Of a DNA stretch of 64,000 bases, positions 1 to 64,000 are shown piece after piece; the first letter of the stretch is position 1; each line of letters starts with the position of its first letter. The notes under the pieces are model-generated. The model was not told the DNA's origin. It did not search any database and saw only the letters and a list, made by a program, of their open reading frames with translations. The position numbers and the translations under genes were made by a program. The stretch spans positions 24,397 to 88,396 of the forward strand of contig JACQPG010000064.1 in NCBI GenBank assembly GCA_016207665.1. Reading direction: 5' to 3'. This DNA is from Elusimicrobiota bacterium (GTDB lineage: Bacteria; Elusimicrobiota; Elusimicrobia; UBA1565; UBA9628).

Positions 1-706
1 GACACGAGAGGAGAACCGCGGATAAGGGCGCCTCGCGCTTTCCCATCTCGAATATCCACCACACCGTCAGCGAGGTCGCCAGCCACATGAGCATCTGAGC
101 CAGCAGATCGGATCTCATGAGAAGAGCCAGGGAAAACAGCATCTCCGCGTTTTGCGGGAAATACGCGTAGAGGGAATAGCCGGGCACCACGAGCCCGCCC
201 TCCCTAAGATAGAGCTGAGGCAGGGCCAGGTGATAGGTCAGAGAGTCGTACTGATGCGGCGGAACCCAACACATCCAGAGCGTGAGCGAGAGCAGGCCGA
301 GAATCAGCGCCGAGGGCAAGGGTCTTTCGGCGAGAAGATTGCGATTAGCGCCCAAGGATACCACCACGGCTCGCATCTCGAAGAACCCGACGATCCACAG
401 CAGCGCCAACATGCCGAAGACGCTCCATGCGTTGAGCCAACCGGCGGCCGCCAAGGAAAAGGTGCCCAAGCTCAGGAGCCCGAATCCCACCGTGGCGCCA
501 ATAAGCGTCTTTTGTGACTCGCTGATGTCCGACAGGCCCAGCACCCTTAGAAGCACGCGGCCGGAGCCGGTGGCGATGAGGATAAGCAATGCGAGCTGAA
601 TGGTCGCCTTGAGCCCTTGTTGGATGAGCTCGCTGAAATAGCTGCCGGCGGTCAACAACGCGAAGAGAAGCGTCGCGAAGGCGTACCAGGGGGCCCAGCT
701 CGTCAT
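1..706 (-). CDS. Membrane glycosyltransferase (GT39/ArnT-like), 3' part missing
   Basis: Partial gene; 235 N-terminal residues are visible and the frame is open to the window edge. The protein is very hydrophobic, with membrane spans near residues 8-25, 35-53, 70-90, 93-110, 132-148 and 200-219. The motif [15 protein letters not shown] (about residues 153-167) is typical of GT39-like membrane proteins that take sugars from polyprenyl-phosphate carriers on the outer face of the inner membrane. The ATG at 706-704 overlaps the TGA of the upstream GT2 gene (ATGA), so the two are translationally coupled. The acceptor cannot be told from sequence. It could also be a membrane protein of unknown function with a GT39-like N-terminus. 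Confidence 0.6.
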
Positions 707-1461
707 GAAGGGATCGGGCGTTTGGGACTGAAAAGAGCCAGCTTGGCGAGGCCCGCGCTGTGCGCGAGGAATTGCGCCAGCAGCCACAATGTCCCGACGC
801 CATAGACCACGCTTCGCCTGAAATTGATCGAGGACGCCTCGGGGAAATAACGGACGGCGCAGGGGATATCTCCCAGCCTGAACCGGCAGGCCGCCGCCTG
901 GATCAGGAACTGCTGGTCGAAAACGAAGTCGTTGGAGTTAAGCTCCCACGATATGGTCTCGAGCACCTGGCGGGAATACGCCCTCAAGCCTGAATGCCAC
1001 TCTCCCAGATTTTGGCCGGTCAAGGTGTTCTCCAGGACGGTCAACAACCGGTTGAAAACGTACTTATAAAGGGGCATGCCTCCCTTAAGAGCCTCCCAGC
1101 GGGTGCGTATGCGATTGCCGCAGACCACGTCGCAGATGCCCGAGCTGATGAGCCCGGTCATGAAGGGGGCCAGCCTGGCGTCATATTGGTAATCCGGATG
1201 TATCATGATCACGATGTCCGCGCCGCGCCGCAAGGCCTCGGCATAGCAGGTCTTCTGATTGCCGCCGTAACCCAGGTTTTTCTCATGCACGATGGTGACA
1301 AGGCCCAGCTTGCGGGCCAGTTCGGCCGTGCCGTCCTGGGAAGCGTCATCGACGAGTATGATCTCGGAAACGGAGCCGGCGGGGATGTCCCGGAGCGTCT
1401 CTTCCAGGGTCTTTTCCGCGTTATACGCCGGAAGCACCGCGATGACTTTAGGCTCTGCCAC
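703..1461 (-). CDS. GT2 glycosyltransferase, polyprenyl-phosphate sugar synthase type
   Basis: 252 residues. The GT-A fold starts at once: the nucleotide-binding segment [13 protein letters not shown] is near residues 9-21 and [12 protein letters not shown] near 34-45. The usual DxD region reads MIHPDYQYD, a variant seen in a dolichyl-phosphate-mannose-synthase-like GT2 subgroup. There is little hydrophobic C-terminus, so it is likely peripheral to the membrane. The GTG start at 1461 lies inside the end of the upstream GT39 gene (14-base overlap) and its stop overlaps the next GT39 start. Inference: it charges a lipid-phosphate carrier used by one of the two flanking membrane transferases. 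Confidence 0.8.
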
Positions 1462-3145
1462 TCTTGGTCACCTGAAATATCCTCAGCACCGGCCCGGACA
1501 CCTTGCCTGGAATGGGCTCGAACACCGCGGCCAGGCGGCCGCTGCCATAAAGCTCCTGGAAAAAGGTCGCCAGCTCGGGGGACACCCGGGGATCGGCGCC
1601 GAAAGTCGACGTGATCACATAGCTAATGCGCAAGGCCCTGACCGGATCGAGGCCGGAGCGCAGATCCACGGTCGGCGAATCGGCCTGGGACAGCTCGACA
1701 TGACGCGGCCCCGAATGGAGCTCGCGGGCTGATCGTCGGATACGATAGAGGCGATAACCGCCTCCCGGATGGGCTAGAGCCATGCCTCGATACAGCCGGG
1801 CCCGCGGCGAACCGGAAGCCGTGGTCTGGCGCCAAAGTTCCTCCACCTGCTCCTTGGCCATTGGGACGGAAGGAGAGGCATGAGGCTCGTCGACGAGCAG
1901 CGCGGAGCCCTGCGGCACATGAGCCAGCACCCAGGCCGCCGAGAGTCCCCGCGTGTCGGGCAGACTCATCCGTCGGTCCATCAGCGCCGATTGCGCCAGC
2001 CCTGGACCGGCGGCCAGCAGGAACAGGACGCCGGTCAACGCCGGGCTGCGCCAGCGCCGCCCTTCCTCGATCCAGGCCAACCCCTCCGAGGCCAGGAGCG
2101 CCAGAGCCGGATAAGCGGCCAGCATATAACGAGGCCAACCCCCGTCGGGATTATTCGACAAGAGCCACCCGTAACCGAGCACGGGAACCGCCAGCAAGAC
2201 CGCCGCCGGGTCGCGGCGAAAGGCCAGGCGGCAAAGCCCGAGCAAGGCCGCCGCCGCGGCGATCGACCCGGCCCCCGCGAATGTCCAAATGTTGATCCAA
2301 ATCGAACGCAACAGCTCCGCCCGGCTCCACTGTGTCATCTCGAAGAGCGCCGCATGATCGCGCGCGCCCTCGAGCACCGCGACGGGGTCCAGGACCGAGA
2401 ACGGGGTGCCGGCGATAAAGCCCCCCGCTGCCGCGGCCAAGCCCAAAAACAGGCGGGAAGGCTGCCTTCGCCCCTTGCCGGTCCAATGGGCCACCGGCAG
2501 CGCCAATAGGGCCGGAGCCGCCGTGTATTGGGCAGAAACGGCCAAACCCAATGACAAGCCGCACAGCACGTGATCCTTGAGCTTCCCTTCCTTTTGCGAT
2601 CTGAAAGCGAAGAGCCAGCCGGCGCAGGCCAGGGCGAACATCAGGCAGTCCGGCTTGGCCGAGTGCGACAGCTCGACCAGCACGGGGGAAAAGGCCAGAA
2701 GAAGGGCCGCCCAAGGCAGACGCTTGGGCGAGCGCTCCCGCTCGGCCTTCCAGAGAACCCACACGCCCAACAGGGAAAAGGCCGCGGCCAGGAGGCGCGC
2801 GATCAGGAAAAATCCCCCGGGCTCCCACGCGAAAAGCCCCACGAAATCCGACACCCCCTTGCGCAGCCCGAAAAAGGACCATGTCAGGAAATAGAGACCG
2901 TAACCGATGAAAAGCAGATAAGGCCACAGCGTGGGATATTTGAAGGCATAGGGCTTAAGGCTGCCCGCGCCGAAAGACACCGCGAGATTGACCAGATGAG
3001 GCTCGTCCGCGTTGAAGGTGTAGGGTAGCCCCCAGGTGATGCCGGCCAGGCGCAACCCGATCGCAGCGGCCGCCGCGACCAAGGTCAAGGCCAAGCCGTG
3101 AGTCCACGCGCTTCCTTTCATGCCGACCACGCGCTGGGTCGCCAT
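1448..3145 (-). CDS. GT39-like polytopic membrane glycosyltransferase
   Basis: 565 residues from the ATG at 3145, which overlaps the upstream aminotransferase stop (TGATG). A TTG 15 bases upstream and an ATG at 3121 are alternatives. About ten membrane spans fill residues 15-395. The first periplasmic loop has an acidic pair (NADEPH, D47 E48), as in GT39/ArnT enzymes where an aspartate there is catalytic. The C-terminal 170 residues are soluble and probably periplasmic. It lies between a GT2 and an aminotransferase in the same operon. Likely role: transfer of a polyprenyl-linked sugar on the periplasmic side. Donor and acceptor are unknown. Confidence 0.7.
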
Positions 3146-4284
3146 CAGGCGCGGCGGCAAAAACCCGCGACGGCCCTGCCGACCTTCTCCAGCTGGATCT
3201 GAGTCATTTCCGGAAATAGGGGCAGCGAAAGAATCTCTCCCACGGCCTTTTCCGCGTGAGGCAGGGAACCCGCCGGCAGGCGGGCCGATCCGCAGGCGGG
3301 CTGCAGATGAGCCGCCACGGGATAATGTATGTCCGCCTCGATACCCTGGCCCCTCAGGTGCTCGAGCAAAGCGTCTCGTCGGGAATGGCGGACGACGAAA
3401 AGGTGATAATTAGAGCGCGAATGCGCCGATTCCTCGATCCAGGACAATCCCGGCAAGCCGCCGAGGAGCCGGCGGTACGATTCGGCCAAGGCCCTCCTCC
3501 GTTCGTTCCACTGCTCGAGATAACGCAGCTTGACGGAGAGGACGGCGGCTTGGATGGAGCTGGGCCGCACATTGAAGCCCAAGCGCTCATGGTAATTCTT
3601 GCGCTCCGATCCGTGGTTGCTTAGGCGGCGAACCCGGGCGGCGAGCTCCGCGTCATCGGTGAGCACCGCGCCGGCGTCCCCATAGGCCCCCAGGTTCTTC
3701 CCGGGGTAGAAGCTGAACGAGGCGGCCCGCGACAGCGAGCCGGCCTTGAGCCCGCGATAGAGCGAGCCCGCGGCTTGAGCCGCGTCCTCGAAAAGAATCA
3801 GCCCTCGCCTCTCGGCGACGGCGCGCAAAGCCTCCATATCGGCCGGCTGTCCGTAAAGATGCACGGGCAGGAGGGCCTTGCTGCGGGGGCTCAACGCCCG
3901 CTCGACCGATGAGGCGTCCATATTGAGAGTGCGCGGATCGACGTCGACGAAAACCGGCTTGGCGCCGCACAGCAATATCCCTTCCACCGTCGCGAAAAAA
4001 GTCAACGGCGTGGTGATGACCTCGTCGCCGGGCCCCACTCCGGAAGCCCAGAGCATCAACCAGAGCGCGGCGGTGCCCGAGTGCAAGGCCACGCAATGGC
4101 GAACTCCTATATAGGAGGCGAATTCCTTCTCGAAACGCTCGACCGCTGGACCGTAGATGAAGTTTTGCGTCTCCAGCACCTCCGCGATGGCCTTTTGCAT
4201 CTCCGGGGCCAAGACCCGGTATTGGGCCTTCAAATCGACGAGTGGGATGCGTTCGGACTGCTGCGCGGCGGAGATCGCTTTCAT
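3145..4284 (-). CDS. DegT/DnrJ/EryC1/StrS sugar aminotransferase (WlbC/WbpE-like)
   Basis: 379 residues, normal for the family. PLP-site signatures are intact: HSGTAAL near 68-74, EDAAQAAG at 166-173 (Asp for the pyridine nitrogen), and the Schiff-base lysine in SFYPGKNLG at K196. It should aminate a nucleotide keto-sugar using glutamate. Its ATG overlaps the stop of the hexapeptide acetyltransferase gene (ATGA), and a Gfo/Idh/MocA oxidoreductase lies a few genes upstream in the same operon. These three classes together make the 3-amino sugar of UDP-2,3-diacetamido-2,3-dideoxyglucuronate in Wlb/Wbp systems. That pathway is an inference from context; the lysine distinguishes it from the His variant at 23815-25044. 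Confidence 0.85.
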   Translation of the reverse strand: MKAISAAQQSERIPLVDLKAQYRVLAPEMQKAIAEVLETQNFIYGPAVERFEKEFASYIGVRHCVALHSGTAALWLMLWASGVGPGDEVITTPLTFFATVEGILLCGAKPVFVDVDPRTLNMDASSVERALSPRSKALLPVHLYGQPADMEALRAVAERRGLILFEDAAQAAGSLYRGLKAGSLSRAASFSFYPGKNLGAYGDAGAVLTDDAELAARVRRLSNHGSERKNYHERLGFNVRPSSIQAAVLSVKLRYLEQWNERRRALAESYRRLLGGLPGLSWIEESAHSRSNYHLFVVRHSRRDALLEHLRGQGIEADIHYPVAAHLQPACGSARLPAGSLPHAEKAVGEILSLPLFPEMTQIQLEKVGRAVAGFCRRA

Positions 4285-4814
4285 GGTTTTCCCTTGGGCT
4301 CGATCAGGTTCGCGGGCCGGCCGCGTCTCTTGAGGCGGGCCGGCACCCCGGCTACGATGGCCTTGGGCGGCACGTCCTTGGTCACGACGGCTCCGGCTCC
4401 GATCAAGGCTCCCTTCCCGATGGTTACCCCGCCCAATATCACCGCGCCCGAGCCTATGGCGGCGCCCCTCTTGACGAGCGTGCGGCTGACCTCCCAGTCC
4501 CCGGGCCGGGTGGGCGCGCCGCCGTCGCGCACGGCGACGGGATAATTGTCATTGATGAACAGCACCCCGTGGCCGATGAAGCACTCGTCCTCGATGGTCA
4601 CCCCTTCGCAGATGAAGGAATGGGAGGATATCTTGACCCGCTCTCCGATGCTCGCGCCGTTCTGGATCTCCACAAAGGGGCCGATGCGGCTGTCCGAACC
4701 TACGGCGCAGCCGTAGAGATTGGCCCAGCCCGCGATCTTGACGTTGCGACCCAAGCGCACATCCGGCGCTATGCGCGAAAACGGCGGTTGATTCGCCAAT
4801 ATTTTTTCGCTCAT
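4281..4814 (-). CDS. Left-handed beta-helix sugar N-acetyltransferase (WlbB/WbpD-like)
   Basis: 177 residues from the ATG at 4814; a TTG nine bases upstream is possible. Hexapeptide repeats ([LIV]-G-x4) run almost the whole length, for example IGPFVEIQNGASIG, FIGHGV, IGSGAVILGGVTIG and IGAGAVVTKDV. The stretch FICEGVTIEDECFIGHGV followed by FINDNYP is characteristic of WbpD/WlbB-type enzymes, which acetylate the 3-amino group of UDP-2-acetamido-3-amino uronic acid with acetyl-CoA. It is expected to be a cytoplasmic trimer. The gene is coupled to the aminotransferase by ATGA, so the product of that enzyme is the likely substrate. A generic sugar O-acetyltransferase is the alternative. Confidence 0.8.
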   Translation of the reverse strand: MSEKILANQPPFSRIAPDVRLGRNVKIAGWANLYGCAVGSDSRIGPFVEIQNGASIGERVKISSHSFICEGVTIEDECFIGHGVLFINDNYPVAVRDGGAPTRPGDWEVSRTLVKRGAAIGSGAVILGGVTIGKGALIGAGAVVTKDVPPKAIVAGVPARLKRRGRPANLIEPKGKP

Positions 4815-4827
4815 GCTCCCCAAAATT

Positions 4828-6009
4828 CTACTTAATTTTTCTAAGACAAAAGGCCACGCCCGCCCCGGCGTAAACGGCGATGAAGGGCTCGAGCGGCGCC
4901 CTATATCTTAGATTGCTCGCGAATACGGCATGCAGCAAGGTCAGATGGACGGCCCACGCGAGCAGGAACGCCGAAAAAAAGCCCGGAACGCCTCCTCCGA
5001 CCAAGCCCAGCAGAGCCAAGGCGAAGCTCAGAAGCGCGAAGCCTCCCATGGCCCAGCGGATCGCGGCGGGATGCGGCGGATAAGGCAACGGACGCCAGAA
5101 CTTGAGAGCCTTGCGGGCCGTAAGCCTCATGAAGCGCGCCGGGTTCTCCTTGATCCAGGCCTTGGCCTTGCGGCCGAAATGAAGATCCGCCTCGAACTGG
5201 CTCATCCCAGCCGTCTCGAGCCCCATCTGGAGGGGCCGGGCCTTCAGCTCCTGGGGGTCGACCGCCATCCCTTCCCAAAGGTTCCAGCCGCTCTGCAAAG
5301 AGACGGGGATGAAACGGTCGAAACGAACCCAGTTGCGGACCGTCCAGGGCGCCACGGCCAAGGCCCACGCCAGCCCGCAGGCCGCCACCAGAGCCGCCCA
5401 GCGAGGCTGCTCCCCGCTTCGCAGCAAGGAGATCACGGCCAAGAAGCCTCCGAATGGGAGCATCACCCCGCGCGTCAGGCTGGCCAGCCCTCCCACTAGA
5501 CCGGCCGCGGCCGCCACGGCCGGCCGGCCCGAGCCCCAGGCTCCAAGCCACAGGCTCATGAAAACGACGGCGAGCAGCGCGAACACGGTCTCGGACATGA
5601 TCCTCGCGCTGAAGAAGATCAGCAGCGGATTGCAGGCGGTCAAGGCGCCGGCCGCCAGACAGGCGACGCGGCCCAATCCGGCGCTGGAGCATAGGCGATA
5701 GATCAGCACCGGCAGCAAAGCGCCTAGGAGCATTTGCGCCCACGCCGCCCAGATCAGGCCGTTTTCCCCCAGGGCCAGGAAAGGGACCAGGAAGAAAGAG
5801 TAGCCCGGGGGGTGGGTGACCAGAGGCTCGGGGAATCGGCCCAAGAAAGACTCGGCCATGCGGATGAACACCCCGTCGTCGTAAAGTCCGTCGTCGCGAT
5901 AGGCGAAGAGACGGCCCATGGCCGCGGCCGCGGCAAAACGCAGGGCCAAGGCTGCGGCGAAAAGCCCCGCCTGATCCAGGCGAGCGAAGACGTTCTTTTC
6001 CCTTATCAA
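4828..6009 (-). CDS. GT39-like polytopic membrane glycosyltransferase
   Basis: 393 residues from a TTG at 6009 that overlaps the stop of the upstream SIS gene (TTGA). A longer in-frame extension would run deep into that gene, and the next ATG would cut the first membrane helix. It has about ten membrane spans. The first extracytoplasmic loop contains the acidic motif YDDGVFIRMAESFLG (D44 D45) followed by HPPGYSFFLVPF, a GT39/ArnT-like pattern. Expected to use a polyprenyl-phosphate sugar outside the inner membrane. It lies between the heptose gene gmhA and the acetyltransferase, so the glycan may contain both sugar types. Specificity cannot be read from sequence. Confidence 0.7.
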   Translation of the reverse strand: MIREKNVFARLDQAGLFAAALALRFAAAAAMGRLFAYRDDGLYDDGVFIRMAESFLGRFPEPLVTHPPGYSFFLVPFLALGENGLIWAAWAQMLLGALLPVLIYRLCSSAGLGRVACLAAGALTACNPLLIFFSARIMSETVFALLAVVFMSLWLGAWGSGRPAVAAAAGLVGGLASLTRGVMLPFGGFLAVISLLRSGEQPRWAALVAACGLAWALAVAPWTVRNWVRFDRFIPVSLQSGWNLWEGMAVDPQELKARPLQMGLETAGMSQFEADLHFGRKAKAWIKENPARFMRLTARKALKFWRPLPYPPHPAAIRWAMGGFALLSFALALLGLVGGGVPGFFSAFLLAWAVHLTLLHAVFASNLRYRAPLEPFIAVYAGAGVAFCLRKIK

Positions 6010-6587
6010 ACCGTCTTGCCGGCCGGCTTGACGCCGAGCTCGGCGCAAAAGCGGCGCATGATCATGTGGCAGAGGCAATGATGCAGGTCCTCGGCCTGCT
6101 GCACGTCGGAGGTCGGCACCACGAGCGAGGCCTCGGCCACCTTGATCAACCCTCCTCCCGGCCGGCCTAATATGGCGAAGGTCTTGTTGCCGCGCCTGCA
6201 GGCGAAATCGAAGGCCTTGATCACGTTCTTGGAATTACCGCTGGTGGAAAAACCGATGACCAGGTCGCCGGGACCCAAGAAGTTCTCCAGAGGCCGGGAG
6301 AAGACCGCGTCATAAGAGACGTCGTTGGCATAGGCGGTCAAGGTGGGCTGGTTGTCGTTGAGAGCCATCAACCTGAACTTCTTCTTGAGGTTCATGCTCA
6401 CGCCCTTGTTCATATCGCAGACGAAGTGCGAGGCGGTGGTGGCGGATCCTCCGTTGCCCATGACGAAGATGAGCTTCTCTTGATCATAGGCTTCCTTCAT
6501 CCATCGGAACAAGGTATCGATCTGCTCCTGCGGCATCTCGGCCAAGGCCTTGCCCAAGTTCGCGAAGTAGTCAGCGGCGAAACTCAT
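6006..6587 (-). CDS. gmhA: Sedoheptulose 7-phosphate isomerase (SIS domain)
   Basis: 193 residues from the ATG at 6587, which overlaps the hddC stop (ATGA). A single SIS domain with the phosphosugar loop MGNGGSATTASHF near residues 43-55 and FSTSGNSKNV around 116-125, plus a C-terminal AEDLHHCLCHMI helix like the GmhA metal-site helix. GmhA converts sedoheptulose 7-phosphate to D-glycero-D-manno-heptose 7-phosphate. The loop has HFVCD where the well-studied enzymes have His and Glu, a conservative change. The next two genes upstream are the nucleotidyltransferase and kinase of the same pathway, which strongly supports the call. Confidence 0.85.
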   Translation of the reverse strand: MSFAADYFANLGKALAEMPQEQIDTLFRWMKEAYDQEKLIFVMGNGGSATTASHFVCDMNKGVSMNLKKKFRLMALNDNQPTLTAYANDVSYDAVFSRPLENFLGPGDLVIGFSTSGNSKNVIKAFDFACRRGNKTFAILGRPGGGLIKVAEASLVVPTSDVQQAEDLHHCLCHMIMRRFCAELGVKPAGKTV

Positions 6588-7291
6588 TGCCTCAATCCTC
6601 CTGCCCAAAGCGCCTGGGCCCGCTCATAAGCCGCGGGAGTGCCTATGTCCACGACCGGTCCCATGAGCATGCGCGCGTAGGCCCGGCCCACCGCCCGGCC
6701 CATCACGTCCTTGCCAAGATCTCCCCGCTCCATTCTGATCCAGCCCATGAATTCGGGTCCCGCCAAATACACGCCGGCCGCCGCCAGGTCGCTCTTGGGG
6801 CGCGCGGGCTTTTCTTCGAAGGAGATCACTCGCCCGTCCGAGTCCAACTCGACGATGCCGCAGGCCTTGGGGTCTTCGCATTGGAACAGGCCCAGGGTCA
6901 GGGGCGGCTTGACGCGCTCGTGGAGCTCGAGCAAAGGCCTTAGATCGGCGCCCACCAAGGTGTCGGCGTAGATGATCCAGAACGCCTCCTCTCCCGCGAC
7001 GAAATCCCTGTTGGCCGCCAGTGTTCCGGCCGAGCCCAGGAGCTCCGGCTCGTGAAACAGGCGGACGCGAGGATTCCCGGAAAGTCCGGCGACGAAGGAG
7101 CGCACCTGCCCGGCCTTGTGGTGGGTGTTGACCAGGGCCTCCCTGACTCCCAGTCCGGCGAGGGCTTCAATCCACCAGGCGAGCACCGGCCTTCCGCCCA
7201 CCGGCAGCAGGCATTTCGGGACATCGTCGGTCAGGGGCCTCAATCGAGTCCCCAGACCGGCGGCTAAGACGAAGGCCTTTCTCGCGATCAC
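6584..7291 (-). CDS. hddC: D-glycero-alpha-D-manno-heptose 1-phosphate guanylyltransferase
   Basis: 235 residues, GTG start overlapping the kinase stop (GTGA). A nucleotidyltransferase fold with the signature VLAAGLGTRLRPLTDDVPKCLLPVGGRP near residues 8-36 (G-x-G-T-R-L-R-P and the sugar-phosphate lysine), then LGSAGTL and a Mg-binding YADTLV. Its position directly between the GHMP heptose kinase and GmhA is the main reason to call it HddC, which makes GDP-D-glycero-alpha-D-manno-heptose. From sequence alone other hexose-1-phosphate nucleotidyltransferases are possible. It is short for the family, with no C-terminal beta-helix. Confidence 0.75.
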   Translation of the reverse strand: MIARKAFVLAAGLGTRLRPLTDDVPKCLLPVGGRPVLAWWIEALAGLGVREALVNTHHKAGQVRSFVAGLSGNPRVRLFHEPELLGSAGTLAANRDFVAGEEAFWIIYADTLVGADLRPLLELHERVKPPLTLGLFQCEDPKACGIVELDSDGRVISFEEKPARPKSDLAAAGVYLAGPEFMGWIRMERGDLGKDVMGRAVGRAYARMLMGPVVDIGTPAAYERAQALWAGGLRQ

Positions 7292-8280
7292 TTCCAGACC
7301 CGGCGCTTCATATTGAAGATGATCTTGCTTCCATCCGGCTCGAGGGCGATGGGCAGTTCCCTATATCCCGAGAGCGCCGCGCGCACGCGGGCTCTGTGGG
7401 TCTCGGGCACGTAAAGCAGGAAAAAGCCTCCTCCCCCGGCGCCCGTGACCTTGCCGCCCAAAGCGCCCGCTTTCTTGGCCTTGGAATAAAAGGACTCGAT
7501 CTCGGGCGTGGTGATGCCTTCGGCGAGCTTGCGCTTGAGCAGCCAATTGCGATCCAAGTTCTTCCCGATTGAGTCGATCCGCCCGGAGTCCAGCGCCTTG
7601 CGGCAGTCGACGGCCAAGTCCCGGATCTGATCGAGGGCCCGGCGATTCTTCTCGGTGCGCCGCCCTTGCTCGGCCAGCAGTCCGTCCGCGCTGCGGGTCT
7701 TGTCCATGAAGTAAAGCAGGAAGCTGTTCTCGAGGGCCCGGATCGAGCCGGGGGCCGCCTCGACCCGCTCGACGTCGACCTTCCCGGCCTTGCGGAAGGT
7801 CAGAAACCGAATCCCGCCGAAGGCGGCGATGTGCTGATCCTGGCGGCCGATCGGCTTGCCGCAGCGTTCGATCTCGATCTCGCAGGCCTGGCGCGCCAAT
7901 TGATCCTGGCTGACCTGGCGTCCCGCGTAAGCGTGGAAAGCGTTGAGCATTCCCACGGTCAGGGATGACGAGGAACCCAGCCCGGAACCCTCCGAGGGGA
8001 TGTCGGCCAAGGTGGTGACCTCGAAGCCGCGCTTAAGACCCGCCAGCTTCATCGCCTCGCGCGCCAGGTCGTGCTTCACCTCGTCGACCGAGACGACCAC
8101 CTCCTTGCGCCGGGCGTAGTTGACGTGTATCTGATCGTCGAAGCGCTCTTGTATGATGACGTAGATGTATTTGTCTATCGCGCATGAAAGCACCTTGCCG
8201 TCGTTCTTGGCGCAATAATCGGGCAGATCCGTGCCGCCGCCCGCCAAGCTGATGCGTAACGGCGTCTGGGAGATGATCAT
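7288..8280 (-). CDS. hddA: D-glycero-alpha-D-manno-heptose 7-phosphate kinase (GHMP kinase)
   Basis: 330 residues from the ATG at 8280, which overlaps the upstream oxidoreductase stop (ATGA). Longer frames would run into that gene. GHMP motifs are complete: motif 1 TPLRISLAGGGTDLPDY near 5-21, the ATP loop GSGLGSSSSLTVGML near 98-112, and motif 3 TGAGGGGFFLLY near the C-terminus. GGGTDLP at the N-terminus is typical of the HddA/fucokinase branch. HddA phosphorylates heptose 7-phosphate at the alpha-1 position to give the 1,7-bisphosphate, which GmhB then dephosphorylates. Its neighbours gmhA, hddC and the operon-leading gmhB complete the pathway. Confidence 0.85.
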   Translation of the reverse strand: MIISQTPLRISLAGGGTDLPDYCAKNDGKVLSCAIDKYIYVIIQERFDDQIHVNYARRKEVVVSVDEVKHDLAREAMKLAGLKRGFEVTTLADIPSEGSGLGSSSSLTVGMLNAFHAYAGRQVSQDQLARQACEIEIERCGKPIGRQDQHIAAFGGIRFLTFRKAGKVDVERVEAAPGSIRALENSFLLYFMDKTRSADGLLAEQGRRTEKNRRALDQIRDLAVDCRKALDSGRIDSIGKNLDRNWLLKRKLAEGITTPEIESFYSKAKKAGALGGKVTGAGGGGFFLLYVPETHRARVRAALSGYRELPIALEPDGSKIIFNMKRRVWK

Positions 8281-9299
8281 GGCTTGAACGCCATCCTTCG
8301 GCCCCCTGAGGCGGTCGAACGGCAGGCCTGCTCCAGCACCCGCACCACGCCCACGCCGAGCTCGGGCCCGCTCAAGGGCTGGACTCCGCGCCGCGCCGCG
8401 GCCAGGAAATCCGCGCATTCGTTGCGCAACGGCTCCTCGGGAGCCAGGGCCGGGATCTCGATATCGCCCGCCCCGTAATAAAGCGATTGGGCCTTTTTCG
8501 AGTCCGCCCCGACGCGCGTGTCCTTACCCGGCCTGACCAGCCTCAATTTCTCGAAGGCCTCCACGTCATCGTAGAAAGCGGAGCCTCGCTCCGCGTAAAT
8601 CTCGACGCGGCGGATCCGGCGGCTGGAAAGCCAGCCCACGTGGATCCGGGCGACGACTCCGGAGCCGAACTCGATCTCGATGAAAGCGGCCTCGTCAAGC
8701 CGGCCCTGGGTATAGCGCCACCCCGTGGCGCGCACCGCCGAAGGGTTTTTCCCGGCCAGATGAATGGCCATGGCCACGTCATGCGGCGCCATGTCCCAGA
8801 CCACGTCGTGCCGGGGAGACGGTGGTCCTGGGTTGATGCGCGCCATGTCGAGATAGAAGAGCCGGCCGAGCCCGCCCCGACCCAACTCCTCCTTAAGCCT
8901 GCGCACGGCGGGATGGTAAAGGAACACATGGCCCACTCCCAAGGTCCGCCGCTGGCGGCGCGCCAGGGCCGCTAGCTCGGAGGCTTCGGCCGCGGAATGC
9001 GCCAGGGGCTTCTCGACGAAGACATGCTTGCCGGCCGACAACGCGGCCTTGGCCAGGCTGAAATGGGTGACCACCTCGGTGGCGATCGCCACGGCGTCGA
9101 TCTCCGGATCCTCCAATATGTCCTTGAAATCCGCGGTCAATCCCAATCCGGGATATCTTTGCCGAGCCCATTCGAGACGCCCCGGCTTGAGCTCACAGAG
9201 CCATTTGACGCGGCATCCCGGGAGCTCGTTGAACACGCGCAATAGATTCGGGCCCCAATAGCCGCAACCGATCTGTCCCAACGCCATCGTGGCCTTCAT
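8277..9299 (-). CDS. Gfo/Idh/MocA-family sugar oxidoreductase (WlbA/WbpB-like)
   Basis: 340 residues from the ATG at 9299, which overlaps the GT2 stop (ATGA). The Rossmann motif GQIGCGYWGPN is near residues 7-17, followed by the family signature HVFVEKPLA and the central VVWDMAPHDVAMAI helix found in WlbA/WbpB-type members. In Wlb systems this enzyme oxidises UDP-GlcNAc-uronate at C3 to give the keto-sugar for a DegT aminotransferase and hexapeptide acetyltransferase, both encoded downstream in this operon. A UDP-GlcNAc 6-dehydrogenase to make the uronate is not in the window. The exact substrate is an inference from context; the family is certain. Confidence 0.75.
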   Translation of the reverse strand: MKATMALGQIGCGYWGPNLLRVFNELPGCRVKWLCELKPGRLEWARQRYPGLGLTADFKDILEDPEIDAVAIATEVVTHFSLAKAALSAGKHVFVEKPLAHSAAEASELAALARRQRRTLGVGHVFLYHPAVRRLKEELGRGGLGRLFYLDMARINPGPPSPRHDVVWDMAPHDVAMAIHLAGKNPSAVRATGWRYTQGRLDEAAFIEIEFGSGVVARIHVGWLSSRRIRRVEIYAERGSAFYDDVEAFEKLRLVRPGKDTRVGADSKKAQSLYYGAGDIEIPALAPEEPLRNECADFLAAARRGVQPLSGPELGVGVVRVLEQACRSTASGGRRMAFKP

Positions 9300-10033
9300 T
9301 GCTTTATCCCCAAGGTCAGATAGAATATAGGTCTTAGATTGCCCAACCAATCCACCACCGGCCGTATCTTCGTGTAGTTCCAGTAATTCTTGATATCCGG
9401 ATAAATCTTCGTGACCGGGACCTCGCAGACCTTGTAGGCCAGGCGTATGGCCTGCAGCTGCAGATAATACTCGAGCTCGCCGCGATTAAGCCAGTCCTGA
9501 TGCAGCTTGATCCGGGGATCGCGCAGAATGGACGCCCGCAATGCGCGGAAGCCGTTGGTCGCGTCCGTGATCGGGAAGCCCGTGATAAAACGCACCAGCC
9601 AGGGATAGGCGCGGGTGAGGATAAGCCTATGCTTGGGCATTTTCCCGTAACGCCCCCCCTCGAGATATCTCGAGCCCTGGATATAGTCGAATCCCTTCTC
9701 GATGATGGGGGCGGCCAATTTGCCGATCTCGGAGGGGTCATCCTTGTCATTGCCCGCCATGACCACGATGATGTCATAACCCTTCTCCAGGGCGTAATCG
9801 AAGCCCGTGCGGATGGCCGCCCCGACTCCCCGCGTATGCTCATGCCGAAGCACCGTAGCTCCCGCCCTCGAGGCCTCCGCGTCGGTGCCGTCATTGGAGG
9901 CGTCTGAGACCACCACGATCTCGGCCACGGCGTTCTTAGGGACCTTGGAAACGACCCGCCCGATCTTGCCCAGCTCGTTATAAGCCGGTATCACGGCCAC
10001 GATACGAGTCCCGGAGGCGCCCGATTGTATCAT
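9296..10033 (-). CDS. GT2 glycosyltransferase, dolichyl-phosphate-sugar-synthase type
   Basis: 245 residues; its ATG overlaps the TAA of the upstream GT39 gene (TAATG). VAVIPAYNELGKIG and IVVVSDASNDGTD form the nucleotide-binding half. Where most of this subgroup has a D-x-D motif this protein has VMAGNDKDDP, which keeps acidic residues but shifts them. The C-terminus is amphipathic rather than membrane spanning. The tight pairing with the membrane protein at 10033-11793 suggests that it makes that enzyme's polyprenyl-phosphate sugar donor in the cytoplasm. Confidence 0.75.
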   Translation of the reverse strand: MIQSGASGTRIVAVIPAYNELGKIGRVVSKVPKNAVAEIVVVSDASNDGTDAEASRAGATVLRHEHTRGVGAAIRTGFDYALEKGYDIIVVMAGNDKDDPSEIGKLAAPIIEKGFDYIQGSRYLEGGRYGKMPKHRLILTRAYPWLVRFITGFPITDATNGFRALRASILRDPRIKLHQDWLNRGELEYYLQLQAIRLAYKVCEVPVTKIYPDIKNYWNYTKIRPVVDWLGNLRPIFYLTLGIKQ

Positions 10034-11793
10034 TATTTCCGTTTATCCTTAGACAATATGACGATCGGGAAGTTCGCGGAGGTGAAATGGTCGCGAATGA
10101 AGGAAGAAAAATTCCGCTCGGTCCTATAACGTCTTTTTATCTCCGGGTCGACGCCCTCGTGCCATGAGGCGTTGTTCACGAAATGGTCGGGGAAGACACC
10201 ATCCGGCTGGCCCTTTATGTCTCCCTGGAGGAACACCAGCTCGTATCGGCTAAACGGGATGGGCGGGAAGCGATCAAGCATCGGCGCCGGGGAGCTCATG
10301 CCGATGGAGCGGCCGGCCGGGATCTCGCGCTCGATCCATTCGGCGGCCGAGAAACTGTTCGACTTCCCGGGGCTATCCATAAGGAAATTCGCGTCATAGG
10401 CTCCGGCCAAGGCGAGCTCCCCCAGCCAAAGGGCGGCCAAGCCGCATCGAGCGGCTCGCGGCATGAGCCTGCCTAATCCCTCCACGAGCCCGGCGGCCGC
10501 TAACATGGACAGCAGAGCCAGCCCGCCCAGGAACATCCGAGCGGACACCGCGTTCGGGCCGCTGGTGCCCACGAGATATGCCGCGCCCAACAGCCAGGGC
10601 GCCAGAAGCCATAGAGCCCATTTGTCCTGCCGGCTTCTCCGGTAAAGAGCCCAAGCCAGGCCTCCCATGGCCGCGGCCCAGAGCCCCGTCGACAGTCCAT
10701 AGCGCAACGGACTCCAAAAGAATTGGGCGAGCGCGACCGGGCTCAGGGTCGGCTCGTACCAGCGAGCCATGCCGCGCATCTCGTCCAGGAAATCCCGCCA
10801 GGCGAAGGGCACATAGGGATTGAACACGAAGAACACCGCGACGCTCGCGGCGTTGAACGCCAGCATCCTCAACAGCGCGCGGCTCGGGGGACGGAAATGA
10901 TGCGCCGCCAGGAACAAAGCCCACATGGGCGCGATCAGCACCCACGTATATTTGACCGAGCCCACGGCCAGCCCGAATAAGACGTTCGCCTTGAGCCAGT
11001 CGCCGTCCCGGCCCTCCTGAGCCGCCCTCAGGCAATAGAAGGCGCAGCCCAAAGACAACAGGGCCGCGGGCAAATGGGGCTTCATCACATGCGAGAAAGC
11101 GTTGACCGCCGGGCAAAGGCTGAACAAGGCCGCCGTCCACCAAGCGACCCGTCCATCATAGAGCCGCCGGGCGATGAGATAGACCAGCACGGAGCAGCCC
11201 AGGGCGCAGAGGGCGCTAAAGAGCCGGCCCACGCGATACATCGCGGCGATCTGCTCCGCGTTCTGATAATAGAACAGTGGATCGGGAACCAGACGCAAAG
11301 CTCCCAAGACATGGGCCAAGGCCAAGGCCCCCGCCATCGGGTAGATATAGGCTCCGCCGTACAGGGATTGCCGCGTATCGAACTCGAGGCGCTTGGGGTT
11401 GATGCGGCTGATCGCATTGAGCACGAACTGCTCGTCTTGCTCCACCGAGCGCAGAAGGAAGGAGCTGAATCCGTGCATCAGCACCGGATTGACCGCCGGC
11501 CCGGCGGCATGGCAAACGGCTTGGAAAGAGTCGCTGGGATCGACCAAGGCTCCCGACCAGCGCCCGCTGCCGAAGGCCGCCTGTAGGTTGTGGCCCAGCC
11601 TCTCGTAATGGGCCCTGCGATTGGCCTCGAGTTCCCGGAAAAAATCGATACTCCTCTGCTCCGGCAGCAGCACGCGCGCGGTCCGCTCGGCGGAAGGAAG
11701 ACCCCAGCCCCAGCCGACCAGGTAGGAACAGAGCGCCGGCGCCAGCACGGCGACCAGGGAAGGCCAGGGGTTCGCTTCGGAGGCGCTAGTCAC
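10033..11793 (-). CDS. Large GT39-like membrane glycosyltransferase
   Basis: 586 residues, GTG start overlapping the upstream GT2 stop by 8 bases. After one N-terminal span there is an unusually long extracytoplasmic segment (about residues 30-140) with aspartates and many aromatics, then around ten membrane spans to about residue 460, and a soluble tail of about 110 residues. The HVMKPHLPAALLSL helix and WLKANVLFGLAVGSVKYTW segment follow the organisation of GT39-like proteins. It is flanked on both sides by dolichyl-phosphate-sugar-type GT2s. Donor, acceptor and linkage are unknown. Confidence 0.65.
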   Translation of the reverse strand: MTSASEANPWPSLVAVLAPALCSYLVGWGWGLPSAERTARVLLPEQRSIDFFRELEANRRAHYERLGHNLQAAFGSGRWSGALVDPSDSFQAVCHAAGPAVNPVLMHGFSSFLLRSVEQDEQFVLNAISRINPKRLEFDTRQSLYGGAYIYPMAGALALAHVLGALRLVPDPLFYYQNAEQIAAMYRVGRLFSALCALGCSVLVYLIARRLYDGRVAWWTAALFSLCPAVNAFSHVMKPHLPAALLSLGCAFYCLRAAQEGRDGDWLKANVLFGLAVGSVKYTWVLIAPMWALFLAAHHFRPPSRALLRMLAFNAASVAVFFVFNPYVPFAWRDFLDEMRGMARWYEPTLSPVALAQFFWSPLRYGLSTGLWAAAMGGLAWALYRRSRQDKWALWLLAPWLLGAAYLVGTSGPNAVSARMFLGGLALLSMLAAAGLVEGLGRLMPRAARCGLAALWLGELALAGAYDANFLMDSPGKSNSFSAAEWIEREIPAGRSIGMSSPAPMLDRFPPIPFSRYELVFLQGDIKGQPDGVFPDHFVNNASWHEGVDPEIKRRYRTERNFSSFIRDHFTSANFPIVILSKDKRK

Positions 11794-12508
11794 GTCGAAA
11801 ATCCCCGCGCAGCTCGATGCGCGAAAGGGGCCGGAAGCGATATTTTAGGAGGGTGAGCACGGCCTTGAATCCATCCCTCCAGCCGATCTTCTTGCCCTGG
11901 GCCTCGGTTCTAGGCTTGTAGGAGACCGGGACCTCCTCGATCCTGTAGCCCAGCCTCAGCAGCTTGGCCGTGATCTCGGGCTCGAAATCGAATCGGTCGG
12001 ACTCGATGCGGAAGCGGCTGAGCACCTCCCTGCGGCAGCATTTGTAGCAAGTCTCCATGTCGCTGACCGAGGCGCCGTAAAGCAGGTTGGTCAGCCAGGT
12101 GAGCCCGCGATTTCCCCAATAGTGTATCGAACCCCAGTTCGGAGCCAGGTTCATGAACCGGGAGCCGTAGGCCACCTCGCAACGGCCCTCGAGAACCGGG
12201 GCGGCGACCCTGGGTATCTCCTCCGGATTGAGCTCGAGATCAGCGTCTTGGACTATCACGACCTCGCCCCTGGCCTGCGCGAAGCCGCGCCGCAGCGCGG
12301 CGCCCTTGCCCTGATTGGGATTCTGATAGATGACGCGCACGCCCGGCAGGCCCTCGACCTGCGTCCTGAGCACCTCGGCCGAGCCGTCCCGCGAGCCGTC
12401 ATCGACGACGATGATCTCCTTGTCGATGGGAACCTTTTGGACGCGGTCGACCACCGCCTTGACGGTGTTCCTCTCGTTATAGACCGGAATGACGATGGAG
12501 AGCTTCAC
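11786..12508 (-). CDS. GT2 glycosyltransferase, dolichyl-phosphate-mannose-synthase-like
   Basis: 240 residues, GTG start overlapping the SDR stop (GTGA). Full GT-A signature: LSIVIPVYNERNTVK at 3-17, EIIVVDDGSRDGSAEVL, then the metal motif VQDADLELNPEEI and a substrate-side DMETCYKCCRREVL. The end (GWRDGFKAVLTLLKYRF) is amphipathic. This arrangement is typical of family members that move a sugar from a nucleotide donor to polyprenyl phosphate. It lies between the SDR epimerase, which could supply the sugar, and a GT39 enzyme, which could use the product. Confidence 0.8.
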   Translation of the reverse strand: MKLSIVIPVYNERNTVKAVVDRVQKVPIDKEIIVVDDGSRDGSAEVLRTQVEGLPGVRVIYQNPNQGKGAALRRGFAQARGEVVIVQDADLELNPEEIPRVAAPVLEGRCEVAYGSRFMNLAPNWGSIHYWGNRGLTWLTNLLYGASVSDMETCYKCCRREVLSRFRIESDRFDFEPEITAKLLRLGYRIEEVPVSYKPRTEAQGKKIGWRDGFKAVLTLLKYRFRPLSRIELRGDFRRD

Positions 12509-13479
12509 CGCGGCAGGAAGGAGCGTTGATAATCGATGACGCTGCGGATGATCTCGTTGAGCGTCGTCTTATGCCGATAGCCGATGAGCCCCCGGATCCG
12601 GCCCAGGTCCGGCACCCGATGGGCCATATCCTCGAAACCGCTCTCATAAGCCTCGTCATAGGGCACCAGCACTATCTTGGACTTGGATTTGGTCAAGGTC
12701 TTGATCCTGCGGGCCAGCTCCAAGATCGAGACTTCCTCGTTGGAGCCGATATTGGCCACGAGCCCGTAGGCGTCCTTGCACTCGAGCAAGTCCGCCATGG
12801 CGGTCACGACCTCGGTGACCATGGCGAAGCAGCGGGTCTGCCGCCCCGTCCCGAACACCGTCATCGGCTTGCCCTTGAGGGCCTGGCTGACGAGGTTGGG
12901 TATCACCATGCCGTATTGCCCGGTCTGGCGCGGCCCCACCGTGTTGAAAAGGCGGACGATGGTGGTCGGCACCCCCTTCTGCTTCCAATAAGCCAAGGCC
13001 AGGAATTCGTCGATGGCCTTGGAGCAGGCGTAGGACCAGCGAGCCTTGCTGGTGTTGCCGAAGATGATATCCTGATCCTCGCGAAAGGCCTTGCGGCTGC
13101 TGGCCTTGCCGTAAACCTCCGAGGTGGAGGTCAGTATCACGCGGCGCTTCTTCTTGCTGGCGAGCTTGAGCACGGTCTCGGTGCCATGGACGTTGGTCTC
13201 AATGGTCCTGACCGGGTCTTCCACGATCAAACGCACACCGACGGCCGCGGCCAGATGATAGACGGCCTCGGCCCAGTCCACCAGCTCCGCGAGCACGCCC
13301 GAGTCGAAGATGGAGGCGATGGCATAGCGGAAACGGGGATGGCTCTTGAGATGCTCCACGTTCTTGATAGATCCCGTGGAAAGATCGTCGATGATATGGA
13401 CCAAGTGGCCGCGCTTGAGCAGCTCCTCGGAAAGATGAGACCCGACAAAACCGGCGCCGCCCGTGATCAAGATATTCAT
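12505..13479 (-). CDS. NAD-dependent nucleotide-sugar epimerase/decarboxylase (extended SDR)
   Basis: 324 residues from the ATG at 13479, which overlaps the upstream membrane protein stop (ATGA). A longer frame has no homologous content. The Rossmann motif ITGGAGFVGSHL is near 4-15, HLAAAVGV near 73-80, the catalytic set is TSTSEVYG followed by YACSK (YxxxK), and FNTVGPRQTGQYGMVIP is the substrate region. That last block occurs in UDP-glucuronate decarboxylases and 4-epimerases. The product could be UDP-xylose or a C4-epimerised hexose; sequence alone does not decide. The adjacent GT2 may use the product. Confidence 0.75.
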   Translation of the reverse strand: MNILITGGAGFVGSHLSEELLKRGHLVHIIDDLSTGSIKNVEHLKSHPRFRYAIASIFDSGVLAELVDWAEAVYHLAAAVGVRLIVEDPVRTIETNVHGTETVLKLASKKKRRVILTSTSEVYGKASSRKAFREDQDIIFGNTSKARWSYACSKAIDEFLALAYWKQKGVPTTIVRLFNTVGPRQTGQYGMVIPNLVSQALKGKPMTVFGTGRQTRCFAMVTEVVTAMADLLECKDAYGLVANIGSNEEVSILELARRIKTLTKSKSKIVLVPYDEAYESGFEDMAHRVPDLGRIRGLIGYRHKTTLNEIIRSVIDYQRSFLPR

Positions 13480-14708
13480 CGTTGTTTTACCCGCGGTATG
13501 AGTCCGGCCGCCCGGTCGAGGCTCGCCATGGCCATCAACACCATAAGGCCCATGACCGGAAGGCGGAATCGGATGACGACAAAGACGAGCGCGTAAGCGA
13601 TCGTCCATAATAGAAGACCCCAGTAGATCGGCGCCAGTTCCCTCAAGCGCGCGCGAAACAGACACAGGCCCAGGGCGGCTAACGGGATGATCCAGCCGTC
13701 GGAGAGGAGGCTGGCCCACAATACGGCGCGATAATCATGGCTGTAGGAGCGTTGATAGGGCCAGGGCCGCCATAGCTTATAGAGGCGGTAAAGCGAGCCC
13801 TTGATATACGCCACCGGATTCTCGGCGATGATGCGCCGGCAACCGCTCAACAGCACCTTCTGCGCCGCCAGATAATCGTGGGCGGCGATCTTAGACAAGG
13901 CGTCGCGATATTCGGGATAGGAAGTGAGAATCCGCCCCTCCTCGGGCAGCCCGAGGTATTGCGGCGGCACGGTCAAGCCTTGGAAGAGATTGATGCCGCC
14001 GTGGATATTGCCTATCACCGGCGAGCCGAAGCTCCGGTAATTCCTGATAGGCCAGGGCAGGTAGAGCAACGCGGCCAGGGCGTAATAGGCCAACGCCGGC
14101 CTCCACAATCGCTGGACCCCATAGACCGCCAAGAGGCTCAAAGGCAGCAGCGCGACCAGGAGCAAGGCCACGGGATTGGTGAGGGCCAACCAAGACCCGG
14201 CGAAAGCCCCCAGAACTATCCATAACGGCCGGGGCGAACGCTGCCAGGCCAACACGCAGGAGACCAAAGCCGTGACGAGGAATGTGGCCAAGGTCTCCCG
14301 ATAAGTCCAGCCGGAGTAGTAGATGGCGTAGGGATAAAGGGCCCAACACCACAGCGACAACATGCCGACCCTGGGAGAGAAAAGGGCCTTCCCCAGGAAA
14401 TACAAGAGCGCCGCGGTGGCGGTGCCCAGCGCCGCGTTGGCCAAGAGAGCCGCCAGGGGACTGACGCCGAAAAGCAGATAGAGCGCCGCGATGAAAAGAG
14501 GATAGCCGGGGCTGGTCTCCAGGGTCGGGATGCCCGGCTCCGCGCCGAACTCCCCTCTTTCCACGAGAGCCGCGGCGATCGTGGTGTAATAACCCACGTC
14601 CAGGATATTGGCCGGATGACGGTAAAAATGGGCGACAAAGGCCAGGCGCGCGGCCAAGGCCGCGGCCAAGCCCGCGGCCAATAGCGCGCGGCTTCCAGGC
14701 TTGATCAT
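13476..14708 (-). CDS. GT39-like polytopic membrane glycosyltransferase
   Basis: 410 residues from the ATG at 14708, 58 bases after gmhB. A TTG at 14762 would add 18 polar residues but has no better support. The first helix is followed by a loop with ILDVGYYTTIAAALVERGEFG and TSPGYPLFIAALYLLFG, the acidic-residue plus PGYP pattern shared by ArnT/GT39-like enzymes. About ten membrane spans; no large soluble tail. It is the second gene of the long minus-strand operon. Probable role: transfer of a lipid-linked sugar on the periplasmic face. Confidence 0.7.
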   Translation of the reverse strand: MIKPGSRALLAAGLAAALAARLAFVAHFYRHPANILDVGYYTTIAAALVERGEFGAEPGIPTLETSPGYPLFIAALYLLFGVSPLAALLANAALGTATAALLYFLGKALFSPRVGMLSLWCWALYPYAIYYSGWTYRETLATFLVTALVSCVLAWQRSPRPLWIVLGAFAGSWLALTNPVALLLVALLPLSLLAVYGVQRLWRPALAYYALAALLYLPWPIRNYRSFGSPVIGNIHGGINLFQGLTVPPQYLGLPEEGRILTSYPEYRDALSKIAAHDYLAAQKVLLSGCRRIIAENPVAYIKGSLYRLYKLWRPWPYQRSYSHDYRAVLWASLLSDGWIIPLAALGLCLFRARLRELAPIYWGLLLWTIAYALVFVVIRFRLPVMGLMVLMAMASLDRAAGLIPRVKQR

Positions 14709-14766
14709 CCCCTCGTAACTATACTTCTTGGGCCTAAGGGGCGGCAATAAGGCTGTCAACAAAACG

Positions 14767-15357
14767 TCAAGCCTTGATTGGCTTTTTTTCGCGGGATACT
14801 ATCCACCGGGAGGCTTGAGAAAGGTCGCGAAACGCCCGATCAGGGCGGATCCGGAAAGCCCGATCCCGCCCACCCTTGCCCGTCTTGACCAGCAAGGCGG
14901 CGCAACCCGCGTTGCGCGCGGCGCGGATGTCGGTGGTCGTATCCCCCACCAGATAGCAGCGGGCAATATCCAGCTTGAATCGCCTGGCGGCCGCCTTGAG
15001 CATCCCGATGGCGGGCTTGCGGCAGGCGCAGGCGCGCTTACGCCCGAATCCGGGATGATGGGGGCAATAGTAGATCGCGTCGATTCTCGCGCCCCTTTGC
15101 CGCAACCTGCGATTCAACAGCCTATGGACGGCGTCGACGCCCGAGCGGCTGATCAAGCCCCGGGCGATCGCCGATTGATTGCTGACCACGATCACCTTGA
15201 GCCCCGCATGGCGCAGCCGGCGGATGGCCGCGGCCGCCCCGGGGATGATCCTGAGCTGGCTGGCTTGGCGCAGATAATGCACGTCCTCGATGATCACGCC
15301 GTCACGGTCGAGGAAAACGGCGCGGGAGCCTTGCAAGCCTCTCATAAGTCGATCCAT
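14767..15357 (-). CDS. gmhB: D-glycero-D-manno-heptose 1,7-bisphosphate phosphatase
   Basis: 196 residues from the ATG at 15357; the frame stays open upstream but that would cross the divergent promoter region. HAD phosphatase with the nucleophile motif FLDRDGVI near residues 14-21, VVSNQSAIARGLI in the middle, and GDTTTDIRAARNAG as the Mg motif. The zinc loop CPHHPGFG followed by CACRKPAIGM is diagnostic for GmhB. It removes the 7-phosphate between the HddA and HddC steps. It heads the operon that carries hddA, hddC and gmhA 6-9 kb downstream, so all four GDP-heptose genes share one transcription unit. Confidence 0.85.
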   Translation of the reverse strand: MDRLMRGLQGSRAVFLDRDGVIIEDVHYLRQASQLRIIPGAAAAIRRLRHAGLKVIVVSNQSAIARGLISRSGVDAVHRLLNRRLRQRGARIDAIYYCPHHPGFGRKRACACRKPAIGMLKAAARRFKLDIARCYLVGDTTTDIRAARNAGCAALLVKTGKGGRDRAFRIRPDRAFRDLSQASRWIVSREKKPIKA

Positions 15358-15388
15358 CGCCAAGCGCCGCTCATGTTCTTTGGATGAA

Positions 15389-15394
15389 ATTATA
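15389..15394 (-). promoter_or_regulatory. Candidate -10 element of the gmhB-led operon
   Basis: The minus strand reads TATAAT here, a perfect sigma70 -10 match, about 31 bases before the gmhB ATG. No convincing -35 lies 16-18 bases upstream. The gap between gmhB and the divergent GT2 gene is only 64 bases, so promoters for both directions must overlap here. Confidence 0.35.
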
Positions 15395-15409
15395 GTTCTT
15401 TGAAAAAGA

Positions 15410-15415
15410 TAAAAT
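15410..15415 (+). promoter_or_regulatory. Candidate -10 element directly before the GT2 start
   Basis: TAAAAT is followed by exactly six bases and then the ATG at 15422. If used, transcription would begin at or next to the start codon. There is no Shine-Dalgarno sequence and no clear -35. The same -10/N6/start spacing occurs at 40263-40275 and, on the minus strand, at 43708-43696 and 40225-40213. Confidence 0.3.
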
Positions 15416-15421
15416 TCCGTC

Positions 15422-16420
15422 ATGGCGCCGTTCTTTTCCATCATACTGCCGACCTACAATCGAGCGCATATGATCGCCAGCGCCCTCGAATGCGTGCGTC
15501 GCCAGACCTTCCGGGACTACGAGGTGCTGATCGTCGACGACGGCTCCGTGGACGACACGCCGGAGGTGATCAAGCGTTGGACCTCGGATCCTCGATTCAA
15601 ATACCATCGCCTGGAGAAGAACATCGGCAACATGCATTGCCGCAACCTCGCCCTGGGCATGGCTACGGGAGACTGGATCACCAATATCGACTCCGACGAT
15701 TTTTGGACGCTCGACAGGCTGGAATGCTTCGCCCGCTATTTCCAGGAATATCCCAACGCCGGCTTCGTGTTCTCCAACGGCTATCTCTACCGCTACGGGC
15801 GAGTCATCGGCATGGCCTTCGATCCGAGCCGCCCCATCCCGGAAGGCCGCGTGCCCGGCCATTACGCGGTCGGGGAGGAGTACCTGCCTTATCTCACGAC
15901 CAACCTCGCCATCCCCCGCGAGCTCTATAGGAAGTACGGGCATTATCGCAAGGACATGGTGATCCTGGACAACGAGCTCTACGCGCGCATGCTCGCCGAC
16001 GGCGTCGAGGTCGGCGTGATCCGCAAGCCCTTGGCGGTTCGGCGCATCCATGGCGGCCAGGTGACGCACAAATGGATCGAGGAGTATCCCGAGGCGGTCG
16101 AGGCCCTGAAAGCCGGGGGAGCGCCGGAGGCCGTCATGGAGCTCGAGCGCGAGAAACTCGTCCATGAGTTCGCCAATTATCTCTGGCGCAACCTGCAGCC
16201 GCGACAGGCCCGTGAATTCATGCTCAAGGAATTGGGGCCCAAGGCGGGGCGGTCCTGGCTTTATCGGCTCACCTATCTTCCCGAACCCGCGCTTGCCGCC
16301 GGGCGCCTGATCAGGCGCTGGTATTTGATGGCTCGCCATCATCCTTGGCTGGCCTCGGCGGAGGTGCGGGAGATCTATGGACTCATCAATCCGCTCATCG
16401 AGCAGGAGCGGACAAGATAG
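15422..16420 (+). CDS. GT2 glycosyltransferase, SpsA/WaaE-like
   Basis: 332 residues. The N-terminal GT-A domain has FSIILPTYNRAHMIASAL at 5-22, VLIVDDGSVDDTPEV at 35-49, and the metal motif NIDSDDFW near 96-103. The C-terminal third is helical and has no evident membrane span. Unlike the GT2s paired with GT39 enzymes, this form usually adds a sugar directly to a growing glycan in the cytoplasm. It is monocistronic, between the head of one minus-strand operon and the tail of another; its last 26 bases overlap the 3' end of the convergent TldD-like gene. No ribosome-binding site is visible. Confidence 0.85.
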   Translation: MAPFFSIILPTYNRAHMIASALECVRRQTFRDYEVLIVDDGSVDDTPEVIKRWTSDPRFKYHRLEKNIGNMHCRNLALGMATGDWITNIDSDDFWTLDRLECFARYFQEYPNAGFVFSNGYLYRYGRVIGMAFDPSRPIPEGRVPGHYAVGEEYLPYLTTNLAIPRELYRKYGHYRKDMVILDNELYARMLADGVEVGVIRKPLAVRRIHGGQVTHKWIEEYPEAVEALKAGGAPEAVMELEREKLVHEFANYLWRNLQPRQAREFMLKELGPKAGRSWLYRLTYLPEPALAAGRLIRRWYLMARHHPWLASAEVREIYGLINPLIEQERTR

Positions 16421-18026
16421 GCGGCCTTTCCGGCCTCATCTCCGACCTTTGAAGCTCGGCGTCATCGAGCAGCAGGCTCGGCGAGATCACCGACATAGGC
16501 GCTCCCAATACGAGATTCTGCACGGCCGGATCGTCTCCCGCCGTGAGTATGCTGTCCATCAGGTCCAGCGGGGTGCCTACCAGATCCAGATCCCGGACCA
16601 GGATGGTCCGGCCGGTCTGCGCCTCCACGAGATATACCTGGCCCGGCACCAAACGGATAGAGCCATGACCCTCCGTGCCCTGTTGCTGCGTGAAATGACG
16701 CAATTGCCTCACCCATAACCCATAGGGCTTTCCGCGCCTGCGGCACTCTTGCCTTAACCGCTCCAGCAGCGAGCTCACCGGAGCCGGCTTCTCCGATCGA
16801 AGGAACAGATTGCCGGGCAACCCTTCGGGCCAATAGCCGGCCATGGATCTTCCATGGCCGTTGGATCTCGGGAATCCGAGCACGGGATAGCGCGACAAGA
16901 GCAGCCCCTGAAGCACCCCTCGCTCGATCAAGGTGGCCGGACGCGGAGGCAGCCCCTGATCGTCCCAGTCGTAATGTCCCGCGAGCTCCACTCCTTGGAA
17001 CCGGCTCCGGGTCGGATCGTCGATGAGGCTCAGTTCCTCCGGAAGCACCAGCCGCCCCAACTTTCCGCGAAACACTTGCGAGCCTCCGGGGTTGCGCTGT
17101 TCCTCCCCCGACAGGCGCAGCGCCACGCCCAGCACCACGGCGGCGGCGACCGAGGGGTCGATGAGGGCTGGAGCGCTGAAAGGCGAGGTGGTCTTGGCCA
17201 AACGCAGCAGCTCCAAGTCCCGAGACATGTCGCCGACCAAGCGCTGCAGGTCCTCGCCGGAAGGCATCGCCTCGGGCGTCCTGAAGACTAGCCTCCTGTT
17301 GGCGAAAAGCCTCATGCCGTCAGCGGCCATATCCACCATATCCAAGGATATCTCGAGGGAGGAGCGGGGAAAGTCGACCTTGCGTCCCTCTGTGTCCCGA
17401 AAGCGGGACCACTGGTGGCGCGCGCGGAAGGAAGCCTCCGTCTGCAGCGCGGGCTTGCGCCCGAAAGCGCGCGCCGCATCCTGGCAGAGGCTCTCGAGCC
17501 GGGCGTAATCCCACGGCATGGCGGGCGGCTCGGCGCGCCACACCTTGACCGACTCCCGGCTTAGATCGTCGGTATCGTATTCGGCCTTGCCGCGCGCGAC
17601 CCTCAGGGCCTGTTTTCGGAGGAATTCCGCGACCGCGGACTTGTACGCACCATCGAGCAAGCGCCACAATTCGTGGCGCAGGCCGAGCTCGTCGTCGTCG
17701 AAGGGCAATTGGCGGGCGACGAAGCCGCTCGAGGGCCCGGTCGGATGATTGTCCAAGGAGTAATCGCCCACGCGCAGATCGGGCGTCACGAAACGTTGGC
17801 GGGCCCGAAGAGCTCCCAAGCGGCCCCCCAGCGAGCACTTGAGCTCCCATGTCTCGAGGTCGATGGCGGTCAGGCTGACATAATACGGGGAAGGGTAACC
17901 CTCGGCCTTCAGCTCGTTTTTGGCGCGCGAAAGCTCCGCCTCCATCGCCCGCTCCAGTCCCGATCCCGCCGCGGGCGCGGCGAGGCACAGCCAAGCCCAC
18001 ATCCCGATCAACGCTTGACGGCGCAT
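16395..18026 (-). CDS. Exported TldD-like protein, metal motif lost (TldE-like partner)
   Basis: 543 residues with an N-terminal signal-like helix (IGMWAWLCLAAPAAGSG). It aligns along its whole length with the protein at 18916-20565: both have a PA[IL][LI]DP segment, GQ/GEEQR, the block GFPRSNGHGRS, and a related C-terminus. In the paralog PAILDP is followed by HEALGH; here the same columns read LGVALR (about 299-304), so both histidines and the glutamate of HExxxH are gone. The late cysteine (FSCGAES in the paralog) is also missing (NLVLGAPM). It is therefore probably a non-catalytic partner, as TldE/PmbA is to TldD. Start at ATG 18026 overlaps the methyltransferase by 19 bases; an in-frame ATG at 18002 is possible. 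Confidence 0.75.
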   Translation of the reverse strand: MRRQALIGMWAWLCLAAPAAGSGLERAMEAELSRAKNELKAEGYPSPYYVSLTAIDLETWELKCSLGGRLGALRARQRFVTPDLRVGDYSLDNHPTGPSSGFVARQLPFDDDELGLRHELWRLLDGAYKSAVAEFLRKQALRVARGKAEYDTDDLSRESVKVWRAEPPAMPWDYARLESLCQDAARAFGRKPALQTEASFRARHQWSRFRDTEGRKVDFPRSSLEISLDMVDMAADGMRLFANRRLVFRTPEAMPSGEDLQRLVGDMSRDLELLRLAKTTSPFSAPALIDPSVAAAVVLGVALRLSGEEQRNPGGSQVFRGKLGRLVLPEELSLIDDPTRSRFQGVELAGHYDWDDQGLPPRPATLIERGVLQGLLLSRYPVLGFPRSNGHGRSMAGYWPEGLPGNLFLRSEKPAPVSSLLERLRQECRRRGKPYGLWVRQLRHFTQQQGTEGHGSIRLVPGQVYLVEAQTGRTILVRDLDLVGTPLDLMDSILTAGDDPAVQNLVLGAPMSVISPSLLLDDAELQRSEMRPERPPILSAPAR

Positions 18027-18919
18027 ATCTCCATGGAGTCCCGGGTGTCAAGATAGAGGAGCTTATCGCCGATATCGAGCCAGCGCACCGCCGCGGACAC
18101 GGAGGCGTGCACGGGCCGGGGATAATGCCGCAGCCGGCTCACCCAATAGGCGTAGGAGAATATCCTCCCGAAAGACTTCACCAGGACCGGCTCCAGACCG
18201 TGGTCTCGGAGCATGCGGCGCATGCTGGACCGGTCGAAGTAGTAGATATGGGCCGGTCTTAATCCCCACCAATAGCCGCGCAAAAGCCGGGCGGAAAGAC
18301 TGCCGATATCCGGCGTGACGAGATAGAGCACGCCTCCGGGACGCAGCCACTCGGCGGCGCGGGCCAAGGCCGCCTTGGGATCGGTCAAGTGCTCGATCAC
18401 GTCGATGAGGGCGATCGCGTCGAAGCTGCCGGCCGGAAAACGAGTGGTCCGCAGGAAATCCTCGGCATAAACATCCAGCCTGAAACGCCGCCTGGCGACC
18501 TCGCAGGCCCACTGGGAGAGATCCAGTCCCGCCACGTCGAAATCCGCCCTCGCCGCGTTGAGGAAATATCCCGTGGCGCAACCGATCTCAAGAAGACGGC
18601 CCGAACCGACGAATCTCTTGATCGTGCGCAGGCTTAGATGCGCGTTGATCGAGCGGCTGGAGCTCTCCGCGAGATAGCTTTCATCGACGCATGCCCCGTA
18701 GCCCTCGGCCAGGCACGCCGCCGAAGGCCTCGGATTGGTGTAGACCAGCCCGCAGTCGAGGCAGCGCACGATCCGGCCATAATCTTGGAACTCGTCGGTG
18801 GTCGCGGCGAACACGGCCGAGTCCTCGGCCCGCGCGGTATAAGGGCGGTCGAAGAGCGCCCGCCCGCCGCGGCTCCCGCAAAGATTGCAGGCCACATCCT
18901 CCAGAAGTGGAAGGCTCAT
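18008..18919 (-). CDS. SAM-dependent methyltransferase with N-terminal zinc ribbon
   Basis: 303 residues. An N-terminal CNLC and a later CLDC form a zinc ribbon (about residues 11-58), followed by the link GLVYTNPRP. The class I SAM domain has LLEIGCATGYFLNAAR near 110-125, then ALIDVIEHLTDP near 172-183. This layout is common among sugar or lipid methyltransferases in glycan loci. The ATG overlaps the TldD-like gene's stop (ATGA) and its 3' end overlaps the second TldD-like gene, so it is translated as a block between the two. Whether its substrate is a glycan or a peptide handled by the neighbours is unknown. Confidence 0.8.
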   Translation of the reverse strand: MSLPLLEDVACNLCGSRGGRALFDRPYTARAEDSAVFAATTDEFQDYGRIVRCLDCGLVYTNPRPSAACLAEGYGACVDESYLAESSSRSINAHLSLRTIKRFVGSGRLLEIGCATGYFLNAARADFDVAGLDLSQWACEVARRRFRLDVYAEDFLRTTRFPAGSFDAIALIDVIEHLTDPKAALARAAEWLRPGGVLYLVTPDIGSLSARLLRGYWWGLRPAHIYYFDRSSMRRMLRDHGLEPVLVKSFGRIFSYAYWVSRLRHYPRPVHASVSAAVRWLDIGDKLLYLDTRDSMEICAVKR

Positions 18920-20565
18920 CGTGTTGACTCCTGCATCGGCGACGGCAGCAGCGGAGGCCGCGCCCGATCCTCGGGCAGGCGCTGCAATTCGACCTCGGAG
19001 ACCAGGACGCTCGGGGCTATCTGAGCCACGGGCACGAAGCCCGATTCAGCCCCACACGAGAAATAATTGGAAAGGGCCGAGTCATCGGCGGCCGCGACGA
19101 TGCGATTGAGAACCACCAGGGGCGTGCCCACCATGCTGGCCCCGCGCACCAAGGTCTTGCGCCCGGTCGAACCGTCCACGCGATAGACGAGCCTCGGCCG
19201 GACCTCCAAGGTCTGGGGCGCCTCGCGGGTGTTGGGATTATCTCCGCCCTGGGCTCCGACCAGCCAAAACCCATAGGCCTTTCCCGCGCGCCGTATCAGA
19301 TCGAGGAGCCTGTTCTCCAGCTCGGGTCTGGAGATTGGGTCCTCCGCCTGAACGACCAGGTTGGCCATGCGTCCGGTAGGCCTTAGCAGGGCGTCGGAGC
19401 GGCCATGCCCGTTGGAGCGGGGGAAGCCCTTGAGAGGCCAACGCGACATCAGAAAATTGATCAATATCCCCTTATCGACCAGGACCACCGGCCTGGCCGC
19501 CACTCCCTCGGAGTCGAACTCGTAATGGCCGTGCAGGGGAACCCCTCGGAATTGCGCCAGGGTGGGATCGTCCCAGAGGCTGAGAAATTCCGGTATGATC
19601 CTCTTGCCGATCAAGTCCCGGAAGACCTGGCTCTGCCGCGGCTCCCTTTGCCTCTGGCCCTCGAGCTTATGGCCCAAGGCCTCATGAAACAGCACCCCCG
19701 TGAATTCGGGATCCAGTATGGCCGGCGCGGCCATGGGAGCCTGGATGGGAGCATGCCTCAAAACCGCGAGCGTGCGGGCCATGTCCCGCGCCTTGGCCTC
19801 CAGCGCCTCCACGGCGGGAAGATCCTCAAGATCGCGAATGGACCAGCTTTCTTGCTGCTCAAGCCTCATCCCATCGTCGCTACGGGTAACGGCCGTCAGG
19901 GCCAGCGAGCCCGGCACATGCTCCTCCGGCGTGGCGATTCGCGTGCCCTCGCTGGTCAAGAGCAAGCGCCTGGACCCTCTCAGCCTCAACGAAGCCCGGC
20001 TATCCTGTATCTCTGGAAACTCCAAGAAAACCTTCGAGACCCTTTGCACCAGGCTTCTCGCCCGATCGTGATCGAAACGCGCGGGCGGTTGCGCCCGCGC
20101 GTGTGCCGTCGCCGGCTCGATCGAGAAGTCGTCCAAGGGCTGCTGGACGAAATCCACCATACGTCGCGCCTTTTTCTCCAAATAGCCGGCGACGGCGCTC
20201 TTATAGGCCGCGTCGGTAAGCGACCAGAGACTTTGACGCAAAGCCCGGTTCTCCAAGGGGGCGGCCGAGTGCCAGCCTTGGAAGGCCAGCTCAGTGTTGT
20301 CGAAGTGCCTGTCTCCGTAACGCAGCTCAACGAACAAGGTCCTGGCCGAATCGTCGTATTCGTTGAGCAGATCGCCGAAATATCCGTTGACCTCCAGGCG
20401 CCTTTCGTCGACCAGCCGATAAGCGAGGAAATAGGGCGGACCGAACGGCTTTTGCCTCAAGCTGGTCATGGAGCGTTTCATCTCGGCCTGCATCTGCGAA
20501 AAGGCGGCCTCGTCCGAGGCCCTGGCCGGAGCGATCAAGAAGAGAAGGACGATGAACGCCCGCAT
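18916..20565 (-). CDS. Exported TldD-like metallopeptidase with intact HExxxH
   Basis: 549 residues from the ATG at 20565, four bases after the upstream stop. A short signal peptide (MRAFIVLLFLIAPARAS) suggests export, whereas canonical TldD is cytoplasmic. The zinc motif is HEALGH (H294, E295, H299) followed by KLEG, as in TldD (HEAxGHxLE). A C-terminal FSCGAESGFVPV block matches the TldD region that supplies a cysteine ligand and the conserved VPV. Known TldD/TldE heterodimers cleave modified peptides such as microcin B17. The paralog two genes downstream has lost these residues. Inference: an extracytoplasmic TldD/E-like complex acting on a peptide or glycopeptide made or modified by this operon. 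Confidence 0.75.
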   Translation of the reverse strand: MRAFIVLLFLIAPARASDEAAFSQMQAEMKRSMTSLRQKPFGPPYFLAYRLVDERRLEVNGYFGDLLNEYDDSARTLFVELRYGDRHFDNTELAFQGWHSAAPLENRALRQSLWSLTDAAYKSAVAGYLEKKARRMVDFVQQPLDDFSIEPATAHARAQPPARFDHDRARSLVQRVSKVFLEFPEIQDSRASLRLRGSRRLLLTSEGTRIATPEEHVPGSLALTAVTRSDDGMRLEQQESWSIRDLEDLPAVEALEAKARDMARTLAVLRHAPIQAPMAAPAILDPEFTGVLFHEALGHKLEGQRQREPRQSQVFRDLIGKRIIPEFLSLWDDPTLAQFRGVPLHGHYEFDSEGVAARPVVLVDKGILINFLMSRWPLKGFPRSNGHGRSDALLRPTGRMANLVVQAEDPISRPELENRLLDLIRRAGKAYGFWLVGAQGGDNPNTREAPQTLEVRPRLVYRVDGSTGRKTLVRGASMVGTPLVVLNRIVAAADDSALSNYFSCGAESGFVPVAQIAPSVLVSEVELQRLPEDRARPPLLPSPMQESTR

Positions 20566-20569
20566 CGGC

Positions 20570-22186
20570 CTAGCGCAGCTCCCAGATCTCGGCAAGGACA
20601 GTCCCGGAATCGGAGAAGGCGCGCACCAGCACGGCCTTATCGGCCAGAAAACGCTTGAGCTCCGCGTCGGAGCCGATGGCGGGCGAGTTCATGATCACGA
20701 CGGTACCCCTGCTCTTCTCCATCCGCGCCATCAAGCTCGGCATCTCTCCCGCGTCATAGAGGAAAGAATCCACCTTCATCCCGGCCTTCTGACAGGCCAG
20801 CGCGCCGTAACCGTGCAGATAGATCGGGGGCTTGACTCCGGGGCTGGAAAGCGCGGCCAGGACCTCTCGGCCGGTCCTGTCGAGGTCCGGGGAAAGCGCG
20901 GAGTAGGTATATTCCACCGAATAGAACAGCGAATACGCCAAACCCAGGCCGATCAACGAGGCGCGGGCCTTGGCGCCGCGCAGGGCCAGAGCGGCGCACG
21001 CGATGAAGGCGAAGAGAACGGCCGCCGGCTTGACGTAGAACGAGAGCGAGGGCCCGAAGAATATCCGAACGGGCAAGAATCGGAAAAGCCCCTCCCAAGA
21101 TCCGTTCAACCGAGGATGTATCGGCTGCACGGAATAGGAGCCTGCCCACGTGAGCAAGGCCAAGACCGCCATAAAAGCCGCGCTCCAGGCAGCCGCGCGA
21201 GCCGCCTCGCCGCGTTCGATCGAGGCCGCGGTGATGATCGCCAGCAAAGGCAGCACGGCGGTCCAATAGATCACCAGCTTATGGGGATTGAGAAGCAGGC
21301 ATATCCCGGCCATGTAAACCAGGCACAACCAGAGCGGAAGGGCGAGCCTTCTCCGACTCTCCTTGGAAATCAGGCCTGAGACCAGGCCCCAGCAGAACAA
21401 AGGGCCCATGAAAATGAGGGCCTTGGAAAAACTGTTGAGATAAAGCCTAAGGCCGGCCGGCGTGGACAACGATCCCAGCCGCGCGGCCATGCCCTCCAGA
21501 GTGCCGCCGCCCTTGCTCAAGGCGAGCTGGAAGTGTCCGGGAAAGGACACGGCGTAGATAGAGAACATCGCCAAACCCACGGCAAAGATGAACCCCATGG
21601 CCATGGCGGCCCGCTTCGCCCCTCTTTCTTGGGCGCAGTGCGCGGCGATGGCCACAAGCACTAAGCTCGCCGATAAACTGGAAAGCCACAGCAATCCGAA
21701 GCAAAGTCCGGCCAGAACCAAGGACCCCAGGCTCCCGCCTTCCAACCAACTCCAGTAGAACCAACAGAGGCCGCATACCAGCAAGGCGAAAACCGCTCCA
21801 TAGATATCGAGTTGCGCCGCGACGAAGACGCTCCAGGGACTGAGCGCGAGCAAGCCAGCGGCCCAAAGCCCCTTCTCCGTTCCCAGAAGGCGCCGGCCAA
21901 GAATCCACGTGAAACCCAGGGTGCCCAGGCTGAAGAGGAACGGCACCAGCCTGAGCCATTCCCAACCGAACACAGCCATGCCGGCCTTGAGCAGGAGTCC
22001 GAAGAGTATTGGCTGCCCGTTTCCCCGAAAGGTCCCCACGGGGGCGAGAGCCTCCCGCACGAAAAAATCGTCGTCGCCGAAATACGGGTAATCCAGCAAC
22101 GGCGCGCGCAGGGCCAGGAAGGCCGCCAGCGTCGCGAGAAAGCCCAGCAGGGGCCCCCGCCTCAGAATATGTTCTTGAGCAGGCAC
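20570..22186 (-). CDS. GT39-like polytopic membrane glycosyltransferase
   Basis: 538 residues from a GTG at 22186 that overlaps the end of the GT2 gene by 25 bases; longer frames lie wholly inside that gene. The first loop carries DYPYFGDDDFFVREALAP (four acidic residues near 30-36), then GNGQPILFGLLLKAG. This is the GT39/ArnT-like arrangement. Around eleven membrane spans and a soluble C-terminal domain of about 110 residues. It is tightly paired with the dolichyl-phosphate-sugar-type GT2 upstream and followed after four bases by the exported TldD-like gene, so its acceptor might be a protein or glycopeptide. That last point is speculation. Confidence 0.7.
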   Translation of the reverse strand: MPAQEHILRRGPLLGFLATLAAFLALRAPLLDYPYFGDDDFFVREALAPVGTFRGNGQPILFGLLLKAGMAVFGWEWLRLVPFLFSLGTLGFTWILGRRLLGTEKGLWAAGLLALSPWSVFVAAQLDIYGAVFALLVCGLCWFYWSWLEGGSLGSLVLAGLCFGLLWLSSLSASLVLVAIAAHCAQERGAKRAAMAMGFIFAVGLAMFSIYAVSFPGHFQLALSKGGGTLEGMAARLGSLSTPAGLRLYLNSFSKALIFMGPLFCWGLVSGLISKESRRRLALPLWLCLVYMAGICLLLNPHKLVIYWTAVLPLLAIITAASIERGEAARAAAWSAAFMAVLALLTWAGSYSVQPIHPRLNGSWEGLFRFLPVRIFFGPSLSFYVKPAAVLFAFIACAALALRGAKARASLIGLGLAYSLFYSVEYTYSALSPDLDRTGREVLAALSSPGVKPPIYLHGYGALACQKAGMKVDSFLYDAGEMPSLMARMEKSRGTVVIMNSPAIGSDAELKRFLADKAVLVRAFSDSGTVLAEIWELR

Positions 22187-22836
22187 AGGAAGAAACGGTG
22201 CCCGATCTTCCAGGGGCTGATCTTGGACACACCGTATTTGCGGGCGTATTCGTGCGTGGGCACGTTCACCACGCGGAAGCCGCGCTTGAGGCATTTCATG
22301 ACCATCTCATGCTCGACCGCCGCGGAACTCTCCACCAAACCCAGGCCGCGCGCCACTTCGGTCTTTATGGCGCGATAGCAGTTCAAGGTGTCGGTTAGAT
22401 TCGCGTCCCAGCGCCAATTGATGACGCTATTGATGAAGATATTCCCGGCGGTCCTGAAGAGCTGCATGAAATTGACGCTGATCTCGTCGCTGCCGCCGCT
22501 GTAGCGACTGCCGATGACCATATCCGCCCGGCCCTCGATGATCGGGGCGACCAGGGCGTCCCACTGAGCCACGTCGTCGGACCCGTCCGCGTCCATGAAC
22601 ACGACGATGTCCCCGGAGACGGCCTCGATAGCCTCCCTCTGCGCCGCTCCCTTGCCGCGGCCGCTGTCGCACAAGAGCTTCGCCCCGTGGGAAAGGGCGA
22701 TCTCGGGAGTCCTGTCCTTGGAATGGCCGTCCATGACTATCAGCTCCGATGCCTTGCCCTTGACGGCCCCCAGCACCTCGCCCAGAGTATTTTCCTCGTC
22801 CTTGGCGAATACCACTATCGAGACTTTAGGAGGCAT
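22162..22836 (-). CDS. GT2 glycosyltransferase, polyprenyl-phosphate sugar synthase type
   Basis: 224 residues, ATG at 22836 overlapping the SDR gene end by 11 bases. Motifs: VSIVVFAKDEENTLGEVL at 5-22, LIVMDGHSKDRTPE at 32-45 and the metal site FMDADGSDDVAQW near 79-91, followed by IGSRYSGGSDEI. DGHSKD in place of the common DDGSxD marks a particular dolichyl-phosphate-mannose-synthase-like subgroup. The C-terminal HRFFLCLLKNIF is hydrophobic and may dip into the membrane. It should load a sugar on polyprenyl phosphate for the GT39 enzyme encoded immediately downstream. Confidence 0.8.
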   Translation of the reverse strand: MPPKVSIVVFAKDEENTLGEVLGAVKGKASELIVMDGHSKDRTPEIALSHGAKLLCDSGRGKGAAQREAIEAVSGDIVVFMDADGSDDVAQWDALVAPIIEGRADMVIGSRYSGGSDEISVNFMQLFRTAGNIFINSVINWRWDANLTDTLNCYRAIKTEVARGLGLVESSAAVEHEMVMKCLKRGFRVVNVPTHEYARKYGVSKISPWKIGHRFFLCLLKNIF

Positions 22837-23809
22837 GGATATTTCTCCGATACCAATCGATGGTGCGTTTGAGGCCTTCGCGCAACGGCACTCGGGCCTG
22901 GAAACCCGCCTTGAGCCTGGCCTTGGCGGTGTCGCAATTGCGCCGCGCCTGTCCCGAGGGCTTGGAGGGGTCGAATCTCACCTTGGCGCCGGAGCCGCAC
23001 AGCTCCCGCACCAGCGCCACCAGGTCGCGGATCGAGATCTCCTCGTCCGTTCCCAGGTTCACGGGGTCGCATTCCGCGTACCTCTCCGTGATCTCCACGA
23101 GGCCCCGGGCGAAATCCTCGACGAACAAGAAAGCTCGGGTCTGGGAGCCGTCGCCCCAGACCGTCACAGGGTCCTCGCCCGAGACGAATCTGCGTATCAA
23201 GCTGGGGATGACATGAGCCGAGTCCTCGTCGAAGCGGTCTCGCGGCCCATAGCAATTGTAAGGCCGCACTATCGCCGAACGAAGCCCGAACTCCTTGCGC
23301 ATGGCCATGGCCTCGTACTCCGCCATACGCTTGGCCCAGCCATAACCGTCGTTGGCCTGGTCCGGGCAACCGGAGAACCCCTCCGATTCGGGGGTCGGGA
23401 TGGTGCAGCCCGAGGGATAGACGCAGGCCGAGCTGACCACCAGCACTCGCTCGACCCCGGCCTTCTGCGCGGCCTCCAAGATGAAGCTTGTCATTCGGAC
23501 GTTCTCGCGGAACATCGTTGCCGGATGCGCCTGATTATAGGCGACCCCCCTGACCCGGGCGGCCAGATGCATCACCACATCCTGCCCCGAGCACAATCCA
23601 TCGCATTGCCGCGGATCACCCAAATCCACTTTCTCCACCTTGATCCGATCTGCTACGGCCGCTAGATTGTCCGGGCCGCTGTGCGAGAAATTGTCGGCCG
23701 CCGTCACCCTTGCGTCCTTGCCGGCGGCCAAAAGCTGCTCGATCAAATGGCTGCCCACGAAGCCGGAGCCGCCCGTGACGAGAACCTTCTTGCCGTCCCA
23801 AAATGACAC
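22826..23809 (-). CDS. GDP-fucose/colitose-synthase-like SDR epimerase-reductase
   Basis: 327 residues from a GTG at 23809, seven bases after the dehydratase stop; a longer frame has no sensible N-terminus. Rossmann motif VLVTGGSGFVGSHL near 9-22, HLAARVRGVAYN, SSACVYPSG with a downstream YGWAKR (YxxxK), and the substrate block YNCYGPRDRFDEDSAHVIPSLIRR. The last is like the NLYGP.D....SHVIPAL region of GDP-fucose synthase and ColC. It directly follows the His-variant 3-dehydratase. Inference: it epimerises and/or reduces the keto-deoxy-sugar made there. A generic 4-epimerase is the alternative. Confidence 0.7.
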   Translation of the reverse strand: MSFWDGKKVLVTGGSGFVGSHLIEQLLAAGKDARVTAADNFSHSGPDNLAAVADRIKVEKVDLGDPRQCDGLCSGQDVVMHLAARVRGVAYNQAHPATMFRENVRMTSFILEAAQKAGVERVLVVSSACVYPSGCTIPTPESEGFSGCPDQANDGYGWAKRMAEYEAMAMRKEFGLRSAIVRPYNCYGPRDRFDEDSAHVIPSLIRRFVSGEDPVTVWGDGSQTRAFLFVEDFARGLVEITERYAECDPVNLGTDEEISIRDLVALVRELCGSGAKVRFDPSKPSGQARRNCDTAKARLKAGFQARVPLREGLKRTIDWYRRNIHAS

Positions 23810-23814
23810 GGAGC

Positions 23815-25044
23815 CTACCTGCGCCGGAAATAATCGTGGATGCATTCCACGATATAGTCCAAGTCTCGGCGGCTCAGATATTGGTGGCAGCCTATGTAGA
23901 ACGCGCTGCGGTTGAGCCAGCGGGCCACGGGATAGTCCTTCTCAAGGTCACCGTACATCCTCTTATAGACGGGCTGGTTGATCAACGGCATGAGATCCCG
24001 CGTCTCGATATCGTGCTCCTCGAGGAAGTTCACCAGCCCGGTCTTATCCTCGCTGCGCAAGGCCAAACCATACATCATGAACATATGATCCCGGTCAGCG
24101 GGGACGCTGGGCAATTGAAGACGATCCTGAAGATCCTTGAGGCCATCGCTCAACCGCCGGGCGTTGGCCTGGCGGGCCTTGATGATGGCGCCGCGACCCT
24201 CGAACTGGCCCAGTCCTATGGCGGCCTCCAGCTCGGTGGCCCTGAAGCTGTGGCCTACCGAGATAAACGAAAACCTCTTGGCGACTATCTCCTTGAGACG
24301 CTCGCCCTTGACGCCCTGGTCGTCGTCGATGCTGATATAGATCGAATCCCGACCGTGATTCATCAGGCTGCGCAAGCGCACCGCGAGATCGGGCGACTGG
24401 GTGACGGCCAGTCCCCCCACGCCGGTGACTATGTAATGGGCAATGTAGGTCGAAAAACAACCGATATCTCCCATGGAGCCCACCATGCGACCCTTATAGC
24501 GTGCGAACATGGTCTCGCATGAGTCCTCTATGATCTTAAGCCCGCGCTCGCGGGCCAGCTCCAAAATAGGGTCCATGTCGCAAGGCAGACCCAAAAGATG
24601 CACCGGGATGATGGCGCGGGTGCGCGGGGTGACGCGTCTTTCCAAGAGCGTTGGATCGAGATTATAGGTGGCCTTGTCCACGTCGACGAAGACAGGCTTC
24701 ATGCCATTGTGCAGCACGATGTTTGATGTGGCGACGAAGGTGACCGCCGGGACCAGCACCTCGTCGCCGTCCCGCCATCCCTCTTGCTCCTTGAGGGCCG
24801 CCAGGGCCACATGAAGGGCGCTGGTTCCCGAATTGCAGAAAAGCCCGAATCGGCACGAGTGGGCCCGGGCGAATTCCTCCTCGAAGCGGCGGGTCAGGGG
24901 CCCATAGGACAAACGGTTGGAGGCGATCACCTGCCGCAGATATTTCTTCTCCCTGGCTCCCAGCACGATGCCGCCGACGCCGATTTGGCTCTTAAGGCCG
25001 GCTGGGCGGGATGGGCGCGGGGTTTTCACGGGCGCGATTGTCAT
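23815..25044 (-). CDS. DegT-fold sugar 3-dehydratase (ColD-like, His in place of catalytic Lys)
   Basis: 409 residues from the ATG at 25044; the open frame continues upstream but overlaps the divergent SDR gene without homologous content. PLP-fold signatures: NSGTSALHVA near 71-80, EDSCETM at 173-179, and CFSTYIAHYIVTGVGG at 196-211. The Schiff-base Lys column holds His203. Loss of this lysine to His, with ED.CE.M, is the hallmark of GDP-4-keto-6-deoxymannose 3-dehydratase (ColD) and related 3-dehydratases, which remove the C3 hydroxyl instead of transaminating. The C-terminal IGCHQ also recalls ColD (VGNHQ). gmd, which makes the ColD substrate, is in the window at 51504. A CDP-sugar 3-dehydratase is the alternative. 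Confidence 0.75.
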   Translation of the reverse strand: MTIAPVKTPRPSRPAGLKSQIGVGGIVLGAREKKYLRQVIASNRLSYGPLTRRFEEEFARAHSCRFGLFCNSGTSALHVALAALKEQEGWRDGDEVLVPAVTFVATSNIVLHNGMKPVFVDVDKATYNLDPTLLERRVTPRTRAIIPVHLLGLPCDMDPILELARERGLKIIEDSCETMFARYKGRMVGSMGDIGCFSTYIAHYIVTGVGGLAVTQSPDLAVRLRSLMNHGRDSIYISIDDDQGVKGERLKEIVAKRFSFISVGHSFRATELEAAIGLGQFEGRGAIIKARQANARRLSDGLKDLQDRLQLPSVPADRDHMFMMYGLALRSEDKTGLVNFLEEHDIETRDLMPLINQPVYKRMYGDLEKDYPVARWLNRSAFYIGCHQYLSRRDLDYIVECIHDYFRRR

Positions 25045-25065
25045 TTTCCGCCAAAATGGTAACAT
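25038..25065 (+). promoter_or_regulatory. Candidate promoter of the SDR/propeller-TlpA operon
   Basis: TTGTCA (25038-25043), a 16-base spacer and TAACAT (25060-25065) lie 12 bases before the ATG at 25078. The 5' leader would be about six bases, with no Shine-Dalgarno. The -35 overlaps the start codon of the divergent dehydratase gene. The gap is only 33 bases. Confidence 0.35.
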
Positions 25066-25077
25066 AAAAAAAGTGAA

Positions 25078-26052
25078 ATGACTGAGCGCAGCGGAAGCGG
25101 ATTTTGGACGGCTCAGCGCGTCCTGGTCACCGGGGGCCGGGGGTTTCTCGGCTCGCATGTCGTCGAACGCCTCAAGGCTCTCCGCCCCAAGGTCTTGATA
25201 GTTCCGAGCCGCCGAGACTGCGACCTGACCTCCCTGCCGGCCGTCGAGTCGCTCATCAAAAAGGAAAGGCCCAGCATGGTCATCAACCTGGCCGCTGTTT
25301 GCGGAGGTATAGGAGCCAATCAGGCTGAACCCGGGCGCTTTTTCTACGAGAATATCATCATGGGCGCCCAACTCATGGACGCCTCTCGACGCCTCGGCGT
25401 CGAAAAACTGCTCCAGGTGGGCACGGTCTGCTCCTACCCTAAACATACCCCGGTTCCTTTTGAGGAAGAGTCATTATGGGACGGCTACCCCGAGGAGACC
25501 AACGCCCCTTATGGAATAGCCAAAAAGGCGCTCCTGGTCCAGGCTCAGGCGTATCGGCAGCAATACGGATTCAACGCCATCTATATCATCCCCATCAATC
25601 TCTACGGCCCGGGCGATCACTTCAACCTTAAAACATCGCATGTGATCCCGGCCCTGATTCGTAAATGCGCCACCGCCGCCGAGACCAGCGCTCGCTCCAT
25701 CGAATGCTGGGGAACCGGGAAAGCCACCCGGGAATTCCTCTACGTGGAGGACGCGGCGCGGGGACTCTTGATGGCCGCCGAGCGCTACAATAAACCGGCC
25801 CCGATCAATCTTGGTTTCGGCGGAGAAATCTCGATCAAGGAGTTGGTCGAGCTCATAGCGAAGCTTACTGGCTTCAAGGGAGAGATACTTTGGGATAGCC
25901 GCAAGCCCGACGGCCAGCCTCGTCGGCATCTGGAGGTCTCCAAGGCGCTCAAGGAGTTCGGCTTCAAGGCGGAGACAAGCCTCGAGGAAGGGCTCAAGAA
26001 AACCGTCGCATGGTATCGCAGCCAGGTCAAGGCCGGGGCCTTGACTGAGTGA
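25078..26052 (+). CDS. GDP-L-fucose/colitose synthase-like SDR
   Basis: 324 residues. Rossmann motif VLVTGGRGFLGSHVVERL near 15-32, AAVCGGIGANQAEPG, GTVCSYPKHTPVPFEEE, catalytic YGIAKKA, and INLYGPGDHFNLKTSHVIPALIRK. These blocks match GDP-L-fucose synthase (Fcl/WcaG), a dual 3,5-epimerase/4-reductase, and its relative ColC, a 5-epimerase/4-reductase. The gene diverges from the ColD-like dehydratase across 33 bases. With Gmd it could give GDP-L-fucose; with Gmd and the dehydratase, GDP-L-colitose. Sequence alone does not separate Fcl from ColC. The next gene starts inside its stop codon (TGATG). Confidence 0.8.
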   Translation: MTERSGSGFWTAQRVLVTGGRGFLGSHVVERLKALRPKVLIVPSRRDCDLTSLPAVESLIKKERPSMVINLAAVCGGIGANQAEPGRFFYENIIMGAQLMDASRRLGVEKLLQVGTVCSYPKHTPVPFEEESLWDGYPEETNAPYGIAKKALLVQAQAYRQQYGFNAIYIIPINLYGPGDHFNLKTSHVIPALIRKCATAAETSARSIECWGTGKATREFLYVEDAARGLLMAAERYNKPAPINLGFGGEISIKELVELIAKLTGFKGEILWDSRKPDGQPRRHLEVSKALKEFGFKAETSLEEGLKKTVAWYRSQVKAGALTE

Positions 26053-27788
26053 TGCTCTCGAGCCTTCCCGTCACGCTCGCGCTTCAAGCGGCCCTTCTCG
26101 CCGCCCCGGCCGCCCCGGTCGATCTCTCAGCCAAGCTCGCCGAGCTGCCGGTCGCGAGCGCCGCGGGCGCGATGTCTCCCCGGCTTTCCCAAAACGGAGA
26201 CGAGATCATACTGAGCTGGCTTGAGCCCATCGAGGGCGCCCCGGCCGAGCTCAAGGACGACGCCTTCGAGCTCAAATGGGGCCGGCTTTCCGCCTCCTCG
26301 GGCTGGTCGCGGCCTCTTTCAGCGGCCAAGTCCCTTCGCATGTTCGCCAACACCGCGGACATGCCCTCGGTATTTCCAGCGAAAGGAATCTTTTTCGCCC
26401 ACTGGCTTGAGAAGATCAACGAACAGCCCTATGCCTATGACGCGTTGATCGCCCAAAGCCGAGACGGCGGCCGGACCTGGCGCCATCTCGGCAGCCTCAG
26501 GCGGGATTCGGGCCGCAAGGAGAACAACTACGACGGGTTCCTTTCCTTCCTCCCGGAAGGCGGCTCCGCGCGCGCTTTTTGGATCGACGGACGCAATGAC
26601 AGGGGTGAGGAGGACAATTACCAGTTGAGAACCGCGAAGATCGCGACCAGCTTGCGCGAGGAAGCGGTTCTCGACGGATCGACCTGCTCCTGCTGCGATA
26701 TAGGCTCGGCTCTCACGGACAAGGGACCCGTGGTGGTCTACCGCGGCCGCAGGGATGGAGATATCCGGGACATCCATATCGTCGCCCGCAAGGGCTCGGG
26801 CTGGTCTCAACCACGGCCCGTGCATACAGACGGCTGGCAGATCGCGGGCTGCCCGGTCAACGGCCCGCAAGCGGCGGCGTCCGGTCCGCTGCTGGCGGTC
26901 GCCTGGTTTTCGGGCGCCGGGGGAAGGGATTCGGTGAAGCTCGCATTTTCGCGGGACTCCGGCCAGACATTCGCGCCACCCCTCGAGCTCGACGATCTCT
27001 CCCCCGGAGGCCCTATCGGCCGCGTGGACGTCGCGCTAGCCGGGGGCGAGGCCTTCGTCTCCTGGCTGGGGCGCGCGGACGAGTCCGGCCAGGGCGTTCT
27101 CTTTCTGCGGCGCGTCTCGCCTTCCGGCCTGGCCAGCCCCATCGTCAGGATGATGCCCATCGACGCGGGCTGGCGCTCGGGCTTTCCTCAGCTAGTCGCG
27201 CGCAAGGACGAGCTGCTGTTGGCATGGACGGGCCTTCCGGACAAGGAAGACGCTCCGACCCTGGGCGTGCGGACCGCCCGGCTGGCCCTGCGCGACATCC
27301 CTCCAGCCACCGGAATCCCACCCTCGACCACTCCATCGGCCGCCTTGAGTGCCGATGAGATCATGAAAACGTCGTTCAAGGACTTGGCCGGCAAAGAGAC
27401 CCGCTTCTCCGACCTGGGCGGTAAGCTGCTCCTGGTCAGCCTTTGGGCCACCTGGTGCGAGCCCTGCCATAAGGAACAAGCCGAGCTTGCCGAGCTCCAT
27501 CGCCTCTATTCCGCGAAAGGACTTTCCATCATCGGCATCAACCTCGACCTAAGAAGACATCGCGCCAAGGTGGAGAGCTTCGTCAAGGAAAGAAGCCTTC
27601 CCTACGCCGTCTGGCTCGATCCCAAGAGCAAGGCCCTGAGCCTCTTCGCGACCAACGGGGTACCCTCCACCTTCCTCATGAACCCCAAGGGCGAGATACT
27701 ATTCCGCAAGACCGGCTTCCTCAGGCTCATAGGGTCGGAACTGGAAAAGACTATCGCCCGATCGCTCAGCGCGGCTCCTCGCCCATAG
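26052..27788 (+). CDS. Exported sialidase-like beta-propeller fused to TlpA/ResA thioredoxin
   Basis: 578 residues from ATG 26052 (a GTG just before is possible), overlapping the SDR stop. A signal-like N-terminus (LPVTLALQAALLAAPAAP) leads into about 400 residues with BNR/Asp-box-like repeats (SRDGGRTW, SRDSGQTF) typical of sialidase-type propellers. Within it are CSCC (C212, C214, C215) and GCPVNGP (C267). After a Pro/Thr linker (about 417-432) comes a thioredoxin-fold domain with WCEPC at 468-472, VPSTFLMNPKGEI and the TlpA-type insert. Expected in the periplasm as a thiol-disulfide protein; the propeller may bind a partner, metal or glycan. True sialidase activity is not supported because I see no FRIP-like arginine motif. 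Confidence 0.75.
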   Translation: MLSSLPVTLALQAALLAAPAAPVDLSAKLAELPVASAAGAMSPRLSQNGDEIILSWLEPIEGAPAELKDDAFELKWGRLSASSGWSRPLSAAKSLRMFANTADMPSVFPAKGIFFAHWLEKINEQPYAYDALIAQSRDGGRTWRHLGSLRRDSGRKENNYDGFLSFLPEGGSARAFWIDGRNDRGEEDNYQLRTAKIATSLREEAVLDGSTCSCCDIGSALTDKGPVVVYRGRRDGDIRDIHIVARKGSGWSQPRPVHTDGWQIAGCPVNGPQAAASGPLLAVAWFSGAGGRDSVKLAFSRDSGQTFAPPLELDDLSPGGPIGRVDVALAGGEAFVSWLGRADESGQGVLFLRRVSPSGLASPIVRMMPIDAGWRSGFPQLVARKDELLLAWTGLPDKEDAPTLGVRTARLALRDIPPATGIPPSTTPSAALSADEIMKTSFKDLAGKETRFSDLGGKLLLVSLWATWCEPCHKEQAELAELHRLYSAKGLSIIGINLDLRRHRAKVESFVKERSLPYAVWLDPKSKALSLFATNGVPSTFLMNPKGEILFRKTGFLRLIGSELEKTIARSLSAAPRP

Positions 27789-27795
27789 ACGTTGG

Positions 27796-27811
27796 CTCCT
27801 ATCCATAGGAG
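27796..27811. repeat. Inverted repeat between convergent genes
   Basis: CTCCTAT-CC-ATAGGAG, a perfect palindromic arm pair at the junction of the TlpA-fusion gene and the convergent HNH gene (the gap is only 10 bases). As RNA it would make a six-pair stem with a four-base loop. No T-run follows on either strand, so a terminator role is uncertain. Confidence 0.35.
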
Positions 27812-28854
27812 GAACCCGGCGGATAGCCGAACTCCAGGCGACCCAGAAGTTGGTTGTGCGCGCGGCACATGGCTCGGATATTGTCGGGCGAATCCGAACG
27901 CCCACCTCGAGCAAACGGTTTCTTGTGGTCAAATTCCATACAGGCTCGACTAGAGCATCTTAGTCCGCCCTCTCCCACATAGGTGCATTGTCCGCCGTCC
28001 CTTTTCCACACCTCCTGTTTCACGGCCTCCGGAATGTGCCGGCTTGAGCGGCCCTGGGATCGCTTTGAGGGCCGACCGGCTCGAGGCTTGCGGCGATCGC
28101 GATCGAACTTATCCAAGAGCAGCTCGAGAGCCATCCTTAATATCGGATCCAGCTCTCCCTTCGGCGCTTGATGCCGAAGAACCTCCTGGGCCCGTTTCAG
28201 AAGATCACGGGTCTCCTGGGTGATAGTGATGCTTGCCGTATATAAGGCGACCGCCCGTTTCTTCGATTCATGAGCCGGATTCGCAACGACGCCACCAGGT
28301 GCCGCGGAATCAATCGGTGAGGCAACCCCGGCATCGACTAGCGGGGATATGGAAATGGCGGCCGAGGCGCTGCTCCGGTCCTCTATCGCGGAATTGCTCG
28401 CCGAGAGTATACGAATCGAGTCTCTTTTCGCATACTGCGGGGCGATCGCGGCGATGAGCTGCGCGACCTCCTCTTGTGTCCGTCCTCGCACCGCTCGCGA
28501 TAGCCTGCGCCTATTATCAGGCCGAAGGTGTGGCCCCAGCATGGCGGCTCCCACTAATGATAGTTCACCGGACGCAAGCATCACCAACAGCGAAGGATAT
28601 TTCCGGCCCGCCCGGGCCGCGGCAATGCGCCTGGCCGCTCCAGAGCGGGAATACTTGAGGGACCGCATACAGTACTCGTAAAGATCAGGATAGCCTTTCG
28701 TCAAACTCAAGGATCGCCGATCGAACTCGCCCAGGCGAACCAGGAGATCCACCAAACAATCACGCTCCCTCGCGACCGTCTTATGCAACTGACTCGTGAG
28801 TTCTTCATCGGTCCACTGTCTGCAGTCTCTAAGATCATGAAGGAATTTGTTCAT
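27799..28854 (-). CDS. HNH endonuclease-domain protein (DUF222-like N-terminus)
   Basis: 351 residues. The N-terminal half is helical and charged, like the DUF222-type region found before many HNH domains (GYPDLYEYCMRSLKYSRSGAARRI, ASGELSLVGAAML). A basic low-complexity stretch (about 255-280) leads to a C-terminal HNH domain: KRDGGQCTY, CSSRACMEFDHKKPFARGG and SPDNIRAMCRAHN, with the Cys pairs and the H...N...H residues present. It is probably a nuclease acting on DNA, but its biological role is unknown. It is the only gene here without an obvious glycan role. It sits next to an AT-rich noncoding stretch, which may mean separate acquisition. No terminal repeats or transposase were found. Confidence 0.8.
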   Translation of the reverse strand: MNKFLHDLRDCRQWTDEELTSQLHKTVARERDCLVDLLVRLGEFDRRSLSLTKGYPDLYEYCMRSLKYSRSGAARRIAAARAGRKYPSLLVMLASGELSLVGAAMLGPHLRPDNRRRLSRAVRGRTQEEVAQLIAAIAPQYAKRDSIRILSASNSAIEDRSSASAAISISPLVDAGVASPIDSAAPGGVVANPAHESKKRAVALYTASITITQETRDLLKRAQEVLRHQAPKGELDPILRMALELLLDKFDRDRRKPRAGRPSKRSQGRSSRHIPEAVKQEVWKRDGGQCTYVGEGGLRCSSRACMEFDHKKPFARGGRSDSPDNIRAMCRAHNQLLGRLEFGYPPGSSYG

Positions 28855-28959
28855 GCCTCTATACGATTGAGACCTAAAAAAGTTCCAGAATACGGTCTCT
28901 CAGTCTTTGACCAATACACATGATCGCACTGGCGTGGTCGACTCGAAATCAAAAAATCC

Positions 28960-28983
28960 TGATAATTAAAAGACAAATTATCA
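28960..28983. repeat. Inverted repeat with 8-base arms
   Basis: TGATAATT, an eight-base loop, then AATTATCA; the arms are exact reverse complements. AT-rich and centred between two divergent genes, so it is a candidate regulator-binding site or an mRNA hairpin near the HNH gene's 5' end. Confidence 0.45.
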
Positions 28984-28988
28984 GCGCC

Positions 28989-29003
28989 GTGTCACAGTGA
29001 CAC
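28989..29003. repeat. 15-base perfect palindrome GTGTCACAGTGACAC
   Basis: GTGTCAC-A-GTGACAC is a perfect dyad with a one-base centre, the size and shape of an operator for a dimeric helix-turn-helix regulator. It lies six bases from the preceding inverted repeat. No regulator gene is in the window. Confidence 0.5.
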
Positions 29004-29100
29004 ACGACCAGCGAAAAGTGACGCTATTTATTGACTATTTCCATTTGAGCTCGACCATTCGCTAATAAATTCGCGGATTTAGTAACATGGTGTCGTCACC

Positions 29101-30594
29101 ATGGCAGCTCATCGAGCCACCCGCGAATCCGCCGGCCCGGAAATCTCCTGCTATAACGATTCCTATGTCAACGACATACGGCTGAAGCTCAAGGCGTATT
29201 TCGAGCAGCATGCCCAGGAGAGGGACCGCTGGAAGAGCCGCTCCCGCTATTATCATGAACGCATCAGCCACCTCGTGCGAGGGCTGATCCCCGCTGGACA
29301 AAAGGTCGCCGAGATCGGATGCGGCACCGGCGATCTCCTATCCGCCTTGTCGCCCTCGGGGGGGATGGGCATAGATTTCTCCCATCGCATGATCGAGATC
29401 GCGCGCTCGAAATATCCGGCCCTCCAGTTCACGGTGGACGATTTGGAGCAATTAGGGTCACAGGAGCCCTGCGACTACGTGGTGCTCAGCGATGTTCTGG
29501 GCTCCCTGGCCGATGTCTGGCTCGGGCTGCGCCAGCTTCACAAGCTCTGCCATCCGGGAACGCGTGTCATCATCACCCATTACAATTATCTTTGGGAACC
29601 CCTGCTGCGGATGAGCGAGGCCCTGGGACTCAAGGCCCGGCAGCCGCTACAGCATTGGCTTCCTCTGGCGGATATAGAGAATCTGATGGCCCTCAACGGC
29701 TTCCGCGTGGTGCGCAAGGGCTATTCCATGCTGTTACCCATATGGCTGCCCGGCCTATCTTATCTGGTCAACCGCTTCCTGGCCCCTATTCCGGGACTGC
29801 GCCGGCTCTGCCTGGTGCAATATTTGGTGGCCAGGCCGGAGCTTCCCCGGCCTCAAGCCCCCAAACCGGAGCCCAGCGTCTCCATCGTCGTGCCCTGCCT
29901 CGACGAGGAAGGGCATATCCTGCCCTTAGTCGAACGTCTTCCCCGCTTGGGAGCCTTCACGGAGGTCGTGTTCGTCGATGGCGGCTCCACGGACGGGACC
30001 GTCCAGAAGATCGAGAGAGTGCTCAGCGAGGGCCGCGAGGGTTTCCGCTTCAAGCTGATACACCAAGGCGGCAGGTTCGGAAAAGGCGACGCGGTGCGCA
30101 AGGGCTTCGCGGCCTGCTCAGGCGAGATATTGATGATACTGGACGCCGATCTATCGGTGGCTCCGGAGGACTTGCCGAAGTTCTACCTGGCTTTGATCGA
30201 GAGCCGAGGAGAGCTCATCAACGGCTCGCGGCTCAATTATCCCATGGAAGACGAAGCCATGCGCTATCTCAACAACATGGGCAACAAACTCTTCGGGATG
30301 GCGCTCTCTTGGCTCATCGACCGCCACGTGCGCGACACGCTCTGCGGGACCAAGGCCTTGAGCCGGGAGCATTATGAAAGGATCAAGACGCAGCGGGATT
30401 ATTTCGGGGAATTCGATCCCTTCGGCGATTTCGACCTGCTCTTCGGCGCCGCGCGGCTGGGCCTGGAGATAGTGGACATGCCGGTGCGCTATCGAAGCCG
30501 AGCCTATGGGGCGACGAAGATATCGCGCTTCAAGCACGGCGCCCTCCTGGCGCGCATGTGCCTGGTGGCCATGCGCAAGCTCAAGTTCGCCTGA
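29101..30594 (+). CDS. Fused class I methyltransferase and dolichyl-phosphate-sugar-type GT2
   Basis: 497 residues, two domains. Residues 30-200 form a SAM methyltransferase with VAEIGCGTGDLLSAL near 69-83, GMGIDFSHRMIEIAR and VVLSDVLGSLAD. After a hydrophobic linker (SMLLPIWLPGLSYL, about 210-223) and a Pro-rich hinge, residues 258-497 form a GT-A domain: VSIVVPCLDEEGHILPLV, VVFVDGGSTDGTVQ, metal site MILDADLSVAPEDL, and a MPVRYRSRAYGATKIS tail typical of polyprenyl-phosphate sugar transferases. The reading frame is continuous, so this is a true fusion. It may methylate and load the same sugar or lipid carrier. Monocistronic; it ends three bases from the convergent ligase gene. Confidence 0.8.
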   Translation: MAAHRATRESAGPEISCYNDSYVNDIRLKLKAYFEQHAQERDRWKSRSRYYHERISHLVRGLIPAGQKVAEIGCGTGDLLSALSPSGGMGIDFSHRMIEIARSKYPALQFTVDDLEQLGSQEPCDYVVLSDVLGSLADVWLGLRQLHKLCHPGTRVIITHYNYLWEPLLRMSEALGLKARQPLQHWLPLADIENLMALNGFRVVRKGYSMLLPIWLPGLSYLVNRFLAPIPGLRRLCLVQYLVARPELPRPQAPKPEPSVSIVVPCLDEEGHILPLVERLPRLGAFTEVVFVDGGSTDGTVQKIERVLSEGREGFRFKLIHQGGRFGKGDAVRKGFAACSGEILMILDADLSVAPEDLPKFYLALIESRGELINGSRLNYPMEDEAMRYLNNMGNKLFGMALSWLIDRHVRDTLCGTKALSREHYERIKTQRDYFGEFDPFGDFDLLFGAARLGLEIVDMPVRYRSRAYGATKISRFKHGALLARMCLVAMRKLKFA

Positions 30595-30597
30595 GCC

Positions 30598-33231
30598 TTA
30601 TTTCTTAGAGGTTATCTCGAATTCGGCATGGCTCGGGGAGGCTCCCGCCGATCCGAAGAGCACCGCCGGCTCGATCTTGCGCCCCATGGCCTGGGCCTGT
30701 TGATAAAGGGCGCCCAGGTTCTTCTTGGCCAGCTCATAGCCGGGCTCGATCTCCAGGGCGCGCTTGTAGGCGGCCTCGGCCTGGCCGAACTTCTGCTGCA
30801 TGAAATAGGCGTTGCCTAGATACCAATACCCCTCCGCCGTCTCATGCCGATGCACGGGCAACGACTCGCCCGCCACCTCGGCATACTGCTGATAGGCCAG
30901 GAGCTTGTTGCGGACCAGGTCCATGGCGACCAGCTTGGGATGGGCCTGGCATTTTTCGGCCCTTATGTTCTCCTCGTAGACCTTGGCGGCCATGTCGAAC
31001 TGCTTTTTCCACATGTAGATCTGCCCTATGCGGTAATAATTGGGGGAGAATACCGGATCGATGGCCTGATACATCTTATAGCGCGTCATGGCGCGCTCCA
31101 TGTAGTGGGGAGCCTCGTCTGCCCGGCCGTTGTTGAGCGCCCATTCCGCCCTCTTTAGGTGCAGGTTGCCCACTTGATGATGCATCTGCACGTAGTTCGG
31201 AGCTAGGCGCCTGACCTTGTCATAGGCGTCCAGGGCGCGCTCATAATCGTCACGGACCTGGCCTTCCTTGTCGCCCCACGCCGGGTTGTTGATCTTGCGC
31301 ATGTCGAAACGATCGTTATAGACATTCCCCATGAAATACAGGGCCATCACGAAATTGGGATTGAGCTCATTGACCTTGTAATAGTCCTGCAAGGCCTGCT
31401 CCCAGCGCCGCTCCTTGGAATGGAAAATGGCCATGTTGTGATGCACGTCAGCCTTGAAATAGCCCCAGAACCAATACATGGGGCCTCCGGATGACCTGAA
31501 ATAGGCGGCCGGCGGCAGCGCCGCGGCTAGGATGACCAGGGGCACCAAGGGATTTTGCGAGAGAACGATGAGATAGACGAAGGCCGCGCCGAGCCCCAAC
31601 ACGCACGCCCCCATGACGCCCCAAGACAGCCACCACTGCCATATCTCGCCCGTCACGCGGCTTTGCATCACCTGGGCATAGCTAGGCCCCGGCAGGGCGG
31701 TGAATTCCTTGAGTATCAATCCGCAGATCCATAGCACGGCGATCAGGGCCAAGCCTCGCGCGGGCCAAATCAAGAATTCAGAAATCCCCTTGAGGATGGC
31801 CGAGAAACCGGCCGGTTGCTCCGCGGCGACCGGCGCTTCCCCAGGGAGCGGAGCCTGGGACTGGCGCAGCTCATGCAGCTCATAAAGACCCTTGCCCCGG
31901 GCCAGATTGACGATCATCCCCGAGAGAAGCCCCATATACACGCCGGAGGAGACGAAGCGCAGGCTGACGTCGGTGAAGTTATGCCCCAGCATGCCCATGA
32001 AGGCGATGATGTAGCCGGCGATGTCGAAAGCCCTGGGCGGGGGACGCCCGTCCTTGAGCGACAAGGTGGTGGTCAACTGGCCCAAAGACCTGAAGCCGAT
32101 GACCAGGGTGCTGAAGAGAAGCCAAAGGAATATCCCGAATCCGAGTATGCCGTTGTCGAAGAGCTGCTCGAGATACTCGTTCTCCGAGTGGTCGGTCTCG
32201 GTATTATGCTTGCCCTCGATGTGGAATATGGGCGGGCGGCGGAAGGCGGGATAAATGGGCGGGAAACTCCCCACCCCCGTGCCGATCAGGGGCTGGGTGC
32301 GGATCATCTCCCAAGTGCCCTCCCAGGTGAAAAGGCGGAAATTGATGGAGACTATGTTGCCCGCGCTCACCCGATAGGCGAGAATCACCAGAAGCCACAG
32401 CGCCCCGGCCCCGAAAATGCCGACCAGGGCCTTGCGATAGGGGGCGACCATCTCCTTGAAGTAGATCAGCGAGATCACCACCGTGAAGACCAGCACCATG
32501 GCCATGCCGAGCCAAGCGCCCTTGGTCTGGGTGCCCACCAGATCGATGAGCAGCATCGCCATCAACGGCAGAAGGCTGAACTGGCGGCTCTTGACGTATT
32601 GGGTCAGGATGATGGGAAAGACGATGACCAGGAAATCCCCGAAGAAATTCGGGTTGCCATAGGTGGAAAAAACGCGCTCCCCGAAAGCGCCTCTCCAAAT
32701 GAAGGGATCCAATCCCCGGCCCGGTCCCCGCATGTTCGGGCCCATGAAGAACTTGATGTCGATGAATTGCACGAACCCGTAGAGCACGGCAATCCAGGCC
32801 GTCCGTATCAGCCAACGGGTGAGCTTCTGGGCCGCCGGGTCGTCGAATTCGTAGATGACGATCAGGGCCACGCTCATGAAGAAAAAATGGCGCAGGAAGA
32901 AATCCACGCTGGCCATATTGTAGGGGGCGTGGATGAAGGAAAAGATGCCGACACCCAGATAGGCCAGGAAGGGCGACAAGCAGACTAGGTCCTGCCGGGT
33001 GAACGCGGCGCCTCCGGCCTCAAGAAGCCGGGCCACCCATAGCACCAGCAGCGCCAACCCGCCCATCTGCATCATGGTGATCTTGACCTGGGCTGAGTCG
33101 TAGGTGCGCAGATAAAAGAGCGAGGAGATGAGCAGATACAATATGGGTAGCCAGACGATGATCACCCGGTGGGCGAAGATCTCGGCGGTCAGGGCCGCGA
33201 GGCCCTTGCGCTTAGCGCCTTTGTCGGACAT
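30598..33231 (-). CDS. O-antigen ligase/polymerase (Wzy_C) with C-terminal TPR domain
   Basis: 877 residues. About ten membrane spans fill residues 20-450, with the Wzy_C-type periplasmic loop (TWEGTWEMIRTQPLIGTGVGSFPP, then HSENEYLEQLFDNGILG) that carries the conserved Arg/His/Glu region of WaaL and Wzy enzymes. Three or four more spans (about 490-590) precede roughly 270 residues of TPR repeats (for example YWYLGNAYFMQQKFGQAEAAYKRALEIEPGYELAKKNLG). TPR tails may hold the acceptor or a partner protein. Likely role: ligation or polymerisation of the glycan on the periplasmic side. It follows the membrane-tethered GT2 by 12 bases in the same operon. Confidence 0.8.
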   Translation of the reverse strand: MSDKGAKRKGLAALTAEIFAHRVIIVWLPILYLLISSLFYLRTYDSAQVKITMMQMGGLALLVLWVARLLEAGGAAFTRQDLVCLSPFLAYLGVGIFSFIHAPYNMASVDFFLRHFFFMSVALIVIYEFDDPAAQKLTRWLIRTAWIAVLYGFVQFIDIKFFMGPNMRGPGRGLDPFIWRGAFGERVFSTYGNPNFFGDFLVIVFPIILTQYVKSRQFSLLPLMAMLLIDLVGTQTKGAWLGMAMVLVFTVVISLIYFKEMVAPYRKALVGIFGAGALWLLVILAYRVSAGNIVSINFRLFTWEGTWEMIRTQPLIGTGVGSFPPIYPAFRRPPIFHIEGKHNTETDHSENEYLEQLFDNGILGFGIFLWLLFSTLVIGFRSLGQLTTTLSLKDGRPPPRAFDIAGYIIAFMGMLGHNFTDVSLRFVSSGVYMGLLSGMIVNLARGKGLYELHELRQSQAPLPGEAPVAAEQPAGFSAILKGISEFLIWPARGLALIAVLWICGLILKEFTALPGPSYAQVMQSRVTGEIWQWWLSWGVMGACVLGLGAAFVYLIVLSQNPLVPLVILAAALPPAAYFRSSGGPMYWFWGYFKADVHHNMAIFHSKERRWEQALQDYYKVNELNPNFVMALYFMGNVYNDRFDMRKINNPAWGDKEGQVRDDYERALDAYDKVRRLAPNYVQMHHQVGNLHLKRAEWALNNGRADEAPHYMERAMTRYKMYQAIDPVFSPNYYRIGQIYMWKKQFDMAAKVYEENIRAEKCQAHPKLVAMDLVRNKLLAYQQYAEVAGESLPVHRHETAEGYWYLGNAYFMQQKFGQAEAAYKRALEIEPGYELAKKNLGALYQQAQAMGRKIEPAVLFGSAGASPSHAEFEITSKK

Positions 33232-33243
33232 AAGCCATCTGTA

Positions 33244-34407
33244 TTACCTTTTTTTGAGTTGGTCAGGAAGATGGGACGCCAAACCCAAGGTGATGCCGAA
33301 GGCGACCAGCACGGCTCCTGAGATGACGGACAATCCGCCGACCAGCACGTATACCCAATGGATCGAGATGCGACCGCTGGAAACATACTCCAAGATGGTA
33401 CGGGAGTTCAGCAAGACTCCCCCAAGGCCAAGGCTCATACCGGCGGCCACGCCGGCGCCTCTCAAGGACTTGGAGTCCAACCAGCCTCGAGAGCGGCCCA
33501 CCGCGATATCCGAGATCCTCTGGGCGATCAAGCCGAAAGCGCCCATGATCAGGGCACAGACCGCCAGGGTCAGGATGGTCAGTAGCCGATAGATCATGTC
33601 CTCTTCTAGATGCCCGTGCTTCCAGTAAAACAAGACGGGACCCAGGCCGTAACCCAAGGCCGCCAAGCCGAAGATCACGGCCAGCGGGCCGAAGATGCGC
33701 AGCGGGTAATAGGCGAATATGATGCCGAGTATCACTCTGAGAAAGCGGATCCCGTCGCCGACCACGTTGAGCTTGGATTCTCCTTGGCGAACGGCGTAAG
33801 GGATGGGCGTCTCGGAGATACTGGCTCCCATACAGGCGGCGCGAGCGGACATGGCCGGAGTGAAATGGAGTCCAGCGGGAAGAGGGGATAGGCGCTCGAG
33901 AAGAGCCCTGCGAAATAGCCTCATCCCGCTGGCGGCGTCATTGACCTGGACCCCGGAGAGAAGGGAGATCACATAAGCGTAAAAGACATTGCCCAGGGTC
34001 CTGAGGCGCGGCATCTGAGAAGCCGCGTGTATGCGATTGCCCACCGCCATATCCGCGCCGCCGTCCAAGGCCCGGCCCAAATCGATGAAAGCCATGGGAT
34101 CGCAGGTCCCGTCGGCATCCAAAAAACCCAGCACCTCTCCTGAGGCCGCCTCGAATCCTGTCATCAGCGCCCGGCCATAGCCCTTGTTAACGGCATGGGA
34201 GACCAGCTTGACCTCGGGAAAGGCCGCGGCCTTGCGGCTCGTCGCGTCGCGGGAGCCATCGTCGACCAGCACGATCTCGACCTGGGACAGCCCCAAAGCC
34301 TGGCGCAGAGGTTGGCGGGCCTCCAAACATTTCTTGAGGATATCCTCGATCGCCTCCTCCTCATTATAGGCGGGAATGACGATAGAAAGAGTCTTGAAGG
34401 AGCCCAT
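33244..34407 (-). CDS. Membrane-anchored GT2 (GtrB/DPM1-like)
   Basis: 387 residues. The N-terminal catalytic domain has LSIVIPAYNEEEAIEDIL at 7-24, EIVLVDDGSRDATS and FLDADGTCDPMAFIDLGRAL. RAACMGASISETPIPYAVR and GDGIRFLRVILGIIFAYYP follow the polyprenyl-phosphate glucose/mannose synthase pattern. From about residue 215 there are five predicted membrane helices, more than the two of GtrB. It should transfer a sugar from a nucleotide to undecaprenyl phosphate at the inner membrane. It starts the two-gene operon with the TPR ligase and is divergent to marC. Confidence 0.8.
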   Translation of the reverse strand: MGSFKTLSIVIPAYNEEEAIEDILKKCLEARQPLRQALGLSQVEIVLVDDGSRDATSRKAAAFPEVKLVSHAVNKGYGRALMTGFEAASGEVLGFLDADGTCDPMAFIDLGRALDGGADMAVGNRIHAASQMPRLRTLGNVFYAYVISLLSGVQVNDAASGMRLFRRALLERLSPLPAGLHFTPAMSARAACMGASISETPIPYAVRQGESKLNVVGDGIRFLRVILGIIFAYYPLRIFGPLAVIFGLAALGYGLGPVLFYWKHGHLEEDMIYRLLTILTLAVCALIMGAFGLIAQRISDIAVGRSRGWLDSKSLRGAGVAAGMSLGLGGVLLNSRTILEYVSSGRISIHWVYVLVGGLSVISGAVLVAFGITLGLASHLPDQLKKR

Positions 34408-34450
34408 GTTCGGTTTCAGACGATATCAATTTCATTCGACACAAAAAAGT

Positions 34451-34456
34451 TAGAAT
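34451..34456 (+). promoter_or_regulatory. Candidate -10 of the marC-like gene
   Basis: TAGAAT lies eight bases before the ATG at 34465. No good -35 and no Shine-Dalgarno; the mRNA leader, if this is used, would be one or two bases. Position and lack of RBS fit the leaderless pattern described in the findings. Confidence 0.25.
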
Positions 34457-34464
34457 TGTTCGCC

Positions 34465-35085
34465 ATGCTGGAGTATGCCCTGCTCACTTTCGGCTCGCTT
34501 TTCGCCAGCGTCGACCCCATTACCGCCCTGCCGGCCTTCTTGGCCATGACCTCGGGCGACACCCCGCAGCAGAGACGGCGTATGGCCAAGACCGCCTGCC
34601 TGGTGTGCTGGCTGGTCTTGACCGGATTCGCCCTGCTCGGGCTGTCCATCTTCAAGATTTTCGGCATCACCTTGCCCGCATTCCAGATCGCCGGCGGCCT
34701 CGTGCTGTTGCTGACGGCTCTCGACATGCTTCGCGCCCGGCGCTCCCCCCTCAAGGAGACCGCCGAGGAGACCGAGGAGGGCATGAGCAAGGAGGATATC
34801 GCGATCACGCCCCTGGCGATCCCGATGCTCTCCGGCCCGGGCGCCATCACCACCGTCATACTGCTTTCGGGCCACGCCCCCGACTGGCCCCGGCGGTTGA
34901 TCTTCTACGGCTCGATCGCCCTGGTTTCGGCGGTCAGCTACGTCGTGCTCTCGGCCGCGGCCTCCACGGCCAAGACCCTGGGGCATACCCCGCTCAACAT
35001 CATGAGCCGGCTCATGGGATTGCTTCTGGCAGCGCTCGGCGTGCAATTCATCATCACGGCCATCAAGTCCTTCGGTCTGGTCTAG
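34465..35085 (+). CDS. MarC-family integral membrane protein
   Basis: 206 residues, the usual MarC length, from the ATG at 34465; a longer frame upstream lies antisense to the GT2 gene. Six membrane spans, with the N-terminal ASVDPITALPAFLAM near 12-26 and the central ITPLAIPMLSGPGAITTVI near 119-137, which are the two conserved MarC blocks (NP/DP and P-x-x-x-GPG). MarC proteins are widespread inner-membrane proteins of uncertain function, once linked to multidrug resistance without solid support. There is no obvious tie to glycan synthesis. It overlaps the convergent methyltransferase by four bases. Confidence 0.85.
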   Translation: MLEYALLTFGSLFASVDPITALPAFLAMTSGDTPQQRRRMAKTACLVCWLVLTGFALLGLSIFKIFGITLPAFQIAGGLVLLLTALDMLRARRSPLKETAEETEEGMSKEDIAITPLAIPMLSGPGAITTVILLSGHAPDWPRRLIFYGSIALVSAVSYVVLSAAASTAKTLGHTPLNIMSRLMGLLLAALGVQFIITAIKSFGLV

Positions 35086-36083
35086 CCCTTCTTGCGCCCC
35101 ACGGCCAGCAGATTGACTCCCACCCCCGGGATAGTCATCTGGTAATAGAGCTTCATCGAAAAGAAAAAGGGGAAGGTCGCCGCATGGAAAAGGCGATGAT
35201 AGAGCGAAACGAGGCGCAGGCGGAGGCTCTTGGCCGGGAGCAGCCGGGCCGCGGCCAGAGAGGACTCGCGCTCCCCTCCGATCAAGTCGGACATGGGAGT
35301 CCCGGCCGAGCCGCGCCCGAAGAGCAGTTTCTTCAGGCTTCTCAATAGGAATGCCGCGGAGCGATCCGCCCAGACACGGGAGAATTCCCAGGTCGGCAGC
35401 CCGCCCGAGCGCAGATCGACCACCTCGAAGCCCTCCCGCTCCAGAAAGGTTCTCAGGGCCTTGGGGGTCCAGCGGCTTAGATGATGCGGGGGATAATCCC
35501 AAAGATCGCGGCCGAAAACGGTAGGCCTGCGATTATCAGGCACGGAGATCAGGAAATAGCCTCCGCCCTTGAGAAGCCTGCGCACTCGCCCGACCGAAGC
35601 GCCGAGATCATCGAGATGTTCAAGCACGTCGAGCAGGGCCACGGCGTCGAATCGGCCCTCGTGCTTCCGGGCGAAGGACTCGTCCAGCACCCCTTCGTGC
35701 ACCGGCCCCTTGGCCCGCGAGCGCGCCAGTTCCAAGAAGCGGCGATCCACCTCCAGCCCCTCGACCTGGAAACCTCGACTCGCCGCATAGTCCAATAGCA
35801 TCCCGGCCGCGCAACCCACGTCCAAAAGAGTCCCGGAGCGGATGGGCAGGCGCGACAAGAGCAGGCGCGCCCGTTGATCGCCTCCGCTGCCGCCGAACTC
35901 CCCGTAGCCGTCCACGTAGTTGAATCTCTCGTACCAATCCTGGCCCGGGAAACGGAAGGGCTCGGCGAATACCAGGTCGCAACCGGAGCAGCGTAATATC
36001 TCATAACGCTGGCCGCTGATGGCGTCGAGATGGGGCTCGAATCCCTCGCCGGAAGCCCCGCACGAAGGGCAAGCCTTCTTCAT
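35082..36083 (-). CDS. SAM-dependent methyltransferase with N-terminal zinc ribbon
   Basis: 333 residues from the ATG at 36083, which overlaps the asparagine synthase stop (ATGA). CPSC at 4-7 and CSGC near 35-38 make a zinc ribbon followed by DLVFAEPF. The class I SAM core has LLDVGCAAGMLLDYA near 91-105 and ALLDVLEHLDDLG near 156-168. C-terminal to it are hydrophobic segments near AATFPFFFSMKLYYQM that may be membrane associated. Layout and size match the methyltransferase at 18008-18919. It is coupled to asnB and probably modifies a sugar or lipid-linked glycan; the atom methylated is unknown. Confidence 0.8.
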   Translation of the reverse strand: MKKACPSCGASGEGFEPHLDAISGQRYEILRCSGCDLVFAEPFRFPGQDWYERFNYVDGYGEFGGSGGDQRARLLLSRLPIRSGTLLDVGCAAGMLLDYAASRGFQVEGLEVDRRFLELARSRAKGPVHEGVLDESFARKHEGRFDAVALLDVLEHLDDLGASVGRVRRLLKGGGYFLISVPDNRRPTVFGRDLWDYPPHHLSRWTPKALRTFLEREGFEVVDLRSGGLPTWEFSRVWADRSAAFLLRSLKKLLFGRGSAGTPMSDLIGGERESSLAAARLLPAKSLRLRLVSLYHRLFHAATFPFFFSMKLYYQMTIPGVGVNLLAVGRKKG

Positions 36084-37990
36084 CGGGCGGCGAGCTCGGC
36101 GGGGCTCGCGCAACTTTGATGCCACATCTCGAGCATCAGCAAAGCCCAGAGGCGATAGCCGTGCTCTCGCCGGCCGCTTTGATGCTCGGACCAGAGCCGG
36201 CGCAGGGCCGGCTCGTTGAAATAGCCTCTCTTGAGCGCCTCGGGGCCCAGCACCGCTTCCTCCCAAAACCGCTTGAGCGGTCCCCGGAACCACTCTCCCA
36301 AGGGTATGCCGAAGCCCATCTTGCCCCGATTGAAGATCGTCGCGGGCAGCTGATCCTTGAAAGCCTCCTTGAGCAGCCACTTGTGGCCGCGCAAGCCCCG
36401 CAATTTCCATTCCCCCGGCAAGCGGAATACCAGCTCGACGAACTCGTGGTCGAGCAGAGGCGACCGGCCCTCGAGCGAATTGGCCATGGTGGCGATATCC
36501 ATCTTGACCATGAGATTTTCCGGGAGATAGGTCTTGAAATCCACGTAGAGAAGCCGATTGAGCAGGTCGTCCGGAGGTCCCTGGGAAAAGGCCTGGGCCA
36601 GATAGCCCAAGGCCTCGCCCTGTCGAGCGAGCCTGGCCTGGAACTCGGGGCTATAAAGGCCGACCTTGTCCTCCTCGCTGAAATAGCCGATCATCTTGAG
36701 ATAGCGGGCCGGCTCGTCTGCGAAAAGGGCCGAACGGAGAAAACGTTTGACCCGCCAGATCGCGCCGAAAGGAGCGTCGCGCTCGGGCAGCAACTCGGCC
36801 GCGACCTTGAGACCGCGTTGCGCCGGCCCGGGGATTAGATCGAAAAAGCGGGCGGCTTTCATGGCGAAATACCGGATATAGCCGCCGAAATTCTCATCGC
36901 CCCCGTCGCCATTGAGCGCCACCGTGACATGCTTGCGCGTTTCCCGCGCGACATAATAAGAGGGGAGAGCCGAGGAATCCGCGTAGGGCTCCCCATAATG
37001 CCAGGCGAGCTTGGGCAACACCTGGGCCATGTCCGCCTTGACGATGAACTCGGTGTGGTCGCAGCCGTAGCGCTGGGCCAGCTCCCGGGCAAAGGGCAAC
37101 TCCGAAAACTGCTGCTCCTCGAATCCGATGGAGAAAGTCCGCACCGGCCGATCCGAAAACCGGCTCATCAGAGCGACCACGATCGACGAATCGATCCCCC
37201 CGGACAAAAAAGCGCCCAGTGGGACGTCCGAGATCATTCTTAAACGCACCGCTTCCTTGAGTTTGTCCCGGACCAGCGCCTTGGCCTCTTCAGGGTCGCG
37301 GGTGGCCGGGGGCTCGCCCAGCGGAAGATCCCAGTATTTCCTGATCTCGATGCGTCCCTTTTCCATGAGAAGAATATGCCCGGGCGGGAGCTTGCGCGCC
37401 GAACGGTATATCGTATGAGGCGAGGGGATATATTGCAGCGACAGATATTGGTCGATCGCCCCCTCATCCACGTCGCGTGACACTCCCGGCCAAACGAAGA
37501 GCGAGCGCAGCTCAGAGGCGAAGGCGAAAAACCCCGGCTGATCCGTGTAGACCAAGGGCTTCTTGCCGATGCGGTCCCGCGCCAGGAGCAGGCGTTGTTT
37601 GGGCTTGTCCCAGAGCGCGAAGGCGAACATGCCGCGCAAGCGCTTGACGCAATCCGCGCCGAGCTCCTGGTAAAGCGCTAGTATCACCTCGGTGTCCGTC
37701 CTGGTCTTGAAGCGATGCCCTCTCCCCTCCAATTCCGACCGGAGCTCTTGATAATTGTATATCTCGCCGTTGAGCACAACCCAAAGCCGTCCGTCATCGT
37801 AGGAAAGCGGCTGATGCCCGGTTTGCAGGTCGATGATGGCCAGGCGGCGCATGGCCAGACCGGCGGGGCCGTCGATGAAATGCCCGGAGTCGTCAGGACC
37901 CCGATGGGCGAGCAGATTGTTGGCCGCGTCCAGCAGCCCCTGATCCGGGCGACTGCCGTCCTTGGTCACTATCCCGCAGATCCCGCACAT
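36080..37990 (-). CDS. asnB: Glutamine-hydrolysing asparagine synthase family protein
   Basis: 636 residues, full length. Glutaminase domain with the N-terminal nucleophile Cys2 (MCGICGIV), HRGPDDSG near 29-36 and NGEIYNY near 74-80. Synthetase domain with the ATP loop SGGIDSS at 263-269, YGEPYADSSALP and NGDGGDENFGGY. All key residues of active AsnB are present. In polysaccharide loci such genes are thought to amidate uronic acids (WbpS-like); here the WlbA/B/C-type genes for a diacetamido uronic acid support that possibility. It lies between a GT2 and a methyltransferase with 1-base and overlapping junctions. Ordinary asparagine synthesis remains possible. Confidence 0.85.
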   Translation of the reverse strand: MCGICGIVTKDGSRPDQGLLDAANNLLAHRGPDDSGHFIDGPAGLAMRRLAIIDLQTGHQPLSYDDGRLWVVLNGEIYNYQELRSELEGRGHRFKTRTDTEVILALYQELGADCVKRLRGMFAFALWDKPKQRLLLARDRIGKKPLVYTDQPGFFAFASELRSLFVWPGVSRDVDEGAIDQYLSLQYIPSPHTIYRSARKLPPGHILLMEKGRIEIRKYWDLPLGEPPATRDPEEAKALVRDKLKEAVRLRMISDVPLGAFLSGGIDSSIVVALMSRFSDRPVRTFSIGFEEQQFSELPFARELAQRYGCDHTEFIVKADMAQVLPKLAWHYGEPYADSSALPSYYVARETRKHVTVALNGDGGDENFGGYIRYFAMKAARFFDLIPGPAQRGLKVAAELLPERDAPFGAIWRVKRFLRSALFADEPARYLKMIGYFSEEDKVGLYSPEFQARLARQGEALGYLAQAFSQGPPDDLLNRLLYVDFKTYLPENLMVKMDIATMANSLEGRSPLLDHEFVELVFRLPGEWKLRGLRGHKWLLKEAFKDQLPATIFNRGKMGFGIPLGEWFRGPLKRFWEEAVLGPEALKRGYFNEPALRRLWSEHQSGRREHGYRLWALLMLEMWHQSCASPAELAAR

Positions 37991-37991
37991 A

Positions 37992-39011
37992 TCAGTTCGA
38001 CACCGTCGCGCCGCCGCCGTTCTCGGGAAACAGCCTCAGGCGCAGGCGCTTGAGCCCTCCCCAAGAGGAATAGCCCGAATAAAAGGAAAGATAAAGACTG
38101 GGCGAGATCACGGCCAGCGCCAGAGTGATCATGCGGAAAAGAGCGAATCGCCCGCCCGGCGCGGCCTTCCAGCCCTCCCACCACAGGTCCCAGGCCCGCC
38201 CAGGCTCGGCCCGCAACGCCTCCCTGAGCACCTTCCGCCTCAATATCTCGAGGCTTTGCTTCTGCGCGAAACGCGGGCTGGTCTTGACTCCCCTATCGGC
38301 CAGCCAGGATTCCATGTGGCGCAGGAATATCTCCCTGTTCTTGAAATCCTTGTCGAGCTTGACCGGATCCTCATAGCCTCCCGCGCACCAATTGCAGCCA
38401 TGGAGCCGATGCACGCCCAAGGGCTTGGGCAGGTTGGCGATCTCGGCGTCCAACAGCACCCGGACGGTCAGGAAATCGTCCAGATAATAGAAGAGATCGG
38501 CGGGAATGGGCAGGGCCCTCTCCAGGGCCTTGCGGCGGAAGCAGAGGCCGCTGGTGGCGGTGAACTCGGTACGCGCCTCGAGAAAATCCTCCAAGCGATA
38601 GCGGGGCGGCCAAGCGGGGAAATGCTGGGGCACGGGAGAAAGTCCCTCGTCGGCGTCCTCGAGCCAATGCTCGGCCCCTCCCACCTTGGGATCGTCGAAG
38701 AGCGGCGCCAAGGCGGAGAGCTTGCCGGGCCTGAAAACGTCGTCCGAGTCCAGAAGGCAGACCAGCTCTCCTCGGGCCTCGCTCAGGCCGCGGTTGAAGG
38801 CGGTGGCCTGGCCCTGCCGCTGCTGCAACAGGGCCCTCAGCCGCGAGCCGTAGGACGAGAGCATCTCCCTGGAGCCGTCAGTGGAGCCGTCGTCGACCAC
38901 GATCAGCTCCAAGTCCTTGAAGTCCTGAGACAAGACGCTCTCGATGGCCTGGCGAAGGAAGCGGCCGTAATTGTGATTGTCGATCACGACCGAGAAAAAG
39001 GGCGTGGCCAT
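37992..39011 (-). CDS. GT2 glycosyltransferase
   Basis: 339 residues from the ATG at 39011, eight bases after the heptosyltransferase stop; a TTG slightly upstream would overlap nothing useful. FFSVVIDNHNYGRFLRQAI at 4-22, LIVVDDGSTDGSREML and the metal motif LLDSDDVFRPGKLSAL near 89-104. The middle has LCFRRKALERALP and HRLHGCNWCAGG, the latter resembling the acceptor-side histidine block of WaaE-like and capsule GT2 enzymes. A C-terminal hydrophobic segment may anchor it. It probably adds a sugar to a cytoplasmic glycan intermediate. Confidence 0.8.
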   Translation of the reverse strand: MATPFFSVVIDNHNYGRFLRQAIESVLSQDFKDLELIVVDDGSTDGSREMLSSYGSRLRALLQQRQGQATAFNRGLSEARGELVCLLDSDDVFRPGKLSALAPLFDDPKVGGAEHWLEDADEGLSPVPQHFPAWPPRYRLEDFLEARTEFTATSGLCFRRKALERALPIPADLFYYLDDFLTVRVLLDAEIANLPKPLGVHRLHGCNWCAGGYEDPVKLDKDFKNREIFLRHMESWLADRGVKTSPRFAQKQSLEILRRKVLREALRAEPGRAWDLWWEGWKAAPGGRFALFRMITLALAVISPSLYLSFYSGYSSWGGLKRLRLRLFPENGGGATVSN

Positions 39012-39019
39012 TGACGGAC

Positions 39020-40213
39020 TCAAGATACCATTTTGGGCGCCGGATACTTTTCCAGAACGCGGGCCAGGACGAAATCAAGCTCGAGCTTGGCGATGCAGTC
39101 GTGATGTCCGCAGACCCGATAGTTGAGCCGGTCCTCCATGGCCATGCCGAGCCTGGCGCAAGGGTGGCAGGCGATGCCGGTTCTGATATCGAGATGCCTT
39201 TCCCGATCCCAATAGGCCCCCAGCTCCTCGGGCGTCGAAAGACCCCAGAGCGTCACCGTGGGAACGCCCAGGACCAGGGCGGCCTTGGCCAGGCCGGTGT
39301 CGCAGCTGATGAAAAGATCGCAACTGGCGATCACGGCGAAAGTCTCGAGCAAGCTCGTCTTTCCGACCCAGGAGCTCGCCTGCGGGCAAAGCCGCGCCAC
39401 GCGCTCCACGCTGTCCCGCTCATCCTCGGTCCCCACGAGCGCGATCTCCGCCCCATAGGCCCGAGCTAGCGCGGCGCAAAGCCCACCGAAACGCTCAGCA
39501 TCCCAGATCTTGTGGTATTGATTGTTGGGGGGACCGAGATGGACGCCGATCCTCTTGGCCCCTTCAGGGGCCTTAAGTCCCGCGGGGGTCTTGACCGGCA
39601 GAGCGGGCCGGGAAGCCGCCTCGACCGGCAGACCCAAGGCCTCGATGAGGCGCAGATTGCGCCTGACGGCATGCTCGAAGTCGGGCTCGATCCAGACGAT
39701 CCGGTTGAGCAATAGACGCCGGACCGGCTCGCCTATGACGAGAAGTTGCTTGAGCGTTCTCCAAAGACGAACCGGCCAAAGCGGCCAGCGCGCGATCCGG
39801 CAATGCCCGGCCCTTAATGGGATGACGGAGAGCCCCTCCTGAAAATAGTGGGCCGGCGAGGACAAGGTGAGCACGGCCAGATCGAATTCCCCCGCGGCGA
39901 TGCGCCGATTGATCGCGATCCTTTGGGCCGCGGCGAAGGGGCCTTCCCACTCGTGCAGCCAGATCTCGTCGACCAGGCCCGTGGCGGGCAGCAGCTCCCG
40001 CGTGGTCGGATAGGGGTTGGCCAGAAAGGTGATCTTGGCCTTGGGATAATGCCGGCGCAAGCTCTCGAGGGCCGGCAAGAAGAAGATCAGGTCCCCGATC
40101 GCGGCATAACCCAACACCAATACGCGCCTAATCTCCACGGGGACCGGCGCCGGGCTCAGCATGAGCTTGAGCCGGAGCCAGAGGGCCCGGGCCAGATCGA
40201 AAAAATACCTCAC
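39020..40213 (-). CDS. GT9 heptosyltransferase-family protein
   Basis: 397 residues from the GTG at 40213; a GTG at 40246 is the alternative. I chose 40213 because TATGAT-N6-GTG matches the leaderless spacing of nearby genes. The GT9 core: RRVLVLGYAAIGDLIFFLPALESLR near the N-terminus, GVHLGPPNNQYHKIWDAERFG in the middle, and SCDLFISCDTGLAKAALVLGVPTVTLWG for nucleotide-heptose binding. A late cysteine cluster (CHPCARLG, CGHHDC) recalls similar clusters in other GT9 proteins. It transfers a heptose from an activated donor; the GDP- or ADP-heptose genes in this window would supply it. Confidence 0.8.
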   Translation of the reverse strand: MRYFFDLARALWLRLKLMLSPAPVPVEIRRVLVLGYAAIGDLIFFLPALESLRRHYPKAKITFLANPYPTTRELLPATGLVDEIWLHEWEGPFAAAQRIAINRRIAAGEFDLAVLTLSSPAHYFQEGLSVIPLRAGHCRIARWPLWPVRLWRTLKQLLVIGEPVRRLLLNRIVWIEPDFEHAVRRNLRLIEALGLPVEAASRPALPVKTPAGLKAPEGAKRIGVHLGPPNNQYHKIWDAERFGGLCAALARAYGAEIALVGTEDERDSVERVARLCPQASSWVGKTSLLETFAVIASCDLFISCDTGLAKAALVLGVPTVTLWGLSTPEELGAYWDRERHLDIRTGIACHPCARLGMAMEDRLNYRVCGHHDCIAKLELDFVLARVLEKYPAPKMVS

Positions 40214-40219
40214 ATATGA

Positions 40220-40225
40220 ATCATA
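40220..40225 (-). promoter_or_regulatory. Candidate -10 before the GT9 gene
   Basis: The minus strand reads TATGAT, then six bases, then GTG (40213). No clear -35. It overlaps the plus-strand promoter of the radical SAM gene in a 61-base divergent gap, so use of the two promoters may be mutually exclusive. Confidence 0.3.
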
Positions 40226-40239
40226 CAATCTTAAGCCGC

Positions 40240-40268
40240 TTGACACTCACAGGGGCGGTATCTATACT
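40240..40268 (+). promoter_or_regulatory. Consensus sigma70 promoter of the radical SAM gene
   Basis: TTGACA (40240-40245), a 17-base spacer and TATACT (40263-40268): the best promoter in the window. The -10 ends six bases before the ATG at 40275, so transcription should start on or within a base or two of the start codon. There is no Shine-Dalgarno, which points to a leaderless mRNA. Confidence 0.65.
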
Positions 40269-40274
40269 TAGTCG

Positions 40275-42455
40275 ATGCTCCCTGCCTATGGGCAGGCGCT
40301 TGAAAACCCGCGAGGGTACCCGCAGGCGCCCCCCCAACCCCTGATCGAGGACAAGCCGGAGGGCTTCAAGGACGTGCTCTACGCCGTCGAGGATATAGTG
40401 ACGGATTGGGACGGGTTCTCCGCGTTCCTGGCCGCCAAGCGCCCCGACCTTAGTCCCCGGGTTCTGCTCATCAGCCATGACATGTCCGAGATCGAGAACA
40501 TCACCCTCATGGCCCTGGGGGGCGTGGTCAAAGCCCTCAACGGGAGCGTGCGCTATCTGCTGGTCAACGCCCAGAATTGCGACGCCATAGACCGCGCCAT
40601 CGAGGAGTTCCAGCCCGAGTGGATCGGTTTCAACCTCTATACCGGCCTGACCGACCATGTGTTCGAGTGGCTGCGCCTCTTCAAGATCCGCAAGGCGGAG
40701 AAGATATTCAAGAGGAGCTTCGCCGGCTTCGAGGCCGCGGACCGGGCTCTCAAGGAGTTGCTGCGGGAAAACCAAGGGCTGCCGGTGCGCGAGGGCTCGC
40801 GCGTGATCTACGCGCCCATATTGATCGGCGGCCATTACAACAACCACGACTACAAGACCTCCTTCGAGCGAGGCGCGGACTATTCCGTGCGCGGCAAGGG
40901 GATCAACCTGCTCAAGGATATACTCATGGGCCGCTTCCTCCCGGGCATCTATCACGACCCGATCTCCTACCCCAACATACCCGAATTCGACCGGACCGGT
41001 TTTTACCGCGATACCTTCGCTTTCTCGGATAAGCTCAAGAAATACGCCCTGAGCCCGGTCAAGTCCGTTCTGACCGCCCTGGGCTGCGCTTATCGCTGCA
41101 CCTACTGCTATATCAGTTCTCTGGTCGAAAACCAAGCCCAGTCCTATCGCGACAAAGGCATCAAGCCACCTAGCATCATCCAGGACCGGCCCCTGCGTCT
41201 GGTGCTCAACGAGGGCCTGGCCATCAAGAGGCTCGATGAGCAGTACGGCACCCGCACGTCGGCCGTGTTCGATCAAGCCGACATCTCTCTCAACAACCTG
41301 GAATGGTGGGAGGAGTTGCGCCCGCAGTGGACCCAGAAGGTGGGGATACCGTTTTACATTCAGGCCCGTCCGGCTATGCTTTCGGGACAAAAGGGAATAG
41401 ACCGCATCAAGATGATCGCCACCGACAATCTCGTGGCGGGCATATCCATGGCCATCGAATCGGGAGACGAGAACGTCCGCAAGCTGCTCTTAAAGAGGAT
41501 GGAGCCCAACAACATCATCCTGGATGCTCTCAAGAACGTGAAGAGCTTCATGATCCCCATGCGGACCCAGGTCATCACCGGCCTGCCGGTGATCCGTCCG
41601 TTGCGCGACCCCAAAATGGAGATAGGGCTGACGGGCGCGGACGGGCGCCAATACTACTATGACGACCCCGTCCAGGAGTGCCTCAAAGCCTTGGACCTGG
41701 TCGCCTCCTCGGGATTGTTCTCCCGTGAGGACTATTACTGGAATTCGCTCTATTCCCCGTTCCCGGGCACCCCTCTGGGGGATTATTCCTTCCAGGCCGG
41801 CTTCCATGACGGGGCCACGGACAATAAGGAGCGCGCCTACATGTTCACCTCGGAGGTGGGGCTCAACTGCTTCCCGCCTCTGACCAGCAAGAGGCTCGAG
41901 GCCTTCCATCGCACCGCGAACTTCTTCTCCCATCTGCTCAACGGCAAGGACATGATGACGCTCTTCCTCTACGCCAACGAAAGGCATGATCTCGAATCCT
42001 TCGCCGGCTTCATCGACGACAAGAAGGAAATGCTCCTCACCAAGCGCCAATACAGCAAGTTCGGTCTCATTCCCGATCCCACCCCCGACATGCTGAGAGC
42101 TTTTTTCGACCACGCCTTCCCCGGGCCGGACGACGCCTGGTTCAAGCGGGTCAACGAGAAGCTGCTGCCTTATTACGAGATATTGCTCGATGGGCTCGTG
42201 CTGGCCGCCAAGATGGCCGATCGGTTCTTCTTAGAGAAGGAAAAAGGCGCGCGATTCGCCCTGGAGCATCTGACACGCGTGGAAAGGAACCACTATTACG
42301 ACAACAGCTATCATATGTCCTATATCCCGAAGCGCTATTTCGATTTCCTCAAGCCCTATATACACGAGAACCGGCAGGTATTGCTCGCCGCGGAGTCGAA
42401 GCGCAAGGAGCAGCCGGTCGAGGCCTTCGATCAGGAGGTAACTTCCTCTATTTGA
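40275..42455 (+). CDS. B12-binding-type radical SAM protein
   Basis: 726 residues. The first 230 residues look like a cobalamin-binding Rossmann domain (LLISHDMSEIENITLMALGGVV near 64-85, IGFNLYTGLTDHVFEWL near 117-133, GGHYNNHD near 185-192), though the textbook DxHxxG signature is not clear. The radical SAM 4Fe-4S motif is CAYRCTYC (Cys271, 275, 278), followed by GISMAIESGDENVRKLL for SAM binding. The last 250 residues are helical with many aromatics. Family members catalyse methylations, rearrangements or ring chemistry on lipids, sugars or peptides. The substrate is unknown; the neighbours are glycan genes. The 3' end overlaps the convergent C-methyltransferase by 25 bases. Confidence 0.75.
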   Translation: MLPAYGQALENPRGYPQAPPQPLIEDKPEGFKDVLYAVEDIVTDWDGFSAFLAAKRPDLSPRVLLISHDMSEIENITLMALGGVVKALNGSVRYLLVNAQNCDAIDRAIEEFQPEWIGFNLYTGLTDHVFEWLRLFKIRKAEKIFKRSFAGFEAADRALKELLRENQGLPVREGSRVIYAPILIGGHYNNHDYKTSFERGADYSVRGKGINLLKDILMGRFLPGIYHDPISYPNIPEFDRTGFYRDTFAFSDKLKKYALSPVKSVLTALGCAYRCTYCYISSLVENQAQSYRDKGIKPPSIIQDRPLRLVLNEGLAIKRLDEQYGTRTSAVFDQADISLNNLEWWEELRPQWTQKVGIPFYIQARPAMLSGQKGIDRIKMIATDNLVAGISMAIESGDENVRKLLLKRMEPNNIILDALKNVKSFMIPMRTQVITGLPVIRPLRDPKMEIGLTGADGRQYYYDDPVQECLKALDLVASSGLFSREDYYWNSLYSPFPGTPLGDYSFQAGFHDGATDNKERAYMFTSEVGLNCFPPLTSKRLEAFHRTANFFSHLLNGKDMMTLFLYANERHDLESFAGFIDDKKEMLLTKRQYSKFGLIPDPTPDMLRAFFDHAFPGPDDAWFKRVNEKLLPYYEILLDGLVLAAKMADRFFLEKEKGARFALEHLTRVERNHYYDNSYHMSYIPKRYFDFLKPYIHENRQVLLAAESKRKEQPVEAFDQEVTSSI

Positions 42456-43696
42456 GGAAGCGGAAAAAGCATTTTCCCGCCGCGTTTCAGGAAATCCCTC
42501 TCCCTCTCGATGATGCCCTTCCGGAAATGCCATGGCAGCACCAGGAAATAATCGGGGCTCATGGCGCGCGCCTCGGCCTCTGAGATGATGGGGATCTCGC
42601 TGCCGGGAGTCACGCAGCCGAATTTATCCTCGTTGATCTCGGCGATATAGGGGATGTCCTTGCGGGTCAAGCCGCAAAACTGAAGCAGCACGTTCCCTTT
42701 CGTGGAAGCCCCATAACCCAAGAGCCTTCCTCCCTGGCCGCGGATATCCTTGAGCCGCTTGAGCAGATGCTCGCGATGGCGCTGCACCCTGCCCCGGAAC
42801 TCCTCGTAGGGCTTGAGCGTGCTCAATCCCAAGGCCAGCTCGCGCGCCAACGCCTTCTCGATGACGGAGGATTTTTCCTTGAGGCTTGAATCGTCCTTCG
42901 CCGCGGTGACGGAGAAACTTCCGCCGTTGACCTCGTTCCACTCCACGTCCACGATCTTGAGTCCGACTCGTCCGGCCATCCACTGGATCTGGCGCAGGCC
43001 GTAGTATTCCAGATGCTCATGGCAGACCGTGTCATAGGAGTTGGTCTCGAGCATGGCCGGCATATAGCTTTGCTCGAAGACCCATATCCCCTCATCATGC
43101 AGCACGTCGCGTATCTCCCTCATGAAATCCATGGGAGACTCCAGGTCATAGAACATGGCGATGGAGGTGATGACCTTGGCGCGGGTGGTCCCCGCCGCCT
43201 CGCGAATCGCCTTGGCCGAGAAAAACTTGGGGATGACGAGCACGTTGGCCGGATAGTATTTCTTGAATTTCGCCGCCGTGGGATCGATGCCCACCCGGGT
43301 CAGGGTCTCGGGATAGGCCCGGAGGAGCGTGCCGTCGTTGCTGCCGACATCCACCACCAGATCGCCCGCGCCCAGCTTGACTTTCTTGCGTATTGCCGCG
43401 ACCTTGGAGTGGAGATGTTCGACCATCGATCGGTTGAGGCCCGAACGATAGCCGTAATTCTCCCCGTAAAGCTTCTCGAGATCGTAGCTATGCCGAAGCT
43501 GCACCAGCCCGCAGCTCCGCCCTCCCCCGTCCTCCTCGCACTTGACCAGCTCGAGCGGGCCCGGCGCGGCCAGCTGTCTTGGGTCCTTCACGAATATGCC
43601 GGTGGGCGCTTGCCGGCCCAGGTCGAGGATGGACGCGAGCCTGGGATTGCCGCAAATCCGGCATTTGGAGATCGGAATAACGCCGGAAGCGGACAT
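42431..43696 (-). CDS. Sugar C-methyltransferase (TylCIII/Methyltransf_13-14 family)
   Basis: 421 residues. N-terminal zinc-binding segment (CRICGNPRLASILDLGRQAPTG), then a SAM domain with VVDVGSNDGTLLRAYPE near 113-129, SIAMFYDLESPMDFMREI and EQSYMPAMLETNSYDTVCHEHLEYY, and a C-terminal Rossmann-like domain with LLGYGASTKGNVLLQF. This three-part layout with the EHLEYY block is characteristic of NDP-sugar 3-C-methyltransferases such as TylC3, and of relatives in polysaccharide loci. It would give a branched or C-methylated deoxysugar, consistent with the deoxysugar genes present. The gene starts divergently from the SGNH gene across 45 bases. Confidence 0.8.
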   Translation of the reverse strand: MSASGVIPISKCRICGNPRLASILDLGRQAPTGIFVKDPRQLAAPGPLELVKCEEDGGGRSCGLVQLRHSYDLEKLYGENYGYRSGLNRSMVEHLHSKVAAIRKKVKLGAGDLVVDVGSNDGTLLRAYPETLTRVGIDPTAAKFKKYYPANVLVIPKFFSAKAIREAAGTTRAKVITSIAMFYDLESPMDFMREIRDVLHDEGIWVFEQSYMPAMLETNSYDTVCHEHLEYYGLRQIQWMAGRVGLKIVDVEWNEVNGGSFSVTAAKDDSSLKEKSSVIEKALARELALGLSTLKPYEEFRGRVQRHREHLLKRLKDIRGQGGRLLGYGASTKGNVLLQFCGLTRKDIPYIAEINEDKFGCVTPGSEIPIISEAEARAMSPDYFLVLPWHFRKGIIERERDFLKRGGKMLFPLPQIEEVTS

Positions 43697-43702
43697 GTCG
43701 AC

Positions 43703-43708
43703 AGTCTA
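43703..43708 (-). promoter_or_regulatory. Candidate -10 of the C-methyltransferase gene
   Basis: The minus strand reads TAGACT, six bases (GTCGAC), then the ATG at 43696. No strong -35. Spacing equals the pattern at 40263-40275. The element abuts the palindrome at 43708-43724. Confidence 0.3.
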
Positions 43709-43724
43709 TCAAAAAAGTTTTGAT
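43708..43724. repeat. Palindrome between two divergent -10 elements
   Basis: ATCAAAA-AAG-TTTTGAT, seven-base perfect arms. Its two ends touch the minus-strand -10 candidate (43703-43708) and the plus-strand extended -10 candidate (43724-43729). A protein bound here would block both divergent genes at once, so it is a good operator candidate. Confidence 0.45.
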
Positions 43725-43729
43725 AAAAT
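43724..43729 (+). promoter_or_regulatory. Candidate extended -10 of the SGNH-FkbM-GT4-flippase operon
   Basis: TGATAAAAT (extended -10 TG at 43721-43722) lies 12 bases before the ATG at 43742. The leader would be about six bases. No convincing -35. Confidence 0.35.
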
Positions 43730-43741
43730 GGCCAGGCTAAC

Positions 43742-44896
43742 ATGTCGCGCCCCTCAAAGACCGGGAGGCGGCGCCAGTTGCTCTTTTTGCTGGCGCCCCT
43801 AGCCTTGCTGCTCGTACTATTAGCCGCGCTGGAAGTTGCGGCTCGTTGGATCGTTTCACGCAGGCCCAGGCCCATCGTCTATAGCGGCGTCGAGCATCCC
43901 CCTTATTTCAACGCCCCCGGGATCACCGGGGCGCCGCCTATCGTCGGCTTCCCGATCACCTACCGGATCAATCGATCGGGCCTGCGGGGACCCGAGGTCG
44001 CGAAATCCAAGACGGAGCGACGCCGTATCCTCGTCCTGGGCGACTCGGTGGTCTACGGCCTGGCCGTTCATGACCACGAGACCTTCCCCGCCCAACTGGA
44101 GCGCCAGCTCAACGAAGGCCAGGAGCGGGGCTGGGAGGTGCTCAACGGCGGCGTCTCGGGATATGACGCCCAGGATTACGCCGGCTTCTTGAGACTCAAG
44201 GGCCTGGAGCTCGAGCCCGACATCGTGCTATTGGGCCTCTATCGCAACGATCATGTCAACGCCCGCACCCTGGGGGCTAGCCCGGCCGCGCCGGCCTCCC
44301 CCCGCCCACCTCAAAGGCTCAGGAATTTCATGCTCCGCAGCGAATTGATCAAGGGCGGCATGGAGCTGTTGCGGCGGAGCAGGCGCTCCAAGTTCAGGTT
44401 CACGTTGGGACGGACCCTCGACGAGGCCGGAGAGAACCGGGTCAGGTCTTATTTTAAGACCGATGCCGCCACCGCCGATGCCGTGATCCGGTTCGTCAAC
44501 GACTATCGCTATGATCCCTCGGTGGTGGAATCGGTCCTTCCGTGGCTCCTGGACCAGAAGGGCTGGGAGAATGTCGCCAAACCCCTCAAGGAGATAAAGG
44601 GGCTTTGCCGGTCCCGGGGCATCAAACTCCTCGTGCTGATCTTTCCCGTCCAGTTCGAGGTCTTCCCCGGTTATCGCTGGCCCGAGCCGGACAGGACCGT
44701 CGAGCGCATTTTGAACTCCTCCGGCATCTCCTTCGTCAATCTCAAGCCCCTGATGACCCTGACCGGCCGAGGAGACGAGTTTTACCTGGAGCGCGGGGAC
44801 CTGGGCCACCCCTCCGCCGAGGCTTATGAGCTGGCCGCCGCCGCCGCAAGGCGCAAGCTGGCCGACTTGGGTTGGACCCGGGAGCCGAAACGGTGA
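43742..44896 (+). CDS. Membrane-anchored SGNH/GDSL hydrolase-like protein
   Basis: 384 residues. One N-terminal transmembrane helix (about 12-36) puts the rest outside the inner membrane. SGNH blocks are in order: block I LVLGDSVVYGLAV near 97-109, block II NGGVSGYDAQDYAG, block III LLGLYRNDHVN, and block V with Asp and His in DLGHPSAEAYELA near the C-terminus. The Ser, Gly, Asn and His/Asp catalytic positions are therefore all present. In polysaccharide loci such proteins add or remove O-acetyl groups (AlgX/AlgJ-like). It leads a four-gene operon with FkbM methyltransferase, GT4 and flippase. Confidence 0.8.
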   Translation: MSRPSKTGRRRQLLFLLAPLALLLVLLAALEVAARWIVSRRPRPIVYSGVEHPPYFNAPGITGAPPIVGFPITYRINRSGLRGPEVAKSKTERRRILVLGDSVVYGLAVHDHETFPAQLERQLNEGQERGWEVLNGGVSGYDAQDYAGFLRLKGLELEPDIVLLGLYRNDHVNARTLGASPAAPASPRPPQRLRNFMLRSELIKGGMELLRRSRRSKFRFTLGRTLDEAGENRVRSYFKTDAATADAVIRFVNDYRYDPSVVESVLPWLLDQKGWENVAKPLKEIKGLCRSRGIKLLVLIFPVQFEVFPGYRWPEPDRTVERILNSSGISFVNLKPLMTLTGRGDEFYLERGDLGHPSAEAYELAAAAARRKLADLGWTREPKR

Positions 44897-45738
44897 AGGC
44901 TCTGGAGAACCTGGCCTTGGACGTCTCGAACCAACTGCGGCTTTCCGGCGGGTTGGGTCCGCGACTGCGCTGCGTGTGGGGCTATTACTCGCGCTATGGC
45001 CTGGCTCGCTTTCGGGGCCTCTCCCGCGAGAAAAGCAGGCTCGAGGCCCTTCACCGGCTGGCCGACCTGGGCTGGTCGCGCCGAGAGGTGGCGGTTCGCC
45101 TCCCGGAAGGACTGCTCTTCCATATGGACGCCTATTCGGCGGCCTTCCTGGTCCCGGAGTTGGTGTTCGATAAGGCCTATGAGAAAGACCCCGCCTTCGC
45201 GCCCGCGCCGGGCCAGACCATCATCGATGTGGGCGCCCATCAGGGCTTGTTCGCCTTGAGGGCGGCTGCCGCCGTCGGGCCGGGCGGACGGCTGGTGGCC
45301 ATCGAGCCTTTCCCCGGCAACATGGCGCTCCTAAGACGCAACGCTCGAGAAAATCGCCTGGCGAATGTGACCCTGCTCGAGACCGCGGCGGCCGATTTCT
45401 CGGGCCAGACACGGCTCAACGTCAATCGCCTGGTCACCGGCGGCAATTCCTTGGTGTTCGACCATTCGGATTACGAGGGATCGGTGCCGGTCCAGGCCGA
45501 CACCCTGGACCGCATCCTGGAGGCCCTGGGCTGCCCCGCCCCGGACCTCATCAAGATCGACGTGGAGGGCGCCTGCCTGCAGGTGCTATCCGGGGCGCCG
45601 AAGGCGCTGGCGAGCAAGCCCCGGCTGATCATCGAGGTCGAGGGCGGACCCTCCGAGATGGGGAACGTCGAGGCGCTGCTGGTGTCCAAGGGCTATCGCG
45701 TCCTGAAACGAGGGTCCGTCCTTTTCGCGCAAGAATGA
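44893..45738 (+). CDS. FkbM-family methyltransferase
   Basis: 281 residues from the GTG at 44893, which overlaps the SGNH stop (GTGA). The SAM motif IIDVGAHQGLFALRAAAAVGPGG near 116-138 is followed by VAIEPFPGNMALLRRNARENR, and the C-terminal LIKIDVEGACLQVLSGAPK is the FkbM signature. FkbM enzymes O-methylate sugars or macrolides. Here it likely caps or decorates a glycan residue. The first 80 residues are a helical extension before the core. The neighbours (O-acyl-type hydrolase, GT4, flippase) suggest it acts on the unit before export. Confidence 0.85.
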   Translation: MKALENLALDVSNQLRLSGGLGPRLRCVWGYYSRYGLARFRGLSREKSRLEALHRLADLGWSRREVAVRLPEGLLFHMDAYSAAFLVPELVFDKAYEKDPAFAPAPGQTIIDVGAHQGLFALRAAAAVGPGGRLVAIEPFPGNMALLRRNARENRLANVTLLETAAADFSGQTRLNVNRLVTGGNSLVFDHSDYEGSVPVQADTLDRILEALGCPAPDLIKIDVEGACLQVLSGAPKALASKPRLIIEVEGGPSEMGNVEALLVSKGYRVLKRGSVLFAQE

Positions 45739-46913
45739 ATATCGTCTTCGAGGTGGGCCTCAACGTCTCCGGCAAGCGGGGAATCGATTACTACATGGGC
45801 AACGTCATCGAAAGCCTCGCGCAGGTCGACCGGAAAAATCGCTTTACCCTGTTCTCGTTTTTCTACACCGATTTCGAGAATAAGAAGAGCCGGCTGGCGC
45901 AGCCCGATCGCGGCAATTTCCGGCTCTTGGTTCGCCGCATCCCCGAGAGGCTGGTCACGAAGCTCGAATGGGATTGGGGGTTGCCCTTCATCGAGCCTTG
46001 GCTGCTGCCGGAGGCGCCCGACATCTATCACTGCTTCGGCTGCCGCCTTCCGCAGTTGAGACGATCGCGGGGCGTGGTCACGTTCTACGATCTGGCGGAT
46101 GAGGCCTTTTCCTGCCGCGACAGGCCCGATTGGAACGGCGGACCAGCCCGGAACCGGATCATGTACGATGGCGCGCTCCGCGCCGCGCGCATCATTTCGA
46201 CCTCGGACTTCATCAAGAAGGAGCTGGTCCGCTGCTACGGCATGCCCGAGGAGAAGATCGAGGTGATCAGCACGGGCGTCAACCTCGACATATTCTCGCC
46301 CGTGCGGGATCCCGCCCGTCTGGCCGCGATAAAGCATCACTGGGGCTTGCCCGAGCGCTTCTTCATGATGATCGGGCCTTATGAGCCACCCCAGAGGAAT
46401 CACCCCGAGTCGGTGTTGCGGGCATTCTCCGAGCTCAAGAAGGCCGGGCTGCTCCAAGATCGAAAGCTGGTCCTAGTGGGCCTGCGCAATCGCTATCTTG
46501 AGAAGATCCTGTCATTCGGAAAATCCCTGGGCCTCGAGGGCGAGTTGATGAGCACGGGCTATGTCCCCATAGAGGAATTGCCGGGTCTCTACAGCTTGTG
46601 CGAGGCCCTCATACATCCCACCGGATGCGAAGGATTCGGCTTCGGTTTGGAGGCCATGGCCTGCGGAGCTCCGTTCATCACCTCGAATCTCCCTGGGGTC
46701 GTCGAGGCGGTAGGGGAGTCGGCCATCGTGCTCCCTCCGGGCCAGGTCGAGCCGCTGACCGGCGCGCTGCGCGACTTCCTCGGCCGACCGGAGCTGCGCG
46801 AGCGCCTCAAGCGGGAAGGGCCGGCAAGGGCGGCCCTGTTCCCTTATTCGAAGATCGCGGCCCGGATCTCATCCCTTTACGACAAGATCGGTCCCAGAGA
46901 CGGGCGCGCATGA
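45735..46913 (+). CDS. GT4 glycosyltransferase (GT-B fold)
   Basis: 392 residues, ATG overlapping the FkbM stop (ATGA). N-terminal half: GLNVSGKRGIDYYMGNVIESL at 9-29 and FYDLADEAF. C-terminal GT1/GT4 domain: IEVISTGVNLDIFSP, MMIGPYEPPQRNHPE, and the donor-site ESxxE-like block CEGFGFGLEAMACGAPFITSNLPGVVEAVG near 296-325. It is a retaining cytoplasmic transferase using a nucleotide sugar. PYEPPQRNHPES resembles mannosyl/rhamnosyl-transferase members of the family. It is followed by the flippase, so it probably builds the exported lipid-linked unit. Confidence 0.85.
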   Translation: MNIVFEVGLNVSGKRGIDYYMGNVIESLAQVDRKNRFTLFSFFYTDFENKKSRLAQPDRGNFRLLVRRIPERLVTKLEWDWGLPFIEPWLLPEAPDIYHCFGCRLPQLRRSRGVVTFYDLADEAFSCRDRPDWNGGPARNRIMYDGALRAARIISTSDFIKKELVRCYGMPEEKIEVISTGVNLDIFSPVRDPARLAAIKHHWGLPERFFMMIGPYEPPQRNHPESVLRAFSELKKAGLLQDRKLVLVGLRNRYLEKILSFGKSLGLEGELMSTGYVPIEELPGLYSLCEALIHPTGCEGFGFGLEAMACGAPFITSNLPGVVEAVGESAIVLPPGQVEPLTGALRDFLGRPELRERLKREGPARAALFPYSKIAARISSLYDKIGPRDGRA

Positions 46914-48409
46914 GCCGGTCATTCCGGTTCGCGCGCAATGTCGGCTTCAACATGCTGGGTCATCTGTTCACCATCCTGGTTAATTTCGCGGTGGTGCCCA
47001 GGCTCGTCGACTCGCTGGGCCATGAAGGCTACGGCCTCTATGTCCTTCTCTTCACCGTCGGTGCCTATCTCTCTCTCCTGTCCTTCGGAGCCGGGGCCGC
47101 GGTGGTCGTTCATATCTCGTCTTTCAGCTCCTCGGGCGATGGCCGCGCTCTCAAGGATGCCCTGCTGCAATCCGCCGCCTTCCACCTCGGCGGAGCGGCT
47201 CTCGGCGCGGCCCTGCTGGCCATAGCCGCCCCGATCTTGGCATCGCGGGCGTTCAACCTTCCGCCGGAGCTGATGGCCACCGGCGTGTGGATGCTGCGTT
47301 GCGCCGCGGCGGCGGCGATCTGCGTCTGCCTGCTGCATTGGGCCCTGGCCGTGATGACCGGCCTGCAACGCTTCGACTGGCACAACGCCTTGAACGTCTC
47401 GGTGGGAGTCTCCCTTCCCCTCGGGTCTCTGCTGTTGGCCTGGAAGGGCTTCGGTCTTGAGAGCATCGCCTTATGGTATGTAGGCGCCAATGCGCTAGGC
47501 GCCATCCTTGGGCTGGCCGCAGCCTGCATCCTGTTGCGCCCATTTCTGGCGAAAACCGGTCCGCGCCGGCTCGGACCGGGCGAGTTCGCGCGCTTCAGCC
47601 TCGGGCTTTGGACCGGACAAATCGCCTCCTCCGTCACCTATCAAATGGACAAGGTCCTCATCGCCAGGGCGGTCTCTTTGCGGGATCTGACGCTTTACTC
47701 GATCCCCTCCGGGCTGATCCAGCGCCTGCAAATCCTGCCAGCCACCGTCGCCTCGGTGCTGGCGCCCATGATCAGCGAGGTCGGCGGCCAGGACGCCGAG
47801 GAGACGCTGCGCCGCATGTATCTCAAATCCGTGCGCTTCCTGTTGTGGGTCATGCTGCCTCTGGACGCTCTTCTCTTCGCGCTCATGCCCCAGTTCCTGA
47901 CCCTTTGGTTGGGAAGCGACTTCGGCATGGAAAGCGTCTGGCCGGCGCGGCTGCTGGTGCTATCTCAGGTCTTCTCCATCCTGACCGTGATCCCGAGCTC
48001 GGTGGCGGTGGGCCGGGCCAGACCCTGGCATCTTTCGGCCTTGGCTTGGAGCCAGGCCGTTCTCAGCCTGGTCTGCTGGTGGTATCTGCTGCCTCGCTGG
48101 CAGATATTGGGAGCGGCCTTGGGCGCCCTGGCGGCGCAGGCGATTCCCGCCATCTTTTATCTCTCCGCCATACATAAGCTGCTCAAGCTCGAGCCGGCGC
48201 GCTACCTGGAGCAAGGCCTTCTCCGTCCGGGACTGAGCGCGGCCGCGCTGCTACTGCTCGTCTTTCCCGTCCACGCCTGGGCCGGGACATGGCCGCGGCT
48301 GCTGTCGTTGGTCTTGGCTGGAATGCTCGTCTATTGCGCTTCCACCTGGTATTGGCTGCCTCCCGAGGATCGCAGGCTGATCAAGGACTTCCTGCGCTTT
48401 CAGGGTTAG
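46910..48409 (+). CDS. Wzx-type polysaccharide flippase
   Basis: 499 residues from the ATG at 46910, which overlaps the GT4 stop (ATGA); a longer frame lies inside the GT4 gene. Twelve to fourteen membrane helices. The N-terminus FARNVGFNMLGHLFTILVNFAVVPRLVDSLGHEGYGLYVLLF is typical of the MVF/PST superfamily (RfbX/Wzx). It moves lipid-linked repeat units from the inner to the outer leaflet of the inner membrane. Together with the two Wzy_C-type proteins elsewhere in the window this gives a Wzx/Wzy-like export route. It ends with a four-base overlap of the convergent methyltransferase gene. Confidence 0.85.
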   Translation: MSRSFRFARNVGFNMLGHLFTILVNFAVVPRLVDSLGHEGYGLYVLLFTVGAYLSLLSFGAGAAVVVHISSFSSSGDGRALKDALLQSAAFHLGGAALGAALLAIAAPILASRAFNLPPELMATGVWMLRCAAAAAICVCLLHWALAVMTGLQRFDWHNALNVSVGVSLPLGSLLLAWKGFGLESIALWYVGANALGAILGLAAACILLRPFLAKTGPRRLGPGEFARFSLGLWTGQIASSVTYQMDKVLIARAVSLRDLTLYSIPSGLIQRLQILPATVASVLAPMISEVGGQDAEETLRRMYLKSVRFLLWVMLPLDALLFALMPQFLTLWLGSDFGMESVWPARLLVLSQVFSILTVIPSSVAVGRARPWHLSALAWSQAVLSLVCWWYLLPRWQILGAALGALAAQAIPAIFYLSAIHKLLKLEPARYLEQGLLRPGLSAAALLLLVFPVHAWAGTWPRLLSLVLAGMLVYCASTWYWLPPEDRRLIKDFLRFQG

Positions 48410-49179
48410 GACCGGGGCCGGGCGGCGGCGATCACCGAGGTGCCGAATGGAAGGCGGCCCAGCATGGAGAGCGCCTGCCGCTCCGCCGAGCAAGCGCCAT
48501 TCAAAATCCGGTTGAGCCAGGCCGGCAGCTTGGGAAACTCAACAACGGAGTCTTCGAGCGACGCCTCGACCTTCCCGCTCTTGCGCCTGAGACAAGCCGC
48601 GGGGAACACGAACGAATACAGGTAGCTTGCCCAAACCATCTCATAACCCGCCGACTCGAAGACCTCGCTCAATGAATCGATGCGATAGCGGCGATGATGG
48701 CCCAATTTGGTGTCCCAGTCGGAAAAAAGGAATTGGAAGGCCGGGACCGTGACTATGCCCAAGGCTCCGGGCGCGAGATAGGGCTTGAGCTGGGCCAATA
48801 TATCGTCGGGCCGGGTCAAATGCTCGAGCACGTCCAAGGCCGTGAAAAACGAGAATCTCTCGCTGGGGAGTCCGGAAATCCCGGCTTCCAAGTCCTGCCG
48901 CACGAAACGTATCCCATGGGAACGGCAATAGGGCTCGAGCCTGGGATCGCCGTCGATCCCCAGCGCTTGTCCGGAAGACTTGATCAGACCCGCGCGCGAA
49001 AGATCCTCGGCGATGCGCCAAGTGGTGGCTCCGGGGCCGCAGCCTATGTCCAGATAACCCTCGCCTGCGGGACCGCCGTAGCGTCGCGCGAGTTCGACCA
49101 CCATCCGCCTTCGGTGAACATGCCACCAATAGCCGCCGGCCAACTCCTCGAGCCCCTTGATGTGTATCTCCGGGATCAT
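48406..49179 (-). CDS. Class I SAM-dependent methyltransferase
   Basis: 257 residues from the ATG at 49179, which overlaps the GT2 stop (ATGA); the longer frame lies within the GT2 gene. The SAM loop YLDIGCGPGATTWRIAEDL is near 42-60, GIDGDPRLEPYCRSHGI near 73-89, and FFTALDVLEHLTRPDDIL near 107-124, then WDTKLGHHRRY, a signature of glycan-locus methyltransferases. A hydrophobic helix (ASYLYSFVFPAACLRR) follows. It ends the long minus-strand operon that begins at the right. Probably modifies a sugar of the glycan or its lipid carrier. Confidence 0.85.
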   Translation of the reverse strand: MIPEIHIKGLEELAGGYWWHVHRRRMVVELARRYGGPAGEGYLDIGCGPGATTWRIAEDLSRAGLIKSSGQALGIDGDPRLEPYCRSHGIRFVRQDLEAGISGLPSERFSFFTALDVLEHLTRPDDILAQLKPYLAPGALGIVTVPAFQFLFSDWDTKLGHHRRYRIDSLSEVFESAGYEMVWASYLYSFVFPAACLRRKSGKVEASLEDSVVEFPKLPAWLNRILNGACSAERQALSMLGRLPFGTSVIAAARPRS

Positions 49180-49907
49180 GGCCGATAGGCCCCGGTCCAA
49201 TCGTTGAGCTTGATGCGGAAGATCTCCCAAAGCGAGCAGACGACATCCCGCAATATCCTTACCTTGGAGCCCGCCTCGTCCTTCCACGTCACCGGCGATT
49301 GGAGTATCGGAAAATCCAGCTTCTTGGCCAGAAACAGTATCTCCGCGTCGAAAGCCCAGCGATGGACTCGCTGCAGGGGGAAAATTGCCTCGGCGGCTTG
49401 AGCAGAAAAACATTTGAAGCCGCAGGTGAAGTCCCGGACCTCCCAAACCAGGAGCAGGCGGCAGAGAAGCACGAAGCCCTTGCCGAACCACTCGCGCAGC
49501 CTCATCTGCCGCCTCACGATGCGGCTATCCCGGGCGTTCCGAGAGCCGATCACGATGGGCGCGCCAGCCCTCAAATGGGGAAGGAAGCCGTCCAGTTCTC
49601 CCATCTCAGTGGACGAGTCGATATCACGGAAAAGCCTGAAGCGCCCCCGCGCCGCGAGCATGCCGGCCCTGACCGCGGCTCCCTTGCCTTGATTGCGCGG
49701 CAACCTCTCCAGCCTGATCCGGGGCTCTCGCCGCGACCACTGGAGCGCCATGTGCGCGGTCGCGTCGCGGCTGCCGTCGTCGACCAAGACCAGCTCCCAG
49801 GACTCCGGGAATTGGCCCAAATAGGCCAGTATCTCCTCGAGCCCGGCCGAGAGCCTCCGCTCTTCGTTGTAAACCGGCACCACGACGGAGAGAAAGGGCT
49901 CAGCCAC
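49176..49907 (-). CDS. GT2 glycosyltransferase, dolichyl-phosphate-glucose-synthase type
   Basis: 243 residues from the GTG at 49907, overlapping the GT39 stop by 8 bases. FLSVVVPVYNEERRLSAGLEEIL at 5-27, LVLVDDGSRDATAHMAL, and the metal site FRDIDSSTEMGEL, where D-x-D is D-I-D. DFTCGFKCFSAQAAEAIFPL and HRWAFDAEILFLAKKL are typical of ALG5-like polyprenyl-phosphate glucosyl/mannosyl transferases. It is coupled on both sides and probably supplies the donor for the GT39 enzyme just upstream. Confidence 0.8.
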   Translation of the reverse strand: MAEPFLSVVVPVYNEERRLSAGLEEILAYLGQFPESWELVLVDDGSRDATAHMALQWSRREPRIRLERLPRNQGKGAAVRAGMLAARGRFRLFRDIDSSTEMGELDGFLPHLRAGAPIVIGSRNARDSRIVRRQMRLREWFGKGFVLLCRLLLVWEVRDFTCGFKCFSAQAAEAIFPLQRVHRWAFDAEILFLAKKLDFPILQSPVTWKDEAGSKVRILRDVVCSLWEIFRIKLNDWTGAYRP

Positions 49908-51507
49908 GCGGGCGCCTCTTCGCCTCGGGCCTTCTGAGCAGAAGCGCCCGAACATTGGGCGAGGAAAATCTCTCGATCGGGGCAAAGCCCATCACCGGTT
50001 GCTCCTTGTAAAAAGCGTCCCTCCAGGCCTGATCATAATCATCGCTATGTATCCTGAGCGAGGTCAAAAGCAGCGCATCCGGGGGCAGATGCTTGAATGT
50101 CTTCTCGGCATCCTCCATGGTGGCGGTCAAGGCGATGGCGGTCCTATCCCCCTGCCATACCACGGTGCGATTGGCGTCGGTATAGATGATCTCATCCTCG
50201 CCGACGTGACGCCGCACGAACTCGCCCAACGCCTGCTGATCCCTGTAAAGCGCCTCCCGGCGAGGGCGGCTCTTCCAGTGATCCTTGATCTCGAGGGCCT
50301 CCCGGCTCAAGAACAGGAACGCGAACAGGGCCAGGCCCAGCGCCGGCCGGCTCTTGACCCACGGGACATTCTCGTCGATAAACTTCCAAACGAACAGCGA
50401 CGCGACCAGGCAGAACAAGGGCGCCAATGGATCGAGATAATGCACGGCTCCGTAGCTGATCACCGCGTTGAACGCGAACACGGGCAAGGCCAAGATCCAG
50501 ACCAGACTCTTGAATATCTCCGCGGATGGAGGCTGGGTGAATCGGGTCAGCAGGCTTAATACCACCACGGCCATCAAATAAGGATCGCCGGACGTCTCCA
50601 CGAAGCGATTGATCGCGTAAAGCGGGCCGGTCAGCGCCTTTTGGATGAAATCCAGGGGATAGGCCAAGAACGCCTGGAAACTGGTCAATCCCATGTAGGT
50701 GGTGCTCGATCGGAATCCCGGGAAAGACGGGGACCAGTTAAGCACATAGAATCCCGGAGAATAGAACCATATCCCCGCGGCCGCATGGTTGTAAAAAGAC
50801 AGCCCGATCATGGGCAACGCCAGGCCCGCCAGGAAGAACGCGACTCGGCGCCAGTCCCGCGACAGCCACCACGCGCCCCAAATGAACCCCGGCCAATAGG
50901 ACTGTCCGGCCAGCCGGGTGCAGCAAGCCAGGCCGAGGGCCAGGCCGGCGACCCCATACCAATAGGGCTTCGCCCAGGCCGCCCTTCCCTTCCAAAGAAT
51001 CAGCGCCGCCGCGGTGATGAAAAAGATGAAGGGCGGGTCGGTCAGGGCATGATAATTGCCCTCGATGATCATGAACGCGGACCAAAACAGCGCCACCGCG
51101 GTCAAAGCCTCCCGGCGGCCGCCCACGGCCGACCCTAGAAGAAAAAGCAGCACCCCCGTGCCCAGCGTCATCGAGAAGGCGACGAACAGGGGCACCCAAT
51201 CCGCCAATCCCAGCGCCTTGTAGGCCAGGCCGATCAACAGCGGACCCAGGGGGCCATGATGCAGGAAGAGCACCGGCGGCTTGAATCCCTCAGGGAAAAA
51301 AGCGACCTGCGCCGGCAGCATAAGACGCGTCACCAAGCCCAACCCGCGCCCGAAATTGCGGGCCGGCTCCAGATACCAGATCGGGTCCGCGTCGAAGCCT
51401 ACGAATCGGAACCGGGCGTCGACGGCCCATAAAGCCGCCGCCGTCAGGGCTAGGGCCGCCAGGGCCGTCCAAGCGGCCGGGGACCCCGCGCCGCCGCGGC
51501 GGCTCAC
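49900..51507 (-). CDS. GT39-like polytopic membrane glycosyltransferase
   Basis: 535 residues from the GTG at 51507, which overlaps the gmd stop (GTGA). First loop: GFDADPIWYLEPARNFGRGLG, with the acidic DAD near residues 36-38 and a following HHGPLGPLLIGLAYKALG, the GT39 pattern. About eleven membrane helices, then a soluble C-terminal domain of about 150 residues with EDEIIYTDANRTVVWQGDRTA. Expected to transfer a lipid-linked sugar on the periplasmic side, using a donor made by the downstream GT2. Its position after gmd hints at a GDP-mannose-derived 6-deoxysugar. Confidence 0.7.
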   Translation of the reverse strand: MSRRGGAGSPAAWTALAALALTAAALWAVDARFRFVGFDADPIWYLEPARNFGRGLGLVTRLMLPAQVAFFPEGFKPPVLFLHHGPLGPLLIGLAYKALGLADWVPLFVAFSMTLGTGVLLFLLGSAVGGRREALTAVALFWSAFMIIEGNYHALTDPPFIFFITAAALILWKGRAAWAKPYWYGVAGLALGLACCTRLAGQSYWPGFIWGAWWLSRDWRRVAFFLAGLALPMIGLSFYNHAAAGIWFYSPGFYVLNWSPSFPGFRSSTTYMGLTSFQAFLAYPLDFIQKALTGPLYAINRFVETSGDPYLMAVVVLSLLTRFTQPPSAEIFKSLVWILALPVFAFNAVISYGAVHYLDPLAPLFCLVASLFVWKFIDENVPWVKSRPALGLALFAFLFLSREALEIKDHWKSRPRREALYRDQQALGEFVRRHVGEDEIIYTDANRTVVWQGDRTAIALTATMEDAEKTFKHLPPDALLLTSLRIHSDDYDQAWRDAFYKEQPVMGFAPIERFSSPNVRALLLRRPEAKRRPRG

Positions 51508-52478
51508 GGGCAGCCGCCGCGCTTGACCAGCTCCAGGTCGGATTGGGCCATCATGGCGATCAACTCGTGGAACTTCACCCGAGGCTTCCATTTCAATCTT
51601 CGCTTCGCCAGCGAGGGATCCCCGCAAAGCAGATCCACCTCGGCGGGACGCAAGAGGGCCCGGTCAACCTTCACGTATTTTTTCCAATCAAGCCCGAGCG
51701 CCGAGAAGGCCGCCTCGCAGAGCTCGCGCACGCTATGAGTCTCCCCCGTGGCGATCACGAAATTCTCAGGCCGGCTCTGTTGCAGCATCCGCCACATGGC
51801 ATCGACATAATCGCCGGCGAAACCCCAGTCGCGCTTGGACTCCAGGTTCCCCAAGCGCAATTCCTTGGCCCTCCCCGTCTTGATCATGGCGGCGCCATAG
51901 GTCACCTTGCGCGTGACGTACTCGATCCCGCGGCGCGGAGATTCGTGGTTGAAACAGATGCCCGAGACGGCGAACAACTTATAGGACTCCCGATAATTGA
52001 TGGTCAGGTAATGCCCGTAAACCTTGGATACCGCGTAGGGACTGCGGGGATAGAAAGGGGTGGTCTCCCTTTGCGGGGTCTCGAGCACCTTGCCGAACAT
52101 TTCCGAGGAAGAAGCTTGATAAAAGCGCGTGAGGGGCGATTGGCGCCGCAGGGACTCGAGCAGGCGGGCCACGCCGAGGGCGGTGGCATCCCCCGTGAGC
52201 AGCGGCTGATCCCAGGAGGCCGCCACATAGGACTGCGCCGCCAGGTTATAGAGTTCGTCGGGCTTGACCTTGGCGATGGTCTGGTCGATCGAGACCTGAT
52301 CGGACAAATCCCCGCTGATCAGCTCTATGCGATGCAGGATATGCCGTATGCGCGTGAAGGGATCGTGGCTATAGCGACGCACCAGGCCGTAGACCTTATA
52401 GCCCTTGGATAAAAGCAGCTCCGCGAGATAAGAGCCGTCCTGCCCGGTGATGCCCGTGATCAACGCTTTCTTCGCCAT
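51504..52478 (-). CDS. gmd: GDP-mannose 4,6-dehydratase
   Basis: 324 residues. Extended SDR with the Gmd-specific N-terminus ALITGITGQDGSYLAELLLSKGY at 5-27, LAAQSYVAASWDQP, ASSSEMFGKVLETPQRETTPFYPRSPYAVSKVY with catalytic Ser/Thr, Glu, Tyr and Lys, and FNHESPRRG followed by TRKVT. LGNLESKRDWGFAGDYVDAMW is also diagnostic. It makes GDP-4-keto-6-deoxy-D-mannose, the branch point for fucose, rhamnose, talose, perosamine and colitose. The ATG overlaps the reductase stop (TAATG). The ColD-like dehydratase and fucose-synthase-like SDRs that could use its product lie at 22826-26052. Confidence 0.9.
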   Translation of the reverse strand: MAKKALITGITGQDGSYLAELLLSKGYKVYGLVRRYSHDPFTRIRHILHRIELISGDLSDQVSIDQTIAKVKPDELYNLAAQSYVAASWDQPLLTGDATALGVARLLESLRRQSPLTRFYQASSSEMFGKVLETPQRETTPFYPRSPYAVSKVYGHYLTINYRESYKLFAVSGICFNHESPRRGIEYVTRKVTYGAAMIKTGRAKELRLGNLESKRDWGFAGDYVDAMWRMLQQSRPENFVIATGETHSVRELCEAAFSALGLDWKKYVKVDRALLRPAEVDLLCGDPSLAKRRLKWKPRVKFHELIAMMAQSDLELVKRGGCP

Positions 52479-53371
52479 TAAGAGACTCCTCGACGCGCCA
52501 GATCGGCGCGGCAGCGCCGCCCTAATATGGATAGCGCCTCATCCAAACCCATCATGGGCCGGCCCAGCAAGGCCGCCAATTTCTCGGTCTTGAGGCCGGC
52601 CTGCAGAGGCCGGGCCGCCTTTTGACCCAGCTCCGCGGTGGAGACGGGCTGCACCAGGCCCGGGTCGAGCTCCATGGCCTTGGCCAAGAGAACCGCCAAA
52701 TCGGCCCTATGCGCGCGATCGCGCCCGACCACGTTGATGATGCCGCATTGGCTGGAATCAGCCAGCCGCAAGCTGGTCTCGGCCAAGAACTCGTCCAGGG
52801 TGGGATTGCACCACTGATCCATGGGCGCCCGGAAGACCTGGCCCTCCGATAGGCGCTCGAATATCTGCATGGCGAAATTCTTGGAACGGCGATTCCAGCC
52901 GAATACGGCGGTGGTCCTGATCACCAAGGAATTCGGGGAGCGCGACAAAAGCTCTTGCTCGGCCTCCCACTTGAGCCGTCCGTAGACCGAGATCGGGTGA
53001 GGCGGGTCCTCCTCCCCGTAGGGCCCCGCTCGCCCGTCGAAGACGTAGTCGGTGGAGTAAAGGATCTGCTTGGCGTGCCCGGCCCAATCCAACAGATACC
53101 GGGTCCCCTCGAGGATCACCCCCCGAGCCTGGCTCGGGTCGCTCTCGCAAATATCGACCCCTCCCCGGGCATTGACCCCAACGAAGATCAAGTCGGGCTT
53201 ATGCTCCTTGAGGCAGGCCTTGACGCTATCGGAGGAGGCGACATCCATGAGCACTCCGCCCGGGATATGCCTGGAATAATAGCTCCCCAGGCCCTTCCAC
53301 CCCGCGCTCCTAAGGGCCGCCAACAAGGCATGGCCCACCATCCCCGACGCGCCCACGACCAAGGCCTTCAA
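52478..53371 (-). CDS. RmlD-type 4-keto-sugar reductase (SDR)
   Basis: 297 residues, TTG start at 53371 preceded by GAGGAG seven bases upstream, which decides the start. VVGASGMVGHALLAALR at 5-21, then YSTDYVFDGRAGPYGEEDPPHPISVYGRLKWEAE, the classic RmlD block with the YxxxK pair. RmlD reduces dTDP-4-keto-L-rhamnose, but rmlA, rmlB and rmlC are absent here and the gene is coupled to gmd. Inference: it reduces GDP-4-keto-6-deoxymannose (Rmd-like, to GDP-D-rhamnose or a talose isomer). It could still work with dTDP-sugars made elsewhere in the genome. Confidence 0.75.
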   Translation of the reverse strand: MKALVVGASGMVGHALLAALRSAGWKGLGSYYSRHIPGGVLMDVASSDSVKACLKEHKPDLIFVGVNARGGVDICESDPSQARGVILEGTRYLLDWAGHAKQILYSTDYVFDGRAGPYGEEDPPHPISVYGRLKWEAEQELLSRSPNSLVIRTTAVFGWNRRSKNFAMQIFERLSEGQVFRAPMDQWCNPTLDEFLAETSLRLADSSQCGIINVVGRDRAHRADLAVLLAKAMELDPGLVQPVSTAELGQKAARPLQAGLKTEKLAALLGRPMMGLDEALSILGRRCRADLARRGVS

Positions 53372-53378
53372 GGCCGAT

Positions 53379-53384
53379 CTCCTC
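53379..53384 (-). promoter_or_regulatory. Shine-Dalgarno site for the TTG-started reductase
   Basis: The minus strand reads GAGGAG, seven bases before TTG at 53371. This is one of the few strong ribosome-binding sites in the window and supports the unusual start codon. It shows the host does use Shine-Dalgarno initiation for genes with a leader. Confidence 0.6.
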
Positions 53385-53394
53385 GATAGAAGTT

Positions 53395-53414
53395 CTGATC
53401 AAGAACGGGATCAG
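53395..53414. repeat. Inverted repeat in the gap upstream of the reductase
   Basis: CTGATC, eight bases, GATCAG lies in the 99-base AT-rich gap between the GT4 gene and the reductase gene. On the minus strand it precedes the Shine-Dalgarno by about ten bases, so it could be an operator or an mRNA hairpin. No clear promoter hexamers were found in the gap. Confidence 0.3.
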
Positions 53415-53470
53415 GCACTAATGAATGACCCACAAATTTAACATTTTAAAGACAAAGGGAGGAATTGGGC

Positions 53471-54619
53471 TCAGCCGCGGGCCAGGCTCTCTCGATAAAA
53501 CGACTTGTAGCGTTCAGCCAGGGCCTTGAGAGAGAATCTCGTCTCGGCCAGCTCGCGCCCGCGGCGACCCAGCTCTCGGCGCAGGTCGGCGCGCTCGAGC
53601 ACGGCCTTGATCTTGAGCTCGAGCTCGACCGGGTTTCCCGGATCGAAGAGCAAGCCGGTGCGACCTTCCTCGAGATATTCCGCGTTGCCCCCCACGCGCG
53701 AGGCGATGACGGGCAAACCGCTGGCCAGGGCCTCGAGAAGGGAGTTGGAGAGCCCTTCGGCGCGGGATGGCAATACGAAGACATCGGCCGCCGCGTAGAG
53801 CCAGTGCACATCCTCGACGGCTCCATGGAAAAATACGCGTCCCTCCAGCCCCAGCCGAGCCGCGGTTTGGCGCAAAACCCCTTCTTCAGGACCCTCGCCC
53901 GCGAAGGCCATAAAGGCGTCTCCAAAACACTCGGCCGTGACCCGGGCCCATGTCTCGAGGAATCGGGGCAGGGATTTCTCGGCGGAGAGGCGGCCCGTAT
54001 AGAGGAAACCCAGGGGCGCCTCGGGCCAGCCCACGCGCGTCCTCAGAGCCGCCCTCTCCAACGGACTTACCGGATGATGCAGATCGGTATCGACTCCGTT
54101 GGGAACGATCTCGACGGTCGGATCGCCCAGCGCCTGGCGGGCCTCGGCCGCGATATCCGAGGTCACGGCGAAAAAGCGCGGCTTTATCCGGGACAGCCAG
54201 CGGAGCTTGAGCCGCCCCGCCCAGGTTCCGCGCGACAATGAGATCTCCCCCACCCCGCGGCCGCCTCCGAGCTTGACGAATACCGGCTTGCCCAGGGCTT
54301 GCCCGATCCAACACGCGGCCAGGGCGGGAGAGCCGGCCAAATGCACATGGATGATGTCATAGCTGTGGCGCCTAAGAATTAGGAAGGCCGCGAGCGAAAA
54401 CAGGAAGGTCCCGGCGTTCAATAGCCCGGGTCCGAAACAGAACAGGCGATGCACCGGCACTCCCCTCACCTGGCCGCCGGAGGGCAGGCCTCGGCGACGG
54501 CGCGTGGCGACCTGCACCTTGACGCCTCTCCTGGCGAGGGCGACGGAAAGCTCCAGGGCCTGCTTCTCCGCGCCGCCCACATGAGGAAAGAAGCTGGCGC
54601 TCACCATGAGCACGGACAC
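53471..54619 (-). CDS. GT4 glycosyltransferase (GT-B fold)
   Basis: 382 residues from the GTG at 54619, which gives the usual hydrophobic first strand (VSVLMVSASFFPHVGGAEKQ). A TTG at 54634 overlapping the upstream stop (TTGA) and an ATG at 54607 are alternatives. HVHLAGSPALAACW and KLGGGRGVGE lie in the N-domain; the C-domain has VEIVPNGVDTDLHHP, FLYTGRLSAEKSLPRFLE and the E-x7-E donor block AEGLSNSLLEALASGLPVIASRVGGNAEYL. A retaining nucleotide-sugar transferase, cytoplasmic or peripheral. Donor and acceptor are unknown. A 99-base gap follows before the next gene, a likely operon boundary. Confidence 0.85.
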   Translation of the reverse strand: MSVLMVSASFFPHVGGAEKQALELSVALARRGVKVQVATRRRRGLPSGGQVRGVPVHRLFCFGPGLLNAGTFLFSLAAFLILRRHSYDIIHVHLAGSPALAACWIGQALGKPVFVKLGGGRGVGEISLSRGTWAGRLKLRWLSRIKPRFFAVTSDIAAEARQALGDPTVEIVPNGVDTDLHHPVSPLERAALRTRVGWPEAPLGFLYTGRLSAEKSLPRFLETWARVTAECFGDAFMAFAGEGPEEGVLRQTAARLGLEGRVFFHGAVEDVHWLYAAADVFVLPSRAEGLSNSLLEALASGLPVIASRVGGNAEYLEEGRTGLLFDPGNPVELELKIKAVLERADLRRELGRRGRELAETRFSLKALAERYKSFYRESLARG

Positions 54620-54630
54620 GGGAGTTGGGC

Positions 54631-55629
54631 TCAAGATCGCGGCGCCTCTTGGCCTAAGGCGGCCTTCAGCTCCCCGAGAGACAGGCCTATGCGGTAAAGG
54701 AAAGCCAGGCCCAGCAAGGTCACGATGCCATAACCGATCATGTGGCAAAAAAAAGCGTAAGCGAAGGCGGAATGCGGCGCCACCCCCAGCTCGACCATCA
54801 AGGATTTGACCATGGCCTCGAGAGTGCCGAAGGCGCCGGGCGCGGCGGGCAGTGCCGCGCCCACGCCGGCCCAGGACAAGGCCAGCACGGCAGTCGGATA
54901 ATCCATGGCGTGCCCTAATCCCAGGGCTCGCGCTCCGCACCAATAGAGCAGAGCATCGCAGGACCACAGGGCAAGGCTCAGCAAGCAAGCGGCCAGGCAG
55001 GCCTTGGGCTCGCGCAGTACTCGCGCTCCCGCGGCCAAATGCATCAAGAGATCACGCAACTTGGGCCAGCGACTGACGCGGCGCTCCCAAGACCCGCCCG
55101 GTTCCAGTCTCTTCCCGGACAGGGACAGCCCGATCAATGCCGCAAGCAGTATCGCCAGAACGGCGATGGCGCCCCGCCGCACCGCCAGGGGAGCGACGGG
55201 AGCCGCCAGTCCAGCCGCCAAGAACAACAGCAAGAGGGCGGCCATATCGAGGGCTCGCTCCACGGCGACGCTGGAGACCGCGGTCCCCATGGGAATAGAC
55301 AACTCACGGCCGGCTAACACGGCTCGAGCCAGCTCCCCCAGACGCATGAAAAGCACATTGTTGATGGCCAAGCCGATGGACTCGAGCCTGAACAACGCCG
55401 CGAATCCCGACTTGGCCGATTGCGAAAGAAGTATCTGCCAGCGCCAAGCGCGGATAGCTAGGTCGAAGACCACGACGGCGCTCATGGCCAGTATCCATAG
55501 GCCCTTGGCCTGGCGGAGCACCTCCCAGAAGGCGCCCAAATGCACGTTTCTCAACGCCAGGGCGAGGAAGCCGGTGGTAAAGGCCACGCCCACGGCCACG
55601 GATATGATCCTTCGAGTCACGCTTCCCAC
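54631..55629 (-). CDS. Lysylphosphatidylglycerol-synthase-TM-like membrane protein (YbhN/AglD type)
   Basis: 332 residues, GTG start one base after the YfhO-like gene's stop; a second GTG nine bases on is possible. Eight or so membrane helices. RAWRWQILL near 61-69 and RLGELARAVLAGREL near 96-110 with SVAVERALDMAALLLLF are the conserved blocks of the UPF0104/LPG_synthase_TM family. The soluble aminoacyl-transferase domain of MprF is absent. Family members are suspected lipid-linked-sugar flippases or transferases (AglD adds the last mannose in Haloferax). Its neighbours suggest a role in moving or joining lipid-linked sugars. Confidence 0.75.
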   Translation of the reverse strand: MGSVTRRIISVAVGVAFTTGFLALALRNVHLGAFWEVLRQAKGLWILAMSAVVVFDLAIRAWRWQILLSQSAKSGFAALFRLESIGLAINNVLFMRLGELARAVLAGRELSIPMGTAVSSVAVERALDMAALLLLFLAAGLAAPVAPLAVRRGAIAVLAILLAALIGLSLSGKRLEPGGSWERRVSRWPKLRDLLMHLAAGARVLREPKACLAACLLSLALWSCDALLYWCGARALGLGHAMDYPTAVLALSWAGVGAALPAAPGAFGTLEAMVKSLMVELGVAPHSAFAYAFFCHMIGYGIVTLLGLAFLYRIGLSLGELKAALGQEAPRS

Positions 55630-55630
55630 C

Positions 55631-57466
55631 CTAGCTAATCAACACTTTTTTGAGCATAAACACTAGCCATGCGGTCCATGACAGGATGGAGAGGGCGGAC
55701 CAAAGGGGCCAGCCCGTGGGCGAAAAGACCAGCCGTATGCGCGTGACGCCGTGCCCCTCAAGAGGAAGAGACTGAAGGAATCCGTCCCAGGTCTCAAGGC
55801 GCAGGGCCTGTCCATCGGCCCAGGCTCGCCATCCCGGATAATGGGGTTGGGCGATGATCAAACGCGCGGCGCGCCCTGGCTTGTCGCCCGAGATGGTCCA
55901 CCTCTCGGGCCTATCCATGCGCAGCGAAGGCCTCTCCTCCAAGACGTTGCCTCGTTCATCCACGAAATAAGCCAAAGGAAGAGCCCGTGGGTTCGGCTCG
56001 AGCTCCCCGGCCGCCCCCAGACGCCAGGACACCCCAAGACGGCTCATGAGCTGGGTGTCCTGCCTTCGGACATAGGCGCGGCTTGGATCGGCGGCCGGAC
56101 GCCCCTCGCTGCGGGCCGCATACGAGGGGAAGCCTTTCAGGTAAAAGGCCTCATAACCGTTCACGTTCAGGGCGCGATAGAGCAGCGTCTTGTTGGGATT
56201 GGTGATCTCGGGATCGGTGATCAAACGGAAGGGCTTGCCCGAGACCAGCCCGGCCAGCGCCTTGTTCGTGCGCAGATCCGGCTCGGCCGGACGAGGAGCG
56301 ACGAAAGCTCTCGCCCTAAATGCCAAGGGCGCGATCAGCGCCACGAGCAGCGCGGCCGCGGGCAAACGCGGCGCCCGCCAATTCTGCCGTCTCCGCCAGA
56401 AGCAGCCGAACCCGATCACCAACGCCCATAGAGCCAGGAGCAGGTAACGGGAGGGGGTGCGAAAGAAACCCAGCGGGGTGCCCGAAATGAGGAGGCGATA
56501 GGCCGGGTTATGGCCGCCCGCGGCGAGGAACAACCCTAGTCCCAGAAGGACACAGGCCCCCGGTTGCCGCCGAAGTCCCCAAAGCGCCATGCAGAGCGCC
56601 AGAGCGCCGATGAACACGCCTGTCGTCTCGAAGAACACCGAGGGAGGTCCCGCGTAATCTCCCCTCAAGGGATTGCCAAGGGCATCAGGCCGCAGCCAGG
56701 TCCAAAGAGTCTCGAGCTCGATCGAATAGGCGGAGGTGAATTGAGCCGGCCATCCGCTGCGCAACGACTGGGCCGCGAACTCCCGCGTAAGCGCCCACTG
56801 TATCGCCGCCAAGCCCAAAGTCATCGATCCCTCGCGCAACAGGCCGAGCAGCGGCGCGCTCCGACGGCTGGCCGCGGCCCAGACCAACATGCCGATGGCG
56901 TTGATCGCAAGGAATTGGGGATGGCCCGAAAAGAGCTGCAGCGCCCACACGGCCCCGAGCAGGCCCGGAAGGCCGGAGCCCCAAGCCAGCCAACACCAGG
57001 GGACCCATGAGAGGCTGGCCAGCAGCGTGGGTATGCCCTCGCTGATGCGATAGACAAGAAAGGGCGACAGCGCGTAGAGACAAGCGGTGGTCCAGGAGCC
57101 CCAGCGGCCGAGCCCGGATCGGCGGCCCAGAAGCATCATTCCGAGCGCAGCCCAAATCAGGTGGAACAAATAATCCCAGGAAAAAGACAACGCCAAGGGA
57201 AAGACAAGTCCCAAGGTCGACACGGGATAAAAGAGGACGCTCTGGGGGTTGGCGGCCAAGGGAAGGCCCGCGAAAATGTACGGGTTCCAGAAAGGCATGC
57301 GGCCCTGTTGCATCGTCGAGAAGGCGAGATGCCTCATCGGATAATGATAATAGGGAAGGTCTCCGAAATTGAGCGGGAGCACGGAGCCGTCCCACCAACT
57401 CGGCCAGAGCAGGGCCATGGCCATGGCGGCGAAGACCAAGACCAAGCGCATATCCCCTCGGCTCAT
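55631..57466 (-). CDS. YfhO-like polytopic membrane protein
   Basis: 611 residues from the ATG at 57466, which overlaps the GT2 stop (ATGA). About twelve membrane helices with the YfhO-like loop GDLPYYHYPMRHLAFSTMQQGRMPFWNPYIFAGLPLAANPQSVLFYP (key D, P and W-N-P residues near 40-80), then a C-terminal soluble domain ending in a final helix. YfhO/CsbB partners in Firmicutes glycosylate lipoteichoic acid with a lipid-linked sugar, and YfhO is the GT39-like membrane transferase. The directly upstream gene is the CsbB-like GT2 partner. A second copy lies at 59208. Confidence 0.75.
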   Translation of the reverse strand: MSRGDMRLVLVFAAMAMALLWPSWWDGSVLPLNFGDLPYYHYPMRHLAFSTMQQGRMPFWNPYIFAGLPLAANPQSVLFYPVSTLGLVFPLALSFSWDYLFHLIWAALGMMLLGRRSGLGRWGSWTTACLYALSPFLVYRISEGIPTLLASLSWVPWCWLAWGSGLPGLLGAVWALQLFSGHPQFLAINAIGMLVWAAASRRSAPLLGLLREGSMTLGLAAIQWALTREFAAQSLRSGWPAQFTSAYSIELETLWTWLRPDALGNPLRGDYAGPPSVFFETTGVFIGALALCMALWGLRRQPGACVLLGLGLFLAAGGHNPAYRLLISGTPLGFFRTPSRYLLLALWALVIGFGCFWRRRQNWRAPRLPAAALLVALIAPLAFRARAFVAPRPAEPDLRTNKALAGLVSGKPFRLITDPEITNPNKTLLYRALNVNGYEAFYLKGFPSYAARSEGRPAADPSRAYVRRQDTQLMSRLGVSWRLGAAGELEPNPRALPLAYFVDERGNVLEERPSLRMDRPERWTISGDKPGRAARLIIAQPHYPGWRAWADGQALRLETWDGFLQSLPLEGHGVTRIRLVFSPTGWPLWSALSILSWTAWLVFMLKKVLIS

Positions 57467-58170
57467 CGATTCCACCAAGTCATGCGCAACACCCAGAAAT
57501 AGCTGGAGATCAGCCGGGGAAGGCTGAGCTTGGAATAACCGGCTCTTCTTTCCAGGAACTCTATGGGCACCTCCTCGATGCGCATCCCGGCCCTGACGGC
57601 CCGAACCAAGCTCTCATGGATGATGGAAGGTCCTCGCGAGCGAAGGCTGCTCGGATCTATCGCCTCCAGGGCCCGGCGATTGAAACAACGGAATCCCGAG
57701 TTGACGTCGGTTACGGGCAATCCGAGAAGGCGCCGCGCATAAGCGTTGGCCGCCAAGGTGAGCCAGCGGCGGCCGCGGCTCCTGTCCGTGTCGCTGCCGC
57801 CCGGCACCATGCGCGAGCCGACCGCCATATCGCAACGGCTCAAGGCCTCGAGCAAGGCCGGGACATGCCTGGGTTGATGCGAAAAATCGGCGTCCATCTC
57901 CAGGACGCGCTCCGCGCCGCATTCCAACGCGTAAAGGAAGGCATCCCTTCCAGCCAGGCCGCGGCCGGCAGGCCCTTGCCGGCTCAATAGGCGGACCCTG
58001 CCGCGCCGAGCCGCCAGCTCCCTGACGATCTCCACCGTGCCGTCGCGGCTTTGATCGTCGATGACCGCGATCTCGAGCTCCGGCACCGGGAGAGCCAAGA
58101 GCTCGGAGAGCAGGGCGGCGATGGTCTGCCGCTCGTTTAGGGTGGGAATGAGTATCAGTGTCTTAGGCAT
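57463..58170 (-). CDS. GT2 glycosyltransferase, dolichyl-phosphate-mannose-synthase type
   Basis: 235 residues from the ATG at 58170, overlapping the heptosyltransferase gene by 16 bases. LILIPTLNERQTIAALLSELL at 5-25, IAVIDDQSRDGTVEIV, metal motif EMDADFSHQPRHVPALLEAL, and VGSRMVPGGSDTDRSRGRRWLTLAANAYARRLLGLPVTDVNSGFR with the D-x-N-S-G-F signature of DPM1-like enzymes. No C-terminal membrane domain. It should make a polyprenyl-phosphate sugar for the adjacent YfhO-like protein. Confidence 0.85.
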   Translation of the reverse strand: MPKTLILIPTLNERQTIAALLSELLALPVPELEIAVIDDQSRDGTVEIVRELAARRGRVRLLSRQGPAGRGLAGRDAFLYALECGAERVLEMDADFSHQPRHVPALLEALSRCDMAVGSRMVPGGSDTDRSRGRRWLTLAANAYARRLLGLPVTDVNSGFRCFNRRALEAIDPSSLRSRGPSIIHESLVRAVRAGMRIEEVPIEFLERRAGYSKLSLPRLISSYFWVLRMTWWNR

Positions 58171-59195
58171 CGGGCCACGCACCGGAGTATCGATTCCTCT
58201 GGCATCGAGCCAAGACAGGAGAGTCTTCTGCGGCATCGGGGCCGGTAAAAACAGGCGCATTCCCCGGTCTTGAGCACCCTGGCCGAGCCGCCCTCCAGTT
58301 CCGCGGCCGAGGTCGGCCCGACCAAGGCCACGGCCGGCCGGCCCAGCGCCACGGCCACGTGCAAGGCCAGGCTATCCGTGCTCACCACCGCCGCCGCCGT
58401 CTCGACCACCGCCGCGAAATCCCTGAGCCCTAAGGTATCCGCGGGAACGATGCGCGCCTCCGGGCAGAGCTTCCTGGCCGCCGCCGCGATGTCCCGGTTC
58501 CTGGGGCGCTCCTCCGGCCCCCCCAGCAGGAGAAGCGGCCTGAGGAATCGGCGGTGAAGCGCCGCCAGAAGCATCGCGGCCTTATGCTCCGGGATCTGCT
58601 TCGCGGGCCACCTTCGGCCCGCGCCCGGGTTGAAGGCGATCGGACGCCTGGCTCCCGGAATATGAAGGCGATACCAGGCTCGGGCGCGGGCCCGCTCCAT
58701 GCGGCTCAGATAAAGGCGAGGTCCGCGCCCGTCCTCGCCCGCCGGTTGCGGCAGATGAAGTATGCTCGACCAGATCCGGGCATAGCTGAGACGATTGCGA
58801 CGCTTGAGCTCATTGGCTCGCTCAAGACCCCCATCCGGATCCCTGTTGAGCAGGCTCATGTCGTAATAGAGACCGCTTGACGGGGTGTAGCCTAAACGTC
58901 TTCCCTGACTGATCACTCCTACCAAGCTGCCCCGGCAGAGCGCGGCCGCGAGGCGGGCGGTCTTTTGCCGCTCCTCGAGGCTTAAGACCAGGTCGAATCG
59001 GCGAGGGAGGGCGGCGAGCTCCTCTGGCTCAATGAGCCGCTCGATGCCGGGATGCCGCTCCAGCAAAGGCCGCGCCGCCGAGCTGGTGGCCCACCATATG
59101 CGGCAGTCCGGGTAGCGCCGACGCAAGGGGACGATCAAGGAGGTGGTTCTCAGCACATCCCCTAAAGCCGCGAGTTTGACGATCAGGACGTCCAT
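58155..59195 (-). CDS. GT9 heptosyltransferase-family protein
   Basis: 346 residues. N-terminus MDVLIVKLAALGDVLRTTSLIVPLRRRYP is the classical heptosyltransferase start (KxxxxGDxL). RPIAFNPGAGRRWPAKQIPEHKAAML and LLLLGGPEERPRN bind the donor, and VVSTDSLALHVAVALGRPAVALVGPTSAAEL is the C-terminal donor block with Asp. A terminal cysteine cluster (CACFYRPRC...C) is unusual and could bind metal. The heptose donor genes are at the left of the window. It is 12 bases upstream-spaced from the second YfhO-like gene. Confidence 0.85.
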   Translation of the reverse strand: MDVLIVKLAALGDVLRTTSLIVPLRRRYPDCRIWWATSSAARPLLERHPGIERLIEPEELAALPRRFDLVLSLEERQKTARLAAALCRGSLVGVISQGRRLGYTPSSGLYYDMSLLNRDPDGGLERANELKRRNRLSYARIWSSILHLPQPAGEDGRGPRLYLSRMERARARAWYRLHIPGARRPIAFNPGAGRRWPAKQIPEHKAAMLLAALHRRFLRPLLLLGGPEERPRNRDIAAAARKLCPEARIVPADTLGLRDFAAVVETAAAVVSTDSLALHVAVALGRPAVALVGPTSAAELEGGSARVLKTGECACFYRPRCRRRLSCLGSMPEESILRCVARCLRH

Positions 59196-59207
59196 GGCCG
59201 CCCGCGC

Positions 59208-61166
59208 TTATGCCCGGCCACGCGGACGGCGGCGATTATACCAATAAGCCGATAAGCCCAGTAGCGCGACGAGCGTGAGCCAGACCCCCGATCTCAGGCT
59301 CCATGGGCGGTAACGGAAATCCAGCCTCCATGGACCGGCTGGCACGGGTATCTTTTGAAAAAGGGTCAAGGCCGGCTCGGGACGCGTCTCCCGGCTTCCC
59401 TCGGAGGTATGCAGCCATACCCGCCAACCCGGATAGAGCGGCTCGGAGATGAAAGCCCAGCCGGGCCTTGCGCCGTGACCTGAAGCCGAAAACCCGTCTT
59501 CCCGGTGGCGGCGAAGCTCGATGGGCTTGCGCGCCGAGGGCAACCAGGCATCTTCGCTGATCTCGCTAGGCAAAGCCGCTCCATCCTCCAGGCTGAGGGC
59601 ATAGCCGCTCGAGACGGCGTCATTGAGCCAATAAAGCTCCCACAAAGAGCGTCCCTCATGCGTCCATGCCGCGGGAACGGGCCGGGTCTCCGGCAACATG
59701 AGAAGCCGGATGCCGGCCCAGGGGAAGAACCGGCTGGCTTGTTCCAGTGGCCGCGAATAGATGAAATCGATAAGGTGAAAATTCAAGGAGGGGACCAAAG
59801 GCTCTCCGAAATTCGCGGCCGCTCGCAATCTCAAGGGAGCGTTAGCCAACCCGTAAAGCCGGTGATTCCAGTCCGCCATGGCGCTTCCCGGATCATGACC
59901 CAGACCGATCGGATCGCTCAAGGCCCTGGCGGAGAGAAGATACCTCTGCTCTCCCAGCTCCGTTTGAAGGCGCGCCGCCAAGGGTCCCTTGGAATGAACG
60001 ATCTCCGGAGCGCTGACAGGAAAGCGGTTCCACGCATAGATCGAAAGTTCGATCGCGGCGGCCGCGACCCATACCCGAGCCCAAGCCCCTTTCGGCAGGC
60101 CCAGGGCCGCCAGCAATGCCAGCGCCGGCAGCGCCATGTGGCTGAGATTGCCCGGATAACGCAAAAAATCCAAGCCCGGGATAAAGGCCCAAGCCGCCCG
60201 GGAGATCGAAGTCGATCCGCCCAAAAGAAGCAGGGCGACCCCCGTCAGGAAAAAACCTATTGCCATTCGCGCCCGCGAAGGCAGCCTCAAAAAGCCCAAA
60301 GCGGCCGCCGCGGAGAAAGCCAGGCCCACGTGGCAGGATGTCCACCATCGGCTGGCCGGATCGAATCCGGAGCCCAACCAGGGAGCGAGCCATTGCCAAA
60401 GATCTCGAGGGGAGAAACCGAAACGCAAGGATTCCTCAAGGCGAATCCCCGCCGCCCTTCTCGAAAGCCAGGCCAGCTCGAGAGCGGGGAACAAGAGGCA
60501 GGCCGACAAGGCCAGGCTCAACAAGCCCGCCTGGCTCCAGCGAAAAGACCAAGCCTTGATCATGGAGCCCCGCCCCTCGATGGCCAAGGCCACGGCCCAG
60601 GCGGCGATGATCGAGCCGAGAAGCATGGGCGGAAAGCCGGCGAAAAAGGCGCAGCTTAGAAGCAGGGCCAAGAGCGGGGGGCGGTTGAAGAACAGCAACA
60701 GACCCGGAGCCAAGGCGAGCACCGACAGATGGTTGAGGAAGATACGGCTGGCCAGGAATATACCGCCAAGCTCGACGCCCAACGCGCCCAAGGCGGCGGA
60801 CAAGACCGGCAATCTGAGCGAGCGCAACCACAGAAAGGTCAGCAACCCTCCAAGCCAGGCATGGAAGGCTTGGTATACCCCCGTGGCCGACCCGAAGGAG
60901 AAAAGGCGATAAAGCAGGTTGCCTGGATAGAATAAACCTTCCTGCATGACGGCCAAGAGCGGCATGCCGAAATAAACATAAGGATTCCAAGTAGGAAGCC
61001 GGCCGGCCGTCAACGTTTGAGTCTCCAGCGCCCGCCATGGGTGATGGAGATAGGCCAAGTCCGACCAGAAGACGAGCTTGCCTCTGGCCCATTCCGGAAG
61101 CAGGACGGCCAAGGAAAGGACGAGCAGCGCCGCGGCCATCGACAAGTCCCGGTCGAGCCGACTCAT
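59208..61166 (-). CDS. YfhO-like polytopic membrane protein
   Basis: 652 residues from the ATG at 61166, which overlaps the ligase stop (ATGA). N-terminal helix, then the YfhO-like loop WSDLAYLHHPWRALETQTLTAGRLPTWNPYVYFGMPLLAVMQEGLFYP, about twelve helices in all and a soluble, presumably periplasmic, C-terminal domain with LYPGWRVW, the YfhO family's conserved YPGW element. It is a paralog of the protein at 55631-57466 (which has HYPGWRAW). It lies between a Wzy_C-type ligase and a heptosyltransferase. Two YfhO-like proteins imply two lipid-linked side-branch sugars, or different acceptors. Confidence 0.75.
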   Translation of the reverse strand: MSRLDRDLSMAAALLVLSLAVLLPEWARGKLVFWSDLAYLHHPWRALETQTLTAGRLPTWNPYVYFGMPLLAVMQEGLFYPGNLLYRLFSFGSATGVYQAFHAWLGGLLTFLWLRSLRLPVLSAALGALGVELGGIFLASRIFLNHLSVLALAPGLLLFFNRPPLLALLLSCAFFAGFPPMLLGSIIAAWAVALAIEGRGSMIKAWSFRWSQAGLLSLALSACLLFPALELAWLSRRAAGIRLEESLRFGFSPRDLWQWLAPWLGSGFDPASRWWTSCHVGLAFSAAAALGFLRLPSRARMAIGFFLTGVALLLLGGSTSISRAAWAFIPGLDFLRYPGNLSHMALPALALLAALGLPKGAWARVWVAAAAIELSIYAWNRFPVSAPEIVHSKGPLAARLQTELGEQRYLLSARALSDPIGLGHDPGSAMADWNHRLYGLANAPLRLRAAANFGEPLVPSLNFHLIDFIYSRPLEQASRFFPWAGIRLLMLPETRPVPAAWTHEGRSLWELYWLNDAVSSGYALSLEDGAALPSEISEDAWLPSARKPIELRRHREDGFSASGHGARPGWAFISEPLYPGWRVWLHTSEGSRETRPEPALTLFQKIPVPAGPWRLDFRYRPWSLRSGVWLTLVALLGLSAYWYNRRRPRGRA

Positions 61167-62611
61167 CTCGCGTTGACGGCCGGGGCTCGCAATATGGGGC
61201 AATACCTCTCTCCTTCGGTCCGCGCTTGAGCCGCCCTTTCCGGCTGGCCCAAGGCGTTGAATATCCTTTCGATGCCGGACCAGGTGGAGGCGCGGTATGG
61301 ATTGAGCCGCGCCGAGCGCTGAAGATGTTGGAGGGCCTCCCGGAGGGAAGCCGTATTCTTGGAAGCCAGGTGGAGCTGCGCCGCGAATGTCTCGGCCTCG
61401 GCGTCCTTGGCCTTGGCGAGTGAATCATGGAGAAGAGCCAAGGCCTTCGCCCTATCGGGGTCGGCCACGGCCCGGGCCTTAAGGCGGTCCGCTTGCCAGC
61501 GGGTCCAGACCGGATAGCTCAAGGTCCCGGCTATCAAGAGCACGGCAAGACCTCCCGCCAACCTCATCCTGAGCCGCACATTGACCCCTTCCGGGCTCTG
61601 CGGGATGGACGAGGCCGCGAAATAACAGAAAAGCCACAGATTCGCCGGCACGGAGAGAGGATAATCCCACAGCGATTGCACCAGCACCGCCACGGCGCCG
61701 AATCTCTTGTGAGCTCCGCCCCGGCGCAGGAAGTGGAACAACCCCGCCGCCCAAAGGCCGAGGAAGGGAAGGCCGCACTCGGCCGCGGTCTCCAGGAAAT
61801 GCTGGTGCGCGAACATCGTCGATAACGGCCGACCCGATTGCTCATAAGCCGGAAGGACATAGGCGAACGCTCCCGGACCGAAGCCCGTCAGCGGCCTATC
61901 CCAGATCATCCGCGCCGCGGCGCTCCACCACTGCCATCGATGCATGACCTCGGGGGATTGAAGCTTGGCGTAGACGGCGACCAGGGCCAGGAAACCGACG
62001 GCCAGCCCGAGCCAGTAGAACAGGGTCGAACGATCCCTGCGCGTGAGAACCAGGGCCCCGGCCAGCCCCAACCAGGCGCCGGCGCTTCGAGCCCAAATCA
62101 GGACCAGCACGAGGGCCGAAGCCAACAGCCAGTCCTTCCTCTGTACCGATAGAGGCAGCAGCAATAGTATCGTGCCGGCGAACACGTTGCGGTTCAGGAA
62201 GGTGCTCGACGGCTCAGAAGCCTCTCGCCAATATTGATGGAAGGCCAAAAGCACCAGGATCCAGCCCGCGGCCTGCACCGCGATGTCGATGCGGCTCCTG
62301 GCGTCCTTGGAAGCCATGGCCGTGGCCGGAAATATCCAGAGCCCGAGGAGAAGCGTCCTCCAGGCCGGGCCTGAATAGGTAGGAACGGGGCTCAGCCACG
62401 CGGAGACGGCGGAGAGGAGGGCCAGAGCCCCGGCCCAGGCCAACCAGCGGCCTTGCGGAAGGGGAAGAAAGCCCAAGGTCAGACGTCCGAGCGCCCAAGC
62501 GGCGCAGCCCCACGTCACGCAGAGCCAGAGAAGGGATTGAGCCCAGAGATCCCAACCCGCCCGAAGCAGCGGTCCAACCGCGACGAGCAGGCCGATCAGG
62601 AGCGGCAGCAC
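61163..62611 (-). CDS. O-antigen ligase/O-oligosaccharyltransferase-like (Wzy_C) protein
   Basis: 482 residues, GTG start 10 bases after the secretin stop. About ten membrane helices in residues 1-365. The Wzy_C region has WQWWSAAARMIWDRPLTGFGPGAFAYVLP and HQHFLETAAECGLPFLGLWAAGLF, with the conserved R/H/E pattern. The last 110 residues are a short TPR-like helical domain (LREALQHLQRSARLNPYRASTWSGIERIFNALGQ). It could be WaaL-like, Wzy-like, or a PglL/PilO-type enzyme that moves glycans to pilins. Close coupling to a secretin gene makes the last option attractive, but this is inference. Confidence 0.75.
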   Translation of the reverse strand: MLPLLIGLLVAVGPLLRAGWDLWAQSLLWLCVTWGCAAWALGRLTLGFLPLPQGRWLAWAGALALLSAVSAWLSPVPTYSGPAWRTLLLGLWIFPATAMASKDARSRIDIAVQAAGWILVLLAFHQYWREASEPSSTFLNRNVFAGTILLLLPLSVQRKDWLLASALVLVLIWARSAGAWLGLAGALVLTRRDRSTLFYWLGLAVGFLALVAVYAKLQSPEVMHRWQWWSAAARMIWDRPLTGFGPGAFAYVLPAYEQSGRPLSTMFAHQHFLETAAECGLPFLGLWAAGLFHFLRRGGAHKRFGAVAVLVQSLWDYPLSVPANLWLFCYFAASSIPQSPEGVNVRLRMRLAGGLAVLLIAGTLSYPVWTRWQADRLKARAVADPDRAKALALLHDSLAKAKDAEAETFAAQLHLASKNTASLREALQHLQRSARLNPYRASTWSGIERIFNALGQPERAAQARTEGERYCPILRAPAVNAR

Positions 62612-62621
62612 ACCGGCGGCT

Positions 62622-64000
62622 TTAGTCCCTCAATATCTTGGGCGTGACGAAGATGAGCAACTCCGCGCGAGTGCGCACCACCGACTTCTTGCGGAATAGA
62701 TAGCCGATGATCGGGATGTCCCCCAAGAGCGGGACCTTGGCGATCTGGGTGCTGGCGCTGTCGTTGATCAGGCCTCCGATCACGATAGTTTCGCCGTCTT
62801 TCACCAAGACCGTGGTCTTGGCCTCGCGCGAGTCCACGGTCGGAGCCCCGGTAATGCTGGCGGTAGCGCTGGCGGAGGGTTGGCTCACCTTGGGCGAGAG
62901 ATCCAGCGTGATCCTTCCGTCGGCGTTGATCGTAGGGGTGACCTGGAGCTGTATGCCCGTGGTCACGTAATTGACGGTCTGGGTCTGCACTCCGGTCGAG
63001 GCCACGTTGGAGGTGACATAGGGGAATTGCGTGGTGACGTTGATATTGGCGGGCTGATTGTTGAGCGTGGCTACCTTCGGATCCGAGAGCACCTTGACCT
63101 TGCCCTCGGCCGCCGCGGCCGTCAGAGTCGCGTTCAAGATGTAGTTGTTGGTGATGCGGCCCAAGGTCAAGGCGCCGAACACGGTGCTGGCGGGCAGCTG
63201 CACGCCGGTGCCGCGCCCGCCTGCTCCCAGGGAAGGGATATCGAGTTGGAGCACGTTTTGTCGGAGATCGCTCAGGCTCACGAAATCCTGACCAGCGGCA
63301 GGCTCAAGCCCTTTGATGGTGGTGCCAATAGTATTGTATCCCCTCTTGCTGTCGAAAGCCCGGCCCGTGTCGAACTGGAAATGATCCCATTGTATGCCGT
63401 AATGGAGCGAATTGTTGAGGCCGACCTCCACCAGCTTGACCTCGATGAGAACCTGCTCCGGCCGCACATCCAATTGAGATATCAAGCGCTCGGTGGCGGC
63501 CAGGCCCTCGAGCGATTCCGTGATGACCAGGGAATTGGTCTTTGAGTCGGCCACGGTCGTGCCCACCCGGCCCTCAGCCAAGCGAACGGCGTTGATGGCC
63601 GCCAGAAGGTCGGCGGCCTTGGCGTAGTTGAGCGGTATGACCTTGGTCGCGGTCGCCGCGGCGGTCTGAGCCTTTGAAAGGGCGCTGGGCGTCAGAATCC
63701 TTAGTATGTTCTCGCCCACCTGGGTCGTTGACAGTCCCATCAGGGTGAGTATGGTGCGGAAAGCCTCATTGAACGGGACATCCGAGAGCTGCAAGGTCAG
63801 GTTCCCGCTCACATCCGCCCCATAAATTATGTTCACCTTGGCCTTGGTCGCCAGGAATTTGACCACGTCGCGAATATCGGTGTTCTCGAAATCCACCGAG
63901 ATGATGTCCCTGGGCAGGCGGCTCATGATGTCGCCTCGCGAAGAGGACGTGACGGGTCTCGAGGCCCTGACCGGCCGGAGGGCGGGCGCGGGGGCGGGGG
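62622..64000 (-). CDS. Secretin (PilQ/GspD family), 5' end missing
   Basis: 459 complete codons; the frame stays open to the window edge through a Pro/Ala-rich linker, so the ATG at 63926 is internal and the true start lies outside. The first domain (ISVDFENTDIRDVVKFLA, then VSGNLTLQLSDVPFNEAF) is the STN/N0-type domain of PilQ. Then come an N1-like repeat (VIPLNYAKAADLLAAINA) and the secretin core, with VLSDPKVATLNNQPANI, VGI-like TGIQLQVTPTI, and the C-terminal VPLLGDIPIIGYLFRKK signature. It forms an outer-membrane ring pore for type IV pili or type II-like secretion. PilQ is favoured by the AMIN-side linker and domain order. Confidence 0.85.
   Translation of the reverse strand, partial: PAPAPALRPVRASRPVTSSSRGDIMSRLPRDIISVDFENTDIRDVVKFLATKAKVNIIYGADVSGNLTLQLSDVPFNEAFRTILTLMGLSTTQVGENILRILTPSALSKAQTAAATATKVIPLNYAKAADLLAAINAVRLAEGRVGTTVADSKTNSLVITESLEGLAATERLISQLDVRPEQVLIEVKLVEVGLNNSLHYGIQWDHFQFDTGRAFDSKRGYNTIGTTIKGLEPAAGQDFVSLSDLRQNVLQLDIPSLGAGGRGTGVQLPASTVFGALTLGRITNNYILNATLTAAAAEGKVKVLSDPKVATLNNQPANINVTTQFPYVTSNVASTGVQTQTVNYVTTGIQLQVTPTINADGRITLDLSPKVSQPSASATASITGAPTVDSREAKTTVLVKDGETIVIGGLINDSASTQIAKVPLLGDIPIIGYLFRKKSVVRTRAELLIFVTPKILRD

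Follow-up and report, generated by a model that had tools for sequence, protein, structure and literature searches.

The mechanism of the C3-dehydratases E1, ColD and SpnQ has been published, and the cycle of ColD is described as cluster-free and driven by glutamate (PMC8987622). The same cluster-free, glutamate-driven cycle has been described for the C3-dehydratases of Campylobacter jejuni (PMC10440746). In a genome survey of 2020 (PMC7725333), prokaryotes other than the TACK archaea were already taken to contain L-colitose, so that a wide spread of colitose itself would not be new. In RefSeq, the characterised ColD of E. coli O55 (L113:8702-9868) bears the name 'DegT/DnrJ/EryC1/StrS family aminotransferase'.

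In the DNA analysed here, a stretch of 64,000 nucleotides from an Elusimicrobiota bacterium (the window), an open reading frame on the minus strand (25044 to 23815, with the ATG at 25044 and the stop codon at 23815-23817) encodes a DegT-type protein of 409 amino acids. We regard it, with good confidence, as a ColD-like, PMP-dependent and cluster-free C3-dehydratase on the route from a Gmd-made GDP-4-keto-6-deoxysugar to a GDP-3,6-dideoxyhexose. From GTDB genomes, 80 loci with related genes were retained, to which a search for relatives added more; after removal of duplicates the family set comprises 94 members including the window protein, to which the others are 47-75% identical. The gene and the residues discussed below are:

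23815..25044, minus strand: His-type DegT-fold protein, predicted PMP-dependent GDP-4-keto-6-deoxysugar 3-dehydratase (Pfam, NCBIfam, AlphaFold2 model, tree)
24436..24438, minus strand: H203 at the Schiff-base lysine position (codon CAT, 24438-24436; alignments; invariant, 94/94)
24523..24525, minus strand: D174 (invariant, 94/94)
24517..24519, minus strand: C176, equivalent of the E1 cluster cysteine C193, present in ColD too (91/94; alignment)
23884..23886, minus strand: H387 in the motif IGCHQ, the counterpart of GxHQ in ColD, where RfbH has Tyr-Pro (92/94)

Histidine at the Schiff-base lysine position

Profile and fold comparisons place the protein in the DegT superfamily without revealing its reaction. 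Pfam PF01041 (DegT/DnrJ/EryC1/StrS) spans its full length (309.9 bits, gathering threshold 19.8), and no NCBIfam model scores above its cut-off, the top one being RfbH (NF011936, 233.6 versus 423 bits). The original prediction had foreseen that homology pipelines would call the protein an aminotransferase, and this is borne out: Pfam suggests a DegT aminotransferase, NCBIfam yields nothing above cut-off and RefSeq mislabels ColD in the same way. In Foldseek searches with the AlphaFold2 model (pLDDT 92), GDP-perosamine synthase ranked first (TM 0.84 to 3dr4), E1 and ColD matched too, and by E-value the closest PDB folds are the perosamine synthases, which are aminotransferases. Sequence identity follows the same order, with 36% to perosamine synthase (Per), 31% to RfbH and 27% to ColD. 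Per thus ranks above E1 and ColD, but fold similarity cannot tell aminotransferases from dehydratases here.

As had been predicted, H203 occupies the site of the PLP lysine: it aligns without gaps to K186 of Per, H220 of E1 and H188 of ColD, and thus falls on the catalytic histidines of both dehydratases, while the aminotransferase encoded at 3145-4284 of the window, named for comparison, does have its K196, within GKNL. Mutants among the solved structures pinpoint the residue: the Per column shows K in 3dr7 and A in 3dr4 (a K186A mutant), the E1 column H220 in 3bcx and K in 3bb8 (an H220K mutant), and the ColD column, which is the first His of SHH, has its H188 changed to N in 3b8x and to K in 2r0t. 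All 94 family members have His at this position, which excludes a sequencing error or chance. The preceding residue (202) is Ala in 90 members and Cys in four, as against Asn in aminotransferases; E1 likewise has Ala. A lysine at the Schiff-base site, which had been named beforehand as refuting the prediction, was looked for in the alignment and is absent, so that the prediction withstands this test: residues 197-232 of the protein contain no lysine, and across the 94 members no lysine column is invariant, conservation of at least 90% being reached at K85 only. The family therefore lacks the lysine expected of sugar aminotransferases such as Per, ArnB and PseC and has the His expected of 3-dehydratases.

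Around this site, D174 is presumably the aspartate which contacts the ring nitrogen of PLP, as we would expect of fold-type I enzymes. The motifs EDxCExM and GxHQ are common to the family and ColD; the match that had been claimed holds as a resemblance, the window protein reading EDSCETM and IGCHQ where ColD reads EDNCESM and VGNHQ, and not as identity.

A third lineage of His-type DegT enzymes

In an IQ-TREE phylogeny, the His-type DegT enzymes form one group separate from the Lys enzymes (support 98/94), within which ColD and RfbH pair (97/85), the family makes up a branch of its own (100/100) and L103 is placed by itself as a singleton. After removal of the motif columns, the SH-aLRT support of the His group is lower, at 92, and that of the family is 99; constraint tests on the same columns do not reject trees in which the family is forced together with ColD or with RfbH alone (p-AU 0.25 each). 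By this phylogeny, the family is a separate, third lineage of predicted lysine-less DegT dehydratases beside ColD and RfbH. The ColD-like assignment of the original prediction is supported as regards the kind of enzyme, a C3-dehydratase like ColD, E1 or SpnQ; membership in the ColD subfamily is not, given the low identity to ColD and the separate clade. An independent origin of the His from a perosamine synthase was considered, prompted by the top raw identity of Per, but the tree unites all His enzymes, so that a single origin of the His is the simpler reading, even if support drops to 92 once the motif columns are left out.

The hosts comprise Elusimicrobiota, Omnitrophota, Planctomycetota, Chloroflexota, Acidobacteriota, Gemmatimonadota, many CPR lineages and DPANN archaea; Limnoglobus roseus (L012) is a member in culture. 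In phage and plasmid collections no close relative of the family was found, all matches lying below 60% identity, and the best among the matches listed at about 36%. CPR bacteria and DPANN archaea generally lack LPS, and colitose is known mainly from LPS. It is conceivable, and we propose it tentatively, that this lineage supplies GDP-3,6-dideoxy sugars to the surface glycans of CPR and DPANN organisms and has arrived at a cluster-free mechanism independently of ColD.

This wide-ranging and highly conserved family goes unrecognised in current annotation, which says aminotransferase, also for E. coli ColD. Should our reading be true, many polysaccharide clusters annotated for amino sugars would produce 3,6-dideoxy sugars instead, some of them in archaea and in ultra-small bacteria, and the family would represent a third natural case in which replacement of Lys by His converts transamination to dehydration, whether an iron-sulfur cluster is present or not.

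Gene context, predicted reaction and alternatives

The genes of the window which bear on the substrate and fate of the product are:

25078..26052, plus strand: SDR1, candidate Fcl/ColC-like epimerase-reductase, divergent from the DegT gene (NF047922, PDB matches, residues, orthologues)
22826..23845, minus strand: SDR2, second Fcl/GME-like SDR, beginning inside the 3' end of the DegT gene (NF047922, PDB matches, residues, adjacency)
51504..52478, minus strand: Gmd, GDP-mannose 4,6-dehydratase or a GDP-heptose dehydratase homologue (TIGR01472, identity to E. coli Gmd)
52478..53371, minus strand: RmlD/RMD-like 4-keto reductase beside gmd (TIGR01214, 155.9 bits, under the cut-off of 224)
22162..22836, minus strand: GT2 polyprenyl-phosphate glycosyltransferase-like, downstream in the DegT-SDR2 run (PF00535, AglJ-like)
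20570..22294, minus strand: PMT/ArnT-like membrane glycosyltransferase (PF13231, 29.9 bits, cut-off 26.1)

SDR1 matches the GDP-L-fucose synthase model NF047922 with 300.8 bits (under its cut-off of 500), has GDP-L-fucose synthases as top PDB matches and retains C109, Y136, K140 and H179 of Fcl, with Thr in place of Fcl S107; its orthologues adjoin DegT genes in other phyla. SDR2 scores 188 bits with the same model, finds Fcl and GDP-mannose 3,5-epimerase among its PDB matches, retains equivalents of the same four Fcl residues and adjoins DegT in nine other loci. Gmd lies marginally under its cut-off (411.5 versus 415 bits), is 47-49% identical to E. coli Gmd and is located 26 kb from the DegT gene, not adjacent to it. 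One ManC-like gene, far under cut-off, is found elsewhere in the genome. As the cluster holds flippase-like and many methyltransferase genes besides the GT2 and PMT/ArnT-like ones, the sugar is probably destined for a surface glycan.

Some further observations concern the layout of the window. The divergent start codons of DegT and SDR1 are 33 bp apart (25045-25077), so that their promoters, if any, overlap coding sequence or each other. At 16395-20595 on the minus strand, two long paralogue-like open reading frames (543 and 559 amino acids), TldD/PmbA-like by eye, flank a methyltransferase gene. An asparagine-synthase-like amidotransferase near the XrtA/PEP-CTERM type (36080-37990, minus strand; 633 bits, cut-off 817) has relatives directly upstream of DegT in loci L125 and L127.

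Across the family, unbiased clustering of the neighbouring genes puts GDP-mannose 4,6-dehydratase at the top, followed by an Fcl-like SDR. The gmd gene adjoins DegT in 27 of 93 loci, co-directional every time, and an Fcl/ColC-like SDR of the SDR1 type does so in 15 (of the SDR2 type in nine). When gene order was shuffled within loci in 200,000 simulations, 26 loci with adjacent gmd were observed versus 8.7 expected and a simulated maximum of 20, a probability which shared descent makes optimistic, though the loci span many phyla; for the SDR1-type gene, 15 loci compare with 3.8 expected. Full gmd-DegT-fcl-like trios occur for example in L010 (Omnitrophota), L015, L020 (a Burarchaeum archaeon) and in L045 and L048 (Parcubacteria), and the same gmd/fcl-like gene set is found on alphaproteobacterial plasmids around homologues of ColD with about 60% identity. 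In the nearest relative with a full flank (L120), DegT is paired with an RmlD-like reductase, not with Fcl, and this reductase is a relative of the RmlD/RMD-like one of the window.

The histidine, its conservation, the clade, the missing E1 cluster cysteines and the gmd/fcl linkage are what the sequences show; the reaction, its substrate and end product and the part played by glutamate are inferred. The gmd/fcl context supports GDP-4-keto-6-deoxymannose as substrate. Glutamate would turn PLP into PMP, which would condense with the C4 ketone of the GDP-4-keto-6-deoxysugar made by Gmd to give a ketimine; H203, replacing the Schiff-base lysine, would abstract the proton at C4' and the hydroxyl at C3 would depart; hydrolysis would yield PLP and an enamine, ending as GDP-4-keto-3,6-dideoxysugar and ammonia. 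An Fcl/ColC-like SDR, either SDR1 or SDR2, would epimerise and/or reduce this compound, and the outcome would be a GDP-3,6-dideoxyhexose, for example L-colitose, for a surface glycan. The tests at the level of sequence (the His, Ala-202, clustering with ColD and RfbH also without the motif columns) all agree with a C3-dehydratase; counting against the ColD-like reading are the identities, just 27% to ColD and 36% to Per, the perosamine synthases as closest PDB folds, the 26 kb between gmd and DegT in the window and the fact that gmd is not adjacent in the majority of the 93 loci.

Candidates for the end product are L-colitose, some other 3,6-dideoxyhexose and a 3,6-dideoxyheptose. For the last, the same chemistry would act on GDP-6-deoxy-4-keto-heptose, as in C. 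jejuni HS:5/HS:11, where the enzymes are a Gmd-type dehydratase, a PLP-dependent C3-dehydratase, a C5-epimerase and a C4-reductase (PMC10440746), and four genes in the glycan cluster of the window might supply GDP-heptose:

6006-6608, minus strand: gmhA-like
6584-7291, minus strand: hddC-like
7288-8418, minus strand: hddA-like
14767-15444, minus strand: gmhB-like

However, the hddA and hddC models score far under their cut-offs (169.7 versus 600 and 64 versus 300 bits), the C3-dehydratases of C. jejuni share 62-67% identity with ColD, which places them in the ColD branch (PMC10440746), and among the initial set of loci, GHMP and NTP-transferase genes were matched in L103 only, which lies outside the clade. 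Heptose genes seldom occur in the vicinity of other members of the family, for which reason we favour a hexose and consider a heptose product unlikely.

A C4 aminotransferase working through bound PMP, without an internal aldimine, seems improbable to a still greater degree. Such a reading would agree with the perosamine synthases being nearest among solved sequences and folds, and the His enzyme SpnQ does transaminate if its reductase is absent; ColD and E1, however, do not transaminate without a reductase, and E1 H220K did so only non-catalytically (PMC8987622). The His fixed throughout the family, the missing Asn before it and the clustering with dehydratases in the tree also argue against it.

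We take the [2Fe-2S] cysteines of E1 to be C193, C251, C253 and C261, as counted along the E1 sequence from the published C-X57-C-X1-C-X7-C spacing. Equivalents of C251, C253 and C261 are missing throughout the family, which has HGRDSIYxSIDDD where E1 reads GRDCxC...NTC, and the C193 equivalent alone is retained; ColD, too, keeps this single cysteine (EDNCES) without having a cluster. With three of the four cysteines missing, a cluster-free cycle of the ColD type, driven by PMP and glutamate, is expected. That the protein is instead an E1/RfbH-type dehydratase dependent on an external electron donor is very hard to credit: RfbH is its top NCBIfam model, albeit under cut-off at 233.6 bits, and the protein retains C176 as well as an insert at the site of the E1 cluster, but the other three cysteines are replaced family-wide, gmd and not CDP-glucose genes is the neighbour, and the same genome has a bona fide RfbH.

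This genuine RfbH (L002:1501-2703; G000:C19:38365-39567) scores 688.7 bits against the cut-off of 423 and contains the cluster cysteines, so that two kinds of His-type dehydratase coexist in the genome. Another His-type DegT protein (FSTYIAHIITTIEGG) is encoded in an elusimicrobial genome (L103:1501-2685, also L130:7777-9042), preceded by GHMP-kinase-like and NTP-transferase-like genes. Alone on the tree, it has a cysteine-rich insert, HGRACQCEVCVLNTGQAEFC, unlike that of RfbH or ColD, and it possibly binds another type of metal centre.

Comparison with known systems

GDP-perosamine synthase (3bn1, 3dr7) is the closest PDB entry by sequence (36%) and fold and presumably shares the GDP-sugar substrate, yet it has Asn-Lys where the family has Ala-His, and it transaminates C4. 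E1/RfbH (AscC, DdhC; CDP-4-keto-6-deoxyglucose 3-dehydrase, 3bcx), 31% identical, has in common with the family the Ala-His at the lysine site, the C193 equivalent and an insert at the same place; the family differs in that three of the four cluster cysteines are gone, gmd and not CDP-sugar genes is nearby and the score lies under the RfbH cut-off. The GDP-6-deoxy-4-keto-heptose C3-dehydratases of C. jejuni HS:5/HS:11 share the predicted reaction and the partner enzymes, and differ in belonging to the ColD branch (62-67% to ColD, PMC10440746) and in their heptose substrate. ColD (E. coli O55; 2gms, 3b8x) resembles the family in the catalytic His at the lysine site, the lack of a [2Fe-2S] motif, the EDxCExM and GxHQ motifs and the association with genes for Gmd and for an Fcl/ColC-like SDR, whereas the family, 27% identical to it, forms a separate clade, has another insert after HGRD and is widespread in the genomes of CPR bacteria and DPANN archaea.
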